From Phycisphaeraceae bacterium (GTDB taxonomy: Bacteria > Planctomycetota > Phycisphaerae > Phycisphaerales > SM1A02), in contig JAHBWZ010000002.1 of assembly GCA_019636755.1 (NCBI GenBank), forward strand, positions 310,001 through 374,000: a stretch of DNA of 64,000 nt, read 5' to 3'. The notes below the pieces were generated by a model. That model was not told the origin of the DNA and ran no database searches. It saw only the letters and a program-made list of their open reading frames with translations. Both the position numbers and the translations under genes were made by a program. Below are positions 1 through 64,000 of this stretch, piece by piece. Position 1 is the stretch's first letter. Every line of letters starts with the position of its first letter.

Positions 1-390
1 GAATCGCAGCAGCAGGTGGTGGAATCGCTCGGGCCGGCCGAGGTCGGCGGTGACGAACAGCATCGCCATGATGATCGCGGCGACGGCGAAGAGTTCCCCG
101 AAGATGACCAGGTCATGCAGTTCCCGGTTCCGGAAGATGTACACCGGGATGACAAGCATCACCGCGGCGGCGGCCATGCCGACCAGGAACGTGAAGTTGG
201 CGATGTAGAAGCCCCACGAGACCTGGTCGGTCATGCCGGTCGTCGCGAGTCCCTGCACGAACTGCCGGCACCAGGCGTTGATGCCCAGCAGCACGAACAC
301 GGTCAGCGCGAACATCCACGTGTAGTACCGCCGGTCACCGACGAAACTCAGCCGGAAGCAGCGTGCGAGGAAGACCAGGTACGTCCTCAT
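1..390 (-). CDS. NrfD/PsrC-type membrane subunit, partial at left edge
   Basis: This is the N-terminal 130 residues of an integral membrane quinol-oxidising subunit; the gene continues beyond base 1. The start is the ATG at 390-388, which overlaps the stop of the upstream Fe-S gene as ATGA. Hydrophobic segments alternate with short loops, and the stretch around VSWGFYIANF matches closely the complete paralogue at 37064-38323 (VSWGLYIANF), so NrfD/PsrC family membership is clear. Known members pass electrons between menaquinol in the membrane and a periplasmic four-cluster Fe-S protein. The neighbours in the same operon are exactly such an Fe-S protein and a tetraheme cytochrome c, giving a Cbc- or Qrc-like quinol:cytochrome module. 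Electron direction cannot be read from sequence. It lies across from the nap operon, so feeding nitrate reductase in place of NapC is a reasonable inference. Confidence 0.88.
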   Translation of the reverse strand, partial: MRTYLVFLARCFRLSFVGDRRYYTWMFALTVFVLLGINAWCRQFVQGLATTGMTDQVSWGFYIANFTFLVGMAAAAVMLVIPVYIFRNRELHDLVIFGELFAVAAIIMAMLFVTADLGRPERFHHLLLRF

Positions 391-1589
391 GCGCGGCGAC
401 CATCCGATGCATCGGGCCTTCCATCGGGGCGCGGTCCGCCGGCGCCATCCGCCGACCACCACGCCGGCTGCACCGCCGCGATGGCCTCTCGGCGCGGTCC
501 GTCCCGGCCGGGCAGGCATCCGTACGCCTCGCCCTCCTCGGCCCGGAGTCGCTCGGCGATCGCCAGCGCCTCCGGGTCCAGGGTGTTCGGATATCGCTCG
601 TCGAAGTAGTAGAAGAACCGGGGAAGCGTGCCGACCTCTTCCTTCAGCACGAAGACGCGCTTCGTCCGAAGAATCTCTGAGACCTCGGACCTCGGGTCGA
701 GCACGTTGCCGAACTTCCGGGCGCCGGTCGGACAGATCTCCACGCAGGCGGGCATGCGGCCTTCGCGCGTCCGGTGCAGACAGAAGTGGCACTTCTCCAT
801 GACGCCCTTCTCGCGCGGACGGTTGGAGAGATACGCCATGTCCGGGTTGACCTGGTCGCGCGGCAGGTGCGGTGTCGTGAAGTTGAAGCGGCGCGCCCAG
901 TACGGACACGCCGCCTCGCAGTACCGGCAGCCGATGCACCAGTCGTAGTCGATGACCGTGATGCCGTCGGCATCCTGCCAGGTCGCCTCGACGGGACAGA
1001 CCTTGACGCAGGGCGGATTCGCGCACTGGTGGCACTGCACCGGCATGTAGAAGTGGTTCGCATCCGGCACGGTCGGATGGTCGTAGTGGTGGTTGCCCTT
1101 CTCCACGTCCAGCGTGCCGCGCGGCATCTCGATCACGCGGATGTACTGGATCTCCGGGCTGCGGGACTGGTTGTTCTCGGCGACGCAGGCATGCACGCAC
1201 TTGCGGCACCCGATGCACCGGGAGAGGTTGAGCGCGTACACGAACTCCACGCCGTCCATCGGGCGGACATCGCGGAGATGGGGCCGGATCGCGTACCGCG
1301 CCTCCACCTTCTCGCGGATGCGCTCCAGCGCCTTCTCCATGTCCTGCGCGGTCATCTCCTTGTAGTGCTTCCGCAGGAAGTCCGCGAGATCAGGCAGGTC
1401 CTCCGACGACAGTTCGCGCAGGGGACTCAGCGCCGCGGCCAGGGCCGCCATGCCACCGAGCGCCGCCGCGCCGGTCCGCAGGAAACTCCGGCGCGACAGG
1501 TCATCGCCGCCGCCCGGACCGGATGCCGGCGCCGACGATGGGCCGTTCCAGATGCGCACATCACCGCTGCCGGCACCGCGGCTGTTCAT
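387..1589 (-). CDS. TAT-exported four-cluster [4Fe-4S] ferredoxin subunit (DsrO/HmcB/NrfC-like)
   Basis: A 400-residue periplasmic electron-transfer subunit. A twin-arginine signal (SRRSFLRTG, residues 32-40) is followed by a hydrophobic stretch, so the folded protein is predicted to be exported by Tat. Four cluster-binding segments are visible: C125-X2-C128-X2-C131-X3-C135, then CHQCANPPCVKVCP, CIGCRYCEAACP, and a CHFC...CVEICP segment. All canonical cysteines are present, unlike the paralogue at 38463-39404. Its start overlaps the stop of the upstream cytochrome by four bases, and its stop overlaps the NrfD start by four bases, so the three genes are translationally coupled. Known relatives form complexes with NrfD-type membrane proteins. 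The C-terminal 40 residues after the conserved FFYYFDERYP segment are low-complexity and probably not functional. Confidence 0.9.
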   Translation of the reverse strand: MNSRGAGSGDVRIWNGPSSAPASGPGGGDDLSRRSFLRTGAAALGGMAALAAALSPLRELSSEDLPDLADFLRKHYKEMTAQDMEKALERIREKVEARYAIRPHLRDVRPMDGVEFVYALNLSRCIGCRKCVHACVAENNQSRSPEIQYIRVIEMPRGTLDVEKGNHHYDHPTVPDANHFYMPVQCHQCANPPCVKVCPVEATWQDADGITVIDYDWCIGCRYCEAACPYWARRFNFTTPHLPRDQVNPDMAYLSNRPREKGVMEKCHFCLHRTREGRMPACVEICPTGARKFGNVLDPRSEVSEILRTKRVFVLKEEVGTLPRFFYYFDERYPNTLDPEALAIAERLRAEEGEAYGCLPGRDGPRREAIAAVQPAWWSADGAGGPRPDGRPDASDGRRA

Positions 1590-2380
1590 CGGGATCCTCC
1601 TGCCGCGGGATCGGCGCTGGCCTCGGATGGCCCCGGCTCCGGCGCGGGCACGTCCGCGCGCGCTCCTGCATCCGATGGATGGAGATCATGCAGCCATCGC
1701 TGCAGTGGACTCTGCCTGCCGGCTGCGCCCGGCGCCGCCGCGCCGTGCGCGTGGGCGGCACGGCGCGGATCGCCCATGCGCAGCGTCGCCGGTCCCGGGA
1801 GCGGGACCATGGCGTCGTAGCGCGGCGCATGCGGGTCATGGCACTCGCTGCACCCCAGGCGCGACTGGAACGCCGATCCGGTGATCCAGGAGCCCATCGT
1901 CCGTCCGTGCATGCCGCGCAGCCAGTCGCGATAGACGGTGCCGTGGCACTGCGCGCACAGCACGGGTGTGTCCGCGAACGGGACCGTTGAACCGTCCCGC
2001 AGCACCAGCCGTTCGCGATCGGCGGCATCATGGCAGTTGATGCAGCGGTCGTTCAGGCCGTGGCTCAGCCGGATCTCCTGGTGGAAACTGAGGACGGTGC
2101 CGGCCGGATGCGCGGAGTCGAAGATCTGGTGGCAGCCGTTGCACGCCTGTGCGCGGCCCTCGACCATGATGTGTGCCGGATCGGTCATCGCGACGCGCCG
2201 CGGCGCCGGGACAAGCGCCTCTCGATCGACCGCGCCCGGCGGATCCACCGGAATGTCCACGCGCTTCGGCGCCGCGAACAGTCCGGCCGCGACGGCGATG
2301 AAGCCCGCGGGCAGCAGCCAGCCGGTCCACGGCGCCGGACGCCGGGTGCTGCGAGTGATCGGATGGGACGGATGTTCCAC
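1586..2380 (-). CDS. Membrane-anchored tetraheme cytochrome c of the NrfD module
   Basis: A 264-residue cytochrome c with four CXXCH haem sites (C80, C113, C142, C177) and one N-terminal hydrophobic anchor (about residues 18-36). I place the start at the GTG 2380-2378, which has GAGGA a few bases upstream; a longer reading to 2467 adds 29 unconvincing residues and reaches into the divergent promoter region. The last haem lies in CSECHDPHAP, the same signature as CIDCHDPHAP in the paralogue at 39423-40052, and haem spacing is also the same, so the two are clear paralogues. It is the first gene of the cytochrome/Fe-S/NrfD operon and probably hands electrons from the quinol module to periplasmic acceptors. 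The tail beyond residue 200 is proline- and alanine-rich. Confidence 0.87.
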   Translation of the reverse strand: MEHPSHPITRSTRRPAPWTGWLLPAGFIAVAAGLFAAPKRVDIPVDPPGAVDREALVPAPRRVAMTDPAHIMVEGRAQACNGCHQIFDSAHPAGTVLSFHQEIRLSHGLNDRCINCHDAADRERLVLRDGSTVPFADTPVLCAQCHGTVYRDWLRGMHGRTMGSWITGSAFQSRLGCSECHDPHAPRYDAMVPLPGPATLRMGDPRRAAHAHGAAAPGAAGRQSPLQRWLHDLHPSDAGARADVPAPEPGPSEASADPAAGGSR

Positions 2381-2394
2381 CGTGAACCGTCCTC

Positions 2395-2411
2395 TGCGCA
2401 CACCGTGCGCA
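2395..2411. promoter_or_regulatory. TGCGCA-N5-TGCGCA inverted repeat in divergent promoter region
   Basis: Two TGCGCA hexamers are separated by five bases between the divergent cytochrome and nap operons. A TACGAT sequence about 25 bases downstream could be a -10 element for napD. An operator function is a guess from position and symmetry only. Confidence 0.25.
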
Positions 2412-2499
2412 GGCGCCTGAGTACGATATCCGCAAATGCCCCGCGGCGCGAGGGCGGCGCGGGGCACTCGGGTCCCGAGCGGACATGCGGAGGATCACC

Positions 2500-2919
2500 A
2501 TGGCGATCAGCGGACTGGTTCTGACGATCGAATCGGACGCGGCGGACGACGTGCTGGCACGACTGCGTCGTGACTGCCGGCTGACCGTCGGTGCACGACT
2601 GGGGCATCGCATCCCCGTCGTTGCAGAGACGGACTCCGCGCCCGCGGACCGCGCCCTCTGGGAAGAACTCGGCGCGATTCCCGGCGTCGTCCGGGTGGAC
2701 GTCGCCAGCGTGCACTTCGATCGCGATGACACCGGCGCATCCGCGGGCCCCGGCGCCGGAACCGGGCGGTTTCCCCATGTCATTCATGACGATCCTGCAC
2801 CCGGGCGCGGGATCCTGCACGATCATCCGCATCCCCGGACCGGGGCTGCCCTCGGCGCTGCGGTCGTGACCTCGCACGCATCGCACATCCTCCAGGAGGA
2901 TTCTCATGCTCACCGTTGA
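2500..2919 (+). CDS. napD: NapD-like chaperone for periplasmic nitrate reductase
   Basis: A small cytoplasmic protein at the head of the nap operon. NapD binds the twin-arginine signal of NapA and prevents export before the molybdenum cofactor is inserted. The first 80 residues show the family pattern: ISGLVLTIE at the N terminus, then a ferredoxin-like fold ending in IPGVVRVDVASVHFD. The remaining 60 residues are low-complexity and histidine-rich, longer than usual NapD (about 90 residues). The start at 2500 is chosen because GCGGAGGATC lies directly upstream; an in-frame ATG at 2485 would include that ribosome site. It overlaps napA by 14 bases. Assignment rests on weak sequence similarity plus very strong position. 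Confidence 0.8.
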   Translation: MAISGLVLTIESDAADDVLARLRRDCRLTVGARLGHRIPVVAETDSAPADRALWEELGAIPGVVRVDVASVHFDRDDTGASAGPGAGTGRFPHVIHDDPAPGRGILHDHPHPRTGAALGAAVVTSHASHILQEDSHAHR

Positions 2920-5320
2920 TCGACGCGCGTTCCTGAAGGCCTCCGCCATGGCGGCCGCCACCGCCGCCGCCTCCGGCGCCTCCCGCGCCATCGCGCTGCC
3001 CGTCCTCGAGCCACGGGACGGCGCCCCGCTGCGCTGGCAGAAGGCGCCGTGCCGATTCTGCGGAACCGGGTGTCATGTCATGGTCGGCACGGAGAACGGC
3101 CGCGTCGTCGCCATCCAGGGCGACCAGAAGGCGGACGTGAACCGGGGACTCCTGTGTGTCAAGGGATACCACGTCGGGCTCGCGCTCTACGGGCGCGATC
3201 GCCTTACCACGCCGCTGCTCCGTCGTGACGGACGCATGGTGCCGATCGCATGGGACGAGGCGATCGACATCATCGCCCGCCGGATCATGGCGGATCCGAA
3301 GCGATTCTCGTTCTACGGGTCAGGCCAGTGGACGATCCCGGAGGGATACGCCGCCAACAAGTTCGTGAAGGCGGGACTGGGCACGAATCTCATCGACGCG
3401 AACCCGCGTCTCTGCATGGCCTCGGCGGTGACCGGGTTCCTTTCCACGTACGGTGTCGACGAGCCGCCGGGCGTCTATGACGACCTCGATGCCTGCGACG
3501 TCGCCATCATGTGGGGCAACAACATGGCGGAGATGCACCCGGTGCTCTTCTCCAGGCTGGTGGACCGGCGCACGCGCGGCGAGAAGGTCACGATCATCGA
3601 CATGACGACCCGGCGGACGCGCACCAGCGACCTTGCCGACCACGTCCTCTACTTCCGGCCGCACGGCGATCTCGCCATCGCCAACGGCATCGCCCACCTG
3701 CTCATCCGCAGCGGCACCTGGGATCGCGCGTTCGTGGAGAAGCACTGCAACTTCCGGCAGCTCGGCGCCGCGCCGGATGAGCGCACGGCCCCGGCCATGC
3801 TCGGCGTGCCGATGACCTTCGAGGAGTACGCCCGCGCCGTCGAACCGTACACGCCGGAGAAGGTGGCCGAGCTTTCCGGCGTGTCCGCGGCGGACATCCG
3901 CATGCTCGCGGAACTCTTCGGGCGCCGGGACATCCGCATCAACAGCCTCTGGTGCATGGGCATGAACCAGCACACGCGCGGGACGGCGATCAACTGCCTG
4001 GTGCACGGCATTCACCTGCTGTCCGGGCACTTCGGCCGGCCGGGCGATGCCTCCACCAGCCTGACCGGCCAGCCGTCGGCGTGCGGCACCGCGCGGGAAG
4101 TGGGCACGCTCTGCCACCTCCTGCCCGGAGGACTGATGGCCGCCAACCCGGAGCATCGGAAGATCGCCGAGGGACATTGGAACCTGGAGGAGGGCCGGCT
4201 CAGCGGGACGATCGGCCATCACGCGGTCGAACTGTTCCGTCGCTTCAACACGCCGACTGCGGAGGGCGGCGACATATCGACCATCTGGGTCCAGGTGACG
4301 AATCCGGGCCAGACGATGCCGCATCTCAACCGCAACTTCCGGCCGAAGCGGGACCTGGACGACAGGTTTCTCATCGTCTCCGACGTCTACCCGACCGCGA
4401 CGACGGAACTGGCCGACCTCATCCTCCCCAGTTCGATGTGGGTGGAGAAGAACGGCATGTACGGCAACAGCGAGCGCCGGACACAGCAGTGGTTCAGGAT
4501 GGTCATGCCGCCGGGCGACGCGCGGGACGACTGCTGGCAGACGATCGCCGTCTCCCGTCGCCTGCTGGAACTGGGCCACGCCGGCATGAAGGACCGTGAC
4601 GGGAAGTGGCTCTTCCACACGACGGACAGCGGCGGACGCGAGGTCCCGATCTGGTCGTGGGAGCACTACTACGACGTCAACGTGGATGAGCGGCTCTTCA
4701 ACGAGTACCGCGCCTTCAGCCGCCACAAGCACAAGGACCTGGCGCCCTATGCCGAGTACGTGAAGGCCCGCGGTCTCCGCTGGCCGGTCGTGCAGCACGC
4801 GGACGGGTCATGGCACGAGACGCGCTGGCGCTTCTCGGGATTCGACGATCCCTACGTCGAACGCGGACGCGAGTTCCAGTTCTATCACTCCGTCAGCGGT
4901 GACGATCGAGCACTCATCTGGTTCCGGCCGCACGAGTTCCCGCCGGAGATGCCCGACGACGAGTACCCGTTCTGGCTCTGCACGGGCCGCGTGCTGGAGC
5001 ACTGGCACACCGGGACGATGACGCAGCGCATCCCGCAGCTCCATCGCGCGATGCCGAAGGCGTACGCGGAACTGAACCGGGAGGACGCCGCGCGCCTCGG
5101 GATCCGCAGCGGCGACATGGTCACCATCCGCAGCCGGCGCGGCGAACTGGACCTCCCGGCGTGGATCGGCGGCCGCGGCGATCCGCGCCCCGGCGATGTC
5201 TTCGTGCCGTTCTTCGACGAGGCGAAACTCATCAACCTGGTCACGCTGGACGCCTACGACCCCTACTCGCGACAGCCGGACTACAAGAAGTGTGCGGTCG
5301 CCATCGAGCGCCGGGCGTGA
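2906..5320 (+). CDS. napA: Periplasmic nitrate reductase catalytic subunit NapA
   Basis: An 804-residue molybdoenzyme that reduces nitrate to nitrite in the periplasm using a bis-MGD cofactor and one [4Fe-4S] cluster. A twin-arginine signal (DRRAFLKASA) starts at residue 5. The cluster ligands are C49, C52, C56 and C84, followed by the lysine in CVKG that relays electrons to the cofactor. C170 in NPRLCMASAV sits where NapA enzymes place the cysteine ligand of molybdenum, which separates it from formate dehydrogenases (selenocysteine or Cys in a different context) and Nar-type enzymes (Asp). Length is slightly below E. coli NapA (828). AGGAGG lies seven bases before the start, inside napD. It is followed at once by a NapB-like cytochrome. 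No frameshift is seen. Confidence 0.96.
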   Translation: MLTVDRRAFLKASAMAAATAAASGASRAIALPVLEPRDGAPLRWQKAPCRFCGTGCHVMVGTENGRVVAIQGDQKADVNRGLLCVKGYHVGLALYGRDRLTTPLLRRDGRMVPIAWDEAIDIIARRIMADPKRFSFYGSGQWTIPEGYAANKFVKAGLGTNLIDANPRLCMASAVTGFLSTYGVDEPPGVYDDLDACDVAIMWGNNMAEMHPVLFSRLVDRRTRGEKVTIIDMTTRRTRTSDLADHVLYFRPHGDLAIANGIAHLLIRSGTWDRAFVEKHCNFRQLGAAPDERTAPAMLGVPMTFEEYARAVEPYTPEKVAELSGVSAADIRMLAELFGRRDIRINSLWCMGMNQHTRGTAINCLVHGIHLLSGHFGRPGDASTSLTGQPSACGTAREVGTLCHLLPGGLMAANPEHRKIAEGHWNLEEGRLSGTIGHHAVELFRRFNTPTAEGGDISTIWVQVTNPGQTMPHLNRNFRPKRDLDDRFLIVSDVYPTATTELADLILPSSMWVEKNGMYGNSERRTQQWFRMVMPPGDARDDCWQTIAVSRRLLELGHAGMKDRDGKWLFHTTDSGGREVPIWSWEHYYDVNVDERLFNEYRAFSRHKHKDLAPYAEYVKARGLRWPVVQHADGSWHETRWRFSGFDDPYVERGREFQFYHSVSGDDRALIWFRPHEFPPEMPDDEYPFWLCTGRVLEHWHTGTMTQRIPQLHRAMPKAYAELNREDAARLGIRSGDMVTIRSRRGELDLPAWIGGRGDPRPGDVFVPFFDEAKLINLVTLDAYDPYSRQPDYKKCAVAIERRA

Positions 5321-5334
5321 TGGAGGATCCGTCC

Positions 5335-6198
5335 ATGGCTTCGACCCCGATGATGCCGCCGCGTGCGTCAACGATCGCCCGTCGCGGATGGCGGCCGCGC
5401 CGTCTCGCCGGCGCGATCATCGCGTCCGGACTCGGCGCGGCCGCCCTTGCCGGGTTCGCGATCGGCGCCGCCGGCCCGCGACCGGCGCCGCCGGACGAAG
5501 TGGCCGGCATGCCTGTCCCCGCCGGCGCGGCGCGTCCCGGCGCGCGCCTCGTCCCGGGCGCGCCGCCGACACGCCCGGGTGCCCGCGATCCGGCCGCGCC
5601 CGACATCCTCTGGCGCCTCAACAACCCGGCGGGCGTCATCATCCCGGAGAGCCGCGCGAACCCGATCGCCGTCGCGGACAAGTTTGCCGCCCGCGTCGCG
5701 GCGATGGAGGAACGGGCGCTGCTGCGCGCCTTCGAGGGCGCTCCGCCCGTCATTCCGCATCCGATCGCCGGCCTGAACGTGGAGACGTGTCGCGCCTGCC
5801 ATGCACAGGGCCTGACCGCGGGCGATTCCGTGGCACGGATGGTCTCGCACACCTGGCTGGTCGCATGCACGCAGTGCCACGTGGAGGCGACCTCACCGAT
5901 CGGCGACGGCGCGGCCATGCCCGGCAACGACTTCGTGGGTCTCCGCGCCAGCGGCTACGGCGGCACCCGCGCCTGGGGCGGCGCTCCGCCCGTCATCCCG
6001 CACACGCTCTTCATGCGGACGAACTGCGTGAGCTGTCACGGTGAGCACGGCTACGACGGCTGGCGCCCGGACCATCTCTCCCGGACGAACTGCGTGCAGT
6101 GCCACACGCCGGCCGCCGGCTTCGAACAGCTGTCACCGACGTTCGGGCAGCCGGAGCCCTCGCCGTGGCTGCGCGATGCGCTCGGCGCCCTGCCCTGA
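5335..6198 (+). CDS. Tetraheme NapB-like electron donor with internally duplicated haem unit
   Basis: A 287-residue periplasmic cytochrome with an N-terminal hydrophobic anchor (about residues 24-46). Four CXXCH sites occur at C152, C178, C231 and C253. They form two tandem units, each beginning with GAPPVIPH (135-142 and 216-223), the motif that precedes the first haem in dihaem NapB, and each second haem being CTQCH/CVQCH as in NapB. So this looks like NapB duplicated within one chain, carrying twice the usual haems. The start at 5335 has GGAGG eight bases upstream; an ATG at 5320 overlapping the napA stop is an alternative. Position directly after napA supports a role as NapA electron donor. 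A paralogue lies at 36199-37029. Confidence 0.88.
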   Translation: MASTPMMPPRASTIARRGWRPRRLAGAIIASGLGAAALAGFAIGAAGPRPAPPDEVAGMPVPAGAARPGARLVPGAPPTRPGARDPAAPDILWRLNNPAGVIIPESRANPIAVADKFAARVAAMEERALLRAFEGAPPVIPHPIAGLNVETCRACHAQGLTAGDSVARMVSHTWLVACTQCHVEATSPIGDGAAMPGNDFVGLRASGYGGTRAWGGAPPVIPHTLFMRTNCVSCHGEHGYDGWRPDHLSRTNCVQCHTPAAGFEQLSPTFGQPEPSPWLRDALGALP

Positions 6199-6222
6199 AC
6201 ACGATCCGCGACAGCGCGCCCG

Positions 6223-6897
6223 ATGGACCGTGAACCGAGCATCTCCCGACGCGACCTGCTTCGCGGCAGGTTCTTCCGCGGCGACGGACCCGGTCGCGAT
6301 GCGGCCGCCGCCGGCGCCGAGGGCGCCGGGGGCACCGGGGGCACCGGGGGCACCGGGGGCACCGGGGGCACCGGGCATGCGCCGGCACCGTCGGGCATCG
6401 GCCGCCGCGCCACGCTTCCCATCCATCGCCCGCCCGGCGCCATCGACGAGGCGGGGTTCCTGACCGGCTGCACGCGCTGCAACGCGTGCGTGGAGGCGTG
6501 CCCGGTCGATGCGATCGTGCTCGCGCCGCCTCGCTTCCAGCGCGCCGCCGGCACGCCGATGATCGACCCGCACACGAATCCGTGCGTGATGTGCGCGGAC
6601 ACGCCGTGCATCACCGCATGCGAGCCGCGCGTCCTGCGCCCGGATCAGCCGCTGAAGATGGGCGTCGCCTGGATCGAGACGATGGCCTGCCTGGCGTACA
6701 CCGGCTCCTTCTGCACCGTCTGCTCGGAGCGCTGCCCGGTGGAGGGTGCCATCCAGGTCACGCAGGGCCGACCCGTCATCAGCGCGGAGCGGTGCACGGG
6801 CTGCGGCATCTGCCACGGCGTCTGCCCCGCGCCGACCAACGCCATCGCCATCATGCCGCTCTTCGACCGCCCGGCACCGGCGGCGCGTGCGCCGTGA
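6223..6897 (+). CDS. NapG/NapF-type four-cluster ferredoxin
   Basis: A 224-residue iron-sulfur protein of the nap operon. SRRDLLRGRF near the N terminus resembles the twin-arginine region of NapF/NapG. Four cluster segments are visible: C83-X2-C86-X2-C89-X3-C93, then CVMCADTPCITAC, then CTVCSERCP with an upstream cysteine, and CTGCGICHGVCP near the C terminus. NapG usually works with the membrane protein NapH in quinol oxidation, but no NapH is seen here, so NapF-like or unassigned electron transfer is equally possible. Between signal and first cluster is a Gly-Gly-Thr run encoded by a 9-base tandem repeat (6331-6375). Confidence 0.85.
   Translation: MDREPSISRRDLLRGRFFRGDGPGRDAAAAGAEGAGGTGGTGGTGGTGGTGHAPAPSGIGRRATLPIHRPPGAIDEAGFLTGCTRCNACVEACPVDAIVLAPPRFQRAAGTPMIDPHTNPCVMCADTPCITACEPRVLRPDQPLKMGVAWIETMACLAYTGSFCTVCSERCPVEGAIQVTQGRPVISAERCTGCGICHGVCPAPTNAIAIMPLFDRPAPAARAP
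6331..6375 (+). repeat. Five tandem copies of a 9-bp unit GGCACCGGG
   Basis: Five exact 9-base copies sit in frame inside the NapG/NapF-like gene and encode a glycine/threonine linker between the export signal and the first Fe-S cluster. Copy number could vary without shifting the frame. Confidence 0.9.
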
Positions 6898-6976
6898 CCG
6901 GACGCGTCCGATCGCTCTGCCCGCCGATATGCCCGGTCGATCCCGTACCGATTCCCCAGTCCCCCGGGAGCATGCC

Positions 6977-8479
6977 ATGAGCCCTCGCCATCCCGCATCG
7001 CGCCTCATCGCTTCCTCGCTGTCCGCCGGCGCCTTCCTGACGAGCGCCGCGCTGTCCGCCGTCGCGCAGGAACCGGCGCCCGCAGCGCCGCCGGAGGCTG
7101 CGCCGCCGCCCGCGGTGCGGCCCGCCTTCCGTCCGCAGCGCAGCGATGAGAACTGGTCGTTCTTCCGGCCGGCGGCGGACGGGCACTGCCTGGATCCGCT
7201 CAAGAACATCCGGATCTCGGATGACCTCTCGCTCTCGATCGGCGGCGACGCGCGCGTCCGGTACGAGGGATGGCGCAATTTCGCCTTCACCGGGACGAAT
7301 GACGACTCCTTCACGCTGGGGCGCGTCCTCCTCCACGCGGATCTGCGCGCCGGCGACCAGGTCCGCGTCTTCGTCCAGGGCAAGTCCGCGTTCATGGTGG
7401 GCGATCGCGACCTGCCCGGCGGACGCCGTCCGCTGGACGTGGACACGCTGGACATCCAGCAGGGCTTCGTCGACCTGCGCATCGCGTCCGACGGGACCCC
7501 GGCGAACAGCGTGACCGTTCGCGCCGGCCGCCAGGAACTGCTCCTGGGACGACAGCGACTGGTCAGCCCGCTGCCCTGGTCGAACACGATCCGGTCGTGG
7601 GACGGCGTCCGGGCGATGGCCGCGCTGGACGACTGGCGCGTCGACGCGTTCTACACGCGCTTCGTGCCGGTGCGGAAGTACCAGTTCAACGACTGGACGT
7701 CGGCCCCGGACTTCTGGGGCATCTACGCGACGCGACCGCTCACCGCGGCCGGCGCCGACGCGGGCGCGGGCGCCGGCGGACGGGCGATGATGGACGTCTA
7801 CTACCTGGGGCTCGACACCGCGGTCAGCAGTTCGTTCAACGGCGACAGCGGCCCGGAGACGCGCCACAGCCTGGGCGCCAGGTTCTTCGGGCCGATCGCG
7901 GAGAGCGGCATCTCGTACGACGTGGAAGGCGCCTACCAGTTCGGCGAAGTCGGCCCCGCGGACATCCGCGCATTCATGCTTGCCGGCGAACTGGCGTGGA
8001 CACCGAAGGACATGGCGTGGTCGCCGCGCTTCTGGCTGGGCGTCGACTATGCCAGCGGCGACGACGCCGCGGCCGACGGGAAGGTGAAGACGTTCAACCA
8101 TCTCTTCCCGCTGGGGCATGCCTTCTTCGGCGCCATGGACTTCATCGGCCGCCAGAACCTGGTCGCCGTGACGTTCGGCGCCGCCGTCAGGCCGGTGGAA
8201 CGCCTGCGCCTCAGCGCCGAGATCGCCACGTTCACCCGCGCCGAGCGTACCGATGCCGTCTACAACGCCGGCGGCGGTGTGCTGCGATCCGCCGGGTCCC
8301 TCTCCCGCAGTTCCCACATCGGCAGCGAGATCGACATCATCGCCACGTACACGGTGAACGCCCACCTGACCCTGGAAGCAGGCTACGGCCACTTCTTCAC
8401 CGGAGATGCCTTCAAAGTCCCCGGCACCGCCGCACCTGATTCGGACTGGGTGTATCTGCAGGCGAGCTGGCGGTTCTGA
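6977..8479 (+). CDS. Outer-membrane beta-barrel porin, alginate-export (AlgE-like) family
   Basis: A 500-residue secreted protein with a signal peptide ending near AVAQE (about residue 31), a proline-rich spacer, and then repeated amphipathic beta-strands ending in an aromatic C-terminal residue (QASWRF), as in outer-membrane barrels. Segments such as VRAGRQELLLGRQRLVSP and FDAFYTRF-like strands match the family that includes alginate export proteins. That family is used widely for many solutes, so alginate as substrate should not be assumed. GGGAG precedes the ATG at 6977 by six bases. It closes the nap operon, and I infer a channel for nitrate or nitrite across the outer membrane. Confidence 0.82.
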   Translation: MSPRHPASRLIASSLSAGAFLTSAALSAVAQEPAPAAPPEAAPPPAVRPAFRPQRSDENWSFFRPAADGHCLDPLKNIRISDDLSLSIGGDARVRYEGWRNFAFTGTNDDSFTLGRVLLHADLRAGDQVRVFVQGKSAFMVGDRDLPGGRRPLDVDTLDIQQGFVDLRIASDGTPANSVTVRAGRQELLLGRQRLVSPLPWSNTIRSWDGVRAMAALDDWRVDAFYTRFVPVRKYQFNDWTSAPDFWGIYATRPLTAAGADAGAGAGGRAMMDVYYLGLDTAVSSSFNGDSGPETRHSLGARFFGPIAESGISYDVEGAYQFGEVGPADIRAFMLAGELAWTPKDMAWSPRFWLGVDYASGDDAAADGKVKTFNHLFPLGHAFFGAMDFIGRQNLVAVTFGAAVRPVERLRLSAEIATFTRAERTDAVYNAGGGVLRSAGSLSRSSHIGSEIDIIATYTVNAHLTLEAGYGHFFTGDAFKVPGTAAPDSDWVYLQASWRF

Positions 8480-8664
8480 GCGACGCGGCGGCACGATCCT
8501 GCCGGCGGGCCGCGCGGCGCCCCGGCGCATCCGGTGGTCACCCGCCGATCCGCCGCGCTCCGGGCGCTCGCGCGGATCACCCCGGCACCGTACGGCGGAC
8601 CGTGCGTGGACGGACGGCAGGAGAGTCGCCCGGCCCGCGGGCCGGAGCACGGGAAGCGCCCGAG

Positions 8665-8670
8665 TACCAT
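8665..8670 (+). promoter_or_regulatory. Candidate -10 element TACCAT upstream of SDR gene
   Basis: A TANNNT hexamer ends nine bases before the ATG at 8680. No Shine-Dalgarno sequence is visible between them, so a very short or leaderless transcript is possible. The call rests on sequence only. Confidence 0.3.
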
Positions 8671-8679
8671 GCCCGCCCC

Positions 8680-9465
8680 ATGACGGAACTCATCAACAGG
8701 CGGGCAGTGGTCTGCGGGGCCACGCAGGGCATCGGCCGGGCGTGCGCGGAGGCGCTCGCCCGGGCCGGCGCGGAAGTGTGCCTCCTGGCGCGACACGCCG
8801 AGGGGCTGGAGTCGGTGCACGCGGGGCTCGATCGATCGCACGGGCAGACACATCGATTCCGGGTCGCCGACTTCACGCGCCTCGCCGAGGTGCAGGCCGC
8901 GGCGGAGGCGGAGGCGACGGGACACGGACCGATCTCGGTGCTCGTGCACAACACCGGCGGCCCGCCGGGGGGCCCCGCGTTCGAGGCAGGAGCGGACGAG
9001 TACGAGAAGGCGTTCTCGCTGCACCTGCTCTCCGGGCAGGTGCTGGTGCAGGCGCTGGTGCCCGGCATGGCCGAGCAGCGCTACGGCCGCATCATCAACA
9101 TCATCTCGACCTCGGTCGTGCTGCCGATCCGCGGGCTCGGCGTGTCGAACACCATCCGCGGCGCCGTGGCCAACTGGGCGCGGACCCTGGCGGCGGAACT
9201 CGGCGCCATGGGGATCACGGTCAACAACGTGCTGCCCGGCTACACGGACACCGCGCGGCTGCGCACGCTCATCCAGGGTCGAGCCACACGTGCGGGACTG
9301 GGCGCCGAGGAGATCGCGGAGGAGATGAAGCGATCGATCCCCGCGCGACGCTTCGCATCCGCGGACGAGATCGCGAACGTGGTGGCGTTCCTCGCCTCGC
9401 CGGCGGCGTCGTACGTGAACGGCGTGAACCTGCCGGTCGACGGCGGCCGCCTCGCATCGCAGTAG
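8680..9465 (+). CDS. SDR-fold protein lacking the catalytic Tyr/Lys, kynurenine-pathway neighbour
   Basis: A 261-residue Rossmann-fold protein of the short-chain dehydrogenase family. The nucleotide loop (ATQGIGRACAEAL, near residue 13) and the NNVLPG segment are well kept. The active site is not: after the serine segment ISTSVV the position normally held by tyrosine is serine and the lysine position is arginine (SNTIR). Members with this change are common in databases but their reaction is unclear. The gene sits 22 bases upstream of the aminomuconic semialdehyde dehydrogenase gene and is probably cotranscribed, suggesting a role in processing a kynurenine-pathway intermediate. The start at 8680 is the first methionine giving a normal SDR N terminus. 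Confidence 0.85.
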   Translation: MTELINRRAVVCGATQGIGRACAEALARAGAEVCLLARHAEGLESVHAGLDRSHGQTHRFRVADFTRLAEVQAAAEAEATGHGPISVLVHNTGGPPGGPAFEAGADEYEKAFSLHLLSGQVLVQALVPGMAEQRYGRIINIISTSVVLPIRGLGVSNTIRGAVANWARTLAAELGAMGITVNNVLPGYTDTARLRTLIQGRATRAGLGAEEIAEEMKRSIPARRFASADEIANVVAFLASPAASYVNGVNLPVDGGRLASQ

Positions 9466-9487
9466 TGCGAAGAGGAGGTGGCGCGAG

Positions 9488-10945
9488 ATGAAGCAGATCC
9501 TCAACCTGATCGGCGGCACGCTCTGCGGTGCCGCCTCCGGCCGGACGATGGCGGACATCGAGCCCGCGACGGGCCTGACGTACGGCACGCTCGCGGACTC
9601 AGATACCGCGGATGTGGCACAGGCCGTCGCCGCGGCGAAGGAGGCGTTCCCCGCGTGGTCGGCGCTCGGCCGCACCCGCCGTTCGCAGTATCTCATGCAG
9701 CTCGCCGCCCTGGTGGAGCGTGATCTCGAGCTGCTTGCGCGGATGGAGTCCATCGACACCGGGAAGCCCATCGCGCTGGCGCGCTCGGTGGACATTCCGC
9801 GGGCGGTGGCCAACCTCCGCTTCTTCGCCACGGCCATCCTGCACACGCGCGAAGATGCCTTCATCACGGACCGGGCGGCGGTCAACTGGGTGCTGCGCCG
9901 CCCGCGAGGGCCCGCAGGCTGCATCTCGCCGTGGAACCTTCCGCTCTATCTCTTCACGTGGAAGATCGCGCCGGCGCTCGCCACCGGCAATACCGTGGTC
10001 GGCAAGCCCTCGGAGGTCACACCCGCGACCGCGGAACATCTTGCACGGCTCTCGATCGAGGCGGGCCTTCCGCCCGGCGTGCTGAACATCGTCCACGGCA
10101 CCGGTCCGGCGGTGGGGGCCCCGCTCGTCGCGCATCCGGACGTTCCGGCGATCACCTTCACCGGCGGCACGGTCACCGGTCGCGCCATCGCGGCCAGCGC
10201 GGCACCGATGTTCAAGGCGCTCTCGCTGGAACTGGGGGGCAAGAACCCGACGGTCATCTTCGCCGACGCGGACCCGGACGCCGCACTGGCCGGCGCGGTG
10301 CGCAGCGCGTTCACGAACCAGGGCCAGATCTGTCTCTGCGGGTCCCGGATTCTCGTGGAGCGATCGCTGTACGAGGGCTTCGTGGAGGGCTTCGTGGCCC
10401 GGGCATCCGCCATGGAGTGCGGCGATCCGCTGGAGGAAGACACGATGCAGGGGGCGCTGGTGTCCGCGGCGCATCGCGAGCGCGTGGAGGCCGCGATCGC
10501 GCGTGCCGTGGGCGAAGGCGGCCGGGTCCACTGCGGCGGTGGCCGGCCGCGCGGCCTGCCGGACCGCTGCCGCGACGGCTACTTCGTGCTGCCGACGGTG
10601 ATCACGGATCTGCCCGAGGGCTGCGCCACCGACGCCGAGGAGATCTTCGGCCCCGTCGTCACCATCCGGCCGTTCGACGACGAATCGCACGCGATCCGCC
10701 TGGCGAATGCCACGCGCTACGGACTGGCCGCCTCCCTCTGGACGCGCGACATCGGCCGCGCGCACCGCGTCGCCGCCGCCCTGGACGCCGGCACCGTCTG
10801 GATCAACTGCTGGCTGCTGCGCGACCTGCGCACACCGTTCGGCGGCATGAAGGACAGCGGCGTCGGCCGCGAAGGCGGCGACGACGCGCTGCGGTTCTTC
10901 ACGGAAGCGGTGACGGTCTGCGTGGGCGGGGAGTCGGCGCGATAG
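9488..10945 (+). CDS. nbaE: 2-aminomuconic 6-semialdehyde dehydrogenase
   Basis: A 485-residue NAD-dependent aldehyde dehydrogenase. Family landmarks are SPWNLPLYLFTWK (Asn in the oxyanion hole), ELGGKNP (general-base glutamate) and NQGQICLCGSRI (catalytic cysteine). The C-terminal signature NCWLLRDLRTPFGGMK is typical of the muconic semialdehyde group rather than of betaine or generic dehydrogenases. It oxidises 2-aminomuconic 6-semialdehyde, made by the decarboxylase encoded at 51303-52388, to 2-aminomuconate. 2-Hydroxymuconic semialdehyde dehydrogenase is the main alternative by homology, but the other kynurenine-pathway genes in the window favour the amino substrate. AGAGGAGGTG precedes the ATG by seven bases. 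A strong hairpin at 11028-11064 follows. Confidence 0.9.
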   Translation: MKQILNLIGGTLCGAASGRTMADIEPATGLTYGTLADSDTADVAQAVAAAKEAFPAWSALGRTRRSQYLMQLAALVERDLELLARMESIDTGKPIALARSVDIPRAVANLRFFATAILHTREDAFITDRAAVNWVLRRPRGPAGCISPWNLPLYLFTWKIAPALATGNTVVGKPSEVTPATAEHLARLSIEAGLPPGVLNIVHGTGPAVGAPLVAHPDVPAITFTGGTVTGRAIAASAAPMFKALSLELGGKNPTVIFADADPDAALAGAVRSAFTNQGQICLCGSRILVERSLYEGFVEGFVARASAMECGDPLEEDTMQGALVSAAHRERVEAAIARAVGEGGRVHCGGGRPRGLPDRCRDGYFVLPTVITDLPEGCATDAEEIFGPVVTIRPFDDESHAIRLANATRYGLAASLWTRDIGRAHRVAAALDAGTVWINCWLLRDLRTPFGGMKDSGVGREGGDDALRFFTEAVTVCVGGESAR

Positions 10946-11027
10946 ACCTCCTGATCCTGCTGGCCAACCGGGAGCAGCACTGCGGCGGCTGAGCGCCATC
11001 GGCGCGCGCCGGCGAGAACTCATGCAG

Positions 11028-11064
11028 CGACCGGTGTGATCCGATTTCCGGATCACACCGGTCG
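11028..11064. terminator. Perfect 16-bp stem hairpin downstream of the dehydrogenase gene
   Basis: The arms 11028-11043 and 11049-11064 are exact inverted complements around a five-base loop. It lies 83 bases after the dehydrogenase stop codon and before the convergent gene at 11205-12224, so it may stop transcripts from both sides. No long T-run follows, so intrinsic termination is likely but not certain. Confidence 0.6.
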
Positions 11065-11204
11065 TTCGTCCCTGCCGCTCCGCGTGCCAGGCCGCGCGCC
11101 ATGGGCCCTGACGGGCATGCCCGTCACACAAGCCCGTCGCCCCGTGGCGCTGCGTCAGGACCGGCGCCTCGACGCCTGTCACCCGCGCCCGCCGGCGCCA
11201 CGTC

Positions 11205-12224
11205 TCACTTCACACGCCGCACCGCCTCCACCACCTCCACCTCGTAACCGCCCTCCGGGGCGACCGGAGGCGCGGGGAGCCGGATGGCGAGGGCCGTCGG
11301 CGCAGGTGTCTGACCTGCGTAGCGTGTGATCGCGTGTCGCATCAAGGTGGAATACCGCGAGGCCCGCACCATCGCGCCCTCCGTCGGCGTCAGCCGTCCG
11401 ACGCGGGAACCGCTCGCGTCCAGCATGTGCACATGCACCACGGCCCGGACAAGCCGTACGCCGCCCGGCGCGCTGACCTGGATCACGACTGTCGGGAGGA
11501 TCGACCCGTACAGGTCCTCCTTCACCGACAGCCGCAGCGCCGCGAGATCATCCACCGGCTCCCGCGCCCACGGGTGCGGACCTCCCGGCGCTGCCTTCCA
11601 GATCCGTGGCCGGTCTTGGCGCGGGCGCAGCAGCGTGGCCTCTTTGGCGAGCACCGTGGACACACCACCCTTCGTCGCCTTCGGCGCCACCGTGTCATAG
11701 TCGATCAACTGGTCCGCCTTGAACCCGCGCGCCCTCGCACGCAGCGGTCCGCGGCACTCGACATGCACATATTTGCCGCGGATGCCATCCCACCCGTGAA
11801 TGAGACACATGCCGGAGGAGATCGCGGCGCGACGATCCGAGTGGCGCTTCTTCACCTCGGCCAGCGCCTCTCGCCTCTTTCGTATCTCCGCACGGTGCCT
11901 GTCCCGGTCGGCCAGCTTCTCGACGTGCTTCCGCTCAAGCGCCAGGATCCGCTCTTCCTCCACCTGGACCTCCAGTTCCAGTTGCGCCGCATCCTCCAGC
12001 GCCAGCGGATCCTCCGGGGAGTCCACCACCTCGATGATGACCAGCGTGCTCTCCTTCGCGCTCGCGACCGGACCGGCCATGCACGCAAGGAGGCCGAGAC
12101 CGAGGGCAAGCAGGACGACCCATGCCCGATCGCACGCGCGCGTGCCTTCAGGCCGACGGCCACGACAGGCGTGCAGGGACGAACGAAGAGCCGGACGCAG
12201 TGCCGGACCACATGAGAATCGCAT
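11205..12224 (-). CDS. Secreted hypothetical protein with coiled-coil segment
   Basis: I do not recognise this 339-residue protein. It has a basic N-terminal extension, then a hydrophobic signal segment (VVLLALGLGLLACMAGPVASA, cleavage near residue 57). Next is a long charged helix rich in Glu, Arg and Lys (about residues 75-130) predicted to form a coiled coil, and then a mixed alpha/beta C-terminal half. The start is supported by GGAGGTGA immediately upstream of the ATG at 12224, close to a perfect ribosome-binding sequence. It stands alone, convergent with the dehydrogenase and divergent from the sigma54 activator. Periplasmic or surface location is inferred; no function is proposed. Confidence 0.7.
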   Translation of the reverse strand: MRFSCGPALRPALRSSLHACRGRRPEGTRACDRAWVVLLALGLGLLACMAGPVASAKESTLVIIEVVDSPEDPLALEDAAQLELEVQVEEERILALERKHVEKLADRDRHRAEIRKRREALAEVKKRHSDRRAAISSGMCLIHGWDGIRGKYVHVECRGPLRARARGFKADQLIDYDTVAPKATKGGVSTVLAKEATLLRPRQDRPRIWKAAPGGPHPWAREPVDDLAALRLSVKEDLYGSILPTVVIQVSAPGGVRLVRAVVHVHMLDASGSRVGRLTPTEGAMVRASRYSTLMRHAITRYAGQTPAPTALAIRLPAPPVAPEGGYEVEVVEAVRRVK

Positions 12225-12624
12225 GCGTCACCTCCGTGTTCGATGTGACGGACAGGCAGGATGGCCCCGGGCCACGCGGCCCTGCACGGCGCGGCGGCAG
12301 CATACCGCGCTCTCCGCCGGGCGATGCCGCCGGGGGCGCCCGCGCGGCCATCGCCCGGCGGACCGCGTGTCACCGACCTGTCAGCGGTCGGGTCCGCACG
12401 CACCCCCTCCGCGGGGGGCGCGTGCGCCCGACGGGACGCACCGGCCGTCCTGTCGCACGCGCGGCGGTCCTCGATCGCGCACACCGCGGGCGCAACCCGC
12501 TACCATCGATCCGTCCCCTCCCGCGGGATCGTGCGTCACTCTCTCCGGCGCCGATGCCGCGCGATGATCACGCGCCCCGTGGCGATGCCCCGGATGCCGG
12601 GCACACGACCGGTCGAACGGACTC
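12225..12624. other. Divergent intergenic region before the sigma54 activator
   Basis: About 400 bases without a convincing gene. It holds a GC-rich hairpin at 12396-12424 and a TACCAT sequence near 12511 that could be a -10 element for the activator gene. No sigma54-type element or TTCCC-N6-GGGAA palindrome was seen here, so the activator is probably not autoregulated through sigma54. Confidence 0.5.
12396..12424. other. GC-rich hairpin in divergent region
   Basis: An inverted repeat with arms of about 12 bases (GCACGCACCCCC against its near complement) and a five-base loop. It could be a terminator of unseen upstream transcription or a regulatory structure. No function is assigned. Confidence 0.35.
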
Positions 12625-14004
12625 ATGAAACGAACCATTCTGATTGTCGATGACGAGAAGGTGCTCCGGGAGTCCCTTGCCGCGCTCATGGAGGACGAGG
12701 GCTTCGAGGTCCTTCAGGCCGGCAATGGCCGTGAGGCGCTTGACATCGTGATGGCGCGGCCGGTCGACCTGATCCTGTCCGACGTGCGCATGCCGGAGAT
12801 GGACGGCGAGGCCCTGCTGGCACGACTGGTGCAGGTGGCGCCGGAGACGCCGGTGATCATGATGACGGCATACGGCGCGGTCGAGAATGCCGTCGCCGCG
12901 ATGCGGACAGGCGCGAGAGACTACCTGCTCAAGCCGGTGCAGTTCGATGACCTGCTGATGAAGGTGGAACGGGGCCTGGAGTTCCGGGACCTGTCGCAGT
13001 CCAGGCGCGTGATGGTCGACCAGATCGCCCGGGACAGCGCCTTCGAGAACATCGTCAGCGAGGCGCCGGTCATGCAGCGGCTGTTCGATCAGGTCCGGAA
13101 GCTGGCGACGGTCAAGAGCAGCGTGCTCATCATGGGAGAGTCCGGGACCGGCAAGGAACTGTTCGCCCGGGCGATTCACTTCAACGGCGTCACGCGCAAC
13201 AGGCCGTTCGTCGCGGTGAACTGCGGCGCGATCCCGGAGTCGCTGATCGAGTCTGAACTGTTCGGTCACAAGCGGGGAGCATTCACCGGCGCCGTGCGGG
13301 ATCGGGTGGGGTACTTCGAAGCGGCCGGCGGCGGCACGATCTTCCTGGACGAGATCTCGACCCTGCCGAAGAACGTGCAGAGCGCCCTGCTCCGCGTGCT
13401 GGAGGAGCGGATGGTGGTCCCGGTGGGCGAGACACGGCCCCGGCCGATCGATGTGCGCGTGATCGCGGCCTCGAATCAGGACCTGGAACAGATGGTGCGC
13501 CGCGGCGAGTTCCGCGAGGACCTGCTGTATCGCCTGAACGTCGTCTCGCTCCAGCTGCCGCCGCTGCGCGAGCGTCGCATGGACATCCCGCTCCTGGTGC
13601 ACCACTTCATTGCCAGGTACACGGGAGAGATGAACAAGCGCGTGACCGGCATCACGAACGGCGCGATGCGGGCCATGCTCAGCCACGAGTGGCGGGGCAA
13701 CGTGCGCGAACTCGAGAACGTCATCGAGCGGGCGGTGATCTTCGCGGACGGTCGCGAGATCCTCGCCGACGATCTGCCGTTCGTCGCGGCGGGCACGGCA
13801 GACGCCGCCGGCGACGACCTCAAGGAGGCACTCCGGCAGTTCGAACGGCTGCACATCGTGCACTGCCTCCGGCGCTGCGCGTACGACAAGACCGAGGCGG
13901 CGAAACTGCTCGGGATCGGCGTGTCCTCCCTGTACCGGAAGATGGACGAACTGGAGATCGCCAAGAGCCCGGAGCCCGGACCCGGGTTCCCCGCGATGAG
14001 ATAG
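12625..14004 (+). CDS. NtrC-family sigma54-dependent response regulator
   Basis: A 459-residue three-domain activator. Residues 1-120 are a receiver domain with phosphorylation site D53 (LSDVRMPEMDG). Residues about 145-375 are an AAA+ domain with the Walker A motif GESGTGKE and GAFTGA, the loop that contacts sigma54, so it should activate RNA polymerase containing sigma54. The C terminus is a Fis-type helix-turn-helix (KTEAAKLLGIGVSSLYRKM). It is followed by a DHp-only sensor and a complete PAS histidine kinase, which are the likely phosphate source. Sigma54-type promoters and shared palindromes upstream of 14138, 17506, 28542 and 28994 are its likely targets. Confidence 0.95.
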   Translation: MKRTILIVDDEKVLRESLAALMEDEGFEVLQAGNGREALDIVMARPVDLILSDVRMPEMDGEALLARLVQVAPETPVIMMTAYGAVENAVAAMRTGARDYLLKPVQFDDLLMKVERGLEFRDLSQSRRVMVDQIARDSAFENIVSEAPVMQRLFDQVRKLATVKSSVLIMGESGTGKELFARAIHFNGVTRNRPFVAVNCGAIPESLIESELFGHKRGAFTGAVRDRVGYFEAAGGGTIFLDEISTLPKNVQSALLRVLEERMVVPVGETRPRPIDVRVIAASNQDLEQMVRRGEFREDLLYRLNVVSLQLPPLRERRMDIPLLVHHFIARYTGEMNKRVTGITNGAMRAMLSHEWRGNVRELENVIERAVIFADGREILADDLPFVAAGTADAAGDDLKEALRQFERLHIVHCLRRCAYDKTEAAKLLGIGVSSLYRKMDELEIAKSPEPGPGFPAMR

Positions 14005-14018
14005 CCGGGGCGGCTCGA

Positions 14019-14034
14019 TTCCCGGATCCGGGAA
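14019..14034. promoter_or_regulatory. Perfect TTCCC-N6-GGGAA palindrome, candidate enhancer site
   Basis: The 16-base sequence TTCCCGGATCCGGGAA is a perfect palindrome, extended to 18 bases by flanking A and T. It lies in the gap after the sigma54 activator gene and 74 bases upstream of a -24/-12-like element at 14108-14123. The same pattern recurs at 17303-17318 and 28740-28755. Confidence 0.6.
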
Positions 14035-14107
14035 TACGTCGCGGCCCGCGGGCATCGGACCGGCCCCGGGGGAGCCGACCTGCCGCCGTCTTTCCGGACA
14101 CCGCCGG

Positions 14108-14123
14108 TGGCGCGGCGTTTGTT
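14108..14123 (+). promoter_or_regulatory. Weak sigma54 -24/-12-like element
   Basis: TGGCGCGGCGTTTGTT keeps the -24 GG and ten-base spacing but has GT instead of GC at -12. Transcription would begin near 14134, so the ATG at 14156 would be a better start than the GTG at 14138 if the promoter is real. Confidence 0.4.
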
Positions 14124-14137
14124 ACCCGCCATGGCGA

Positions 14138-15169
14138 GTGCTCCGCAAGAAGTTCATGGTCGTGCTCGGCATCATCGTCACGCTGCACGTGGTGATGGCG
14201 CTGCAGTCCATCCTCGCGCTGCACGGCGTGCTGCGTGACCTTGATGCGGCCGGCGCCGCCGCCGTCGCGAGCACGACCGCCATCCAGCGCGCCAAACTGG
14301 AGTTGAACGCGGCGCAGGTCCGTTCCAGCGACCTGCCCCCCCAGGCGACCGTCCCGGCGCGGGACCTGGCCTCCCTGTCCGGGTCGCTGGACAGCCAGGT
14401 CCGGGCCATGAACGACCTGGTACTGATGGAGGCGGACGGTCCGGCCGGAGATCTCGCGCACCTTCACGATCAGGTCCGGCAGCTCGCGGCCGACGCGGGC
14501 CCGGTTCCCGTGTCGCTGTTCCTGGACCGCCTGGTGCACCTGCGTGACCAGGTCGATCGCCTGGAGATCAGCACGAGCCGGGTGATCGAGGAAGCGCGGC
14601 AGGACATCACGTCCCGATTCCGGCGGACGATCGTCGTCCTCGGGGTCGTCTTCGTCCTCATCATCAACGCGACGCTCATGGTGCTGAGCCGGATGGTGGG
14701 CATCATCGTCAGACCCGTGGACAGGCTTGTCGAAGGCAGCCGGCGACTTGCCCGGGAGGAGTTCAGCCACCGCGTCGATCTCGGGCGGCCCAGGCGATGG
14801 TCCGATGAGTTCGCGGAACTCGCTGATGCGCACAATGCCCTGGCAGCGCAGCTGGAGCAGAATGAACAGCGCAAGGTCGAGATGATGCACCAGGTGGCCC
14901 GCACGCTGAGCCACGAACTCAACAACGCGATCGCCATCATCGAACTGCAGATCACCCACCTGGCGCGGCAGACGCGCGGCGATGAGTCGCAGGCTGAACG
15001 ACTCCGCGAGATCCACCGGACGCTCGCGCGCATCAGCCGGACCATCGACTCACTGATGCATGTCCGTCGCATCGTCCTCACGGACTACACCTCCGGCGTC
15101 AGCATGCTTGACCTGGAGCGATCCACGGAGGAAGTCCCGGGCGAGGTGCCGATCGCCGCCGGTCGATAG
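14138..15169 (+). CDS. Membrane sensor with HAMP and DHp domain but no ATPase domain
   Basis: A 343-residue membrane protein built like the front half of a histidine kinase. A first transmembrane helix (about 6-28), a periplasmic helical region (30-160), a second transmembrane helix (164-185), a HAMP domain (186-240) and a phospho-acceptor helix with H259 in LSHELNN can be seen. The protein then ends shortly after the second DHp helix, and no N, G1, F or G2 boxes follow in any frame before the next gene. So it cannot phosphorylate itself. It may be phosphorylated by the kinase at 15470-17302 or modulate its dimerisation. GTG at 14138 and ATG at 14156 are both possible starts. Confidence 0.82.
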   Translation: MLRKKFMVVLGIIVTLHVVMALQSILALHGVLRDLDAAGAAAVASTTAIQRAKLELNAAQVRSSDLPPQATVPARDLASLSGSLDSQVRAMNDLVLMEADGPAGDLAHLHDQVRQLAADAGPVPVSLFLDRLVHLRDQVDRLEISTSRVIEEARQDITSRFRRTIVVLGVVFVLIINATLMVLSRMVGIIVRPVDRLVEGSRRLAREEFSHRVDLGRPRRWSDEFAELADAHNALAAQLEQNEQRKVEMMHQVARTLSHELNNAIAIIELQITHLARQTRGDESQAERLREIHRTLARISRTIDSLMHVRRIVLTDYTSGVSMLDLERSTEEVPGEVPIAAGR

Positions 15170-15469
15170 CGCGCGTGTCGACCGTCGGTCGATCGCTGCA
15201 GCGCCTGCGCACCCGGTGGCGTGCCCGATGCCAGATGCCCGCGGCGTCGACCTGATCCGCCGGTGCGCCGGCGACACGGACGCGATCCGTCCGGCTGTGG
15301 ACAACGGGGCAGGTCACGGCGAGAATGCGAGCGTGCCAGACCGGAACCTGAGACGTGCCGCGCGGTCGACGTCGACACGTTCGAGGCCCGGTGTCCGGAC
15401 CTCGGACTCGGAACGCGGCCGAGGCGCCTCGCGCAGCGACCCGATGACCGGAGACTGATCCCTCCCGCC
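15170..15469. other. Gap between the two sensor genes
   Basis: Three hundred bases with no convincing gene, ATPase remnant or clear promoter. This supports the upstream sensor being complete as a DHp-only protein rather than a frameshifted kinase. Confidence 0.45.
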
Positions 15470-17302
15470 ATGCCAGGCGTCCTGCGCGACCATCTCCTGC
15501 TGCTGCCCGCCGAACTGCCGTGGCTGGTGCGCCTGCGCTGGTCGGCCGGGGTGGCCGTGCTCGTGGCCGCCGCGGGCCATGGTGTCCTGGGCGACTGGAG
15601 TTCCGACCACACTGTGGGCGTGATGGTCGGCATCGTCGTGCTGCTCTACAACGCGGCCTTCCGGTCCCTCTCGAGGCGCGCGCCGGTGGGCATCCGGCCG
15701 GGGCGCATGCTGCTCCTGGCGGGGACCACCATCCTGCTCGACCTCGGCATGCTGACGGCGCTGATCGTCGTGACCGGCGGCGTCACCAGCCCGCTGCTGG
15801 GACTGTTCGTCCTGCACGCCGTCATCGCCATGCTGCTGCTGCCTCCGTTCATCGGCTACGGCGTCATGGGCCTGTCGGTCCTGATGATGTTCAGCGGCCT
15901 GTGGTCGACCGACCAGCTTCCGACGGATCGCACGTCGACACTGCTGATCAGCGGCTGGACCGCGACACTCCTGCTCACGGCATTCGTGGCCAACCACATC
16001 ACCGCACGACTTCGCCGCCAGGAGGTCCACGGGAGGATCCAGCAGGCACGCCTCCAGGCGATCCTTGACACCGCGGCCGACGGCGTCATCACGATCGATC
16101 AGCGCGGCGTGATCCAGTCGGCCAACACCGCGGCCGCGGACATCTTCGGCTATGCGATCGAGGAGATGCTCGGCCGCAACGTGAACATGCTGATGCCGGA
16201 ACCGGATCATGGCCGGCATGACGGGTATCTCGCCGACTACCTGCGCACGGGCCACGCGAAGATCATCGGCATCGGACGCGAGGTCTACGGCCGCCGGCGC
16301 GGCGGGGAGGTGTTCCCGCTGGAACTCGCCATCAGCGAGGTGGCCACCGACGGCGCCCGCGGCGGCCGGATGTTCACCGGCATCCTGCGCGACATCACCC
16401 TGCGGAAGGCGGCGGAGACCGAGCTGCGCGACGCGAACGAGACGCTCCTTCGCCAGCAGCAGGCCCTCGTGCAGAGCGAGAAGATGGCCGCGATGGGCAA
16501 GATGGCCGCCGGCGTCGCCCATGAGATCGCCAATCCGCTGTCGAGCATGGACAGTCTCCTCCAGCTTGCCCTGCGCCGCGCTGCGGCCCGGGGGAAGCCG
16601 CAGGAGGACCCCGCCGGGCACCGGCCGGAGGTGGAGGCGCAGGCCTGCGGGCACCACGACGTCACGGCGGATCCCGCGACCCGGGAGATTCCGACCGCAT
16701 CGATCGGGCTGCTGCGGGAGCAGATCGAACGGATCGCCCGCATCGTCCGGGAGCTGACGACCTTCGCCCATCCTGACAGCGCTGAGTGGCGCATCATGCC
16801 GCTCTGCGAGATCGTCCGCGAGGCGCTGCGGATGGTGCGCTTCGATCGACGGCTGAGGGGGATGCGTGTGGCGTGCGACTGCTGCGAGGATGCCGTCGGC
16901 GTCCGTGTCGTCCCCCAGCAGATGTACCAGGTGATCATCAACCTGGTCATGAACGCACTCGATGCGATGGAGAACGTCGAGCAGCCGGTACTGACGATCC
17001 GGACCTTCTCCCGGGACTCATGGCGCGTGATCGAAGTCACGGACAATGGCCATGGAATCCCGCCGGAACAGATCTCCCGGATCTTCGAGCCGTTCTTCAC
17101 GACCAAGCCGGTGGGATGCGGTACCGGGCTGGGACTCTCCATCGCGTACAGCATCATCCAGCGCCACGGCGGGCGCCTGGACGCCACCAGCAGGCCCGGC
17201 GAGGGCACATCCTTCTCCATCTCGCTGCCCGCCGCCACCGGCCCGCAGCCGGCTGCAGACTCCGTCGCGTCTCCTGCTGCTGAGAACCACACCGGCGACT
17301 GA
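15470..17302 (+). CDS. PAS histidine kinase with FixL-type haem-ligand pattern
   Basis: A 610-residue sensor kinase. Five or six hydrophobic helices fill residues 20-180. A PAS domain (about 190-312) follows, then a DHp helix with H351 (GVAHEIANP) and an ATPase domain with N box (NLVMNALDAM), DNGHGIPP, FEPFFTTK and GTGLGLS. The PAS segment NVNMLMPEPD...RHDGY...IIGIGR closely follows rhizobial FixL: H250 aligns with the proximal haem ligand His200 and R270 with the O2-sensing Arg220, at the same 20-residue spacing. Similar PAS domains that have not been shown to bind haem exist, so oxygen sensing is inferred. An unusual 35-residue insert lies between the DHp helices. ATG 15470 is chosen as the first plausible start. 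Confidence 0.9.
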   Translation: MPGVLRDHLLLLPAELPWLVRLRWSAGVAVLVAAAGHGVLGDWSSDHTVGVMVGIVVLLYNAAFRSLSRRAPVGIRPGRMLLLAGTTILLDLGMLTALIVVTGGVTSPLLGLFVLHAVIAMLLLPPFIGYGVMGLSVLMMFSGLWSTDQLPTDRTSTLLISGWTATLLLTAFVANHITARLRRQEVHGRIQQARLQAILDTAADGVITIDQRGVIQSANTAAADIFGYAIEEMLGRNVNMLMPEPDHGRHDGYLADYLRTGHAKIIGIGREVYGRRRGGEVFPLELAISEVATDGARGGRMFTGILRDITLRKAAETELRDANETLLRQQQALVQSEKMAAMGKMAAGVAHEIANPLSSMDSLLQLALRRAAARGKPQEDPAGHRPEVEAQACGHHDVTADPATREIPTASIGLLREQIERIARIVRELTTFAHPDSAEWRIMPLCEIVREALRMVRFDRRLRGMRVACDCCEDAVGVRVVPQQMYQVIINLVMNALDAMENVEQPVLTIRTFSRDSWRVIEVTDNGHGIPPEQISRIFEPFFTTKPVGCGTGLGLSIAYSIIQRHGGRLDATSRPGEGTSFSISLPAATGPQPAADSVASPAAENHTGD

Positions 17303-17318
17303 TTCCCGAGTTCGGGAG
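17303..17318. promoter_or_regulatory. TTCCC-N6-GGGAG palindrome, candidate enhancer site
   Basis: TTCCCGAGTTCGGGAG begins next to the kinase stop codon and contains a 14-base core with one central mismatch pair. It is 91 bases upstream of the sigma54 element at 17410-17425, a usual distance for an NtrC-type activator site. Confidence 0.6.
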
Positions 17319-17409
17319 CAACCGCCCGGCGCCATCGACGGGACGGGCCCGCACGTCCGCCGGGGAACCGTCCGGCACCGGTCAACGGGGCGGATTCCGG
17401 GGCCACGGC

Positions 17410-17425
17410 TGGCACGCGGTGTGCT
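17410..17425 (+). promoter_or_regulatory. Sigma54 -24/-12 promoter of the multiheme cytochrome operon
   Basis: TGGCACGCGGTGTGCT matches the sigma54 consensus TGGCACG-N4-TTGCW at all but one fixed position, with GG and GC ten bases apart. Transcription would start near 17436. This falls inside the longest open reading of the cytochrome gene and argues for the GTG start at 17506. Confidence 0.75.
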
Positions 17426-17505
17426 GTACTGGATCCGGGCTGCTCCTGGGGCCCGCGATCGCGTTCCGTCAGACGGTGCACGCCTGGCGTGATGGAGTAC
17501 ACACG

Positions 17506-19041
17506 GTGCTGAAGTGGATTCGACCCGTCTATGCGACACGCCGTCGGAGGTGGATCCTCTTCCTCGTCGTGGGGTTCTTCGTATTCACGCTCGCCAGCAT
17601 CGAGCTCACGAGCCGGAGCTGGTTCTGCAACTCGTGCCACATCATGAAGCCGTATTACCTCTCCTGGCAGAATGATCCGCACAGCGACGTCGCGTGCGTG
17701 AAGTGCCACATTCCCCCGGGCGGTGCGAACGTCATCCACGCCAAGCTCGACGGCCTTGCCCAGGTGGTCAGCGATGTCCTGAACCGGTCATCGACGAAGC
17801 CGAGCACCGCCGTCAGCGACTTCTCCTGCACACGCGCCGGCTGCCATGTCGCGTCCAGGCTGGGGAAGGCCCGCGACGGCGAACGGTCGTACCACTTCGA
17901 CCATGCCAGGCATCTTGACATGACCTACCTGGGCATCGCGGTGCACTGCTCGACCTGCCACTCATTCATCAAGGAGGGCTCGACGCACTTCGAGGTCAAT
18001 ACGAACGTCTGCATCACGTGCCACCTGATGGACGGGTATGCCGCAGAACTGGCGCAGGCGCCGGATCACGCGATGGCCATCAACTCCCGGAACGGCTCCG
18101 GGAACGGTGCCGGGAACGGTGCCGGGAACGGGCCCCGGCGCCTCATCGCCGGAGAGCAACAGGTGCTCGGCACCCGGAACGGCGTCGACCTGACGCGGCG
18201 CGCCCCGTCGTCATGCGACGCCTGCCACACGCCGCCGGAAGGCCAGTTCGAGCACAACGGCGTGCTCATCGACCATGCCAAGTACCTGTCGTACGACGCT
18301 GACTGCCGTTCATGCCACAAGGGCGTGACCGCGGCGCCTCCGCCCGTCGATGACTCGCGCTGCCTCAGTTGCCACACATTCGGTATGGAACGATCTCCGG
18401 CCACGACCGAGGAACTTCACCAGTTGCACGTCGAGGGCCGCCACAAGGTCGAGTGCTTCAACTGCCACGGCTCCATTCAGCACGGCACGATCGCCGAGGC
18501 CGCGATGCTCAACGAGTTCGACTGCCAGTCATGCCACACGGGACAGCACCAGGCACAGCGCTCGATGTACCTGCACGCGCCGGAGGTCGACGGGGTCCGG
18601 CTCGAGCGCCTCGCGGTGAGCCCGATGTTCCTCACGCACGTCCCGTGCACCGGATGCCACGTCACCATGGACGAGGTCCGCGTGCGGCCGGGCAGCGGCG
18701 CCCGAGTCGCCCGTGCGACGGCTGATTCATGCGACAGCTGCCACCGTCCCGGCCTCGGGCAGATGCAGGTCCCACTGTGGCAGCGCAACACGCGCGAACT
18801 CTACGACCAGGTCTCCAGGCTGCTCGACCAGGCCCGGTCGCACGCGGCAGACAGTGACGATCCGGAGACCGCGCAACTCATCGGTGACGCCCGGCAGCTC
18901 CTGGACATCGTCCGCCTGGACGGCAGCTGGGGCGTACACAACCCGCGCTATACGCAGTCGCTGCTGGAGCGGGCGCGGGTGAACGCGATGCGCGTGATCT
19001 CTGACGGGTCAGCACCGTCGCGCGGAGAGGTCTCACCGTGA
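17506..19041 (+). CDS. NapC/NirT-like dodecaheme cytochrome c
   Basis: A 511-residue membrane-anchored cytochrome. One transmembrane helix (about 16-36) is followed by SWFCNSCHIMKP, the first-haem signature of the NapC/NirT/NrfH quinol dehydrogenase family, and then a long haem-rich periplasmic part. I count 12 haem motifs: 11 CXXCH and one CX4CH (CTRAGCH). A Gly-Asn linker (NGAGNGAGNG) from 12-base repeats separates the NapC-like part from the distal haems. The architecture suggests that electrons are taken from menaquinol and passed along a periplasmic wire. No CXXCK motif is present, so it is not NrfA. GTG 17506 has GGAG nine bases upstream; a GTG at 17419 would lie within the sigma54 promoter. 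It overlaps the next gene by four bases. Confidence 0.9.
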   Translation: MLKWIRPVYATRRRRWILFLVVGFFVFTLASIELTSRSWFCNSCHIMKPYYLSWQNDPHSDVACVKCHIPPGGANVIHAKLDGLAQVVSDVLNRSSTKPSTAVSDFSCTRAGCHVASRLGKARDGERSYHFDHARHLDMTYLGIAVHCSTCHSFIKEGSTHFEVNTNVCITCHLMDGYAAELAQAPDHAMAINSRNGSGNGAGNGAGNGPRRLIAGEQQVLGTRNGVDLTRRAPSSCDACHTPPEGQFEHNGVLIDHAKYLSYDADCRSCHKGVTAAPPPVDDSRCLSCHTFGMERSPATTEELHQLHVEGRHKVECFNCHGSIQHGTIAEAAMLNEFDCQSCHTGQHQAQRSMYLHAPEVDGVRLERLAVSPMFLTHVPCTGCHVTMDEVRVRPGSGARVARATADSCDSCHRPGLGQMQVPLWQRNTRELYDQVSRLLDQARSHAADSDDPETAQLIGDARQLLDIVRLDGSWGVHNPRYTQSLLERARVNAMRVISDGSAPSRGEVSP

Positions 19042-20552
19042 AGCGCCTGGCCGTGCTCCTCTGCGGGTCCCTGTTGATCGCGCTGGTGTCGCTCGGGCTC
19101 GCGACGCCCCCGACGCAGCGCCCCACCACGCGCATGCCCGACTGCACCAGCGGAGGATGCCACGCCGACGTCACCCGGTTCCGGTTCCTGCATGCACCGG
19201 TGGCGGTGGATGCGTGCGAGGTCTGCCACGTCCACGACGATCCGGCACGGCACACCTTCAGGCTCATCGAACGGCACGGCGACGAGCCGATCTGCTCGTT
19301 CTGCCACATCGGCAAGAGCACGTTCGGCCGCGGAGACGGCTGGGCGGGACTGCATGTCCATGAGCCGGTCGCATCGGGCAACTGCCTTGCCTGCCACAAC
19401 CCGCACGGCTCCAACATGCGCAATCTCGTCAATGCCGATACCGTCAGTTCGCTCTGCTCGAGCTGCCACGACGGGAAAGTCGGCCAGGCGCACATGCATC
19501 CGCCCGTCGGCGAGAAGGAGTGCCTGAGCTGCCACCAGCCGCACTCCGGCCCGCACAGGAACCTGCTGCATGAACCCGGGCGCGACCTCTGCCTGGGCTG
19601 CCACGCGGACGTTCTGCCCGCACGGACGGACACGCGGTCACACCTGCCGGGTCACCGGACACCGGGGTCCGGACTGCACGCCGGAGCACGGATGGCGATC
19701 TGGGCAAGCGCCCTCCTCGCCCCGCACGTGCAGCCGGTCCGGGACGATCCGCGGACGCCCGCGGCCAGTTCCACCATCGTCCACGAGCCGCTCCTCGGCG
19801 CATGTTCCGAGTGTCACAACCCGCACGGCTCACCCTATCCGAGCATGCTCCAGAAGGACGTCAGGAACCTCTGCACCTCCTGCCACGCGGACATCGCGGT
19901 CCGTATGAACACCGCGACCGTTCATCACAGCGCGGTGCTGGATGACCGTTCCTGCATCAACTGTCATTCCCCGCATCACAGCCCGCACACGGCGCTGCTC
20001 AGCGATCAGCCCATCGCACTGTGTGCAGGCTGTCACAAGGACTCGCACAAGCGGCCCGATGGAACGATGGTCCAGGGCATGAGCGCGCTGTTCAAGGGCT
20101 CGCACCTGCACGGCCCGATCAACGACGGCCAGTGCTCCGGATGCCATGATGTGCACGGCGGAATGCGCCAGTCCCTGCTCACCGCGCCCTACTCCGGCGA
20201 ACTCTACCAGCCGTTCGCCGAGGAGAACTACGCGCTCTGCTTCACCTGCCATGACCCGGCCCTCGCGCGGGAGCCGCGCACGACGACGGCCACCCGGTTC
20301 CGCAACGGCGATCTGAACCTGCACTACCTGCACGTCACCGCACCCGACGAGTCCGGCCGGTCCTGCCGCTTCTGCCACGACACCCACGCCAGCGCGGCGC
20401 CCCGCCAGATGCGCGCAAGCGTGTCCTACGGACAGTGGGAACTGCCGATCCGGTTCGAGGCGACCGAGACCGGCGGCACCTGCGGCGCGGGATGTCACCG
20501 TGAACGTGACTACACGCGTGACCTGCTGAATGCCATCGGTCCGCGCAAGTGA
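19038..20552 (+). CDS. Secreted 15-haem cytochrome c
   Basis: A 504-residue exported cytochrome with a signal peptide (about 1-23). I count 15 haem motifs: 13 CXXCH, one CX4CH (CTSGGCH, first) and one CX3CH (CGAGCH, last). Repeats of the form CXXCHxPH (CHNPHG, CHQPHS, CHSPHH, CHDVHG) mark it as a doubled-CXXCH-type multiheme protein, often found in metal-reducing or otherwise electron-exporting bacteria. It starts with GTG overlapping the stop of the dodecaheme gene, so the two are translationally coupled under the sigma54 promoter. Periplasmic or outer-surface location is likely; the redox partner is inferred to be the beta-barrel conduit encoded convergently. Confidence 0.9.
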   Translation: MKRLAVLLCGSLLIALVSLGLATPPTQRPTTRMPDCTSGGCHADVTRFRFLHAPVAVDACEVCHVHDDPARHTFRLIERHGDEPICSFCHIGKSTFGRGDGWAGLHVHEPVASGNCLACHNPHGSNMRNLVNADTVSSLCSSCHDGKVGQAHMHPPVGEKECLSCHQPHSGPHRNLLHEPGRDLCLGCHADVLPARTDTRSHLPGHRTPGSGLHAGARMAIWASALLAPHVQPVRDDPRTPAASSTIVHEPLLGACSECHNPHGSPYPSMLQKDVRNLCTSCHADIAVRMNTATVHHSAVLDDRSCINCHSPHHSPHTALLSDQPIALCAGCHKDSHKRPDGTMVQGMSALFKGSHLHGPINDGQCSGCHDVHGGMRQSLLTAPYSGELYQPFAEENYALCFTCHDPALAREPRTTTATRFRNGDLNLHYLHVTAPDESGRSCRFCHDTHASAAPRQMRASVSYGQWELPIRFEATETGGTCGAGCHRERDYTRDLLNAIGPRK

Positions 20553-20751
20553 TCCCGACCGCCCGCAATCGCCGGCGGGCGCCCACGCGGGGACCGCGTG
20601 CATCGGCAGGACCACCGTCGCATGACGCGCCGGCCGCCGGCATGTCGCCACGGCCCCTTGGCGCGTCGCGACGCTGACTCGACGCGCGGCGGCCGCGACC
20701 GGATCTGGCCTCGGGGCTGGCCTCGGGGCTGGCCGGTCCCGCCGGCCGGCG

Positions 20752-22560
20752 TCAGTACTCCTTCGGCGAATGCGCGACGCCGTGGCAGGAGAGGAAGCAG
20801 GTTCCGGACCCGGGCCCGAGGTCTCGGTACTCCAGCCGACCGGTGACGGGGTCGGGGAAGACGATCGAGAGATCGAAGTTCATCAGGTACGCGTTGTGCG
20901 TCCTGCTTCCGCCGGCCGTTGAACTGACGCCGTGGGCGTCGTGGCAGGCGGAACACGGCGTCCGGCTGTCCACGACATGCAGCTCGTGGTACCGGAACGA
21001 GCGGTTGCCGAGAATCCCGTCGGCGCCGTCCCGCTCGTGACACGTGTAGCACAACGCGTAGGCCTGCGGACTCTCCATGGTGAGATCGGCGGTCTCGTAC
21101 CGTGCGATGAGCAGGCCGGGATAGTTCGATCCATGCACGCCATCAGGACCGCTGCCCCCGGCCTTGCGGCCGGTGTCGGACCCGTGACAGTCGCTGCAGT
21201 AGACCATGCGGCCGCCACGCCACTCGGGCTTGAGCGAAGGCACGTCCGCGGCGCCGCGCCCCGGGGAGTGGATCGGATGCGCGCTGGCCGCCGTCCGGCC
21301 GAAGACCATGCGCAGGTTGGGTTCCAGCACCTGGCGACTGATCGTCGGCGTCCGGATCACGTTCTCATCGGCATGGCACTTGAAGCAGACCTCGTACTCG
21401 TACCGGGCCGCGCTCAGCGGCGTGCCGGAAGCGCTGACGCCGCTGACCTTCCCGAGTGCTGCCTGGATGAACGGCGCCTGCTGGCTGCCGCTGCCCCCGA
21501 TCCTGCCGCTGAACCCTCCGGGATGCATCGTGTGGGGGTCGTGGCAGTCGGTGCAGGAGACGCCGGCATGACCTTCCCCGGCCGACCTCGGCGTGTTCCG
21601 CGCTGAACGGCTCCCACCCGGCATGGCGCTCTGGTTCCGGAGACCCACCTGCGCACCGTGCACGCTGATCCGGTTGAGTTCCGCGGCAATGTTCTGCGCG
21701 CTGCGGTGCATCCCGTCGTGGCAGGAGAGGCAGGTCGCATCCGCGTCGATGCCGCGCAGCAGGTGCGGCCCGCTCGGTGCCGAGTGCGGCTGATGGCAAC
21801 TCGCACAGTCGGTGTGGTCGGGAATCGTGGTCGTCGAGATCGTGTGACAGGACCGGCACATCGTCGAACTCTCGTTGCTCATGACCAGGAACTTGCCGTA
21901 CACGTTGTTGTGCGGGTCATGGCAGGTGATGCACTGCAGCTCCTGGTTGTGATCCAGCTTCATCGCCGGAGGCAGTGCGCGGGGATCGACGAGATTCCCG
22001 TTCTGGAGCGCGAGAGACGTGTCGTATCGGAACGAGACCGGGTGGTCGTCGGAGAGATCGGTCCCCAGGTTGGCGTGTCCCTGCGGCATGACGGTGACGC
22101 CGCCGAGCATGTGGATCGGATCGCTGCGCGACAGGACACTGCCGAGCGCGATCGTTCCATCGTGGCAGGAGAGGCAGAGCTTCGAGGAGCCGGTCGGCTG
22201 CCCCGGCCGCGCCACCATGGAACTGCTGGTGTACGGGGTATAGATCGCGGTCGACTCGGCGCGATTCCACAGCGCCTGTACGCGGGAACCGTGGTGCGGC
22301 GCGTGACAGAAGATGCAGACTTCCGGCTCGCTCGACGCGCGCACGCTCCCGGGGCCCCACGCCGAGAGGTTGTGCGGTGAGTTCACGACGCTCTCCACCT
22401 GTGCGACCGCGAGATTCGCGACCGTCGCCCCGATCGCGCAGACGGCGACCGGGAGAGACAGGATCATGATGCGGGTGCGTACCAGGCGTGCGCGCGAATC
22501 CGCGCGCGACGGTCGACCTGGACTCCGGAAACCCGTCCGCCGGGATGGCGTGTGCGTCAT
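20752..22560 (-). CDS. Secreted dodecaheme cytochrome c of the conduit operon
   Basis: A 602-residue cytochrome with an N-terminal signal/anchor (about 32-54). Twelve haem motifs are visible: 11 CXXCH and a final CX3CH (CFLSCH). Paired CXXCHxPH units (CHAPHH, CHDPHN, CHQPHS, CHDPHT, CHDAHG) place it in the doubled-CXXCH family. The last motif being CX3CH mirrors the 15-haem protein encoded on the other strand, and the two genes are convergent. Its start overlaps the stop of the upstream NHL lipoprotein by four bases. As the last gene of the operon with the beta-barrel, it may be the large haem wire that enters or caps the barrel. Confidence 0.88.
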   Translation of the reverse strand: MTHTPSRRTGFRSPGRPSRADSRARLVRTRIMILSLPVAVCAIGATVANLAVAQVESVVNSPHNLSAWGPGSVRASSEPEVCIFCHAPHHGSRVQALWNRAESTAIYTPYTSSSMVARPGQPTGSSKLCLSCHDGTIALGSVLSRSDPIHMLGGVTVMPQGHANLGTDLSDDHPVSFRYDTSLALQNGNLVDPRALPPAMKLDHNQELQCITCHDPHNNVYGKFLVMSNESSTMCRSCHTISTTTIPDHTDCASCHQPHSAPSGPHLLRGIDADATCLSCHDGMHRSAQNIAAELNRISVHGAQVGLRNQSAMPGGSRSARNTPRSAGEGHAGVSCTDCHDPHTMHPGGFSGRIGGSGSQQAPFIQAALGKVSGVSASGTPLSAARYEYEVCFKCHADENVIRTPTISRQVLEPNLRMVFGRTAASAHPIHSPGRGAADVPSLKPEWRGGRMVYCSDCHGSDTGRKAGGSGPDGVHGSNYPGLLIARYETADLTMESPQAYALCYTCHERDGADGILGNRSFRYHELHVVDSRTPCSACHDAHGVSSTAGGSRTHNAYLMNFDLSIVFPDPVTGRLEYRDLGPGSGTCFLSCHGVAHSPKEY

Positions 22561-23660
22561 GGTGCATCCTCCTGGGCGTGAGCACCGAGATACTGGAACA
22601 CCTGGGCGCGCCGATTGTACGTGTCGGCGACCCAGATCCGATCGTTCTGATCGACGTGCAGGCCCGCGGGCAGCCAGAACTGGCCCGGCCCGATGCCTTC
22701 CGCGCCGAACACCAGCAGCAGGCGCCCGATCGAGTCGAAGATCTGCACGACCTCGAAGTGCGCGTCGACGACATAGAGGTGGTCTTCGCTGTCCAGCGCC
22801 AGGCCCTTGGGCTGCGAGAAGCTCCCCGCCGTGTTGCCGCGCTCCCCGATCTGCCGGACGAAGTTCAGATCGGCGTCGAAGACCTGGACCCGGAAGTTGA
22901 GCGAGTCGCTGACGTACAGCCGACCCGTGCTGTCCACGGCCACGTCGGTCGGGAAGTTGAACTCCCCGGCTGAGTTGCCGCGCGTCCCCAGTCTCCGGAC
23001 CAGGCCTCCGCCGCGATCAAGCACGATGACCTGGTGCGCCGCGGCGTCCGCGACATAGATCCGGCCGCGCCGTGCATCCACGGCCAGGCCGCACGGCCGG
23101 ACCAGGTCCTCGGCGCCGATCTCGCCCAGCAGCGTGCCGCCGGCGTCGAACATGAAGATCGCCCCCCGCGCCGAATCGGCGACGTACAGGCGCTCGACCG
23201 GCGCGGGATGCCATGCGATGCCGATCGGCTGGATGAACCCGTCCCCGCCCCCGGCGGGCGGTCGCCACTGCTCGAAGCGGCGCGAGTCCAGGTCGAACAC
23301 GTGCACGACCCTGCTTCCGCTGTCGCAGATGAAGACGCGGCTCCCGCCATCTGAGGTGATCGCGTAGGGCGCGACCATCGCCATGACCGCGGACTCGCCG
23401 AAGAGGACCCGGCCGATCGCCTGGGTGATCGTCCGTCCCGGCCTGAGATCCCGGTCCGTCATCAGTGCGCCGACATACTCGATGCGTGCCTGGTCCGGCG
23501 GCGCCGGCCAGCGCAGCGGGTTCTCCAGCGGTGGAAACACGGGACCCGTCGGCCGCGCACAGCCGGTCGGAACCGTCGCGGCGAGGACCGCGATGAGGGC
23601 GAGGCTGCAGGCGCCTCCGCCTCCCGGCCGTCCTCCGTCCGATGCCCGTTCGACGCTCAC
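22557..23660 (-). CDS. NHL-repeat beta-propeller lipoprotein
   Basis: A 367-residue exported protein with a lipobox-like cysteine after the hydrophobic segment (ATVPTGCARP). Six NHL-type blades of about 45 residues follow, recognisable by repeats such as FNFPTDVAVDSTGRLYVSDSLNFRVQVF. NHL propellers bind protein or polymer partners and are frequent next to multiheme cytochromes and outer-membrane barrels in Geobacter-like and planctomycete genomes. The gene begins with GTG directly at the barrel stop codon and overlaps the dodecaheme gene, so it belongs to one transcription unit. A scaffolding role at the outer membrane is inferred. A second propeller is encoded at 26428-27729. Confidence 0.85.
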   Translation of the reverse strand: MSVERASDGGRPGGGGACSLALIAVLAATVPTGCARPTGPVFPPLENPLRWPAPPDQARIEYVGALMTDRDLRPGRTITQAIGRVLFGESAVMAMVAPYAITSDGGSRVFICDSGSRVVHVFDLDSRRFEQWRPPAGGGDGFIQPIGIAWHPAPVERLYVADSARGAIFMFDAGGTLLGEIGAEDLVRPCGLAVDARRGRIYVADAAAHQVIVLDRGGGLVRRLGTRGNSAGEFNFPTDVAVDSTGRLYVSDSLNFRVQVFDADLNFVRQIGERGNTAGSFSQPKGLALDSEDHLYVVDAHFEVVQIFDSIGRLLLVFGAEGIGPGQFWLPAGLHVDQNDRIWVADTYNRRAQVFQYLGAHAQEDAP

Positions 23661-25718
23661 TCAGAACTCCCTTCGCAGGCCCACGAACAGGTCGTGAAAA
23701 CGTGAATTGCCGAGGTCACTGTCGAGCCAGGTGTTGCGGAGCGATGCATGGACGGTCGTCTGCCGATAGCGCCAGTTGAGTTCCAGGCGCTGCTCGAACC
23801 CCTGGACATCGAACAGCGCGTTGTCCCGCTCGTCGCGCCAGCGTACCTCGACGCCCATGTGCAGCCGGTCGGTGAGCTGCTGGTTCCAGCGGGCACTGAC
23901 CGTCAGGATCGTCGTCCGGATGTCGTCCTGGTAGCGATCCAGATCGAGCCAGGTACCGGTGAGCACCACCGAACTGTCCCGTCCGAACGGCCGGGAGTAG
24001 CGGCCCTCGAGGCGCGTCGATCGCACGGGCGAGATCGTGCTCTCACGGTGCGTCCGCTCGGCCAGGAACGTCAGCGAGCCGATGCTGTAGTCCGCGCCGT
24101 AGACGATCTCGCGGATGTCCGCCGGAGGGAGGAATCGATCCGTGGGCTCCTCGGAGCGCCATTGATCCTGCTGGAAGTACCGTCCATACACCCCGAGACC
24201 GCGCAGCGGGCCGTCCTCGAAGTCATACCGCACCGTGTACCGCATGCTCAGCGTATCGGTCGTCTGGCCCGGATCGGGCCCGAACCGGTAGCTGAGAAGC
24301 ACGGTCGCGCCATCCGGGATGTTCCCGCCGATGGCGCGCCTGATCTCGACCTGCTCCACGAAGTCGAGCACGAAGTAGTCGAGTCCCTCCGAGTAGGTGA
24401 AGGTGCCGGCGGCGTTGGTCATCACGATCGATCCGACGTCGATCCTTCGTCGCTGGATCACGATGATGCCGGCTCCGGAGAACGTGTGTGGCTCGTTGAC
24501 GATCTGCAGCGATCCGTTGCGATCGCTGTCCTCCCGGTGGCTGTAGCGGAAGGATGCACCGGCGTTCAGCCGGCCGTATGGAACCTTCTTCGTGTACTGG
24601 AAGTCGATATCGCCGAAGCCCTCGGCGCTGGAGAAGCCCGGAGTCTCCAGTCGCAGGTGGCTCGCACCGACATTGCCGGTGGTGACCAGCGACTCGAAGA
24701 GCCGGTGCTGAAAGCCGGCCTGGCCACGATGAAGACGCTGATCAACACCCGGTCTCCGGACCCAGTCGAACGTGTAGTCGTAGCGCGTTTCGAAGTCCGG
24801 ATCATGCCGCATGCGGAGCAGTTCGAAGAGGCGGAGGCGGCGCGTATCCGTGAATCCGCTCTCGTCGAACAGGTACAGCTGCGACCGAAGTGAATGCTCG
24901 GCGTTCTCGCCGAAGTCCAGATTGTGCAGGAGGAGGGCGTCGTGCCTCTGGTATGACCGTGACGGGACACCGGCGCCGCTCTGCGCGATGTCATCGAACG
25001 TGTAATCGAGGGAGAGCAGCTGGCGCGGACCGATCTGCGCTCGATTGTGGAACTGCACCGTGTCCTGCACCATCCTGTTGTCGAAGGTGCCGCTGTCCGA
25101 TCGCATGTCGATGTCGCGATGGAAGTACTGGATGTTCCCCGGATACAGCTCATGACGCCAGTCGATCCGGATGCCATGCTCCGTGGTCGTCGAGTCGAAC
25201 GACTCGCTGAACGGGCGCGACACGACGGCGTCCGTCCGTCGTGAGTACACCGTGGCCGGCAGATCCGATTCCTTCAGAACGCGACCCACGAAGTCGTACT
25301 CGGTGATGAACTCCAGGTCCCATGCGCGGCGGCCGACGCCGAGCGGCTCCTGGATCGCCTGTGTCTGGGTCAGCGCGAACCGCGAGAGCGCGTCCGTGTC
25401 GGAGTACCGCTGTGTCGGCGTGAATCGACCCAGGAGGTCGAATTCGAACAGGTTCGGATGGCCCGCGTATCCCTTCGTCGACAGTTCGACCAGTTCCCGC
25501 AGTTCGAGCGTCCTGCTGCTCGCCGAAGCGTCTCGACGGCGCTCCGACTCGTCCCGGTAGCGCAGCGACAGTTCAAGAGAGGCGCGGAAGTCCGTGAACC
25601 GGAGTCCCTCCAGTTGATCCTCGTCCCCGACGACGACCGGATCCCCGACCTGCCCGAGCGCGGGACCGCTGAGCATCATGGCCGTGACTCCGGCGATTGG
25701 GAGGATCCTGGACAGCAT
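23661..25718 (-). CDS. Large outer-membrane beta-barrel of a putative porin-cytochrome conduit
   Basis: A 685-residue exported protein with a signal peptide ending near ALGQ (about residue 22). Nearly the whole chain consists of alternating hydrophobic and polar residues separated by charged loops, many strands ending in aromatics, and the final residues GLRREF fit the C-terminal recognition signal of outer-membrane barrels. I saw no cysteine. The size is close to MtrB/PioB-type barrels (about 700), which hold a multiheme cytochrome inside the pore. Sequence identity to MtrB cannot be claimed by eye, but the neighbours (5- and 12-haem cytochromes, two propeller lipoproteins) make a porin-cytochrome conduit the best reading. 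A plain porin is the alternative. Confidence 0.8.
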   Translation of the reverse strand: MLSRILPIAGVTAMMLSGPALGQVGDPVVVGDEDQLEGLRFTDFRASLELSLRYRDESERRRDASASSRTLELRELVELSTKGYAGHPNLFEFDLLGRFTPTQRYSDTDALSRFALTQTQAIQEPLGVGRRAWDLEFITEYDFVGRVLKESDLPATVYSRRTDAVVSRPFSESFDSTTTEHGIRIDWRHELYPGNIQYFHRDIDMRSDSGTFDNRMVQDTVQFHNRAQIGPRQLLSLDYTFDDIAQSGAGVPSRSYQRHDALLLHNLDFGENAEHSLRSQLYLFDESGFTDTRRLRLFELLRMRHDPDFETRYDYTFDWVRRPGVDQRLHRGQAGFQHRLFESLVTTGNVGASHLRLETPGFSSAEGFGDIDFQYTKKVPYGRLNAGASFRYSHREDSDRNGSLQIVNEPHTFSGAGIIVIQRRRIDVGSIVMTNAAGTFTYSEGLDYFVLDFVEQVEIRRAIGGNIPDGATVLLSYRFGPDPGQTTDTLSMRYTVRYDFEDGPLRGLGVYGRYFQQDQWRSEEPTDRFLPPADIREIVYGADYSIGSLTFLAERTHRESTISPVRSTRLEGRYSRPFGRDSSVVLTGTWLDLDRYQDDIRTTILTVSARWNQQLTDRLHMGVEVRWRDERDNALFDVQGFEQRLELNWRYRQTTVHASLRNTWLDSDLGNSRFHDLFVGLRREF

Positions 25719-25774
25719 GGACTGGATCCGTTCATCAGGCAGGGACCCGTGGTGAACGGTGGCCTTGGAACTCT

Positions 25775-26431
25775 CTACCTGTCTGCATCTCCGGTCCCGG
25801 GTCCGTGCGCCCGCAGGTAGGCGCGGCGCTCCCCGCCGTGCCCGGAGTGGCAGTCGAGACAGTCACGCGCCGGATCGCGATGCTCGACGATCTCCGTGCG
25901 CCTGCGGCCGAGACTCGTGCTGTGGCATTGCTGGCAGAGCTGCTGGGAGGGCACCCGAAGCAGGCGTGCAATGGTCGACTCGTGCGGGGCGTGGCACCAG
26001 ACGCAGGCGTCGGCGACGACCGGGCCGTGCATGTACCGGTGCTCGCTCCTGACTCCTTCATGGCACTTGAGGCAGACGGTCGGCTCGACCTGGGTCAGCA
26101 TCCGGCCCGCTCCGCCCGAGTGGCAGTCGCCGCACTGGCCCTGCGCGTAGGGCGCATGCGCGAAGATCTCCCCGCCGGTGCGACGGGCAAGCGCCAGCGC
26201 ATCCTCGCTCTGCCTGAGCAGCGCCGGATCCGGAACACCGTCGAAGAACATGCTCAGCAGCGCGTAGTGCCGCTCGACGCTGCAGCTTCCCCACAGCACA
26301 ACGGCGCCGACACCTGCGACCAGCAGCGCCAGGCGCCGCCTCGGCGGCCGCGCCCCCGCAGGCCGCGCGACAGATGCCGCGGGGGGCGCCGGCAGTTGTG
26401 CTCCGCCCCGCTCTGGCAGCGTGCCGTTCAT
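25775..26431 (-). CDS. Pentaheme cytochrome c, membrane-anchored or lipoprotein
   Basis: A 218-residue cytochrome with an N-terminal hydrophobic segment followed by GSCSVE, a possible lipobox. Five CXXCH sites are present: CGDCH, CLKCH, CVWCH, CQQCH and CLDCH. Between anchor and haems is HYALLSMFFDGVPDP, a motif I associate with cytochromes of the same general type in other bacteria with outer-membrane conduits. Its start overlaps the stop of the upstream NHL lipoprotein by four bases, and the barrel gene follows after 56 bases. It probably carries electrons between periplasmic cytochromes and the barrel. Confidence 0.87.
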   Translation of the reverse strand: MNGTLPERGGAQLPAPPAASVARPAGARPPRRRLALLVAGVGAVVLWGSCSVERHYALLSMFFDGVPDPALLRQSEDALALARRTGGEIFAHAPYAQGQCGDCHSGGAGRMLTQVEPTVCLKCHEGVRSEHRYMHGPVVADACVWCHAPHESTIARLLRVPSQQLCQQCHSTSLGRRRTEIVEHRDPARDCLDCHSGHGGERRAYLRAHGPGTGDADR

Positions 26432-27729
26432 GGCCGCTCCGGCTCGGGTGCCGGCATCGGCTTGAGCAGGTGGACCGGGAGATCCTCGGGCAGCGTGTAC
26501 TCGTTTCCCTGTCCGGTCGCCGACGGGGCGTCCCTGAGAAGTTCGTCCATGTCGGCACGGGGCACGGCGCCGGCGTCGGGCGCGCCCCCGGGGCTCGACG
26601 GGATCCGGGCCGCGGCGGAGACCACGTCCTGGGGCGTCCGGCCGTCCCGGAGGCGACCCATCGCGTAGACCGAGACCCTGTTCGGGCCGAACTGATTGGT
26701 CACCAGGATCAGCCGCTCGGCCCTGAACGCCGGGTGGATGCGATCCGCGAACAGTTCCAGGTCACCCTCGTGGACGGACACGCCCACGGGCAGGAGCATC
26801 GCTCCGGGGTGATCGCCTGCGCCGCCGAAGAACATCAGCAGCCGCGCCTGCTCGTCGAACATCTGCACGTTCTGGAACGCGGCGTCGACGATGTACATGA
26901 TGCCGTCTGAATCGACGGCCATCAGTTTCGGCCGGACGAAACTGCCGAGCGCATCGCCGGTTTCTCCGAAACTCTGAAGCAGTTCCCCGGAGCTGCTGAA
27001 CTTCTGAACGCGGCAGCGCAGCGCGTCGGCGACATACACATTGCCGGTCCGGTCCACATCGACGCCGAGCGGCCAGACGAACCGGCCGTCCTCGTCGCCG
27101 CGCTCTCCGATGCGTCGCAGTTCACGGCCGGTGTGGCGATCCACCACCAGGACCTGCTGGCTCTCGAAGTCGCCGACGAAGAGTTCCCCGCCATGCACCG
27201 CGATGCCGGTCGGTCGGGCGCCGCTGAAGCCGAACGACGTGACATGCCGGTCGTCGGCATCGAAGACGAGAATCGCGCCGCGCCGGATGTCGGTGACATA
27301 CTTGACGCCGTCCGGCGTAATGGCGATATCCGTCGGGCTCGCGAAGCGGACCGCGCCGCTGGTGCCGAGCATGCGGACCTGCTGTCCGCGGAGGTCGAGG
27401 CACAGCACCGCTGCGTTGCGGATGTCACAGACGTAGATCCGGCCGTTCCACATCGCCACGCCGTACGGCATGTTGATGGGCAGCACCTTCTGTTCCTTGC
27501 CGAACACGAGTTCGTCGAATCCACTCCGCGGCGGCCGGACGTCGGCGCTGAATCGATAGGACGCAAGGAACTGGATGCGAGGCGCTTCGGGGAACAGGGG
27601 CCAGAACGAGTAGCTCTCCTGTCGAGCGGCCTTCACCGGTGCGGATGCACATCCGCCCAGCACGGACAGCACCATGGCGCCCAGGCATGCGGCGAACGAC
27701 GTGGAGAAGATGCGATCCATGACGTCCAC
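26428..27729 (-). CDS. NHL-repeat beta-propeller lipoprotein, first gene of conduit operon
   Basis: A 433-residue lipoprotein (lipobox LGGC near residue 26) with six propeller blades such as FVWPLGVDVDRTGNVYVADALRCRVQKF, followed by a proline-rich C-terminal tail of about 70 residues. It is homologous in fold and N-terminal region (RIQFLASY here, RIEYVGAL there) to the propeller at 22557-23660, so both share an extra N-terminal motif in front of the blades. It is the first gene of the run 27729-20752. No sigma54 element was found directly upstream, so readthrough from the promoter at 28627-28642 past the hairpin at 27826-27853 is possible. Confidence 0.85.
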   Translation of the reverse strand: MDVMDRIFSTSFAACLGAMVLSVLGGCASAPVKAARQESYSFWPLFPEAPRIQFLASYRFSADVRPPRSGFDELVFGKEQKVLPINMPYGVAMWNGRIYVCDIRNAAVLCLDLRGQQVRMLGTSGAVRFASPTDIAITPDGVKYVTDIRRGAILVFDADDRHVTSFGFSGARPTGIAVHGGELFVGDFESQQVLVVDRHTGRELRRIGERGDEDGRFVWPLGVDVDRTGNVYVADALRCRVQKFSSSGELLQSFGETGDALGSFVRPKLMAVDSDGIMYIVDAAFQNVQMFDEQARLLMFFGGAGDHPGAMLLPVGVSVHEGDLELFADRIHPAFRAERLILVTNQFGPNRVSVYAMGRLRDGRTPQDVVSAAARIPSSPGGAPDAGAVPRADMDELLRDAPSATGQGNEYTLPEDLPVHLLKPMPAPEPERP

Positions 27730-27825
27730 CCTCTGTTCAGGACCGTGTGCGGATGAAGGACGACCTGTCCCCGGTCATGAGATGTGCGTTCGACCCGTCG
27801 CCGCAGCCCGCCGGCCGCGGGAACG

Positions 27826-27853
27826 GCTGGGTCGGCCGAGGGGCCGACCCAGC
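27826..27853. terminator. Hairpin with 12-bp perfect stem after the tetraheme gene
   Basis: Arms 27826-27837 and 27842-27853 pair exactly around a four-base loop. It lies 33 bases past the stop of the leftward tetraheme cytochrome gene and 97 bases before the next leftward gene. No T-run follows, so partial termination or mRNA-end protection is plausible. Confidence 0.5.
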
Positions 27854-27885
27854 GCCAGCGAGATACCGGCGGGCGAGCGCGGACG

Positions 27886-28542
27886 TCACTTGATGTGGCA
27901 CGTCAGGCACAGGCTGCTGCCGTCGTTGGTCTTGCGCAGCATGTACGGATGCACCGTGTTGTGGACATTGTGGCAGGTCGTGCAGCCGACCACGCGCTCC
28001 ATCACGCCGTTGACCTCCAGGTCCTGGAGGAACATGCGGCCGGATCCGGCGGGATGTTCCCAGCTGGCCGCGGGCTGGAAGCGGGAGTTCCCGGCGACCG
28101 GATACACGCCCGTCGCGCCGACGGGGTGATCGTCGGACAGATCGGTGCCGACAAGCCCGCTGCCCCCGATGAACGTGGCGCCCGCCTTGCCGCCGAAGCT
28201 GTCCAGCGCCACGGTTCCGTCATGGCAGGACATGCAGAGGATGCTGCCGCTGTCCAGCGCCTCGTTCCACGGCGCCGTGCCGCCCTCGAAGAGGGTGTAG
28301 GTGGCCTGCGTGAGTTCGTGGTTCCAGAGCGGCGCCCTCGCCACGGTCGTGTCCGCGCCGTGCGGGATGTGGCACGGGAGGCAGATCTGGCTGTTTGACC
28401 ACCCGAGCGCGCTGAAGTCGTGCGCGCTGCCCGTGATGGGCGCGTTCTGCGCCGTGATGGACATGGCGGCGAGGCCGACCGTCGCCGCAGCGACTCCGGC
28501 GAGGATGAGGACTCGGGACTTCACTGGTTTTCCGTACTTCAT
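27886..28542 (-). CDS. Secreted tetraheme cytochrome c
   Basis: A 218-residue exported cytochrome with a signal peptide (about 8-32, ending SITAQN). Four CXXCH sites occur: CLPCHIPHG, CMSCHDGT, CTTCHNVHN and CLTCHIK at the very C terminus. The segment around LVGTDLSDDHPV is shared almost word for word with the dodecaheme protein at 20752-22560 (LGTDLSDDHPVS), so this is a shorter relative of it. The ATG at 28542 has AAGGACC upstream; a reading extending to 29127 crosses the promoter region and is not accepted. A sigma54-like element lies about 85 bases upstream. It probably serves the conduit as a soluble electron carrier. Confidence 0.88.
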   Translation of the reverse strand: MKYGKPVKSRVLILAGVAAATVGLAAMSITAQNAPITGSAHDFSALGWSNSQICLPCHIPHGADTTVARAPLWNHELTQATYTLFEGGTAPWNEALDSGSILCMSCHDGTVALDSFGGKAGATFIGGSGLVGTDLSDDHPVGATGVYPVAGNSRFQPAASWEHPAGSGRMFLQDLEVNGVMERVVGCTTCHNVHNTVHPYMLRKTNDGSSLCLTCHIK

Positions 28543-28626
28543 GGAGAGGTCCTTTCGCGAAACGGGTCCGACGGGGGGCACGGATCCAGGCACTGCGAGG
28601 ACGCGCGCCTCCCGCCGGTCCACTCG

Positions 28627-28642
28627 AACAACCTTCATGCCA
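28627..28642 (-). promoter_or_regulatory. Sigma54-like -24/-12 element for the tetraheme gene
   Basis: On the minus strand TGGCATGAAGGTTGTT keeps the -24 box and spacing but has GT at -12 where GC is usual. Transcription would begin about 70 bases before the ATG at 28542. The strength is uncertain. Confidence 0.55.
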
Positions 28643-28739
28643 ATTGCTCCCGCGAAGAGGGATGTTTGCAGAAATGCACGCTGGCGAGGCCGGATCGCGT
28701 CGGGTGCCCCCGCAACCGGGGGGTGGATTCCCTGGACCG

Positions 28740-28755
28740 TTCCCATGGGCGGGAA
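28740..28755. promoter_or_regulatory. TTCCC-N6-GGGAA palindrome shared by two divergent promoters
   Basis: TTCCCATGGGCGGGAA lies 97 bases from the leftward and 176 bases from the rightward sigma54-type element. Its outer arms are identical to those of the palindrome at 14019-14034. It is a candidate binding site for the activator encoded at 12625-14004. Confidence 0.6.
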
Positions 28756-28931
28756 TCGGCTCCGCCGCCGGTTCTCGATTGCAGCAGGGATGAACGCGGC
28801 GGGCGGCGCGACGCCGGCGGATTCCGGGGCCCGCCCGCCCGGCAGCGCGCCATGCGCCGCGACGATTTCCGCCCCGCCTCGGGCCTCCAGGACGGGATTC
28901 GCGGGTTCCGCCCCTGCATTCGCAGGCCGTC

Positions 28932-28947
28932 TGGCAAGCCGCTTGCT
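28932..28947 (+). promoter_or_regulatory. Sigma54 -24/-12 promoter of the ccm operon
   Basis: TGGCAAGCCGCTTGCT matches the consensus TGGCACG-N4-TTGCW with one change (A for C in the -24 box) and correct GG-N10-GC spacing. The predicted start near 28958 gives a leader of about 36 bases before ccmE. Confidence 0.72.
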
Positions 28948-28993
28948 CTCCGGGGTCCGACGCACGGACTCGGACGTCGCGGAGCCCATCGAC

Positions 28994-29464
28994 ATGACAC
29001 ACCTGCGCCGCAAGCTGCTCACCGCCACGCTCGCCATCGGCCTCGCCGTCTCGCTGCTCGCGTGGGCGGGCCTGAAGGAGGGCTGGGTGTACTCCATGAG
29101 CGTGGACGACTTCGTCGCCGCCGGCACCCCCGGACACGGTCAGCGCGTCCGGCTGCATGGCACCGCCGGCGAAAGCGACTTCGATGTCAGCCACGGCGGG
29201 CTGTGGGCGAACTTCAACATCCACGGGAGTCAGCAGGTTCTCCGGGTCGCGTACCAGGGCGTCATTCCGGACATGTTCCATCCGGGACACGACGTCATCA
29301 TCGAGGGCCGGCTGGACGCCGAGGGCACCTTCCGCGCCGATACGCTGATGACCAAGTGCGGAAGCCGCTACGAGTCCGAGCCGGGCACCCCCGGGATGCC
29401 GCACGCAGACCCCCGCGCAACCGCCGGTGATCCGGCCTCCGGTGACCGGGGGATGGCGTCATGA
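28994..29464 (+). CDS. ccmE: CcmE haem chaperone, Cys-X3-Tyr (System I*) type
   Basis: A 156-residue periplasmic haem chaperone with one N-terminal transmembrane helix (about 7-26) and an OB-fold domain. CcmE normally carries haem on a histidine in a HxxxY motif; here that position is cysteine, C122 in TKCGSRYE, with Y126. The CX3Y form is known from archaea and Desulfovibrio, where it defines the variant maturation System I*, usually without CcmH. The ATG at 28994 gives the expected short cytoplasmic N terminus; the open frame extends far upstream through the promoter region without coding character. Its stop overlaps the ccmF start by four bases. Maturation of the many local cytochromes is the obvious need. 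Confidence 0.93.
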   Translation: MTHLRRKLLTATLAIGLAVSLLAWAGLKEGWVYSMSVDDFVAAGTPGHGQRVRLHGTAGESDFDVSHGGLWANFNIHGSQQVLRVAYQGVIPDMFHPGHDVIIEGRLDAEGTFRADTLMTKCGSRYESEPGTPGMPHADPRATAGDPASGDRGMAS

Positions 29465-31623
29465 CCGCGATTCTCGGGCACCTGAGTCTCATGCTGGCCG
29501 TGCTGGCCGCGGCCGGAGGTCTCCTGGCCGCCACCGCATCGGTGCGATTCGACTCCGCCGCGTACCGGCGCTGGTCGCAGCGGCTGATCATCGCCACCTT
29601 CGGCGGACTGACGGTCGCCCTGGTCGCTCTTCTCGTGGCACTCGTGAACGGCGAGTTCCGCTTCACCTACGTCGCGTCGTACACGGACCAGGCGCTTCCG
29701 GTCCCGTTCCGCATGGCGGCGCTCTGGGCGGGACAGGAGGGGTCGCTGCTGCTCTGGGCGTGGCTGCTCAGCCTGCTCTGCGTGATCGCGGTCTTCGGCT
29801 ACCGCCGGATCGAAGGCGCGCACATGACGGTCGCACTCGGTGTGATCGCCTGCGTGTGCGGGGTCTTCGCCTCACTGCTCCTGTTCGCCGCCAATCCCTT
29901 CGAGATCTTCCCGGGTCCCGCGCCGCAGGACGGCCGCGGCCTCAACCCGATGCTGCAGGACCCGGCGATGATCGTGCACCCGCCGCTGCTGTTCCTCGGG
30001 TACGCGGCATGCACCATGCCGTTCGCGGTGCTCGTCGGCGTGCTCGTGACGGGGCGCCGGGACAATCGCTGGCTCGCGGAGATCCGACGGTGGGTCATCG
30101 TCTCCTGGACCTTCCTCGGCGCCGGCATCATCGTCGGTGGCTGGTGGGCGTACATGGAACTCGGATGGGGAGGCTACTGGGCATGGGATCCGGTGGAGAA
30201 CGCCTCGCTTCTCCCCTGGCTGACCGGTACGGCACTGATGCACTCCATCATGGTCCAGCAGCGCCGCGGCATGTTCAAGTTCTGGAATGCCGGGCTCATC
30301 GCGGTGACCTTCATCCTCTGCATCCTGGGAACGTACCTCACGCGCAGCGGCGTGGTCGACTCGGTGCATTCGTTCGCGGGCTCGGAACTTGCCACCTGCT
30401 TCCTGGTGTTCATCGTGGTCAGCGCCGTGCTCAGCGTCGGCCTGATCGCCTGGCGTCGCCATCACCTCCGGCCGGAGAATGACCTGGAGTCGCTGATCAG
30501 CCGCGAGGGCGCGTTTCTCGCCGCGAACATCCTGCTGGTCCTCATGATGTGCGTCACGCTGATCGGGACGGTCTTCCCCGTGATCACGGGGCTCATCGGA
30601 TCCGAGACCGCCAGCGCGAAACCGGCGTTCTACAACACGACGGTCTCACCGATGATCCTCATGCTCGTCGGCGTCATGGCGGTCGCCCCGGTGCTGCTGA
30701 GCGGCACGCGCAACGGCGACTCCGCCGCCCGGCAGATGGGGCGCCTGCTGACGGCGCCGGGCATCGCTGCGGCGCTGACCATGATCGCGGCCCTCGTTCT
30801 CGGCGTGCGGAATCACTGGGCGCTTCTTGTCACCGGCATCGCCGCGCTCGGCACCTTCACCGTCGTGATCGGCTTCGCACGCTCCATGAAGGCCCGTCGC
30901 ATGAACACCGGCGAGTCCTGGCTCGCGGCAGGGTGGCAACTGGTCGACGCCGATCACCGCCGCTACGGCGGGCAACTGGCTCACCTGGGCGTGATGATCA
31001 TGGTGATCGGCGTCGCGGGCTCGAGCCTCTATGACACAGAGGAACTCCATACGCTCGCGCCCGGCGAGTCCGCCGCCGCAGGACGATACACGCTGACGTA
31101 CAACAGGCTGGATGAGATTCCCGGTCCGAACTACACGGCTGTCCAGGCGGACCTGACCGTGACCGGTCCGCGGGGCCGGACCTTCCCGATGTACCCGCAG
31201 CGCCGCTTCTTCCTCAACTGGGAGGACAAGCCGCACACGCACGTCGCCATCCGGACGACGATGCGGGAAGACCTGTACATCGCGCTGGCCGGCTGGGAGG
31301 CCGGGGGCAGGCTGGCCGCGTTCAAGGTCAAGGTCAACCCGCTGGTGGTCTGGCTGTGGATCGGCTCGATCGTGATGGGTGTCGGCGCACTGTTCTGCCT
31401 GCTGCCACGGCTGACGCGAGCGGCGCGGGGTCGCGCTGCATCGGGCCAGGGCGAAATGCGGTCGGTCGGGCAGGACCGCCGGGATGACCGGCGGACGCCG
31501 GGTTCCGTCACGAACGGGACGCCTTCCGGATCGCCCCTGCGTCCGAAGCCGCAGCCGGCAGCGTCACATCCATACCGGGAACCCGTGCGCGCCACGCGCA
31601 TCGAGACGGAGACTTCACGATGA
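29461..31623 (+). CDS. ccmF: CcmF haem lyase component
   Basis: A 720-residue polytopic membrane protein that joins haem to apocytochrome c during maturation. The tryptophan-rich WWD segment (WWAYMELGWGGYWAWDPVENAS) and the following LPWLTGTALMHS stretch are diagnostic of CcmF. About 14 hydrophobic helices are visible, with a large periplasmic loop near the C terminus. Length is slightly above the usual 650. It overlaps ccmE and the next gene by four bases each, so the operon is translationally coupled. The last 60 residues are low-complexity. Confidence 0.95.
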   Translation: MTAILGHLSLMLAVLAAAGGLLAATASVRFDSAAYRRWSQRLIIATFGGLTVALVALLVALVNGEFRFTYVASYTDQALPVPFRMAALWAGQEGSLLLWAWLLSLLCVIAVFGYRRIEGAHMTVALGVIACVCGVFASLLLFAANPFEIFPGPAPQDGRGLNPMLQDPAMIVHPPLLFLGYAACTMPFAVLVGVLVTGRRDNRWLAEIRRWVIVSWTFLGAGIIVGGWWAYMELGWGGYWAWDPVENASLLPWLTGTALMHSIMVQQRRGMFKFWNAGLIAVTFILCILGTYLTRSGVVDSVHSFAGSELATCFLVFIVVSAVLSVGLIAWRRHHLRPENDLESLISREGAFLAANILLVLMMCVTLIGTVFPVITGLIGSETASAKPAFYNTTVSPMILMLVGVMAVAPVLLSGTRNGDSAARQMGRLLTAPGIAAALTMIAALVLGVRNHWALLVTGIAALGTFTVVIGFARSMKARRMNTGESWLAAGWQLVDADHRRYGGQLAHLGVMIMVIGVAGSSLYDTEELHTLAPGESAAAGRYTLTYNRLDEIPGPNYTAVQADLTVTGPRGRTFPMYPQRRFFLNWEDKPHTHVAIRTTMREDLYIALAGWEAGGRLAAFKVKVNPLVVWLWIGSIVMGVGALFCLLPRLTRAARGRAASGQGEMRSVGQDRRDDRRTPGSVTNGTPSGSPLRPKPQPAASHPYREPVRATRIETETSR

Positions 31624-32909
31624 ACCGGTCCCTGCCTTCGGCCACGGCGGCGTCCATCGCACTCGTGCTCATGTCGGCGAACGCCGCGCTGGCCGAGGAT
31701 GCGTGTCCCCACATCGCGGCCGGCGCCTCCCATGCCGGACTCGCCTCGCTGGCCCCGGCGCCGACGGACCCGACGGATCCGCGCGTCGAGATGCGCGGCA
31801 TGCCCGGCAACAAGTTCCCGCTGCCGGTGGCGTCCACGGAAGGCGCGGGTGCCGACGCGATGTCGCGCCGGACCGGGACGCTCGCCATCCGGGCGGTGCA
31901 GGGAACGCCCGGCGGGCCGCCGATCATCGACGCCGCCGTCGAGGTCCAGCTCTACCACCGCGGCATGCTCGTGGAGTCCATCCAGACCAGGCTCGATGCG
32001 CACGGCGTCGTCATGCTCGAGGATCTTCCGCTTGCCATGGACGTGCAGCCGATCGTCCTGGTCACCCACGCGGACCTGGTCTATCAGAAGGTCGGCGCGG
32101 TGATGGACCGGCGGAATCCCGAGCAGTCGATCGAGGTCACCTGCTACGAAGTGACGGACGAGGAGCCCCTGTGGAAGGTCCGGATGCGGCACGTCATGGT
32201 CTCGTCCGCGCCCGACGGCAGCGACGGGCTGCACGTCACGGAAGTCATGATGGTGGAGAATCCCGGCGATCGGACCTGGGCCGGCACCCTGCGCCCGTCG
32301 CTGGACCGCCCCGTCACGACGGCGTTCATCCTGCCGGACGGCGCGATGGGCGTCTCGCTCGGGCGAGGCTTCCATGACTGGTGCTGCACCACCCTGGATG
32401 AACAGTCCGGTACGAGCGCACGGTACGGCAGCCGCCATGCTCTGCTGAATCATCTTCCGATCATGCCCGGTTCGACGGAAATGATCTTCAGCTACATCGT
32501 GCCTGCCCGCCGGGGCATCGCGGACATCGACATCACCGCTCCGGCCGCACCCGGCGGCGTCGATCATCTCATGGTCCTCGTGCCGGACGGACTCGAGACT
32601 TCGTCGGTCGAGGGCCTGCATGCATCGGGAACGGACATGATGGGAGAGAAGGCGGTCCGGCGATTCATGGCGGCCGGCCTGGGGTCCGGCGACCGCGTGG
32701 CACTGCGCGTGGCCGGATTGAGCAGTTCCGGCGACTCCGCGGTGGCCACGGCGGAGTTCGCCAAGGCTGCCGCCGGCATCGGTGTGATCGCCCTCCTGAT
32801 CGGCGCCGTGTGGATGATCTTCATCCGTCCGGCGAAGAGCCGCACCGCCGAAGCCACCGACGAGGACCCGGACCATCAGCCCGGCACGCTCGCCGGCGGG
32901 TCGGCGTGA
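31620..32909 (+). CDS. ccm-linked exported protein with C-terminal membrane anchor, unknown
   Basis: I do not recognise a named family for this 429-residue protein. A signal peptide (about 1-25) leads into a largely beta-sheet periplasmic part. Residues 85-155 read like a carboxypeptidase-regulatory or transthyretin-type beta-sandwich (IDAAVEVQLYHRGMLVESIQT). A second beta-rich domain follows, and a single transmembrane helix lies near residues 382-402. Cysteines include CCTT near residue 259. It sits between ccmF and ccmA with a four-base overlap to ccmF, in the place where ccmG/ccmH might be expected. A role in apocytochrome handling is inferred from position only. Confidence 0.8.
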   Translation: MNRSLPSATAASIALVLMSANAALAEDACPHIAAGASHAGLASLAPAPTDPTDPRVEMRGMPGNKFPLPVASTEGAGADAMSRRTGTLAIRAVQGTPGGPPIIDAAVEVQLYHRGMLVESIQTRLDAHGVVMLEDLPLAMDVQPIVLVTHADLVYQKVGAVMDRRNPEQSIEVTCYEVTDEEPLWKVRMRHVMVSSAPDGSDGLHVTEVMMVENPGDRTWAGTLRPSLDRPVTTAFILPDGAMGVSLGRGFHDWCCTTLDEQSGTSARYGSRHALLNHLPIMPGSTEMIFSYIVPARRGIADIDITAPAAPGGVDHLMVLVPDGLETSSVEGLHASGTDMMGEKAVRRFMAAGLGSGDRVALRVAGLSSSGDSAVATAEFAKAAAGIGVIALLIGAVWMIFIRPAKSRTAEATDEDPDHQPGTLAGGSA

Positions 32910-32969
32910 GAACGTCTCCTCTGCACGCACGAATCCCGCCGACGCCGACCGGACCACGCACCGAACGCC

Positions 32970-33764
32970 GTGACACGCATCGCCGCCCCATCCACGATGG
33001 CCTCAGCGTCCACCGGTCCGCACCCGGTGCCGGCGGACGCGCCGGCGGCCGCGGTCTCCGTCCAGGGGCTGCGCAAGGTGATCAATGATCGCGTGGTGCT
33101 GAACGACCTGGATTTCGCGATCCCGCGCGGATCGATGTTCGCCCTGCTCGGCGCCAACGGCGCGGGCAAGAGCACGCTCCTGAAGATCCTTGCCGGTCTC
33201 ATGCCCCCCACTGGTGGTCGCGTTCACCTGTTCGGGGCGCCCCTGGCGGGCCATGCGGCGGACCTTCGCTCCCGCATCGGATTCCTCGGGCACAACGCCA
33301 TGCTCTATCGCGAACTCTCCGCCCGGGAGAACCTCGTCTTCTTCGGGCGGATGCACGGGCTGGCCGACGTGGGCCGGCGCGCGGAGGATCTCCTGGAGCA
33401 GCTCGGCCTTGCCGACCGGATGCACGATCCCGTCAAGGCGTTCAGCCGGGGGATGCTCCAGCGGGCCGCAATTGCCCGCGCCCTGCTGTGCGATCCCGAA
33501 CTGCTGCTTGCCGACGAGCCGTTCACCGGCCTGGATGCGCCCTCCGCACGGACGCTTGAAGCGCTCCTGCGATCGCTTCATGCGCAGGGCAGGACGATCG
33601 TCTTCACGAACCATGACGTCGCGCAGAGCATCGCCCTGGCGACGTCCGTCGACGCCGTCGGACACGGCGGTGTGTTCGTTCTCGGCCACGGGCGCCTGAT
33701 CATCAATCAGCACGCCCGCCTGCTCGACGCCGCGATGGTTCACCTGGAGATGTCCGACCGATGA
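32970..33764 (+). CDS. ccmA: CcmA haem-export ABC ATPase
   Basis: A 264-residue cytoplasmic ATPase that with CcmB and CcmC releases haem-loaded CcmE. Walker A is GANGAGKST, the signature is FSRGMLQRAAIARAL and Walker B is LLLADEPFTGLD, followed by the switch histidine (FTNHD). GTG at 32970 and ATG at 32997 are both possible starts; neither has a clear ribosome site and the first 25 residues are not conserved in the family. It overlaps ccmB by four bases. Confidence 0.93.
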   Translation: MTRIAAPSTMASASTGPHPVPADAPAAAVSVQGLRKVINDRVVLNDLDFAIPRGSMFALLGANGAGKSTLLKILAGLMPPTGGRVHLFGAPLAGHAADLRSRIGFLGHNAMLYRELSARENLVFFGRMHGLADVGRRAEDLLEQLGLADRMHDPVKAFSRGMLQRAAIARALLCDPELLLADEPFTGLDAPSARTLEALLRSLHAQGRTIVFTNHDVAQSIALATSVDAVGHGGVFVLGHGRLIINQHARLLDAAMVHLEMSDR

Positions 33765-34450
33765 CCACGACCCTGGGCCGGATCATGCTCCTCGTGGCCA
33801 AGGACCTGCGCATCGAGGCCCGCGGGCGACAGACCATCGCCATCGTGCTGGTGCTCGGCATCCTGATCATCGTGGTGCTCGGCATCGGATTCGGTTCACC
33901 GGGAAGCTCCGGACAGCCGGTCACCGGGTTCCAGGCCACCGCGATCCTCTGGGTGGCCTACTTCTTCGGCGGCGTCCTGTGCTTCGAGAAGACCATGGAC
34001 GTCGAACGGCGCGATGATGCGCTGGCTGGACTGCTGATGACGCCGGTGGATCGCGGTGCGATCTATGTCGCGAAACTCCTGACCAATCTCACACTGATCG
34101 CCGGACTGACGATCGTGATCACGCCGCTCGCGGTGATGTTCTTCAGGTTCGACCTGGCCGGACACGCGGGCGCCTTCGTGGCGATTCTCGCCCTCGGCAT
34201 GGTCGGCTTCGCGGCGATCGGCACCCTCTTCGCCGCCGCCGCGAGTTCGACGCGCCTCCAGGGCGGGCTGCTCGCCATGCTGGTCTTTCCCCTGTGCCTG
34301 CCGGTGGTGATCGTGTCCACCCAGATGATGCGTGAACTCTTTCTGCCGGGCGGACAGCTGAGCATGCCCGGGCTGGCGCTGCTGGCCGGGTTCGACCTGA
34401 TGGCGCTGACCGTCGGCTGGCTCGTGTTTGAACAGGTGCTTGAACCATGA
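33761..34450 (+). CDS. ccmB: CcmB haem-export ABC permease
   Basis: A 229-residue membrane protein with six hydrophobic helices. The N-terminal LLVAKDLRIEARGRQT and the central FEKTMDVERRDDALAGLLMTPVDRGAIYVAK are hallmark CcmB segments. It pairs with CcmA and CcmC. It overlaps ccmA and ccmC by four bases each. Confidence 0.94.
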   Translation: MTTTLGRIMLLVAKDLRIEARGRQTIAIVLVLGILIIVVLGIGFGSPGSSGQPVTGFQATAILWVAYFFGGVLCFEKTMDVERRDDALAGLLMTPVDRGAIYVAKLLTNLTLIAGLTIVITPLAVMFFRFDLAGHAGAFVAILALGMVGFAAIGTLFAAAASSTRLQGGLLAMLVFPLCLPVVIVSTQMMRELFLPGGQLSMPGLALLAGFDLMALTVGWLVFEQVLEP

Positions 34451-35223
34451 ACCGGACGCCAACGCTCACAGGACACGGACCGTGGAACGCCCGGTGGGGC
34501 ACTGTCGGCATGCAGCGGCTGAGTGCACATCTCGTCCGCGCCTACTGGCTGGTCACGGCGGCCCTCTTCGTCGCCGTGATTCTCATGCTCGTGCTCTACA
34601 CCCCGGTCGATCGCGGCATGGGCCCCGTGCAGAAGATCTTCTACCTGCACCTGCCCGTCGCGATCAGCGGCTTCCTCGCCGCCTTCGTGGTCTTCATCGC
34701 GAGCGTCGGCTATCTCTGGTCCCGCTCGATGTGGTGGGACGACCTGGCGGCAGCCGCCGGAAAGGTGGCCGTCCTCTACTGCGCGGTCATCCTCCTGACC
34801 GGCATGTTCTGGGGAAGGAGCGCCTGGGGCGTGTGGTGGACGTGGAGCCCGCGACTGACCTTCTCGCTGGTGCTCTTCCTGCTGTACGCGGTCTACGTAC
34901 TCATACGACCGACGATCGATTCGGCGGAGCGCCGGGCTGTCATCTGCGCCGTGTACGGCATCATCGCGTTTCTCGACGTTCCACTCGTCTACCTCTCTGT
35001 CCGGCTGATTCCCGACATCCATCCGTCATCGATCTCCCTGGAGCCGGCGATGCGCCTCTCGCTCCTGGCCTGGTTCCCGCCGGTCGTCATGCTGATGGCA
35101 GGAATGATCGGGACACGCTACGCGCTCAATCGTCGCCTGCGGTCGGCGGAGGCCGGGCGATTCTCCGAGGCTCCGTCTGCAGGAGCCGCCATCAGGGTCT
35201 CTGCCGCCGGAGGTCATCCATGA
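34447..35223 (+). CDS. ccmC: CcmC haem delivery protein
   Basis: A 258-residue polytopic protein that presents haem to CcmE. The WWD motif appears as WGVWWTWSPRLT, with conserved histidine-containing loops on either side (FYLHLPVA and the IHPSSI region). Six helices are predicted. An N-terminal extension of about 22 residues precedes the normal start. It overlaps ccmB and ccmD. Confidence 0.94.
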   Translation: MNRTPTLTGHGPWNARWGTVGMQRLSAHLVRAYWLVTAALFVAVILMLVLYTPVDRGMGPVQKIFYLHLPVAISGFLAAFVVFIASVGYLWSRSMWWDDLAAAAGKVAVLYCAVILLTGMFWGRSAWGVWWTWSPRLTFSLVLFLLYAVYVLIRPTIDSAERRAVICAVYGIIAFLDVPLVYLSVRLIPDIHPSSISLEPAMRLSLLAWFPPVVMLMAGMIGTRYALNRRLRSAEAGRFSEAPSAGAAIRVSAAGGHP

Positions 35224-35405
35224 CAGGCCAGGCGTATCTGCTGCTCGCGTACATCATCGGCCTCTCGCTGCTGTGGGGATATGCCGCTGCGCTGCTGCTC
35301 AGCCTGCGCGCCGCCCGGCAGCGACCGCCCGGCGCGGTCGACGGCGAGTCCCGCCGGCAATCCGCCCGCGCGCCTTCGATCACGCAGGAAAGGACCGCCC
35401 CATGA
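35220..35405 (+). CDS. ccmD: CcmD-like small membrane protein
   Basis: A 61-residue protein with one transmembrane helix (LLLAYIIGLSLLWGYAAALLLS) and a basic cytoplasmic tail, as in CcmD, which helps release haem-loaded CcmE from CcmABC. It overlaps the ccmC stop and the next start by four bases. The assignment rests on size, topology and exact operon position. Confidence 0.85.
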   Translation: MTGQAYLLLAYIIGLSLLWGYAAALLLSLRAARQRPPGAVDGESRRQSARAPSITQERTAP

Positions 35406-36073
35406 GGAACTGCATCCGCCCACTGGCATCCCTGACCGCCGGCATCTTCGCCGTCGCGCTCCTGGCCCTCACCCCGGTCTCGGCGATCCAGCAGCCGCTT
35501 CCGCCGAACCACCCGCCGATCGGACTTCCCCCGGATCACCCGCCGATGGGCAGCGGGCGGCCGGCATCGCCGGCGCCGCTCGCACCGGTGGCCGCGGCGG
35601 ATCCGGCGGATGTCGGGACCATCGACCAGATCGTCAGCGCCTACTACGACACCGTGTCCGGCGCCGCCGGCGTGGAGCGCAACTGGGGCCGATTCCGCTC
35701 GCTCTTCATCCCGGAGGCGCGCCTCATCGCGGCGCAGCCGACGGGGCCGGAGCAGCCCTGCGTGGTGCTGACCGTTGCGCAGTTCATCGAGTACAACGCC
35801 ATGTACTTCTCACGGGGCGGATACATCGAGCGCGACATCCACCGGGTCTCGGAGCGATTCGGCAACGCCGCCCACGTCTTCAGCACCTATGAGGCCCGCC
35901 GATCCGAGAGCGATCCCAGGCCGTACTCCCGTGGCATCAACAGCATCCAGCTTGTTCACGACGGGACTCGGTGGTGGATCACGGGCGTCATGTGGGACTA
36001 CGAGCGCGACAACAACGCCATCCCGGCCCAGTACCTCCCGGCAGCCGCCGGACCGGACGGGCCCTCGCCCTGA
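35402..36073 (+). CDS. Secreted NTF2-like (SnoaL-type) protein
   Basis: A 223-residue exported protein with a signal peptide (about 1-28), a proline-rich spacer (PPNHPPIGLPPDHPP), and one NTF2-like alpha/beta-cone domain from about residue 80. Conserved-looking segments are IHRVSERFGNAAHVFSTYE and RGINSIQLVHDGTRWWI. Such domains bind small ligands or act as enzymes, and the family is too diverse to predict a substrate. It starts within the ccmD stop, so it belongs to the ccm operon. Its link to cytochrome maturation is unknown. Confidence 0.82.
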   Translation: MRNCIRPLASLTAGIFAVALLALTPVSAIQQPLPPNHPPIGLPPDHPPMGSGRPASPAPLAPVAAADPADVGTIDQIVSAYYDTVSGAAGVERNWGRFRSLFIPEARLIAAQPTGPEQPCVVLTVAQFIEYNAMYFSRGGYIERDIHRVSERFGNAAHVFSTYEARRSESDPRPYSRGINSIQLVHDGTRWWITGVMWDYERDNNAIPAQYLPAAAGPDGPSP

Positions 36074-36198
36074 GCACCGAGGATCACGGCGCACGCCCGG
36101 GCCCGGAGGTCCCGGCGTGTGTCGCCTGCGGCCCGATCCGCCTTCGCAGAGGATGCATCCGTGCGACCATCGTCCATCACGCGGAGCCGAAGCGCACC

Positions 36199-37029
36199 AT
36201 GATCGATGCCGGTCCGGATCCATCGCCGGTGACGCCCCGCGCCTTCCACCTGGTGCTGACTGCCGTCATCGGCGTGTCGATCGCGGGGTACTTCGTCGGC
36301 GTCCGCCATGGACCCGCGCTGCCCGAAGTCGCGACGTTCAGCGGCGCCGCGCCGACGGTACATGCCGATGCGGTGCCGTCCATGACATACGCGGAGTTCG
36401 ATCGGCGGCGGTACGGCCCCAACCGTGACTGGCGGAGTGCGCTGGCGGACCTGGATCGGCAGGATGCGCCGGCACCGCGGTCGCGATGGGAATCGCCCGC
36501 GATGCACGAGTCGTTCCTGCAGACCAGGGCCGGACGGCGGGCATACGACGGTGCGCCGCCGGTCGTGCCGCATCCGATCGAGCAGGTCTCCGTCGCGGCG
36601 TGCATGGCCTGCCACGGAGAGGCGCGCTACGTCGGCCGGCAGACCTTTGCCCCGGCGATGAGCCATGAGGCCCACACGAACTGCACGCAGTGCCACGTCG
36701 AGCAGACCTCGGCCCGTTTCGAGCCCTCCACGCCCGCCGGGAACACCTTCGTCGGGAAGGTCATGCCCGAACGGAGCACGCGTACATGGTCCGGCGCACC
36801 TCCGACCGTGCCGCACTCCCTTCTCATGCGCGAGAACTGCCTGAGCTGTCACGGACCGGCGGGCATCCGGGCCATCCGGACGGAGCATCCCTGGGACGCG
36901 GTCTGTCTTCAGTGCCACCTGCCCGCAGCGCTTCACACGCAGTTCGCACGGCCGGAGACGCTCAGGCGACTCGGTGCACTCGAGTCACTCCTGCGGTCGC
37001 TGGAGGAACTGGACGCGCAGGAGAAGTGA
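36199..37029 (+). CDS. Second tetraheme NapB-like cytochrome
   Basis: A 276-residue cytochrome with an N-terminal membrane anchor (about 16-36). Four CXXCH motifs lie at C135, C162, C214 and C236 in two tandem units, each introduced by GAPPxVPH (118-125 and 199-206) and with CTQCH or CLQCH second haems. This is the same duplicated NapB arrangement as 5335-6198, with nearly equal spacing (26-27 and 22 residues within units). It is 125 bases after the NTF2-like gene and convergent with the second NrfD module, to which it may be the electron acceptor. No second napA is in the window, so its terminal partner is unknown. Confidence 0.87.
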   Translation: MIDAGPDPSPVTPRAFHLVLTAVIGVSIAGYFVGVRHGPALPEVATFSGAAPTVHADAVPSMTYAEFDRRRYGPNRDWRSALADLDRQDAPAPRSRWESPAMHESFLQTRAGRRAYDGAPPVVPHPIEQVSVAACMACHGEARYVGRQTFAPAMSHEAHTNCTQCHVEQTSARFEPSTPAGNTFVGKVMPERSTRTWSGAPPTVPHSLLMRENCLSCHGPAGIRAIRTEHPWDAVCLQCHLPAALHTQFARPETLRRLGALESLLRSLEELDAQEK

Positions 37030-37063
37030 CCGGGCGGGCTCGATCGGTCCGGTCGCCGCCGAG

Positions 37064-38323
37064 TCACCTCCGTGAGAAGTTGACGTCTCCCCGGAAGATC
37101 GGCAACGCGATCTTCAGCGCCACCGTGTAGATCATGAGCCCGAAGGCCCAGATCCCCGCGGTGATCTTCCACTCCGTCAGGCTCGGTGCATACTCCACTA
37201 TCTCGTGCAGCGTGCTGGGGATGAATCCGGGGATGATCAGGCCCATGCCCTTCTCGATCCACACGCCGATGAACGCGAGGACGCACGCGACCACGAGCCA
37301 CCGGACGCTCCGCATGATCGCGGGATGCAGGAAGAGGACGGCCGCGGCGACGTTGCAGAGGATCGCCGTCCATATCCACGGAACCAGGCCGTGGTAACCG
37401 TGAAGGCCGAAGAAGAGGTACCTGGCGTGGGCAACGTGCGCAGAGCCCGTGTAGAACTCCGTGAACAGTTCCGACGCCACCATGAGCAGGTTGATGAGAA
37501 TCGTGATCCTGACGATCTGGATGAGCGTGCGCGTCGGTCCCTTGAAATCCATCTTCGCTGAACCGGCCACCCGCGTGATCACCAGCATGGTGATGATGAG
37601 GAACGCGGGTCCGGAGACGAATGCGGACGCGAGAAACCTCGGCGCGAGCAGGGCGGAGTTCCAGAACGGCCGGCCGCCCAGGCCGGAGTAGAGGAATGCC
37701 GTCACCGTGTGAATCGAGATCGCCCACACGATCGAGATCATGATGAACGGAACGTACCACCTGGGGTCCGGCGTGCGGCCGAGGTAGCGGATATAGAGCA
37801 GGTACCCGCAGATGTGCAGGTTCAGCAGCAGGTACCCGTTGAGGACGATCACGTCCCAGGTCAGCATGGAAACCGGGAAGTTGAATCGCCCGAGTCCCGG
37901 AATGATGTGCCAGAACCGGTCCGGCCTGCCCAGGTCGACGGTCACGAACAGCAGGCACATCACGATGGCGGCGATCGCGAGCAGTTCACCGAGGATGACC
38001 ACATCGTGCATCCTGCGATCGTGATAGAGATAGGCGGGAATGACCATCATCACGCCACCGGCCGCGACGCCGACGGCAAACGTGAAGTTCGCGATGTACA
38101 GCCCCCACGAGACATGATCCGTCATGTTCGTGACGATCATGCCGTGCGCCACCTGGTGCGCCCACGCGTTCGCGCCGACCAGCGCCACGGCGGTGAGCAG
38201 CGTCATCCACGCGTAGAACATGAACGAACCGTCCGTCGCAAGCACGAGGGACTGCCAGATGAATCGCGGGTAGCTGACCCAGTGGGTCGGCTTCGGGCCC
38301 GGGGTGTGCGGAAGGGTGGTCAT
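37064..38323 (-). CDS. NrfD/PsrC-type membrane subunit (complete)
   Basis: A 419-residue integral membrane protein with about ten transmembrane helices, typical of NrfD/PsrC/HmcC quinol-interacting subunits. The first half (VSWGLYIANFTFAVGVAAGGVMMVIPAY) is closely similar to the partial protein at 1-390. Known members bind menaquinol near the periplasmic face and pass electrons to a partner Fe-S subunit. I choose ATG 38323, which aligns with the paralogue; a longer reading to 38470 would overlap the Fe-S gene and adds a low-complexity extension. It is the last gene of the trio 40052-37064. Confidence 0.9.
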   Translation of the reverse strand: MTTLPHTPGPKPTHWVSYPRFIWQSLVLATDGSFMFYAWMTLLTAVALVGANAWAHQVAHGMIVTNMTDHVSWGLYIANFTFAVGVAAGGVMMVIPAYLYHDRRMHDVVILGELLAIAAIVMCLLFVTVDLGRPDRFWHIIPGLGRFNFPVSMLTWDVIVLNGYLLLNLHICGYLLYIRYLGRTPDPRWYVPFIMISIVWAISIHTVTAFLYSGLGGRPFWNSALLAPRFLASAFVSGPAFLIITMLVITRVAGSAKMDFKGPTRTLIQIVRITILINLLMVASELFTEFYTGSAHVAHARYLFFGLHGYHGLVPWIWTAILCNVAAAVLFLHPAIMRSVRWLVVACVLAFIGVWIEKGMGLIIPGFIPSTLHEIVEYAPSLTEWKITAGIWAFGLMIYTVALKIALPIFRGDVNFSRR

Positions 38324-38462
38324 GGGATCTGCCGCGGGAAGGGATCGGGAAGCGTGACGGGATGCGGGACGCGGACCACCGGAGATCCGGCGGCCCGGCC
38401 CGGGGAGCCCGGACGCCGCGCGTGTTTCCTCTCCGGCGCCGTGTGAACTCCCCGGTGAACGG

Positions 38463-39404
38463 TCAATCAAAGAAATAGAACAGGGTGGGCCTGGTCCCGA
38501 GTTCCTCCTTCAGCACGAAGACCCGCTTGTTCGCGAGGACCCATCGGATCTCGGACTCCGGGTCGAGCAGGTTGCCGAAGATCCGCGCCCCGGTCGGGCA
38601 TGCCTCGAGGCACGCAGGCAGTCGTCCCTCGCGGGTGCGGTGCAGGCAGAAATGGCACTTCTCCATCGCACCCTGCGGCCGTATGCGGTTGGAGAGGTAG
38701 CCCTGGTCCGGATTGATCTCGTCCGCTGGAACCTCAGGCTGCTGCCAGTTGAACCGGCGCGCGTGATACGGGCAGGCCGCCTGGCAGTACCGGCAGCCGA
38801 TGCACCAGTTGTAGTCGACCACGACGATTCCGTCCGGCTCCTGCCAGGTCGCCTCGACCGGGCAGACAGAGACGCACGGCGGGTTCTCGCACTGGAAGCA
38901 CTGCACCGGAAGGTAGAAGGAGTCCGGGGCGGGCACGACATGGTCGTAGGTCGATCGGCCCTTCTCCAGGTCCATCGTGCCGCGCGGCATCTCGAAGATC
39001 CGGATGTATGACTGACTGGTCGCCCGGTCGTGGTTGTTCTCCCGGTGGCATGCCTCGGCGCACCGGCCGTTGCCGTTGCACACGCTCAGGTTGATCGCGT
39101 ATCCGAAGCGCACGCCCGGAATGGGCGGCGGATCCCTGATCGAGACCGCGGCGCCGTACTGCGCCTTCGTCTCGGACTCGAGGCGCTCGAAGATCGTGGC
39201 CTTCTCCTGCGGCGTCAGTTCCTTGTAGTGCTTCTGCAGGAACTCCTGGAGCGTGACGCGATCCTTCAGTTCCGCGAGCGGGAGGATCGCCCTGCCGAAT
39301 GCGGCGACGCCGATCGTCGCGCCGACCGCCTTCATGGCGGTGCGCCGCGAGACATCGCCGAGCACGGGGAGTGAGAATGTTCTGTGAGGCTTCTCGCTGG
39401 ACAT
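38463..39404 (-). CDS. TAT-type four-cluster Fe-S subunit with one cysteine replaced by asparagine
   Basis: A 313-residue paralogue of the protein at 387-1589. A twin-arginine signal (SRRTAMKAVGA, residues 19-29) precedes the ferredoxin part. Three cluster segments are complete (CFQCENPPCVSVCP, CIGCRYCQAACP, and CHFC...CLEACP). The first is C109-X2-N112-X2-C115-X3-C119: the second cysteine is asparagine, encoded by AAC at 39071-39069. This could make a [3Fe-4S] cluster or a cluster with an unusual ligand, as happens in some related respiratory subunits. The protein ends soon after FYFFD, lacking the C-terminal tail of its paralogue. It lies 18 bases downstream of the tetraheme cytochrome. Confidence 0.9.
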   Translation of the reverse strand: MSSEKPHRTFSLPVLGDVSRRTAMKAVGATIGVAAFGRAILPLAELKDRVTLQEFLQKHYKELTPQEKATIFERLESETKAQYGAAVSIRDPPPIPGVRFGYAINLSVCNGNGRCAEACHRENNHDRATSQSYIRIFEMPRGTMDLEKGRSTYDHVVPAPDSFYLPVQCFQCENPPCVSVCPVEATWQEPDGIVVVDYNWCIGCRYCQAACPYHARRFNWQQPEVPADEINPDQGYLSNRIRPQGAMEKCHFCLHRTREGRLPACLEACPTGARIFGNLLDPESEIRWVLANKRVFVLKEELGTRPTLFYFFD

Positions 39405-39422
39405 GCGTCAGAGACCTCGCGA

Positions 39423-40052
39423 TCAGTGCGGCGACTGCGGACTCAGGAAGCGGTCACGGGACTTGAACGTCGGGATCATGTGGGGGAATGCGGGGGCATG
39501 CGGGTCATGGCAGTCGATGCAGATCCGGCGCGATCGCGGCCCGCGCGTCAGGTCCCAGTAGCCCGTCATCCCGCCATGCGCCCCGTGCACGTAATCATTC
39601 GACTGCCTCGGGTGGCACTGGCCGCAGAGCGTCATGACGCTTGCGTATTCCACCTCGGTTCCGTCGGCGAGCCTCAGTGCACTGTAGTTCAGCGGATTGT
39701 GGCAGCTCAGACAGGCGAGATTTCCATGCACAAACTGCAGATCCTGATGGAACTGCTGAAGGTCGTCGCCCGATCGCGCGACCCGGTCGGGCGCCTGGAG
39801 CGAATGGCAGGCGACGCATGAGACGGTCACCGGCCGGTCGAGGTGATCGCGCTGTCCTGTCTCCACGCGAGGCGGGCCGACGGGCAGATTGAGATGCACG
39901 GGAAAGCGCCCCGTCTCATCGCCCTGATGGCTGGCCGCGACCGCACGATCGCCGGCGCCGGGACGCTGCTCGGAACATCCACCGATGACGCCTGGCGCGG
40001 CCGACACCGCGATCAGCAGGAGACAACCGGACGTGTTCAGACGGCGTGGCAC
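39423..40052 (-). CDS. Tetraheme cytochrome c lipoprotein of second NrfD module
   Basis: A 209-residue exported cytochrome with a lipobox (VIGGC, lipid cysteine near residue 26). Four CXXCH motifs lie at C79, C114, C143 and C178, spaced almost as in the paralogue at 1586-2380, and the last is CIDCHDPHAP. The start is taken as the GTG 40052-40050 with AGGGGGTG upstream; the longer reading to 40193 has no export signal at its own N terminus and covers an A/T-rich patch that is more likely the promoter. It heads the operon with the Fe-S and NrfD genes. Confidence 0.85.
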   Translation of the reverse strand: MPRRLNTSGCLLLIAVSAAPGVIGGCSEQRPGAGDRAVAASHQGDETGRFPVHLNLPVGPPRVETGQRDHLDRPVTVSCVACHSLQAPDRVARSGDDLQQFHQDLQFVHGNLACLSCHNPLNYSALRLADGTEVEYASVMTLCGQCHPRQSNDYVHGAHGGMTGYWDLTRGPRSRRICIDCHDPHAPAFPHMIPTFKSRDRFLSPQSPH

Positions 40053-40363
40053 CGGGCAGCACCCCCTGCACTCCGGCAGGATTCTTCCGGGACGCCGGAT
40101 CGGGAACCGGCGCCACGGTCTGCCCGCGGGCCACGCCGTCGGGAGATCCGGCCTCCGCGTTCCATGAATATTGTCGGAGAAACCCGCCCGCACCGGATCA
40201 CCGATCGAGCGGGAATTCCGCCCCCATTCCGCATGCCGCGCAGCCCGCCGGTGCCGGTCACCGCGACGCCTGATCCGGACGGTTCGGCACCGCGCGCCGC
40301 CCTGTCCGTTCGACGTGGCGTGGTCGCCGGTCGACGCGCCCGGACCACGTCGAAGGCGCGGCG
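40053..40363. other. Intergenic region with candidate promoter
   Basis: About 310 bases between two leftward genes. An A/T-rich patch (GAATATTGTC, 40166-40175) stands out from the GC-rich surroundings and may hold the -10 region for the cytochrome/Fe-S/NrfD operon. No sigma54-type element was seen. Confidence 0.4.
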
Positions 40364-41083
40364 CTACCGGTCCTCCGGTTCCTCCGATTGCGCCACCGGC
40401 GCCGCCTGGAGCAGTTCGACCGCCAGGGCGACCGCGTCCGTCAGCAGCGCAGAGATCTCCTCGCCCCGCATGATGACGCGGCGGCGCCGGTAGACGAGCA
40501 GGCGATGCCCGATGGACTCGACGGTGGTCTCCCGGTCGAAGCGCTCGATCGCCTCCACGACCTCCGGCGTGAAGCAGGCGCGGATCGCCGCCTCATCGGG
40601 GCCACGGAGCGATCGCGTCCGGGAGAACTCCGGGTACGCGTCGAAGTCGATGTCCTGCATGCCCAGCGCGCTGCCGAGGCGGTGGAGGATCGTCTCGGTC
40701 GACACCCTGAACTCCGGCAGGCGCGTCCCCGGAACTTCGATGATCGCGACGGTCTGCGCAATGCGCGCCGCCGACTTCCCGCTCTGCACCACGGTCGAGA
40801 AGTCTCCCACGTACACGCGGAGATCGGCCACGGTGCCGCTGAGGACATCACACATCTTCGGCGCCCGGCCGTGCGCAAGGCCGCCGACCCGCGCCTTATC
40901 CGTGACCGCGAGATCCGGTGCCTCCTCCAGGAACGTCATCGACAGTTCCGGCGCAAGGCCCTGTCGGATCCGTCGCCGCTCCGCGGCCTGGCGCCGATGG
41001 TGCATGACCGCCATCACGATCACGGCGGCTGCGACCACCAGCAGCACCAGGGGAATGGCAAGCGCCTGCCACTGTGCGGGCAT
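40364..41083 (-). CDS. Membrane-anchored hypothetical protein
   Basis: I do not recognise this 239-residue protein. One N-terminal transmembrane helix (LAIPLVLLVVAAAVIVMAVM, about 7-26) is followed by a basic stretch and a soluble domain of about 190 residues with mixed alpha/beta character (LRVYVGDFSTVVQSGKSAARIAQTVAIIEV). No signal cleavage site or metal motif is evident. The start at ATG 41083 gives an N-terminal anchor; a longer open frame reaches back to 41440 across the divergent deaminase gene and is rejected. It is divergent from the RidA-type gene with 91 bases between. Confidence 0.7.
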   Translation of the reverse strand: MPAQWQALAIPLVLLVVAAAVIVMAVMHHRRQAAERRRIRQGLAPELSMTFLEEAPDLAVTDKARVGGLAHGRAPKMCDVLSGTVADLRVYVGDFSTVVQSGKSAARIAQTVAIIEVPGTRLPEFRVSTETILHRLGSALGMQDIDFDAYPEFSRTRSLRGPDEAAIRACFTPEVVEAIERFDRETTVESIGHRLLVYRRRRVIMRGEEISALLTDAVALAVELLQAAPVAQSEEPEDR

Positions 41084-41162
41084 GACGGCATCATATCGTC
41101 GCCCTGTGGACCGGCCGCCGGCGGCGGACGCCGGCGCCGCCGCTCCCGGCGCACCCGCGCGG

Positions 41163-41168
41163 TACGCT
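41163..41168 (+). promoter_or_regulatory. Candidate -10 element TACGCT, possible leaderless start
   Basis: The hexamer ends six bases before the ATG at 41175, the spacing expected if transcription begins at the start codon. No Shine-Dalgarno sequence is present. Confidence 0.35.
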
Positions 41169-41174
41169 GCGCCC

Positions 41175-41612
41175 ATGCTGAGTCCCCGTGCACCGGAGCC
41201 GGTCGGCGCGTATCCCCATGTGAAGCGTGCCGGAGATTTTCTCTTCCTGTCCGGCGTCGGACCGCGGAAGCGCGGAACACGGGAGATTCCCGGGGTCGTG
41301 CTCGCAGCGGACGGCCGCGTGCTGTCAAGCGACATCGCCGTGCAGTGTATTTCCTGCTTCGAGAACATCCGCGCCATCCTGGAGGATGCAGGTGCCGCAT
41401 GGACCGACATCGTCGATGTCATGGCGTTTCTCACCGACATGCAACGGGACTTCGCGACCTACAACCGCATCTACGCCGAATGGTTCGCCGGGCCGGGACA
41501 GCCGAACCCGACGCGCACGACGGTCGAGATCGGTTCGCTGCCCACGCCGATCGCGGTGGAACTCAAGGTGATTGCATGGAGTCCGCTCGGAGGGCGAGGC
41601 GGCGATGGGTGA
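41175..41612 (+). CDS. nbaF: RidA-family 2-aminomuconate deaminase
   Basis: A 145-residue RidA/YjgF-fold protein. The N-terminal AYPHVKRAGDFLFLSG and the C-terminal NPTRTTVEIGSLPTPIAVELKVIA match the subgroup of 2-aminomuconate deaminases (NbaF/AmnD), including the conserved arginine that binds the carboxylate of the substrate. The enzyme releases ammonia from 2-aminomuconate, made by the dehydrogenase at 9488-10945, giving 4-oxalocrotonate. General enamine deaminase RidA is the alternative, but the YPHVKRAGDFL signature and the complete pathway in the window favour this role. It stands alone on the plus strand. Confidence 0.82.
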   Translation: MLSPRAPEPVGAYPHVKRAGDFLFLSGVGPRKRGTREIPGVVLAADGRVLSSDIAVQCISCFENIRAILEDAGAAWTDIVDVMAFLTDMQRDFATYNRIYAEWFAGPGQPNPTRTTVEIGSLPTPIAVELKVIAWSPLGGRGGDG

Positions 41613-41654
41613 GCAGCGTCCGGCGATCGGTGGGCAGCCCTGTCCGGGCAAGGC

Positions 41655-42403
41655 GATACTGCGATCGGCAACGTCGTCGGCTCGAACCCATTCAACATCG
41701 GCGTCATACTCGGACTGGCGGCACTGGTGTGTCCGATCCCGGTTCACCGGCGGATCATCAGGATCGATGGACCGGTCGCCCTCGGCGTGGCCATCCTGCT
41801 CCCTCGCCTGCCTGTGAATCAGCAGTCCGGACGTCTCGATGGCGTGCTGCTCTTCGCAGGGATTCTCGCGCAGGCGTGGATGAGGTCAGCGCCGCCAGGA
41901 GCCGGTGGAACAGGATCGCCGGGGATCCTGCCGCATCCGCCGTGCGACGGCGTTCCCGGCACCCGGCCATGGACATCGGCCTCGTCGCCGCAGGGCCTGC
42001 CGTCCTCGTGTCCGGATCGCACCTGCTTCTCATCCATTCGGTTTCCCTGACCAGGTCACTCGGTGTCAGTACGGCGGTGATCGGCCTTCCGATGGTGACC
42101 GCCGGAACAGGCATGCCCGAGCTCGCGACATCACCGATTGCCGCCCTCCACAGGCAGGCTGATACCGCCATCGGGAATGTGATCGGATCCAGCGTCTTCA
42201 GCATGCTCGGAATCCCTGGACCGGCGTCCATGGTCTCTCCACCGCGCGCCCCCGGGGTCTCCACGCTGGACTTCATCACGATGATCGGGCTCGCCGCACT
42301 CCTGCTGCCGCTGCTCTGCACCGGGCGCCTGCTCCATCGACTTGAAGGTGTCGCGCTCCTCGCCCTGCAGGCGCTCGACAGCTTCGTCCGCTGGCCGCAG
42401 TGA
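41655..42403 (+). pseudogene. Decayed K+-dependent Na+/Ca2+ exchanger-type antiporter (YrbG-like)
   Basis: Two halves of a CaCA-family antiporter can be read in different frames. From 41655, one frame reads DTAIGNVVGSNPFNIGVILGLAALV and continues to about 41885. From 41969, another frame reads DIGLVAAGPAVLVSGSHLLL, then the second alpha-repeat (GLPMVTAGTGMPELATS, AIGNVIGSSVFSMLGI), to the stop at 42403. The first alpha-repeat that should precede DTAIGN is missing, and a frameshift lies between 41885 and 41969. The first-half acidic residues are lost. I therefore regard it as a pseudogene truncated at the 5' end just after the deaminase gene. Confidence 0.85.
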
Positions 42404-42728
42404 TGGGCGGACACCATCATGCAGGTGACCGATCTGCGTGCCGCTGCTGACACCGGGCGCGCATCCGAGTCCGCTCATCGCGCGGCAGTTCGGAGTCGTT
42501 CACGGCTCATCCGGTGGCGGCACCGCAGCGCGGTGGCCAAGCCACCCTTCATCCACGGCGCTGCAGACCGTACCGACCGACCGAACGAGGCCGAAGGACG
42601 TGCTTCTCCAGCATGCATCGCAGCCCGTCGGGTGACGGGCTCGCGCCGATCCCGACGGACCGCGACCCGGTCCTGACCGCCATCCGGCCCGAAGCCTGCG
42701 CCACGAACCGCGCGGGTATCCTGATTGC
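42404..42728. other. Intergenic region before the kinase gene
   Basis: About 325 bases without a recognisable gene. The only notable element is TATCCT at 42717-42722, ending six bases before the kinase GTG. Confidence 0.4.
42717..42722 (+). promoter_or_regulatory. Candidate -10 element TATCCT of the kinase gene
   Basis: The hexamer is six bases before the GTG start with no Shine-Dalgarno sequence between, as for a leaderless mRNA. The evidence is sequence only. Confidence 0.35.
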
Positions 42729-45650
42729 GTGTCCACCCTGCCACCCCCGGACAACCAGCCCACGGGGAGCATCACGTCCCGCGACACGGCGGAGTCCGTC
42801 ACGCAGCCCGCGTCGATGCCGCCGCATGGACTCGGCGAAAGCCCCGGCGACTGGATCGGCCCGTACAGACTGCTCGAGGTGATCGGCGAAGGCGGTTTCG
42901 GCGTGGTGTACCTGGCCGAGCGGCGCGAGCCCATGGTCCAGCGCGTCGCCTTGAAGATCGTCAAGCCCGGGATGGACTCCAGGTCCGTCATCGCGCGCTT
43001 CGAGCAGGAGCGGCAGGCGCTGGCCGTGATGGACCATCCCAACGTCGCCAGGGTTCTCGATGGCGGAGTGACGCCCGCGGGCCGCCCCTACTTCGTGATG
43101 GAGCACGTCAAGGGCGAGCCCATCACGACGTTCGCCGACCGGCATCGCCTGACGATCCGGCAGCGCCTGAATCTCTTCATCTCCGTCTGTGAAGCGGTCC
43201 AGCACGCGCACATGAAGGGGATCATCCACCGCGACATCAAGCCCAGCAACATCCTCATTGCGCCCGGCGGCGACGGGCACGGCCACATCGTCAAGGTCAT
43301 CGACTTCGGCGTCGCCAAGGCCATCAGCCACACGCTGACCGACAAGACCATCTTCACCGAGCTGGGCCAGATCATCGGCACCCCCGAGTACATGAGCCCC
43401 GAGCAGGCGGAGATGGGCGCGACCGACATCGACACCCGCACCGACGTCTACTCGCTGGGCGTCGTCCTCTACGAATTGCTGAGCGGAACGCTGCCATTCG
43501 AGACGAAGACTCTCCGCGCCGCGGGCCATGCCGAGATCCAGCGGATCATCCGCGAGGTCGACCCGCCCAGGCCCAGCACCAGGCTGGTTTCGGTGGACGA
43601 CAGGACCGGTGCGGATATCGCCAGGGCCCGACAGACCGATCGTGAGAGGATCGCAGGCGAACTCCGACGCGAACTCGAGTGGATCCCGATGAAGGCGCTG
43701 CGCAAGGACCGGGCACGCCGCTACGCCAGCGCCGAGTCACTGGGGGCCGACGTGCGGCGATACCTGGACGGCAGGCCGCTGGAGGCCGCGCCCGAGAGCC
43801 GTGCGTACATGCTGCGCAAGTTCGTGCGGCGGAACCGCGGTCAGGTGGCGGCCGTCGGCGCGGTGACCCTCGCGCTGGTGGCGGGGCTCGCGGTCGCGCT
43901 GTGGCAGGCCCGCGAGGCGGCCCGGCAGCGCGACGCAGCGGTGCGGGCGGGGCAGAACGAAGCCTGGCAGCGGACCGAGGCCGAGCAGCAGCGCGCCCGC
44001 GCCGACGAACGCGCCAACGCCGCCGAGACCGCCGAGCGGGCCGAGAGGGAACGCGCCGAGCAGTTGAAGCAGGTGTCCGACTTTCAGTCGCAGATGCTCG
44101 GCCAGATCGACACCAGGAGTGCAGGCGCGGGCCTGATGCGGGACCTCCGCGAGCGGTTCGCGATGGCGCTGGAGAAGGCCGGCGTGCCCGAGGCCGATCG
44201 GGCTGCGCAGGCGAAGATCCTCGGCGACCTCCTCGACCGCGTGAATGCCACCGACACCGCTGCGGCGATGATCGACCGGACGATCCTGAAGCCTGCGATC
44301 AGGGCCATCGACGAGCGGTTCAGGGACGACCCGAAGACCGACGCGAGCCTGCGCCAGGCGCTGGCGGACCTGTACCGCATCATCGGCCTGTACCCCGAGG
44401 CGCTCCCGCTGCAGGAATCGGCGCTGGCGACCCGCCGCCGCGTGCTGGGGAACGAGCACGCGGACACGCTCGCGTCCGTCAACATCATGGGCGTCCTGCT
44501 CCGGGCCCAGGGCAGACTCGATCTGGCCGAGCCCTACTACCGCGAGACGCTCGAGTTATCCCGCCGGCTGCTTGGGGAGGATCACCCGAGCACGCTCACC
44601 TCCATCAACAACATGGGCCTCCTGCTCCGGGTCCAGGGCAGGCTCGATCAGGCCGAGCCGTACTACCGCGAGGCGCTGGAGAAGTCCCGACGGGTGCTGG
44701 GAGAGGAACACCCGAGCACGCTCACCTTCATCAACAACATGGGCCTCCTGCTCCAGGCCCAGGGCAGCCTCGACCAGGCCGAGCCGTATGTACGTGAGGC
44801 GCTGGAGACGCGCCGCCGCGTACTGGGGGAAGAGCATCCGAGCACGCTCGTCTCCATCAACAACATGGGCAGCCTGTTCCAGGCCCAGGGCAGGCTCGAC
44901 CTGGCCGAGCCGTTCATTCGCGAGGCGCTTGAGAAGCGCCGCCGCGTGCTGGGGGAGGAGCATCCGGACACGCTCACCTCCATCAACAACATGGGCCTCC
45001 TGCTCCGGTCCCAGGGCAGGCTCGACCAGGCGGAGCCGTTCTACCTCGAGGCGCTGGAGACGCGCCGCCGCGTGCTGGGAGACGAGCACCCGGGCACGCT
45101 CTCCTCGCTCAGCAACATGGGCGGACTGGTCCGGGCCCGAGGCAGGCTCGACCAGGCCGAGCCGTACTACCGCGAGGCCATGGAGACGCGCCGCCGCGTG
45201 CTGGGGGAGGAGCACCCGGACACGCTCACTTCCATCAGCAACATGGGCCTCCTGCTCCGGCAGCAGGGCAGGCACCTGGAGTCCATCGATCTGCTCGCGC
45301 CGGTCGAGCCTGCAGCCCGCAAGGCGTTCGCAGGCGACAACGCGCGAAGACTGGCAGAGTTTCTCACGACCCTCGGCCGCGCCCGCGTGGGTCTCGGCTG
45401 GGGAGGCGATGCCGAGCGCTTCAGGCTTGCCGAGGCCAACCTGCTCGAAGCGCACGAAGTCCTTGTCCAGTTGCGCGTCGAGGCGCGCGCCGACACGCTG
45501 GGTTGCATGCAGGGGCTCGTCGATCTCTACACCGCGTGGCACGCCGCCGAGCCCGGCGAGGGCTGGGACGACAGGGCCGCGGTGTGGAAGGCCGGGCTCG
45601 ACGCGGCCAGGATCGACCTGCCCGACGCCTCCGCTCCGGGCGGGACGTGA
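42729..45650 (+). CDS. Serine/threonine kinase fused to kinesin-light-chain-type TPR repeats
   Basis: A 973-residue signalling protein. Residues 44-350 are a Hanks-type kinase with glycine loop GEGGFG, lysine K76 (VALKI), catalytic HRD (167-169), DFG (192-194) and TPEYMSPEQ, so it should be active. A transmembrane helix (about 375-395) follows, then a coiled-coil stretch of charged residues (400-455) and seven TPR units of 42 residues (about 565-860), each with RRRVLGEEHPxTLxSINNMG. The TPRs would lie outside the cytoplasmic membrane and sense a partner. This fusion is very common in Planctomycetota. The repeat units are also close at DNA level (see the repeat entry). It is not evidently linked to its neighbours. 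Confidence 0.93.
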   Translation: MSTLPPPDNQPTGSITSRDTAESVTQPASMPPHGLGESPGDWIGPYRLLEVIGEGGFGVVYLAERREPMVQRVALKIVKPGMDSRSVIARFEQERQALAVMDHPNVARVLDGGVTPAGRPYFVMEHVKGEPITTFADRHRLTIRQRLNLFISVCEAVQHAHMKGIIHRDIKPSNILIAPGGDGHGHIVKVIDFGVAKAISHTLTDKTIFTELGQIIGTPEYMSPEQAEMGATDIDTRTDVYSLGVVLYELLSGTLPFETKTLRAAGHAEIQRIIREVDPPRPSTRLVSVDDRTGADIARARQTDRERIAGELRRELEWIPMKALRKDRARRYASAESLGADVRRYLDGRPLEAAPESRAYMLRKFVRRNRGQVAAVGAVTLALVAGLAVALWQAREAARQRDAAVRAGQNEAWQRTEAEQQRARADERANAAETAERAERERAEQLKQVSDFQSQMLGQIDTRSAGAGLMRDLRERFAMALEKAGVPEADRAAQAKILGDLLDRVNATDTAAAMIDRTILKPAIRAIDERFRDDPKTDASLRQALADLYRIIGLYPEALPLQESALATRRRVLGNEHADTLASVNIMGVLLRAQGRLDLAEPYYRETLELSRRLLGEDHPSTLTSINNMGLLLRVQGRLDQAEPYYREALEKSRRVLGEEHPSTLTFINNMGLLLQAQGSLDQAEPYVREALETRRRVLGEEHPSTLVSINNMGSLFQAQGRLDLAEPFIREALEKRRRVLGEEHPDTLTSINNMGLLLRSQGRLDQAEPFYLEALETRRRVLGDEHPGTLSSLSNMGGLVRARGRLDQAEPYYREAMETRRRVLGEEHPDTLTSISNMGLLLRQQGRHLESIDLLAPVEPAARKAFAGDNARRLAEFLTTLGRARVGLGWGGDAERFRLAEANLLEAHEVLVQLRVEARADTLGCMQGLVDLYTAWHAAEPGEGWDDRAAVWKAGLDAARIDLPDASAPGGT
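44407..45288 (+). repeat. Seven tandem 126-bp coding repeats (TPR units)
   Basis: Units of 126 bases encode successive 42-residue TPRs in the kinase gene. Stretches such as the codons for RRRVLGEEHP and SINNMG are nearly identical in units 2-7, while the first is more diverged. High DNA similarity suggests recent unit duplication or gene conversion. Confidence 0.85.
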
Positions 45651-45680
45651 GTCGCACGCGGGCGACTGCTCATCATCCCT

Positions 45681-46349
45681 TCACGCCATCACCCGCAGCA
45701 CCGCGCGCACCGGGCTCGCGTCGAAGCCGACCAGCGGCAGCGGCAGGGCGATGAGTTCATAGCGTCCGGCGGGCACGGCGCGGAGGACCAGTCCTTCCAG
45801 GATCGCGACGTCCCGCGCCAGGAAGCGTGCGTGCGCGTCCAGTGACTTCGAGGTCGCCGGGTCGACGCTCGGCGTGTCGATGCCGATGAGCCGGACACCC
45901 CGGTCGGCCAGGTGATCGACCAGCGTCGGATCGATCGCGGCGAAGCAATCCGTCCACCGCTCCGGGTCAGGGTACGAGTCGGTGCGCAGCAGGATCCGCC
46001 CCTCGTCGATCTCGGGTGGCATGTCCGACACGGTGACCAGGCCACCGGCGCCGACGTGGACGTGAATCACGCGACAGGGGCCGACATAGAGCGAAAGCGG
46101 CTGCGCCTCGATGGTGCGCGCGGGATGCCCGTAATGGCTCGGCGCGTCGGCATGGGCACCAAGGTGCACGGTGGACCGCAGCGTCGAGAGCGTGATTGCA
46201 TCGCCCCGCGCCATGTCGTACAGGATCTCGCGGGCCGGCGGCGTATCGCCCGGAAAGACCGCCAGCGCCGCCGTGATCGGCGGCGTGATGTCGATGATCC
46301 CGACCCGGGGATCGCCCGCCTGCGTCTTCGCCGCACCGCCCGCGGTCAC
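45681..46349 (-). CDS. kynB: Kynurenine formamidase (cyclase family)
   Basis: A 222-residue metal-dependent hydrolase that converts N-formylkynurenine to kynurenine and formate. The metal-binding motif HLGAHADAPSHY (HxGxHxDxP-type) near residue 65, LLRTDSYPDPERW, and GIDTPSVDPATSKSLDAH are hallmarks of KynB. It starts with GTG at 46349 overlapping the stop of the upstream gene as GTGA. It is the last gene of the leftward kynurenine operon (52388-45681), which fits its step directly after tryptophan dioxygenase. Substrates other than formylkynurenine are possible in the wider cyclase family, but the context is strong. Confidence 0.92.
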   Translation of the reverse strand: MTAGGAAKTQAGDPRVGIIDITPPITAALAVFPGDTPPAREILYDMARGDAITLSTLRSTVHLGAHADAPSHYGHPARTIEAQPLSLYVGPCRVIHVHVGAGGLVTVSDMPPEIDEGRILLRTDSYPDPERWTDCFAAIDPTLVDHLADRGVRLIGIDTPSVDPATSKSLDAHARFLARDVAILEGLVLRAVPAGRYELIALPLPLVGFDASPVRAVLRVMA

Positions 46350-47116
46350 GGGGCGCCCGGCCTTCCGGAGAGCGCGCCGCGCTCGAGCCCGGACCGGCTG
46401 GCGATCATGAACGCCAGAAGCGCGAGGGCCGCGCCGAGCAGGATGTGAAGCAGCGGGTACAGCATGAACGGCAGGAAGAACGCCGTGCCGCTGGACATGC
46501 TGCCGAAGAAGAAACTGGTGGAATCGAAGAAGGGATGCGGGGCACCGCCGGTGACCACGTTCCCTCCTGCGCCCCCTCCGCCGCGGATGTACTGCCCCAG
46601 CGTGAAGCCGCCCTGCGCGCCGACGCCGACCGCGAAGCCGCCCTGCGCGAGGATGCCCATCGCGAAGCCGCCCATGGCCGTCCCGCCGATGGCGCACCCG
46701 CCGACGGCATTGAGCGCGCCCAGCGAGCACCCGCCCATCGAGAAGGCGCCCATCGCCATGCCGCCGATCGCGACACCGCCGCGCGCGGTGCCGCCGATCG
46801 CCAGCACACCCGCGGCGTCATCCCCGATCGCCACGAACCCGCGCGCACGCCCCTTGGTCTCCGACCCGTGCGGGCCCAGCGCGATGTCCAGCGCCGGCAG
46901 GCCGAGGATCCGCGCGCGGGATCGATAGCGCCGGCCGACCGGGCCGATCGACGGGCGCATGAGCACCTCCACCAGCGGGCGACCGCACTCCGGACACGCC
47001 GACGACCGCACGGCGCCGGTCAGAAGGTGACCGCAATTGCCGCAGTACGGGGCCGAGTCGGTGGACTCTCTCGTGGACTCTGTCGTGGACTCTGTCGTGG
47101 ATGGTTCCGTGGTCAT
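46346..47116 (-). CDS. Zinc-ribbon protein with glycine-rich AIGG-type repeats
   Basis: A 256-residue protein of unknown function. After a Thr/Glu/Ser-rich start comes a zinc ribbon (CGNCGHLL and CPECGRPL, about residues 24-50). Then follow some 15 short repeats of the form GxAIGG or GGxAMG (residues about 90-180), resembling a left-handed or glycine-rich beta-solenoid. Near the C terminus is a transmembrane helix (LPFMLYPLLHILLGAALALLAFMIAS). Similar repeat proteins occur in many bacteria without known function. It is sandwiched in the kynurenine operon between the DinB-like and formamidase genes, with a GTGA overlap to the latter. ATG 47116 is preferred over an upstream ATG at 47251. Confidence 0.78.
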   Translation of the reverse strand: MTTEPSTTESTTESTRESTDSAPYCGNCGHLLTGAVRSSACPECGRPLVEVLMRPSIGPVGRRYRSRARILGLPALDIALGPHGSETKGRARGFVAIGDDAAGVLAIGGTARGGVAIGGMAMGAFSMGGCSLGALNAVGGCAIGGTAMGGFAMGILAQGGFAVGVGAQGGFTLGQYIRGGGGAGGNVVTGGAPHPFFDSTSFFFGSMSSGTAFFLPFMLYPLLHILLGAALALLAFMIASRSGLERGALSGRPGAP

Positions 47117-47238
47117 GCGCGATATCGATCGCTGGGCCGGGGGAGGCGGATCGGGACCGGTCCGTCGTCGCGGGGCATGCCTCGAACGGCGAGGAGGCCC
47201 TGTCGAAGCCCCCATTGGACGATGCACCACCGGCGCGG

Positions 47239-47757
47239 TCAAGCCGTCCATGCGCCGGCGTACGACGTCGTGAATGTCCCGGCGTCACGTCCGACGATCT
47301 GGAAGAGCCGCTTGATGATCTGGCGGTGGTGAAACAGGTCATGCGCCGCCCACGCGGCGAGGAGGTCGCCGCGCCGGATCGGACCGAGCCTGGGATGCAG
47401 GTACGGAACGGCCCAGTCGACTTCCCGCAGCGTCCGGAGCCATCGGACGGCGTTCTCACGCTCGACTGCGAATGTCCAGAGCGTCTCCTCCGGATCCGCC
47501 TCCGCATACGCCCGCGACTTCGCCCAGCCCTCCGGATCGATGCCGGGCCACGGCGCTGCCGGGTCCTCGATGAGCATGCGCAGGCGAAGGCCGAAGTCCT
47601 CGCGATCCTCGTCCAGGAGATGACGGAGGATCTCCGTGATCGACCAGCCTCCGCCGTCCGGGCGCCACGCGAGATCCTCGCGGGATACACCGTGCACGGT
47701 CGCCTCGACGGCGACCGGGAAGCTGGCGAGTCGATGAATGAGCGCGTCGACGTTCAT
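47239..47757 (-). CDS. DinB-family four-helix protein
   Basis: A 172-residue protein of the DinB/YfiT superfamily. Three metal-binding histidines are visible in the family positions: H in ILRHLLDE (about residue 44) and the pair in AAHDLFHHRQI (about 136-141). Such proteins include metal-dependent thiol transferases and many unknowns. It lies between the tryptophan dioxygenase and zinc-ribbon genes in the leftward operon. ATG 47757 is chosen; a GTG three codons earlier is next to the dioxygenase stop. A role in the pathway is not evident. Confidence 0.85.
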   Translation of the reverse strand: MNVDALIHRLASFPVAVEATVHGVSREDLAWRPDGGGWSITEILRHLLDEDREDFGLRLRMLIEDPAAPWPGIDPEGWAKSRAYAEADPEETLWTFAVERENAVRWLRTLREVDWAVPYLHPRLGPIRRGDLLAAWAAHDLFHHRQIIKRLFQIVGRDAGTFTTSYAGAWTA

Positions 47758-47766
47758 GGGAATCAC

Positions 47767-48552
47767 TCACAGACGGTGACGGATCGCCCAGAGATCGGCG
47801 AAGACGGGGATGAAGAGCGATCGCTTCAGGAAGTCAACGCCGGGCGATCCGCCGGTGCCCTGCTTCGCGCCGATCGTCCGCTCCACGACCTTGACGTGGC
47901 GGTACCGCCATTCCTGCAGTCCCTCGTCGAAGTCGCACATGAGTTCGAAGAGAATGACGAGGTCGGGCCGCGTGCGGTGCAGATGCAGGAGCCCGTCCTG
48001 GATCTCCACGGAAGCTTCCACGGGCAGCGTGACATCGCGTTCACGGACGGCTGCCGGTACGGAGACGCCGTGTCCCTCGAGAAACGTCCGGAAGTGATCG
48101 ACGATGGACCGGTCGTCGAGCCGGCGCCGGACGCGCGCCACCGCCGCGTCATCGCCTTCCGGGAGGTACCGCATCGCCTCCGGCCGCTTGAACCCGAGAA
48201 CGAACTCGAGCTCGCGGAACTGGGTGGACTGGAAGCCGGACGATGTCTCCAGCCGGTCCCGGAAACTGGTGAACGACATGGGCGTCATCGTCTCCAGGAT
48301 GTCGAGCTGCCCGACCAGCGTCTTCATCACCGTCCGGCATCTCTGGAATCCCGCGATGGCGCCGTAGAGGTCGGCGCGCACGAAACACCGCCCGATGCGG
48401 TCCAGTTCGTGCAGGACCAGGCGGAACCAGAGTTCGTAGGTCTGGTGGATGATGATGAAGAGCAGTTCATCGTGCTCGGGTGGATCCGACTGCACGTGCT
48501 GCAGCTGAAGGAGTTCAGGGAGTCGGAGATACCTGGAGTACGTCAGGGCCAT
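47767..48552 (-). CDS. kynA: Tryptophan 2,3-dioxygenase
   Basis: A 261-residue cytoplasmic haem dioxygenase that opens the indole ring of L-tryptophan to N-formylkynurenine. The distal catalytic histidine is H36 in FIIIHQTYELWF. The substrate-contact segment is MTPMSFTSFRDRLETSSGFQSTQF-like (split here by description: residues about 103-127). The proximal haem ligand is the histidine of WRYRHVKVVERTIG, followed by GTGGSPGVDFL. Length is typical of bacterial enzymes (about 260-280). ATG 48552 has GAGG just upstream and follows the monooxygenase stop by seven bases. It performs the first step of the pathway encoded by this operon. Confidence 0.95.
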   Translation of the reverse strand: MALTYSRYLRLPELLQLQHVQSDPPEHDELLFIIIHQTYELWFRLVLHELDRIGRCFVRADLYGAIAGFQRCRTVMKTLVGQLDILETMTPMSFTSFRDRLETSSGFQSTQFRELEFVLGFKRPEAMRYLPEGDDAAVARVRRRLDDRSIVDHFRTFLEGHGVSVPAAVRERDVTLPVEASVEIQDGLLHLHRTRPDLVILFELMCDFDEGLQEWRYRHVKVVERTIGAKQGTGGSPGVDFLKRSLFIPVFADLWAIRHRL

Positions 48553-48559
48553 CGTGACC

Positions 48560-49918
48560 TCAGAGGAGACGTCCAAGGGCGAACGCCGCCAGGACCGCCA
48601 GGGTGACGATCGCGGCGTGGAGCGACGCATGAAGAAGCCGGCGGCGCCGCTCGGCGATCCGCCTGGCCGCGCTGTACGGGATGTTTGAGAAGGAGATCAT
48701 GTTGTAGAGCGGAAGGCAGGCGCGCGGGAAGAGCCGGTGCAGCACCTTCTCCGCCTTCTTGCGCGCCAGGAACAGCCGGGACCCGACATGGTCCCGCATT
48801 TCCACGAAGTTCGCGAGCGCCAGGTCCGCGATCGCGTCGCCGTCCGGCTTCCGGACGGCGGTGTACGCGGGAAGCGTCCGGGCCCAGTCACCGCCCGCGC
48901 CGTCCAGCAGGTCGCACAGCACCCGGCAGTCCTCGAATGCGGCGTTCATGCCCTGTCCGTAGAAGGGGACGATCGCGTGCGCCGCGTCGCCCACCAGCAC
49001 GACGCGGTCGCGCCAGTGCCACGGTGCACAGCGGATGGTGACGAGCGACCCGACGGGGTTCGTCCGGAACTCGCGAGCAAGATCCGGCATGAGCGGCACC
49101 GCATCCGGGTACACCTGCCGGAAGTACGCCCGCACGGCGGCATCGTCCCGCGCCCGCTCCAGTTCCTCGAGCGGCCAGAAGAGGGTCCCGGTGAAGGTCC
49201 GGTCCGCATTGGGCAGCGCGATCATCATCGCGCCGCCGCGCGGCCAGATGTGAAGTGCATCCGGCTGCAGCGCGAACGCGCCGTCGGCGCGCGGCGGAAT
49301 GGTGAGTTCCCGGTAGCCGTGGGCAAGCCACGACTGGCTGAACTCGAATCGCTCGGCCCGCTGGAGGCGGCTGCGCACCGCGGAGAATGCGCCGTCGGCG
49401 CCGACGAGAACGCGCCCGCCGATGGTCACGGTCGACCCGTCCGCCTGCTCGAAGGTCGCGCTCGCGGCATCCGGATCCGCGTCGACACAACGGTGCTCGA
49501 AGCGGATCTCGACCCCGGGACTTGCTTCCGCCGCATCGAGCAGCGTCATGTTCAGGCGACCGCGTGACACGGAGTTGATCGCATCACCGGCCACGCGGCT
49601 GTACGGCTGGAACGCGGTCCCGCCGGAGGCATCGTGGATCATGCGACCGCGCATCGGGATCGCGTCCCGCAGGACGGCGTCTTCGAGTCCGACCGCGCGC
49701 AGTGCCGCGAGTCCGCGCACCGAGAGGGCCAGGTTGATCGATCGGCCGCCCGAGTATCCGCCGATCCGCGGGTCTGCGCGGCGCTCGCAGAGCAGGACCG
49801 GTACCCCGCGCCGGCCCAGCATGCACGCGAGCAGCGCTCCGGCCAGTCCCGCCCCGGCGATCACCACGCGATCGCCCGCGTCGCGCCCCCGCGCGTCCGG
49901 ACCGGGTGCGCCGCTCAT
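48560..49918 (-). CDS. kmo: Kynurenine 3-monooxygenase
   Basis: A 452-residue FAD-dependent hydroxylase that makes 3-hydroxykynurenine from kynurenine with NADPH and O2. The FAD-binding GAGLAGALLACMLGRRG (residues about 21-37), GGYSGGRSINLALSVRG, and LVGDAAHAIVPFYGQGMNAAFEDC are diagnostic. A C-terminal hydrophobic helix (about 428-450) matches the membrane-association segment of KMO. AGGGAG precedes the ATG at 49918. It lies 21 bases after kynureninase in the same operon. Confidence 0.95.
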   Translation of the reverse strand: MSGAPGPDARGRDAGDRVVIAGAGLAGALLACMLGRRGVPVLLCERRADPRIGGYSGGRSINLALSVRGLAALRAVGLEDAVLRDAIPMRGRMIHDASGGTAFQPYSRVAGDAINSVSRGRLNMTLLDAAEASPGVEIRFEHRCVDADPDAASATFEQADGSTVTIGGRVLVGADGAFSAVRSRLQRAERFEFSQSWLAHGYRELTIPPRADGAFALQPDALHIWPRGGAMMIALPNADRTFTGTLFWPLEELERARDDAAVRAYFRQVYPDAVPLMPDLAREFRTNPVGSLVTIRCAPWHWRDRVVLVGDAAHAIVPFYGQGMNAAFEDCRVLCDLLDGAGGDWARTLPAYTAVRKPDGDAIADLALANFVEMRDHVGSRLFLARKKAEKVLHRLFPRACLPLYNMISFSNIPYSAARRIAERRRRLLHASLHAAIVTLAVLAAFALGRLL

Positions 49919-49939
49919 CGACCCGGCTCCCTGCGAAGG

Positions 49940-51232
49940 TCATGCACGGCAGAGGATCCGGGCGGCCCGCCAGACTTCGTGGTACGTGTTGTAGAGCGGC
50001 GCCGGGGCCACGCGGATGACGTCGGGCTCGCGGAAGTCCGCGACCACGCCGGCGGACTCCAGCATCTCGAATCTCGCCCGCGCGTTCTCCCGGACCCGGA
50101 GGGAGAGCTGGCATCCGTGGTGATCGGGCTCGCGCGGCGTGATGACCTCGAGGCCGCTCTCCGCGCTCTGCTCGATGAGGAATCGCATGTAGGGCGTCAT
50201 CCGGAGCGTCTTCCGGCGCAGCGCGTGCATGCCGACTTCGTCGAAGATCTCCAGCGATGCCCGCAGCGGCGCCATCGAGAGAATCGGCGGATTGCTGACC
50301 TGCCACCCGTCGGCACCGGCCCGCGGCACGAACGATTCCTCGAGCTGCATCCGGAATCGTTTCTTCGGGTCATTGCCCCACCAGCCGGCGAGTCGCGGCA
50401 GTCCCGTGCGGCGGCCGTGCTTCTGGTGAACGAAGCATCCGCCGACCGCGCCCGGTCCGGCGTTCATGTACTTGTAGTTGCACCAGACCGCGAAGTCGAC
50501 GTTCCAGTCGTGCAGGGCAAGCTCCATGTTGCCCGCCGCGTGCGCCAGGTCCCAGCCCACGATGCATCCCCGTGCCTGCGCCGCGGCCGTGATCCGCGGC
50601 ACGTCGAACGCCTGGCCGGTCAGGAAGTTGACCGCGGAAAGCAGGACGACCGAGATCCCCTCGCCCTCCTCCTCGATCATGGCGAGCAGATCGCTCTCGC
50701 GCAGGCAGTGCTCGCCGGTGCGCGGCTGGACCTGGACCAGGCCGTTCTCCACCTGGATCCCGCGGTGCTGCATGTGCGTCTGCACGGCATAGAGATCCGA
50801 CGGGAACGTCGGCGCGTCCATCAGAATCCGGAAGCGCGGACCGTTCGGCTGGTAGAACGTGGACAGCATCAGGTGGAGATTCACCGTCAGGCTGTTCATC
50901 ATGACGACCTCGCCCGCCTGCGCCCCGACCAGCCTGGCGCCGGTCTCCCGGAAGACCTCGTGGTAGGCGTACCACGGCGTCTTCGCGCGGAAGTGGGCGT
51001 CGACGCCCAGCGTGCTCCAGGCATCCAGTTCCTCCTCGACGTACTGCCGGGCGCGTGACGGCATGAGCCCGAGCGAGTTGCCGCAGAGATAGATGACCGG
51101 CTCATCGCCGTCGCGGCGCGGCAGTTCGAACGCCCGCCGGCATGCGAAGAGATGGTCCTCGGAGTCGAGTCGTCGGGCGAATGCCTCGTCGGCCTGGAAC
51201 GCAGGTTCGGTGGAAGCGGCGGAGGGGATCAT
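49940..51232 (-). CDS. kynU: Kynureninase
   Basis: A 430-residue PLP enzyme that splits 3-hydroxykynurenine into 3-hydroxyanthranilate and alanine. YLCGNSLGLMPSRA at the N-terminal side, the aspartate of GWDLAHAAGN, and the PLP lysine in NYKYMNAGPG are hallmark residues. GWWGNDPKKRF and the final RVAPAPLYNTYHEVW are also typical. ATG 51232 gives the normal N terminus; a longer reading to 51439 is not supported. The spacing to the next gene is 21 bases. Confidence 0.96.
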   Translation of the reverse strand: MIPSAASTEPAFQADEAFARRLDSEDHLFACRRAFELPRRDGDEPVIYLCGNSLGLMPSRARQYVEEELDAWSTLGVDAHFRAKTPWYAYHEVFRETGARLVGAQAGEVVMMNSLTVNLHLMLSTFYQPNGPRFRILMDAPTFPSDLYAVQTHMQHRGIQVENGLVQVQPRTGEHCLRESDLLAMIEEEGEGISVVLLSAVNFLTGQAFDVPRITAAAQARGCIVGWDLAHAAGNMELALHDWNVDFAVWCNYKYMNAGPGAVGGCFVHQKHGRRTGLPRLAGWWGNDPKKRFRMQLEESFVPRAGADGWQVSNPPILSMAPLRASLEIFDEVGMHALRRKTLRMTPYMRFLIEQSAESGLEVITPREPDHHGCQLSLRVRENARARFEMLESAGVVADFREPDVIRVAPAPLYNTYHEVWRAARILCRA

Positions 51233-51302
51233 GTGAGTCTCGATACCGGGGTGGCCGGACCGGGTCGATTCGACGCGGGCGGCGGGAGAAGCGGAACAGG
51301 CA

Positions 51303-52388
51303 TCAGTGCGCGGCGCGGTCGAGCGGCGGCGTCTCCCGCCGACCCGGAGACGATGCGGAGATCCGCGGGAGTGCCGCGCGGTCGAGTCCGAGAAACGCCA
51401 GCGCCGACTCGCCGAGCAGGCGGGCGCGGACCGCGTCATCCAGGCCCGGAAGCGAGCGGATCAGCGCTCCCGGCACGGCCTCGCCGAGCGGAAACGGGTA
51501 GTCGGAACCGAGCGCGACGCGATCCGCGCCGGCAAACCCGATGAGGTACCGCAGCGCCTCGCCGTCGTGCACCAGCGAGTCGTACCAGAATCGCCGGACG
51601 TACCGGCCCGGCGGATGGGGATTCCGGACGGCGCAGAGATCGGGCCGCACCCGGAAGCCGTGCTCGATCCGCCCGAACGACGACGGGAACGCGCCGCCGC
51701 CGTGCGCAAGCCCGACGCGCAGGTCCGGCAGTCGCTCGAGCACGCCCCCGAAGATCAGCGAGCACGCGGCAAGGCTGGTCTCCGCCGGCATGCCGACGAG
51801 CCACGGCAGCCAGAAGCGCGGCATGCGCTCCTGTCCCATCATGTCCCAGGGATGGATGAAGACGGCCGCGCCGAGCGCCTCGGCACGTTCGAACAGCGGA
51901 AAGAGTTCCGGCGCGTCGAGGTTCCAGTGATTGACATGCGATCCGATCTGGATGCCCGGGAAGCCGAGATCACGAACGCAGCGCTCGAGTTCCCGGGCCG
52001 CGAGGTCCGGGTCCTGCATCGGGACCGTCCCGAGTCCGATGAAGCGGTCCGGTGACGCGGCACAGACCTCCGCGATGTGGTCGTTGAGCAGCCGCGCCAC
52101 GTCCAGCGTGTCACGGGGTCGCGCCCAGTACGCGAACATGACCGGCACCGTCGACAGGACCTGCACGTCGACATGCGCGGCGTCGCACTCGGCGCGCCGG
52201 ACATCCGGATCCCAGCAGTTCGCCTGGATCTCGCGGAACACGCGCCCGTCCTGCATCATCCGCGTGCAGCCGGTCCCGCACCGGTGCAGCGAGACCCATC
52301 CGCCGTACCCGAACCGCGCCCTGAGATCCGGCCACGTCGGCGGCAGGATGTGCGTGTGCAGATCGATCGTGAGCGGATGGGTGGTCAT
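51303..52388 (-). CDS. nbaD: 2-amino-3-carboxymuconate-6-semialdehyde decarboxylase
   Basis: A 361-residue amidohydrolase-superfamily metalloenzyme. It removes CO2 from the unstable product of 3-hydroxyanthranilate dioxygenase, steering it away from spontaneous quinolinate formation. The metal motif HTHILP (about residue 11), the central histidine region GSHVNHWNLD, the FIHPWDM segment, and the metal aspartate in GSDYPFPLGE are all present. The length is slightly above the usual 335 because of a C-terminal tail. It heads the leftward kynurenine operon and is followed after 70 bases by kynU. Confidence 0.94.
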   Translation of the reverse strand: MTTHPLTIDLHTHILPPTWPDLRARFGYGGWVSLHRCGTGCTRMMQDGRVFREIQANCWDPDVRRAECDAAHVDVQVLSTVPVMFAYWARPRDTLDVARLLNDHIAEVCAASPDRFIGLGTVPMQDPDLAARELERCVRDLGFPGIQIGSHVNHWNLDAPELFPLFERAEALGAAVFIHPWDMMGQERMPRFWLPWLVGMPAETSLAACSLIFGGVLERLPDLRVGLAHGGGAFPSSFGRIEHGFRVRPDLCAVRNPHPPGRYVRRFWYDSLVHDGEALRYLIGFAGADRVALGSDYPFPLGEAVPGALIRSLPGLDDAVRARLLGESALAFLGLDRAALPRISASSPGRRETPPLDRAAH

Positions 52389-52841
52389 GAGCGGGGCATG
52401 TCAGCGCCGTCCGGCGGCGCCCGGAGGTCACCCCCCCGGACACCGCCCTGGGCACGGATCGCGGCAGGTCTCCGCAGCGCGCGTCCGCCCGGGCGAAAGC
52501 GGGCATGGTACTCCGACAGCACCACGACCGACACGGTGCATGGCCCGGTCCGCCGGCTGTCGAAGTCCTCCGACGGTCTCCTGGCGGTCCGGTTCTCGCG
52601 AGGACGGATCTGCGACGCCCCTGCCGCACGGATGGCGTCGCTGACGCTCGACGCACATCAGTGGACGGGTCGTCGGATCGGCGCCGCGTCCCGACGGGTC
52701 CGCCCGCGCGCTCGACTGCGCGGTCACTGCTCAGCAGCCTGGAGTGCTAGGATGCCCGTGCGTCGCAGCACCTGCGCGGCGCCGTTTTCGGAGTGAGCCG
52801 CTGGCGCGGCCCGCGGACACTCGCCGGGACGGGCGCCCAGG
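52389..52841. other. Divergent intergenic region between kynurenine operon and DUF2325 gene
   Basis: About 450 bases in which I see no convincing gene in any frame. TAGGAT near 52746-52751 may be a -10 element for the rightward gene. The promoter of the kynurenine operon should lie on the left side but no clear element stands out. Confidence 0.4.
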
Positions 52842-54578
52842 ATGACCCCTGCAGACGATGATCGCACGCCTCCGCCCGTCGACGCGCTCACGCGCCTGCT
52901 GACGCGCCTGGCGGACCTTGCAGTGCACGATCCGGACATCCGCGCCGACCTGCGCGACCTGGCGGCCTGGCTGACGGTGATCACCGGCGAAGCGGACCGC
53001 GACGATCGCGGCGCGACCGCAGGCGCGCCGCCGGAGACGGGTCCACGGGCGCTTCCGGAATCCGGACCACCCGGGGATGCGCCGGCCGCCGATGTCCGGA
53101 GGCCGACCGTCGAGCTTCCGCTTCGACTCGGCGGCGTGCAGGTCGAGGTGGCGATTCCCGCGTCGCGCGAAGCACGAAGACTGCGCGGCGAGCTGGAGGC
53201 CGGACGCAACCCGTCGCCGCGCCCCGCCGGGAGCGCGGCTGTCTCCATAGACGACTCCCGGGACGCATCTCCGGGTGCCTGGTGGGATCGTCCCATCGAT
53301 CCGGCGCCGATCGCGCGGCGCGCGCGGATCAAGGCGGATGCATGCCGATGGTGCATCGAGCGTCGGCAGCGCCTGCTCGCGCGCGCCGACTTCGATCGCG
53401 ACATCCGACCGCAGGACGAGGCGATCGCCGCCCGGGCGCGCGGCGAGGCGCCATGCCCGCTCTGGATGCTCGATCCCTGGATCCAGGACCGCTACCCCGC
53501 CGGGACCTGGGACGCGCTCGCCGGCGCATTCGATCTCCTGGCGGAGACGGCGGACCTGGCCGCGGAACGGTGGCCGGAGCCCGTCCCGGCGGCCACCGGG
53601 CGCAGCGCGGCCGCGATCGACCCCGGACTCCCGGCATTCCTGGAGTTTGCCGCCGAGGTCCAGGCGCTGCTGCGAACGCTCGTCGATGATCTTGCCCGCG
53701 ACGCCGACGATGTGCGTGACGATCCGGAGCAGGCCATGTTCTTCGGCTGGCTCCGGCGCATGACAAAGGTCCGCCGCGTCTTCGTCGCGAAGTTCATGAC
53801 CCGCCGTGATCGGGTCGAGGCCGATCGCCTCGGGGCACTCGCCGGGCGCCTGGCCGTGCTGCGGGCGGAGACACCGCCGAAGCCCGCCGGATCGCCGCGC
53901 CGGAAGCAGGTTCTCAACACCCTCCGCTACGAGATGGCGCGGCTCCGCCAGGTCGACGGGGATCGCGACGCCGCGCATCACTGGAACCGGATCGACGCGC
54001 AGCTCGAGATCTGGATTTCCTCCGGACTCCCGGTCACGGATCCGGACCTGCTGTCGGTCGCCGAGTCGCTCCTCACGCACGCCGGCGCATCCGGTCGCCG
54101 CGACACCGCCACCGGGCGCGTGCTGGCGGAGGCGTCCGCGGCGCGCGAGCGGCGCACTGCAGTCGCGGACACGGACGGCGCCGCGGATCAGGAGACCCGC
54201 GCCCGCACCTGGTCGGACGATGTCCTGGCCCTCCGCCCGTCATTGCGCGGCAGGACGGTCGTGATCATCGGCGGCGAGAAGCGCCCCGAGTCGCGCCGAG
54301 CGCTGGAGGAAGCGTTCGAACTCGGCGAACTCCTCTGGGTCGAGATCGGCGACGCCGGGTCGATCGCCCTCATCGAACCGGTCCTGCGCCGCGCCGACGT
54401 GGCGCTCGTGCTGCTGCTCATCCGCTGGTGCAGCCACCACATCACCGAGCAGGCGCCGCGCGTCTGCCGGGAGGCGGGGAAACCCGTCGTCCGCGTCCCC
54501 GCTGGCTACGCCCCCAACGCCGTCGCCCGCGCGATCCGCGACCAGGCGGCGATCCTGCTCGGCGCGGCGGTGGAGTGA
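52842..54578 (+). CDS. Hypothetical protein with C-terminal DUF2325 domain
   Basis: A 578-residue protein of unknown function. The C-terminal 110 residues (from RGRTVVIIGGEKRPESRRALEEAF) form a Rossmann-like DUF2325 domain, recognisable also by ADVALVLLLIRWCSHHITEQAPRVCREAGKPVVRVPAGY. The N-terminal 450 residues are mostly helical, rich in Arg, Asp and Ala, without a known motif except a CxxC (CRWC) near residue 169. No signal or membrane segment is seen, so it is probably cytoplasmic. DUF2325 proteins often accompany nucleic-acid or defence-related genes, but no such neighbours are present here. No function is proposed. Confidence 0.8.
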   Translation: MTPADDDRTPPPVDALTRLLTRLADLAVHDPDIRADLRDLAAWLTVITGEADRDDRGATAGAPPETGPRALPESGPPGDAPAADVRRPTVELPLRLGGVQVEVAIPASREARRLRGELEAGRNPSPRPAGSAAVSIDDSRDASPGAWWDRPIDPAPIARRARIKADACRWCIERRQRLLARADFDRDIRPQDEAIAARARGEAPCPLWMLDPWIQDRYPAGTWDALAGAFDLLAETADLAAERWPEPVPAATGRSAAAIDPGLPAFLEFAAEVQALLRTLVDDLARDADDVRDDPEQAMFFGWLRRMTKVRRVFVAKFMTRRDRVEADRLGALAGRLAVLRAETPPKPAGSPRRKQVLNTLRYEMARLRQVDGDRDAAHHWNRIDAQLEIWISSGLPVTDPDLLSVAESLLTHAGASGRRDTATGRVLAEASAARERRTAVADTDGAADQETRARTWSDDVLALRPSLRGRTVVIIGGEKRPESRRALEEAFELGELLWVEIGDAGSIALIEPVLRRADVALVLLLIRWCSHHITEQAPRVCREAGKPVVRVPAGYAPNAVARAIRDQAAILLGAAVE

Positions 54579-54634
54579 TCCGGCGCCGTCCCGGGCGCGA
54601 CCGTCGTCCGCCAGGAGCACCCGCGCAATGACAG

Positions 54635-54662
54635 CCGCACCGAGGGGAAGCCCACGGTGCGG
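54635..54662. terminator. Possible bidirectional hairpin in convergent gap
   Basis: CCGCACCG (54635-54642) pairs with CGGTGCGG (54655-54662) around a 12-base loop between two convergent genes. A terminator function is plausible from position only. Confidence 0.3.
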
Positions 54663-54823
54663 TGCCGGAGGAGAGGAAGGAGGAAGCGTCCGTTCTCCGT
54701 CGGTCGCCCCTGCGGTCCCACGGGCAGATCCAACGGATGACACACGTACGCCCGGCCGGCGCGGCGGTTCGCGCGGTTCACCACGATTCCGCTCGATCCG
54801 CGTCTGCCGCCGTCGGGACGCGT

Positions 54824-56731
54824 TCAGCCCCAGAATGTCCGCAGCCACAGCGACAGGTTGATCACCGGCCACGCGAACCGCCACGCGTGTGCATGGTTCG
54901 TCCGGACGAGTTCCCGGACCTGCGGCGTCAGGATCTCGACCGCCGGTCCCGAGTCGACCGCATCCGCAAGCGGCGCCATCCACGCCGCGAACGGGATCGG
55001 GAAGCTCGCCTTCGGGCGACCGAGAATCGCGCCGGGGACGTCGTGCCGGAAGGCCTCGCGCAGCACGCGCTTTCCGACCAGGGACTGCACCCGCGCCTCG
55101 AGCAGCGCCGTCGTCATCGCGCCGGACGCGACCTGGTGAGCCCCGGCGCGCGGTCCCGACTCCGCCGCGCCGAAGAGCATGTGGGCGGGGAGCGCCGCCG
55201 CGCACGCGGCCACCGCGCCGTCCGCGAACGGCGTCCGTCCTTCGACCGAAGCGAGCATCGTCGCCGAGTCCAGCCGCGCGAGCAGGCCCGGAAGCGTGAA
55301 CGCCCGCTGCACGCGCAGGTAGGTTTCCATCCGGCCGGGATCACCCGCATCCTCGAACGCGCCGGCAGCCCACGCATCGAGATGCGCGTCGGAGTCTCCC
55401 GCCCGGGCGACGTCCGGCCGCAGGACGCCCGCCTTCTCATCGCGGGAGATCCAGGAGACGAGGTCGATCAGCGCGCCCGCCGCGCGATCACGCGAGATGG
55501 CGCCGGGCGGCGCGCTGTCGAGAAGCCCGGCCCACGCGGTCTGCGGCGTCGTGTAGCCGGCGAAGAACTCATCGGCCCCTTCGCCGCTGAGCAGGACGGT
55601 GGCGTGCGGTGCAAGCGCGGAGGCGACGTGGTAGATCGCGGTCTCGTTCGGCGTCCCGAGCGGGACGCCGAGTTCGGAGACCATCCACGGCCACACCTCG
55701 GCGAAGCGCGCGGCACTGATCGGGACCGCGGTGTGACTGGTGCCGATCGCGGCGGCGGCGACCGCGGCCCATGCAAGGTCGCTGTCTTCTTCCGCACGGC
55801 ATCCGGCCGCCGGAAGCGTCCCGTCACCGGTGACCCAGGTGGACAGTCCCGGATGCAGGCGGCCCGCGCAGGCCGCGACGATCGTGCTGTCGAGACCGCC
55901 GGAGAGCAGCGCCGCAAGCGGGCGATCCGAGACCAGGTGGGCCGCGACCGATCCCGACACGACCGAGCGCACCGTGGAGGCCGCAGACTCGAACGCGCCC
56001 GCCCCCGCGCCGGCCGCGGGCTCGCGATACCACTGTCGGCATTCCGGTCCCGGCGCAGCGCTGCGCAGGTCGAACTGGACGACTTCACCCGGCCGCACGG
56101 TCCGGATGTCGGCAAAGAGCGTCCGGTCGCCCAGCGTCGTGCGGATGGTGGTGAGATAGGCGCTGACGACCGCCCAGTCGGGCTCGATCCGCACGAGCGG
56201 ATGATCGAGCAGGGCGACCGGTTCGCTTCCGAAGACGATTTCGAATCCGTCGCCCGCCGGTACCACTGCGTAGAACAGCGGCTTCATGCCGAACGGATCG
56301 CGCGCCAGGAGCAGGCGCTGGCGGCGCCGATCGAACGCTGCGATCGCGAACATGCCGCGGAACCGGCTGAGCGCGTCGGCGCCGTACACGGCAAGCGCCC
56401 GACCCACGAGTTCCGTGTCGCAGGCGGTCTGCGGATGCCATCCGTCACCGGCCAGATCCCGGCGCAGCGCCTCCGTGTCATAGAGTTCGCCGTTGTAGGC
56501 GACCACGAGCGCAGTGTCGCCGTCCGGGGCCGCCACCTCGAACGGCTGCACGATCCGACCCGGATCGCGGATCGCCAGGAGGCGATGTCCGATCGCCACG
56601 TGCGGCTCGCCGTAGAGGCCGCATCCATCCGGGCCGCGATGGAGCAGACGATCGCGCATCCGCCGGACGACGGCATCCGTGGCCGCGCGGAGACGACCGT
56701 GAGTTGTGGCGACGCCGACGATTCCGCACAT
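54824..56731 (-). CDS. asnB: Asparagine synthetase, glutamine-hydrolysing
   Basis: A 635-residue two-domain amidotransferase. Processing of the initiator Met exposes the nucleophile C2 (MCGIVG); RGPDGCGLY and YNGELYD complete the glutaminase site. The synthetase half has the pyrophosphate loop LLSGGLDST and SGEGADEFFAGY. ATG 56731 is fixed by the need for the N-terminal cysteine. The enzyme makes asparagine from aspartate, ATP and glutamine, although the family also contains enzymes that amidate other carboxylates. No operon partner is evident. Confidence 0.93.
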   Translation of the reverse strand: MCGIVGVATTHGRLRAATDAVVRRMRDRLLHRGPDGCGLYGEPHVAIGHRLLAIRDPGRIVQPFEVAAPDGDTALVVAYNGELYDTEALRRDLAGDGWHPQTACDTELVGRALAVYGADALSRFRGMFAIAAFDRRRQRLLLARDPFGMKPLFYAVVPAGDGFEIVFGSEPVALLDHPLVRIEPDWAVVSAYLTTIRTTLGDRTLFADIRTVRPGEVVQFDLRSAAPGPECRQWYREPAAGAGAGAFESAASTVRSVVSGSVAAHLVSDRPLAALLSGGLDSTIVAACAGRLHPGLSTWVTGDGTLPAAGCRAEEDSDLAWAAVAAAAIGTSHTAVPISAARFAEVWPWMVSELGVPLGTPNETAIYHVASALAPHATVLLSGEGADEFFAGYTTPQTAWAGLLDSAPPGAISRDRAAGALIDLVSWISRDEKAGVLRPDVARAGDSDAHLDAWAAGAFEDAGDPGRMETYLRVQRAFTLPGLLARLDSATMLASVEGRTPFADGAVAACAAALPAHMLFGAAESGPRAGAHQVASGAMTTALLEARVQSLVGKRVLREAFRHDVPGAILGRPKASFPIPFAAWMAPLADAVDSGPAVEILTPQVRELVRTNHAHAWRFAWPVINLSLWLRTFWG

Positions 56732-56920
56732 GGTCCGCTCACCGATCCGGCGGGCAGGACGCCGCCGACCGCGGTCCATCGGCCGTTTGTGCGGGTCATT
56801 CCAGTCGGGCGGACCGGTTCTTCCCGGGCCGCGCCGGCGCCGGGCATTCGCCGCAGGGTCCGGAAACCATCGATCGGCACCTCGGTGCGGCCCGAGGACT
56901 CCCGTGCGGCCGCGCCGCGG

Positions 56921-57367
56921 TCACCCGGGGCCCATCGCGCAGGCCACGAGCAGGTAGAGCGCCAGGGCCGAGCGGAGGGACCAGAGCACGGTGCGGAGCC
57001 AGTTCGTCCGGACGAGCCGGTCGATCGTCCGATCGCACCGGCCGGTGAGAAGGCGATCGTGGCAGGGGACCTGGACCAGGAACGTCGAGAGCCAGATCCC
57101 GGCCAGGAGGCCGAGGCCGCCCGCGGCGAGCGGCTTCGGGATGTCCGGCATGAACAGGAGCAGCGCCGCACAGCCCGCTTCGACGAGCATCATCGGCGTG
57201 ACGATGAGGGAGATCCGCTGCTGGTGCGCCCGTTCGAAGCGCGGAAAGCGGCCATCCTCGACGTACCGCATCAGCGGGTAGTGCACGAGCTGGATGACCC
57301 AGACGACCGCCGTCATGAAGAGCGTCGCGCCGGCATGGACGAGCAGCAGGGCGGTGGTTGCTTCCAT
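56921..57367 (-). CDS. Small four-helix membrane protein, uncharacterised
   Basis: A 148-residue protein with four hydrophobic helices. Conserved-looking polar features are VHYPLMRYV in the first loop, the ERAHQQRIS stretch, QVPCHDRLLTG in the middle, and RLVRTNWLRTVLWSLRS before the last helix. This pattern recurs in small uncharacterised bacterial membrane proteins; no function is known to me. It lies between the asparagine synthetase and the FGE-like gene and is probably transcribed alone. Confidence 0.8.
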   Translation of the reverse strand: MEATTALLLVHAGATLFMTAVVWVIQLVHYPLMRYVEDGRFPRFERAHQQRISLIVTPMMLVEAGCAALLLFMPDIPKPLAAGGLGLLAGIWLSTFLVQVPCHDRLLTGRCDRTIDRLVRTNWLRTVLWSLRSALALYLLVACAMGPG

Positions 57368-57562
57368 CGCAGTGAGTCCTGTCTCCTGGGCCGTGCCGGC
57401 GCGCTGAGGCCGGCGCGGCGGCAGCCCGGCATTCTGACACCAGGGGATCTTCCTCCGCGGGGACGGGGAAGGGAACGGGGCGGATCCCCCGGTGCATCGC
57501 CTCGCACCGGCGACCGCGCCGTCCGCGCGGCGCGAGGCGCCCGGGGCACCCTATGCACCTCG

Positions 57563-57568
57563 TACACT
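57563..57568 (+). promoter_or_regulatory. Candidate -10 element TACACT
   Basis: The hexamer ends nine bases before the ATG at 57578 and no Shine-Dalgarno sequence intervenes. A very short leader is possible. Confidence 0.3.
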
Positions 57569-57577
57569 TCGCCCCGG

Positions 57578-58843
57578 ATGACCCGCGCGTTTCTCCTGCC
57601 GATCGGGTACGACCTGCATTGGCGGTGGACTCGGCCCCGGAACAGCGCGGCCGGGACCATCGTCACCTGCGTCGCGTCGATCGCGCTGCTGGCGGCGCCC
57701 GGATGCTCCGGCAACCACGACGGGACGGACGCGGCACCGCCGACCAGTTCCGCGCCGCACCGGGCGGAGGTGGCGCCCCCGGGCGCCGCCCCGGCCGGCA
57801 CCGTGCGCCCCGCGCCGGACCTGGCGCCGCCGGCCCCGACGCCGTCTCCGTCCGCGCGCGAACGCCGTGCGGCCGCAGGGTCGCCGGACGTCGAGCGCAA
57901 CGCCATCGGCATGGCGTTCGTCCGGGTTTCCGCCGGGTCATACGTCATCGGCTCGCCCGAGCGCGAAGCCGGCCGCCGACCGAACGAGGGACCGCGGCGC
58001 GAGGTCACCGTGTCCCGCCCGTTCCTGATGGGCGTCTTCGAAGTCACCAACGCGGAGTTCGCCCGGTTCATCGAGGCCACCGGACATCGCACCGAGGCTG
58101 AACTCGATCCCGGCGGTGGTTTCGGATTCGATTTCGCCACCGGCGACGTGGCGCGCAGCGCCGCGTTCAACTGGCGCACACCCGGGTTCCCCGGCTTCGA
58201 TCCGGGGCCGGAACACCCGGTCGTGATGGTGTCGTGGCGGGACGCGAAAGCATTCTGCGCCTGGCTCTCCGTGATCGACGGGCGACGGCACCGGCTTCCC
58301 ACCGAGGCGGAGTGGGAATACGCGGCGCGCGGCGGTACCACGTCCGCGTGGTGGACGGGCCCTGACGCGGACGACCTGCGCCACGGCGCGAACATCGCGG
58401 ATCGCTCGCTCGCCGTCGCGGTCCCGGCGTTCGCCGCGCGAACCGAGGCCTGGAGTGACGGCTACCCGTTCCTGGCGCCGGTCGGGTCGTTCGCGCCGAA
58501 CCCGTTCGGACTGTACGACATGCACGGCAACGCCTGGGAGTGGTGCGAGGACCTGCACCTGGACGACGCCTACGCCCGGTTCGATCCGATCGATCCGCGG
58601 ACGACCGGCGACGGACCGTTCCGCGTGATCCGCGGCGGCGGCTGGCTCGACCCTGCCCGTCGGAACCGCAGCGCGCAGCGGATCTACTTCGATCCGACCT
58701 TCCGCGCCTGCCTGCTCAGCGGGTTCCGCGTGGTCATGGAACCCGGCCCGACCGGCGTCGACGACGAGGGCGTGGACCGGGCGGTCACGCCGCCGTCTCC
58801 ATTCGCGCCCACACCCGCTGCGCCTGCGCCGGACGGACGATGA
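57578..58843 (+). CDS. FGE/SUMF1-like lipoprotein without the catalytic cysteine pair
   Basis: A 421-residue exported protein with a lipobox (AAPGC near residue 43), a proline-rich spacer, and an FGE-sulfatase domain from about residue 108 to 390. The fold is clear from FVRVSAGSYVIGSP, MGVFEVTNAEFARFIEATGH, RLPTEAEWEYAARGG, LYDMHGNAWEWCED and RVIRGGGWLD. Formylglycine-generating enzymes need two cysteines shortly after RGGSY; here those positions are not cysteine, so sulfatase activation is unlikely and a binding or structural role is more probable. The 3' end overlaps the convergent transporter gene by 59 bases. Confidence 0.88.
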   Translation: MTRAFLLPIGYDLHWRWTRPRNSAAGTIVTCVASIALLAAPGCSGNHDGTDAAPPTSSAPHRAEVAPPGAAPAGTVRPAPDLAPPAPTPSPSARERRAAAGSPDVERNAIGMAFVRVSAGSYVIGSPEREAGRRPNEGPRREVTVSRPFLMGVFEVTNAEFARFIEATGHRTEAELDPGGGFGFDFATGDVARSAAFNWRTPGFPGFDPGPEHPVVMVSWRDAKAFCAWLSVIDGRRHRLPTEAEWEYAARGGTTSAWWTGPDADDLRHGANIADRSLAVAVPAFAARTEAWSDGYPFLAPVGSFAPNPFGLYDMHGNAWEWCEDLHLDDAYARFDPIDPRTTGDGPFRVIRGGGWLDPARRNRSAQRIYFDPTFRACLLSGFRVVMEPGPTGVDDEGVDRAVTPPSPFAPTPAAPAPDGR

Positions 58844-60143
58844 CCAGCAGCGCCACCGGCACCACCTGGACCCCGGCTGCGGCGAGATAGAGCGCGGACG
58901 CGTCGAACCGCGGCTCCAGGACACCGGCCGCCAGGTACCCGAGCGTCGTCGAGACGTTGAGCAGCGCCATGTACCCGGTGAACTGCGTCGCGGCGATGCG
59001 CCGCCACGAGATCGACATGAACAGCGCAAAGAGCGAGACGCTGAACATCCCGCCCAGCAGCGCGACGCCGAGCATCATCGTGATCGCCCACGCGCGGCAG
59101 ACCCACCACGGCTCCGTGAGGCCGAAGGCTGCCCAGCCCACGGCAAGTCCGGCGCCGGCCAGCGCCGCCAGTCGGCGCGGTCCGACGATGTCCGCCAGGA
59201 AGCCGCCGCCGATGGCGCCGGCGAAGCCCATCAGCAGCGCCGGTCCGCCGGTCCATGCCGCGTAGTCCTGCGGATCCCAGCCCAGTCGCTGCACGAAGAG
59301 CACGTTTCCGAACGCGCTGAGGATCCCGTTGGACGCCGTCGCGGTGACCGCCACGAGCATGCCGGCCACCGCGGCCGGCACGGTGAACAGCCGCCCCAGG
59401 TTCATGAACAGCGTGCGCATGCTGTCCTGCCGCACCGCGTCGCCGGGCGGGGGCGGCGTCGCGGCCGCACCCGGACGGCGTGCCAGGCGCGGCAGCAGCC
59501 GGTCGCCCGCGCGCTCGCGCAGCAGCAGCGGCAGGAGCGAGATGAGCAGCAGGATCCCGATCTGGACGCCGAACGCCGCGCTGAGTCCGGCACGACCGAT
59601 GACGTATCCCAGGCCCGCGCCGCCGATGACCCCGCCCAGGTACTTGCTGGCGTACATGATGCCGTTCGCCCGCCCGCGATCCCGCGACTCCAGCAGGTCG
59701 ACCGCCATCGCGTCGACCGCGACATCCTGGAGCGCGTTGAACGCGTTGTGCAGGAACACGAGCGCCCCGATCAGGCGGAGGTGCTCATGCGGCGCCGGAA
59801 CCAGCGCCATCGCGGCGATGGTCAGCACCATGAGTGACTGCGCCAGGAGGATCCACGGGCGACGGCGCCCGGTCGACGCCCGCCCGAATCGATCGACGAG
59901 CGGACCCCAGACCCACTTGAACGACCAGGGCAGCGTGCTCAGCGCCAGCGCTTCGCCGATCTCCTGCGTGCTGCGGCCCTGGTCGGCCAGCCAGGCCGCG
60001 AACGCGATCGTCACGAAGCCCCAGGGCACGCCCTGCGCCACGTAGAGCGCCGAGAGCGTGAAGAGCCGCAGTCCGGATCGGGCCTCGAGGCTCGGCAGGC
60101 GCGCGGCCGCCCGGTGATCCGGATCGATCGGTGCCGCGGTCAC
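58785..60143 (-). CDS. MFS transporter, AmpG-like
   Basis: A 452-residue membrane protein with 12 helices. The N-terminal LYVAQGVPWGFVTIAFAAWLADQG and LPWSFKWVWGPLVDRF, and QDVAVDAMAVDLL in the middle, match the AmpG/acetyl-CoA-transporter branch of the major facilitator superfamily. AmpG imports muropeptides for cell-wall recycling, but this branch is broad and the substrate is not fixed. A GTG start at 60143 is used. Its last 59 bases overlap the convergent FGE-like gene. Confidence 0.85.
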   Translation of the reverse strand: MTAAPIDPDHRAAARLPSLEARSGLRLFTLSALYVAQGVPWGFVTIAFAAWLADQGRSTQEIGEALALSTLPWSFKWVWGPLVDRFGRASTGRRRPWILLAQSLMVLTIAAMALVPAPHEHLRLIGALVFLHNAFNALQDVAVDAMAVDLLESRDRGRANGIMYASKYLGGVIGGAGLGYVIGRAGLSAAFGVQIGILLLISLLPLLLRERAGDRLLPRLARRPGAAATPPPPGDAVRQDSMRTLFMNLGRLFTVPAAVAGMLVAVTATASNGILSAFGNVLFVQRLGWDPQDYAAWTGGPALLMGFAGAIGGGFLADIVGPRRLAALAGAGLAVGWAAFGLTEPWWVCRAWAITMMLGVALLGGMFSVSLFALFMSISWRRIAATQFTGYMALLNVSTTLGYLAAGVLEPRFDASALYLAAAGVQVVPVALLVIVRPAQAQRVWARMETAA

Positions 60144-60269
60144 GGGACGCTTCCGCGCCGCTCCGCGGCGCGCTCCCGTGGGCTGCCGTGGTCGGCGCGG
60201 CTACCCTCTCGGCCCTGCGCACCGCTTCCCCGCGTCCGGCCCACCCCCGGGGCCTCCGCCCTCCACGCC

Positions 60270-60836
60270 ATGGACTGGTACATCCCCATCCTGATCGCCC
60301 TCGCCCGCGTCTGCGATGTCTCGATCGGCACGGTCCGGATGATCCTGATCATCTCCGGCAAGCGCTGGATCGCGGCGGTGCTGGGGTTCTTCGAAGTGAT
60401 CATCTGGGCTCTCGCCGTGGGGGGTGTCGTCAGGTACCTCTCGCACCCGCTTGCGCTCGTCGCCTACGGCGCGGGCTTCGCGATGGGGACGCTCCTGGGC
60501 ATGGCCATCGAGGATCGGCTCGCCCTCGGCTACCGCACGGTGCGCGTCATCAATGCGGATCGCGACCACCGGGTCACCGAGGCGTTCCACGCCGCCGGGA
60601 TGCGCGCCACGCGCGTCGACGGCGTCGGACGTTCCGGCCCGGTCGAGGTCGCGTTCCTCACCGTCCGGCGCCGGGACCTCAAGTCGACGCTGGCCGGCGT
60701 GCAGCGCCTCGCGCCCAACGCATTCGTCACCGTGGAGCGCGCCGACCGGGCATCCGGCGTCGACTTCCCGCCGCGCGATCCGTCGTTCATCCGCCGCATC
60801 TGGTCGAAGCGCCGCCATCCGCTCGTGCGGAAGTGA
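60270..60836 (+). CDS. UPF0316-type membrane protein (DUF5698 + DUF2179)
   Basis: A 188-residue protein. Three N-terminal helices contain the family signature ARVCDVSIGTVRMILIISGKRWIAAVLGFFEVIIW, and GAGFAMGTLLGMAIEDRLALG follows. The C-terminal DUF2179 domain (about 90-170) is soluble and is a predicted ligand-binding domain. The function is unknown in the family. The ATG at 60270 gives the normal N terminus. It is divergent from the transporter and convergent with the dioxygenase gene. Confidence 0.9.
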   Translation: MDWYIPILIALARVCDVSIGTVRMILIISGKRWIAAVLGFFEVIIWALAVGGVVRYLSHPLALVAYGAGFAMGTLLGMAIEDRLALGYRTVRVINADRDHRVTEAFHAAGMRATRVDGVGRSGPVEVAFLTVRRRDLKSTLAGVQRLAPNAFVTVERADRASGVDFPPRDPSFIRRIWSKRRHPLVRK

Positions 60837-60864
60837 CGCGCAGCGCGGCGGAACCGGCCGTCGA

Positions 60865-61509
60865 TCACGCGTCTCGCTCGATGCGGATGTCCGGCGAGAA
60901 GACGATCCGTCGGACCGCCCTGGCCTTCTCGATGCGGGTTCCGCAGGCGCGACACGTCGAGAGCACCGGGTCCGCCCAGAAGGCCTCCATCGCCTCCCGG
61001 AAGTGCTCCACGATGTCCGCGCAGTCGAAGTCCTTGTCGTAGACGAGCGACGCACACGTCGGGCAGTAGAACTGCAGGTGCTCATGTTCCCCCGGCGGCC
61101 GCCGCCGTTCGACCACGATGCCGATGGTGTCCGGCGGGCGCTGCGGCGAGTGCGGCACGCCGCCGGGAATGAAGAACGTCTCACCTTCCCGGATCGGCAC
61201 GTGCCGGAGTCCGTCGGCGTCACGCACGGTGACGACGATGTCGCCCTTGACCTGGAGGAACCACTCCTCCGAATCCGTCATGTGGAAGTCGTTCCGCGCA
61301 TTCGGGCCCCCGACCACCATGACGAAGAAGTCCTCGCCGTCGTAGAGGTAGCGGTTGCCCACCGGCGGCTTCAGCAGGTGGCGGTTCTCCTCCACCCACT
61401 TCATGACATTGATGGGCGCGGCACACCGCGGCATCCGCGCGGCGCCCGTGCCCGCCTTCCTGGCGGTATCGGCCGGGAGACCTGGCGTTCCGGTGGACAG
61501 TGGCGTCAT
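60865..61509 (-). CDS. nbaC: 3-hydroxyanthranilate 3,4-dioxygenase
   Basis: A 214-residue cupin dioxygenase that opens the ring of 3-hydroxyanthranilate to 2-amino-3-carboxymuconate semialdehyde. The substrate/iron region RNDFHMTDSEEWFLQVKGD (about residues 70-88), the second cupin motif IPGGVPHSPQRP with an iron histidine, and IGIVVERRR are diagnostic. The C-terminal part has two cysteine pairs (CPTC and CRAC) forming the rubredoxin-like second iron site known from bacterial enzymes. GAGAGGAG precedes the ATG at 61509. It lies 8 kb away from the main kynurenine operon. Confidence 0.95.
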   Translation of the reverse strand: MTPLSTGTPGLPADTARKAGTGAARMPRCAAPINVMKWVEENRHLLKPPVGNRYLYDGEDFFVMVVGGPNARNDFHMTDSEEWFLQVKGDIVVTVRDADGLRHVPIREGETFFIPGGVPHSPQRPPDTIGIVVERRRPPGEHEHLQFYCPTCASLVYDKDFDCADIVEHFREAMEAFWADPVLSTCRACGTRIEKARAVRRIVFSPDIRIERDA

Positions 61510-61624
61510 GGATCGCTCCTCTCGCCGCATCCCGTCCGGGAGGTGGGCGGGTGCGGCGGCCCTCGATGGTACATCCCGGCACCGCGACCCGCGAGCATGC
61601 GATCGCTGGCACAATGCGCCCGCC

Positions 61625-61852
61625 ATGCCCGATCCGATTGCCGACCTCCAGGAGCGCTTCGCCTTCCTCGAACGCCACGTGGAGCAGCTCGATGACGTCA
61701 TACGGCGGCTCGCCGACCGGACGGATGCCCTGGCACGCGACCTGGGCGCGGTGCGGGCCGCGACCGAGGTGCTGCGGACCCGCGTGCCGGAGGCGCCGCC
61801 GTCCGACGGGCCACCGCCGCACTGGGGCCGGCGCCCCGGCGCGCCGGAGTGA
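61625..61852 (+). CDS. slyX: SlyX-family small coiled-coil protein
   Basis: A 75-residue protein. The first 55 residues (IADLQERFAFLERHVEQLDDVIRRL) form a heptad coiled coil as in SlyX, and the C terminus is the usual PPHW motif (PPPHWG). The function of SlyX is not established. It starts at ATG 61625, divergent from the dioxygenase. Confidence 0.85.
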   Translation: MPDPIADLQERFAFLERHVEQLDDVIRRLADRTDALARDLGAVRAATEVLRTRVPEAPPSDGPPPHWGRRPGAPE

Positions 61853-61913
61853 CGTTCCCGGGAAGGCGCGTCATGGATGTGCGGGGATCGCGGCCGTCGA
61901 CGGGCAACCGGGT

Positions 61914-62504
61914 TCAGGGCGTCGAGGCGCGCCTCGAGAGCACCTCACCGCCGTTCTCGCGCGGCCGTCGCGTGGCGACCGGCCGGGCGAGCAGCATGCG
62001 GAGACCATCCGCGCTGATGAAGCCGGCGTGCTGAATGCGCTGGCCGCTCGCATCGGTGATCACGGTTCCCGTCACCGTCGTCGCCACCAGGGTCGGCACC
62101 GATTCGATGCCCAGGTCCCGCGCCAGCGCGCTGAACTCGGGCATGCCGCGATCGACGCGCCACACCTGGAATCGACGATCGATCATGCCGCGCAGCGCCT
62201 CGTCGCTCAGCGTCTCCTGCTCCAGTCGCGTGCAGGCGGCGCAGTCGGTATCCGAGGTGAAGAAGATCAGCAGCTGACGACCGGAGACCCGCGCCTGTTC
62301 GCTCATGCGCGCCATGGAGGCGTGCGCACGCTCCTGCGCCCCGGCCTGGCGGTGCAGCGCGAACGTCCCGGCGAGCAGCAGCAGGACCGCCGCGGTCACG
62401 ACGTACGGAATCGCGGATCGCTGTCGGCGCCGTGCATCCTCGGTCCGCGTATCGGCGGGATCCACGTGGGTCGTGGCCTCGAGGAATGGGCGCAGTGACG
62501 TCAC
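61914..62504 (-). CDS. Membrane-anchored thioredoxin-fold protein
   Basis: A 196-residue protein with one N-terminal transmembrane helix (PYVVTAAVLLLLAGTFAL, about 31-48) and a periplasmic thioredoxin-like domain. The redox motif is CAAC (FTSDTDCAACTRLEQETLSDEALRG-type region, about residue 80), and VPTLVATT holds the cis-proline. It resembles thioredoxin_7 or DUF255-related proteins. It could reduce apocytochrome cysteines before haem attachment, which the local ccm genes lack (no ccmG), but it is 25 kb away. The start is GTG 62504. Confidence 0.8.
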   Translation of the reverse strand: MTSLRPFLEATTHVDPADTRTEDARRRQRSAIPYVVTAAVLLLLAGTFALHRQAGAQERAHASMARMSEQARVSGRQLLIFFTSDTDCAACTRLEQETLSDEALRGMIDRRFQVWRVDRGMPEFSALARDLGIESVPTLVATTVTGTVITDASGQRIQHAGFISADGLRMLLARPVATRRPRENGGEVLSRRASTP

Positions 62505-62732
62505 GCTCTCTGCATCGGATCGATGGCCGGGCGATCTTCCGCCACCCCGCGGCATCCGGCGAGGGCCGGGCCGGCATGAACCGCAGAAGCCGCCCGGTCC
62601 GCACACGTCAACCGGCGCCCCCGGATCCCTGCCGACGGGAGGTCCCGAAGGCCCCGTCCGGATCCCATGCTGCATCGACCTCGGAACCGGGCACCACCCC
62701 GGCCACGAAGGGTCCATGCGAGGAGCGCCACG

Positions 62733-63140
62733 ATGGGCAGCGCCATGACGAACGCACGACCCGCGCCGGTCTCGGACCTCGTCCGGGAAGCGTGGCGGGG
62801 TCACCTGCGCTTCGGCACGGGGCACACGCTCTTCCTCACGGTGGCCACCCTTGACATCCTGCTGACCGCCTGGGTGCTCTCGATCGGTGGGCGCGAGGTC
62901 AATCCCGTCGCCGCCGCCGTCATCGCCACCTGGGGCATGGGCGGCATCATCTCGTTCAAGTTCGCGCTGACGATGTTCGTGATCACGATCACGGAGTACG
63001 TCGCCATGACGCACGAGCATGTCGCGCGCCGGCTCGTGCTTGCCGCGGTCGTGATCTCCGGAATCCCGCCGCTGTACTCTGCCGGTCTGCTGACCGCCGC
63101 GCACCTGCTGTACGGAATGCAGGTGCTGCCGACCGCCTGA
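62733..63140 (+). CDS. Small membrane protein, DUF5658-like
   Basis: A 135-residue protein with three or four hydrophobic helices. TLDILLTAWVLSIGGREVNPVAA and IISFKFALT follow the DUF5658 pattern of an aspartate in helix 1, a GGxExNP loop and a lysine in helix 3. The function is unknown. AGGAG lies seven bases before the ATG at 62733. No operon partner is evident. Confidence 0.82.
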   Translation: MGSAMTNARPAPVSDLVREAWRGHLRFGTGHTLFLTVATLDILLTAWVLSIGGREVNPVAAAVIATWGMGGIISFKFALTMFVITITEYVAMTHEHVARRLVLAAVVISGIPPLYSAGLLTAAHLLYGMQVLPTA

Positions 63141-63468
63141 CCCGGTCCGGGTCGGGCGCTCTCTCCGGTTCTCTCCGCGCCGGACACGCCGCGCCGGCAG
63201 CGACCGACCGGACCGGGACGCCGGGTCCGGTCGAAGCGCGCGGCCATGGCTCCCTTCGAACCACGACACCGACTGGTTGCACGCGCCCCCGGACGGGAAC
63301 GGCCGATCCCGCGCGCGGGCGCGGCCGTCGTGTGAACCTGCGGACCCTGGAGAGGCTGCGACGGCGCCGCGTCCACGACAGCGGGGCATGAAGCAGGCCG
63401 CGTGCCTGCTCCTCCGCAGGCACGCGGCCTTCAGGATCCGCATCAGCAACCCGGCTCGACGAAGGGAC
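63141..63468. other. Convergent intergenic region
   Basis: About 330 bases between convergent genes. I see no coding signal. It contains the hairpin at 63395-63430. Confidence 0.5.
63395..63430. terminator. 14-bp perfect stem hairpin after the partial gene at the right edge
   Basis: Arms 63395-63408 and 63417-63430 are exact complements around an eight-base loop. It lies 38 bases past the stop of the leftward gene ending at 63469, a usual distance for a terminator. Confidence 0.6.
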
Positions 63469-64000
63469 TCAGTCGCCGTGCCAGCTGTTGCCGTAGAGGT
63501 CGTAGATCACTGCATCGTTCGCGGGTCGGGCCTCATCGGTTCCCGTGGTGTCGATGCCGATGTCGATCGAGGTCGACAGGATCCGGGACTCGATCGGGCG
63601 GATGCGGAGGCGACCGCTCCGGTCGAGCAGCCGGGCGACCAGGCCAGGGTCCGGCGCCGCGACGAGATCGGGATCGCGGCGGAGCAGCGCGGCGACGTAG
63701 AGGCGCAGCGAGGCGCCGCAGATCGTGACGAGGTCCGCGTGCCGGGCGCCCTCGACCCGTGCCGACCGGCCGCTGGTCGGACGCACGTCCAGGCGCGTCC
63801 GGAACTCGACATCCGCGCAGGACGCGCCCAGCAGCGCGGCGCGCGCCAGTGCGTGCAGGTCGCGCGACTCGACCGGGCCGTCCACCAGCGCGAGGCGCCA
63901 GGCGTCCCACGGAAGCGCCAGGACCGACCGCAGGTCACGGGCGCCGCGTGCGCAGACCGCCCGCCAGGCGCCCGGCTCGCTGTCCGGATACGCGTCGCCG
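63469..64000 (-). CDS. Hypothetical protein, partial at right edge
   Basis: The last 176 residues of a gene whose start is beyond base 64000; the frame is open to the edge (VCARGARDLRSVLALPWDAW in the first part). The visible part is rich in Arg, Asp, Leu and Ala and ends YDLYGNSWHGD. I recognise no family. Both a cytoplasmic and an exported location are possible because the N terminus is not seen. Confidence 0.6.
   Translation of the reverse strand, partial: GDAYPDSEPGAWRAVCARGARDLRSVLALPWDAWRLALVDGPVESRDLHALARAALLGASCADVEFRTRLDVRPTSGRSARVEGARHADLVTICGASLRLYVAALLRRDPDLVAAPDPGLVARLLDRSGRLRIRPIESRILSTSIDIGIDTTGTDEARPANDAVIYDLYGNSWHGD

Follow-up and report, generated by a model that had tools for sequence, protein, structure and literature searches.

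The exchange of electrons between cytochrome filaments outside the cell and the periplasm is described as poorly understood even in Geobacter (PMC10553843). A locus in the genome of a Phycisphaeraceae bacterium (contig JAHBWZ010000002.1; the window analysed is the 64,000 nucleotides from 310,001 to 374,000), which encodes five multihaem cytochromes (A–E), a large beta-barrel and two NHL proteins, raises the question of whether such a junction is encoded in one gene cluster. The initial annotation read the locus as an outer-membrane electron conduit with the parts of a porin-cytochrome complex. The conduit is supported by the NapC-like quinol-side protein, the MtrA-like D beside a large barrel and the conserved co-occurrence of the genes. 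Because E belongs to the OmcE family and C carries an OmcE domain, the locus appears to be more than a porin-cytochrome complex, namely a candidate nanowire-plus-conduit module.

Organization of the locus

The haem motifs of A (11 CxxCH and one CX4CH), B (13 CxxCH, one CX4CH and one CX3CH) and C (11 CxxCH and one CX3CH, the latter invariant in 11/11 aligned relatives) give 12, 15 and 12 haems, respectively, and D and E contain five and four, which amounts to 48 haem motifs over A–E (Table 1). The cytochromes with these haem counts, the two propellers (Pfam) and the barrel (AlphaFold) lie where the initial annotation had placed them. Its description of short or overlapping junctions agrees with the coordinates, which reveal 4-bp overlaps at A/B, NHL1/C and D/NHL2, an abutment of the barrel and NHL1, and gaps of 56 bp between D and the barrel and ~156 bp between NHL2 and E. 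A and B (+), which it had described as convergent, are co-directional and converge on C (−) across ~200 bp. Promoter and terminator scans gave signals at or below chance.

Table 1. Coordinates of the module and neighbouring genes within the window.
Feature	Position	Strand	Basis
Sigma-54 response regulator	12625–14004	+	Pfam
Putative sensor	14138–15169	+	Pfam
PAS histidine kinase	15221–17302	+	Pfam
A, 12-haem cytochrome with NapC/NirT-like sequence and membrane anchor, candidate quinol dehydrogenase	17506–19041	+	motifs, PF03264
B, 15-haem cytochrome, candidate periplasmic wire	19038–20552	+	15 motifs, paired CXXCH
C, 12-haem cytochrome with OmcE-like N-terminal domain, candidate filament base/adaptor	20752–22560	−	7tfs match
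NHL1, NHL beta-propeller, possible lipoprotein	22557–23660	−	PF01436, 7e-27
Predicted outer-membrane beta-barrel, 685 aa	23661–25718	−	AlphaFold
D, MtrA-like pentahaem protein, putative lipoprotein and candidate wire inside barrel	25775–26431	−	6r2q_A match
NHL2, NHL beta-propeller lipoprotein	26428–27729	−	PF01436, 5e-18; lipobox VLGGC
E, tetrahaem cytochrome (OmcE filament family), candidate subunit of a nanowire	27886–28542	−	7tfs, 9yuq
CcmE (within ORF)	28301–29464	+	Pfam
CcmF	29461–31623	+	Pfam
ABC ATPase	32970–33764	+	Pfam
CcmC-like	34447–35223	+	Pfam

A matches the NapC/NirT family (PF03264; 6e-14, 52.5 bits against a cut-off of 24.1), contains a hydrophobic segment at its N-terminus and shows a short match to NrfH (PDB 2j7a), and is a candidate quinol dehydrogenase. 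B belongs to the paired CXXCH family (4e-59) and partially matches MtrA (6r2q_A, 6e-12); B-like genes are found at 28/80 module loci. The regulator, sensor and kinase genes (12625–17302) are likely to regulate the module, to which they are tied by position only. On the other side, the cytochrome c maturation genes (28301–35223, +) are adjacent to the module and divergent from it. The same window also encodes a NapA-like enzyme together with NapB- and NapG-like proteins.

E and C contain the OmcE-type haem ligands

E matches the OmcE filament subunit (PDB 7tfs, 1.2e-16) and 9yuq (2.5e-20) over its full length, and its C-terminus is CxxCHxK as in OmcE. Four CxxCH motifs and four distal histidines are present at the OmcE positions; seven of the eight ligand-type histidines of OmcE (four proximal and four distal) are found in 59/59 and the remaining one in 56/59 of the E sequences. 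Judged by its sequence, E is a subunit of the OmcE (nanowire-type) family, not just one more cytochrome as the initial annotation had it, and C contains an OmcE domain too. In the OmcE filament, one distal histidine ligates a haem of the adjacent subunit and thereby bridges the subunits. With four distal histidines for four haems, one of them supplied by a neighbour, one haem of an OmcE-like monomer would lack its second ligand. Polymerisation into an extracellular filament is a predicted role for E. A review cautions that wire formation is known for only one of several Geobacter OmcS homologues (PMC12977616), and there is dispute over what cytochrome filaments do physiologically (PMC11077965).

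Residues 42–239 of C match 7tfs (6.6e-28), which defines an OmcE-like domain (~42–240) that is followed by eight further haems. All eight ligand-type histidines are kept in the C domains (73/73, except one at 72/73) and in the UetJ-like proteins (3/3). In the tree, E, OmcE, and C together with the UetJ-like proteins form separate groups, the last with a support of 100/96. No C was found on plasmids. The AlphaFold model of C (11 sequences) has a pLDDT of 30 and provides no basis for structural claims on this protein. From its domain composition, C may dock the E filament.

The barrel, its candidate wire and the NHL propellers

The AlphaFold model of the barrel protein (pLDDT 82.7) is a large beta-barrel of ~28 transmembrane strands with an inserted beta-domain at residues ~404–480; the protein has no cysteine and ends with phenylalanine. 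A Foldseek search with the model places MtrB and LptD among the top rows, and both the Foldseek and the VIA hits are of the kind that any large barrel gives (TonB receptors, LptD and MtrB), which makes them evidence of fold only. Searched against Pfam and NCBIfam, neither the window barrel nor 16 diverse members matched a named family, MtrB/PioB models included, and the barrel profile matched nothing among the PDB sequences. Membership in MtrB/PioB, a comparison proposed by the initial annotation, is rejected on these profile searches, which were run without a positive control; the two may be remotely akin. The unrelated porin family that it had also considered did not materialise, as searches with the barrel gave no named porin family.

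D matches MtrA (6r2q_A, 3.4e-10) over MtrA residues 203–319, the outer half, and its gene precedes and adjoins that of the barrel. The cysteine before an FFDGVP motif is conserved in 35/36 relatives, and the lipobox of D is plausible. The number of haems ranges from 5 to 21 among relatives. Against TIGR03508 (MtrA/DmsE decahaem), which has a cut-off of 192 bits, D scores only 58 and B 117 bits. D is a candidate wire within the barrel. MtrA-like matches among CXXCH repeats can be promiscuous, and B matches MtrA too. Five haems are few for spanning the outer membrane alone.

Both propeller proteins had been annotated as lipoproteins. NHL repeats are present in both (Pfam), and the lipobox is clear in NHL2 and weak in NHL1. 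NHL1 adjoins C in 68/80 loci and NHL2 adjoins E in 48/80; these proteins may aid in assembling the complex or in keeping it at the outer membrane.

Conservation of the module

Most of 80 named loci, which come from ~10 phyla, show the order E-NHL-D-barrel-NHL-C in full or over large parts. This order is kept in other genera despite low identity, and in other phyla, which indicates that the cluster is not a chance arrangement; the search in related genomes suggested by the initial annotation thus found it again. Across phyla, the genes of the barrel, NHL1 and C remain neighbours, and some loci have barrel-NHL1-C without E in the stretch examined (for example, L021/L076 and L020). The gammaproteobacterial versions lack a recognisable D, and the barrel would have to be filled by some other protein in these. 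The module is also carried by Desulforhopalus sp. IMCC35007 (L072), whose RefSeq record is not marked as a MAG and is isolate-like.

Proposed mechanism and alternative readings

We propose, with a probability of roughly 0.6, that the locus encodes a quinol-linked, envelope-spanning conduit (A-B-D-barrel) with the outer cytochrome C as the base on which an OmcE-type filament docks. A would exchange electrons with the quinone pool, B would carry them over the periplasm, and D would act as an MtrA-like wire within the barrel. C would be located at the outer surface, where its OmcE-like domain would be the first protomer of a filament built from E, and the NHL proteins would serve in assembly or retention of the complex at the outer membrane. 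More tentatively, C could be a dedicated adaptor, in which the OmcE domain is tied by haem ligation into the chain as protomer zero of an E filament and the eight other haems reach the D-barrel conduit. The initial annotation had allowed for electron flow in either direction; export toward an external acceptor is slightly favoured over uptake.

The barrel and the NHL proteins could instead form a secretion or assembly machine for the E filament, with electrons taking another route and C acting as a cap or assembly factor. For the genes around omcS in the Geobacter sulfurreducens osc operon, functions in nanowire folding, secretion and morphology have been proposed (PMC13194489), and in Geobacter-type OmcE loci an NHL gene, frequently together with a large OMP-like gene, lies beside OmcE. 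However, the MtrA-like D, which adjoins the barrel and varies between 5 and 21 haems, is more in keeping with a wire than with a secretion factor, and C has 12 haems with invariant motifs, which makes this reading unlikely. It is also improbable that the locus encodes a short-range porin-cytochrome conduit with no filament, in which monomeric E and C at the cell surface make direct contact with soluble or mineral acceptors. Loci without E near the conduit genes would suit such a conduit, and OmcE homology is no proof of polymerisation, as the caution on OmcS relatives implies (PMC12977616), but all eight ligand-type histidines, including the one that a neighbour supplies in OmcE, are kept in both E and C.

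That the cytochromes serve a periplasmic enzyme system, with the barrel as a general porin, is suggested by the NapA-like reductase and the NapB- and NapG-like proteins nearby. This is very improbable given the conserved linkage of barrel, NHL1 and C in different phyla and the filament-type sequences of E and C. The initial annotation had also considered a soluble enzyme formed by the cytochromes, which we judge unlikely.

If C is the adaptor, it would physically join cytochrome nanowires to the cell interior, and this join would be kept across ~10 phyla. The module combines a filament-type subunit with a barrel, a candidate wire and a protein in which the domain of that subunit is fused to eight further haems, and is a testable candidate for the junction, for which Desulforhopalus sp. 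IMCC35007 is a possible test organism. Through it, putative nanowire biology also reaches Planctomycetota and further groups with few cultured members.

Comparison with known systems

The module resembles MtrCAB, MtoAB and PioAB in that the gene of an MtrA-like wire lies next to that of a large barrel and an outer cytochrome is encoded as well; D and B match MtrA, and MtrB appears in the fold search. In contrast to these systems, the barrel does not match the MtrB/PioB models, D contains five haems instead of ten, and C is OmcE-like rather than MtrC-like. The view of the initial annotation that the composition differs from the Mtr, Pio and familiar Geobacter sets is well supported, but this composition is not peculiar to one genome, as it occurs in ~10 phyla and is kin to Uet. 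Porin-cytochrome complexes in Planctomycetota and KSB1 are reportedly the subject of Suarez 2023, and Eddie 2022 is said to deal with Tenderiales (references in PMC13264449); parts of the module may already be described in these works.

OetABI, osc and the Desulfovibrio ferrophilus cluster DFE_0448-0465, all compared by description, likewise encode a conduit or secretion set with filament-type cytochromes. Oet and osc differ in their hexahaem OmcS/OmcX-type cytochromes. The DFE cluster contains genes for a pentahaem lipoprotein, NHL proteins and multihaem cytochromes, and no barrel is reported for it. The locus Ga0056053_02426-02431 of Geoalkalibacter ferrihydriticus is reported to encode two NHL proteins along with cytochromes of MtoA-like, quinol-linked and OmcE-like types (PMC12016550). 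Judged by this description, it is probably a member of the module, from which it differs in that a barrel is not reported there (PMC12016550).

OmcE of Geobacter sulfurreducens (7tfs) is of the same protein family as E, and an NHL gene adjoins omcE. The OmcE loci of Desulfuromonadia differ in having 10/11-haem and 8-haem genes without C or D, and E is separate from OmcE in the tree. Homology of their large OMP-like protein with this barrel is unsupported (hhalign 26.6%).

The closest described system is Uet (undecahaem electron transfer) of Ca. Tenderia electrophaga and some Gallionella, which comprises the 11/12-haem UetJ, the extracellular tetrahaem UetA, the barrel UetC and two NHL proteins (PMC10734462). 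UetJ is homologous to C, and a tetrahaem protein, a barrel and two NHL proteins are present in both systems. The C profile finds Uet-like 11-haem proteins at 200–270 bits. In the Uet-like loci L152-L155, which were recognised by gene content and not by name, the barrels have a remote relationship with the one described here (hhalign 95.7%, E 1e-8); with hmmsearch, that of L152 is matched (1.5e-12) and that of L155 is not matched on its own. Uet contains three trihaem cytochromes (UetDEG) and an isomerase (UetB), neither of which is found among the genes at 17.5–28.5 kb, where D, B and A are present instead. C has ~600 residues and 12 haems, compared with ~780 residues and 11 haems in Uet, and the Uet-like barrels are ~80 residues shorter and lack the inserted-domain motif of this barrel. 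The module thereby ties Uet to the OmcE nanowires.

Composition and conservation of the module

The 17.5–28.5 kb region is taken up by eight genes encoding five multihaem cytochromes (A–E), an outer-membrane barrel and two propellers. Haem numbers were obtained by motif count with CX3CH and CX4CH variants included. Pfam assigned NHL repeats to both propellers, paired-CXXCH domains to B, C, D and E, and a NapC/NirT domain to A (6e-14). Together with the barrel model, these results confirm the 12-, 15-, 12-, 5- and 4-haem cytochromes, propellers and barrel described in the initial annotation; its interpretation as an electron conduit was partly right, having missed the relationship of E and C to the OmcE nanowire (matches to 7tfs). 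A sigma-54 regulator and a PAS kinase lie upstream and cytochrome c maturation genes are divergent, a neighbourhood that fits the module.

Features of the window
Feature	Position	Strand	Content
Nap-like cluster	390-8479		NapA-like, NapB-like, NapG-like, DsrO/NrfC-like FeS protein, paired-CXXCH cytochrome, Alginate_exp-family barrel
NapA-like enzyme	2906-5320		880 bits to PRK13532, just below cut-off 904
A	17506-19041	+	12 haems
B	19038-20552	+	15 haems
C	20752-22560	-	12 haems
NHL1	22557-23660	-	NHL propeller
Barrel	23661-25718	-	685 aa
D	25775-26431	-	5 haems
NHL2	26428-27729	-	NHL propeller
E	27886-28542	-	4 haems
Second NapB-like set	35971-40193		second NapB-like cytochrome, DsrO-like FeS protein, another paired-CXXCH cytochrome; beyond cytochrome maturation genes

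The genome, which by its nearest named relatives is that of a Phycisphaerales-type planctomycete, contains a single copy of the module, which is real: the barrel recurs in ten further genomes from its own order or family (20–42% identity over the alignment), and the search for the same cluster proposed initially found the order E-NHL2-D-barrel-NHL1-C intact in eight. The two more distant genomes carry D-barrel-NHL1-C with a 10-haem D and NHL2 on the opposite strand, and E was not found in the stretch examined.

Relatives of C were sought in one genome per species. Of the best 80 loci, 68 have NHL1 next to C, 55 have the contiguous set barrel-NHL1-C and 48 have E next to NHL2; all six parts were recognised in at least 23, a lower bound because contigs are truncated and D is not easily identified. 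B-like genes (14–16 haems) occur at 28 of these loci and A-like genes at 9. By record title, mostly of MAGs and to be treated with care, the carriers are Planctomycetota, Nitrospirae, Hydrogenedentes, BRC1, Verrucomicrobia, KSB1, several groups of Deltaproteobacteria, Gammaproteobacteria, Ignavibacteria/Bacteroidetes, Zixibacteria and Calditrichota. One record titled Leptolyngbya sp. PLA1 (L028), with a planctomycete-type module and convergent A and B, is probably a misnamed planctomycete MAG. C reaches E<=1e-40 in only 20 of 392 genomes sampled evenly across the phylum, a patchy distribution like that of traits that are transferred or frequently lost; a search for C on plasmids found no copy.

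E and C are related to OmcE

A comparison with proteins of known structure aligned nearly the full length of E with the OmcE nanowire subunit (7tfs, 1.2e-16) and with another member of that family (9yuq, 2.5e-20), whose entry contains 16 identical chains. C matches 7tfs (6.6e-28) at residues 42-239 only, so that C consists of an OmcE-like domain followed by eight further haems. OmcE draws a ligand histidine for one of its haems from the adjacent subunit (PMC9473688, PMC12954529). Across an alignment of 146 OmcE-like domains, eight OmcE histidines, four proximal and four distal, are retained in E (59/59; one of the eight, 56/59), C (73/73; one, 72/73) and UetJ-like proteins (3/3), while one further OmcE histidine is not conserved in these domains. 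With exactly four distal histidines per four haems, the C domain appears to retain the equipment for incorporation into an E filament. The OmcE-like C-terminal CxxCHxK is found in 52 of 61 E proteins.

A maximum-likelihood tree of 68 domains separates E, C and Geobacter-type OmcE (supports 89/89, 95/65 and 98/87), so that E and C look like old copies, maintained separately. C and UetJ-like proteins group together (100/96).

The barrel and its putative cytochrome partners

The barrel has no Pfam family match. Its model, of good predicted quality (pLDDT 82.7), contains 17 strands, an inserted small β-domain (residues ~404-480) and 11 further strands, giving 28 transmembrane strands by our reading of the secondary-structure line. 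Foldseek returned many large barrels, and the top query TM-score among the 50 matches listed, 0.39, belongs to MtrB (6r2q_B). The inserted domain, with the motif EGxDY...GGxIxDG, belongs to the most strongly conserved regions of the barrel family and is possibly a docking domain.

D aligns with residues 203-319 of MtrA (3.4e-10; chain A of 6r2q, deposited under an odd name), its last five haems, a match that is suggestive only because CXXCH repeats align promiscuously. In gene order D comes before the barrel and, by analogy with MtrAB, D would be expected inside it. A cysteine just before FFDGVP is conserved in 35 of 36 D relatives. Haem number in D ranges from 5 to 21; Verrucomicrobia-titled loci (L070, L074, L083, L085, L087) have 11–21 at this position versus 5, as if the in-barrel wire were lengthened by repeat units. 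B partially resembles MtrA and is a candidate periplasmic wire; A, by its NapC/NirT domain, is a quinol-side candidate. NHL1 and NHL2, the positional partners of C and E, may have holding or assembly roles.

Proposed electron path

The best-supported chain would run from quinol through A and B to D seated in the barrel, then to C, which would form the base of an E filament. This offers a specific, testable idea on how a nanowire is attached to the cell. The chain has weak points: no recognisable D was found in gammaproteobacterial versions (E-NHL2-barrel-NHL1-C12), some loci have no E nearby, and what cytochrome filaments do physiologically is itself disputed (PMC11077965).

As to direction, NapA-like nitrate reductase genes are present in the genome along with two matches to haem-copper oxidase, and a search for RuBisCO gave no match. 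Electron export is slightly favoured; uptake is possible, and Uet has been discussed in connection with cathode oxidation. The Nap-like cluster resembles a periplasmic nitrate reductase cluster; no NapA-like gene was seen beside the second NapB-like set.

Comparison with known systems

Uet, as described in work on Gallionellaceae (PMC10734462), comprises UetJ (11/12 haems), the extracellular tetrahaem UetA, the barrel UetC, the NHL proteins UetHI, three trihaem proteins and an isomerase; Tenderia Uet genes are given in PMC5371394. One gammaproteobacterial order has both the module, in its version lacking D, and Uet-like loci, which combine an 11-haem protein with NHL and trihaem genes. The C profile scores 200–270 bits for intact Uet-like 11-haem proteins versus ~600 for C12 of the module, and the two barrels are remotely related; Uet-like barrels are shorter, and the inserted domain was not seen there. 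These scores and the barrel kinship indicate that C is a UetJ homologue and the module a sister type of Uet. No link between UetA or UetJ and OmcE filaments was found in the literature examined, which covers the relevant papers partially. Three gammaproteobacterial loci (L146, L147, L088) additionally encode two 8-haem proteins, a 3-haem protein and another NHL protein, and an 18–23-haem OmcE-related cytochrome adjoins C.

Geobacter-type OmcE loci contain an NHL gene, and several of them also a large OMP-like gene, but their cytochromes differ from those of the module and their barrel appears to be unrelated. Three Desulfuromonadia stretches (L127-L129) carry the module or most of its parts, and a locus reported from Geoalkalibacter ferrihydriticus (PMC12016550), in which MtoA-like, quinol-linked and OmcE-like cytochromes occur together with two NHL proteins, probably belongs to this type. 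In OetABI and osc, filaments are combined with conduits or secretion factors in arrangements that differ from the module.
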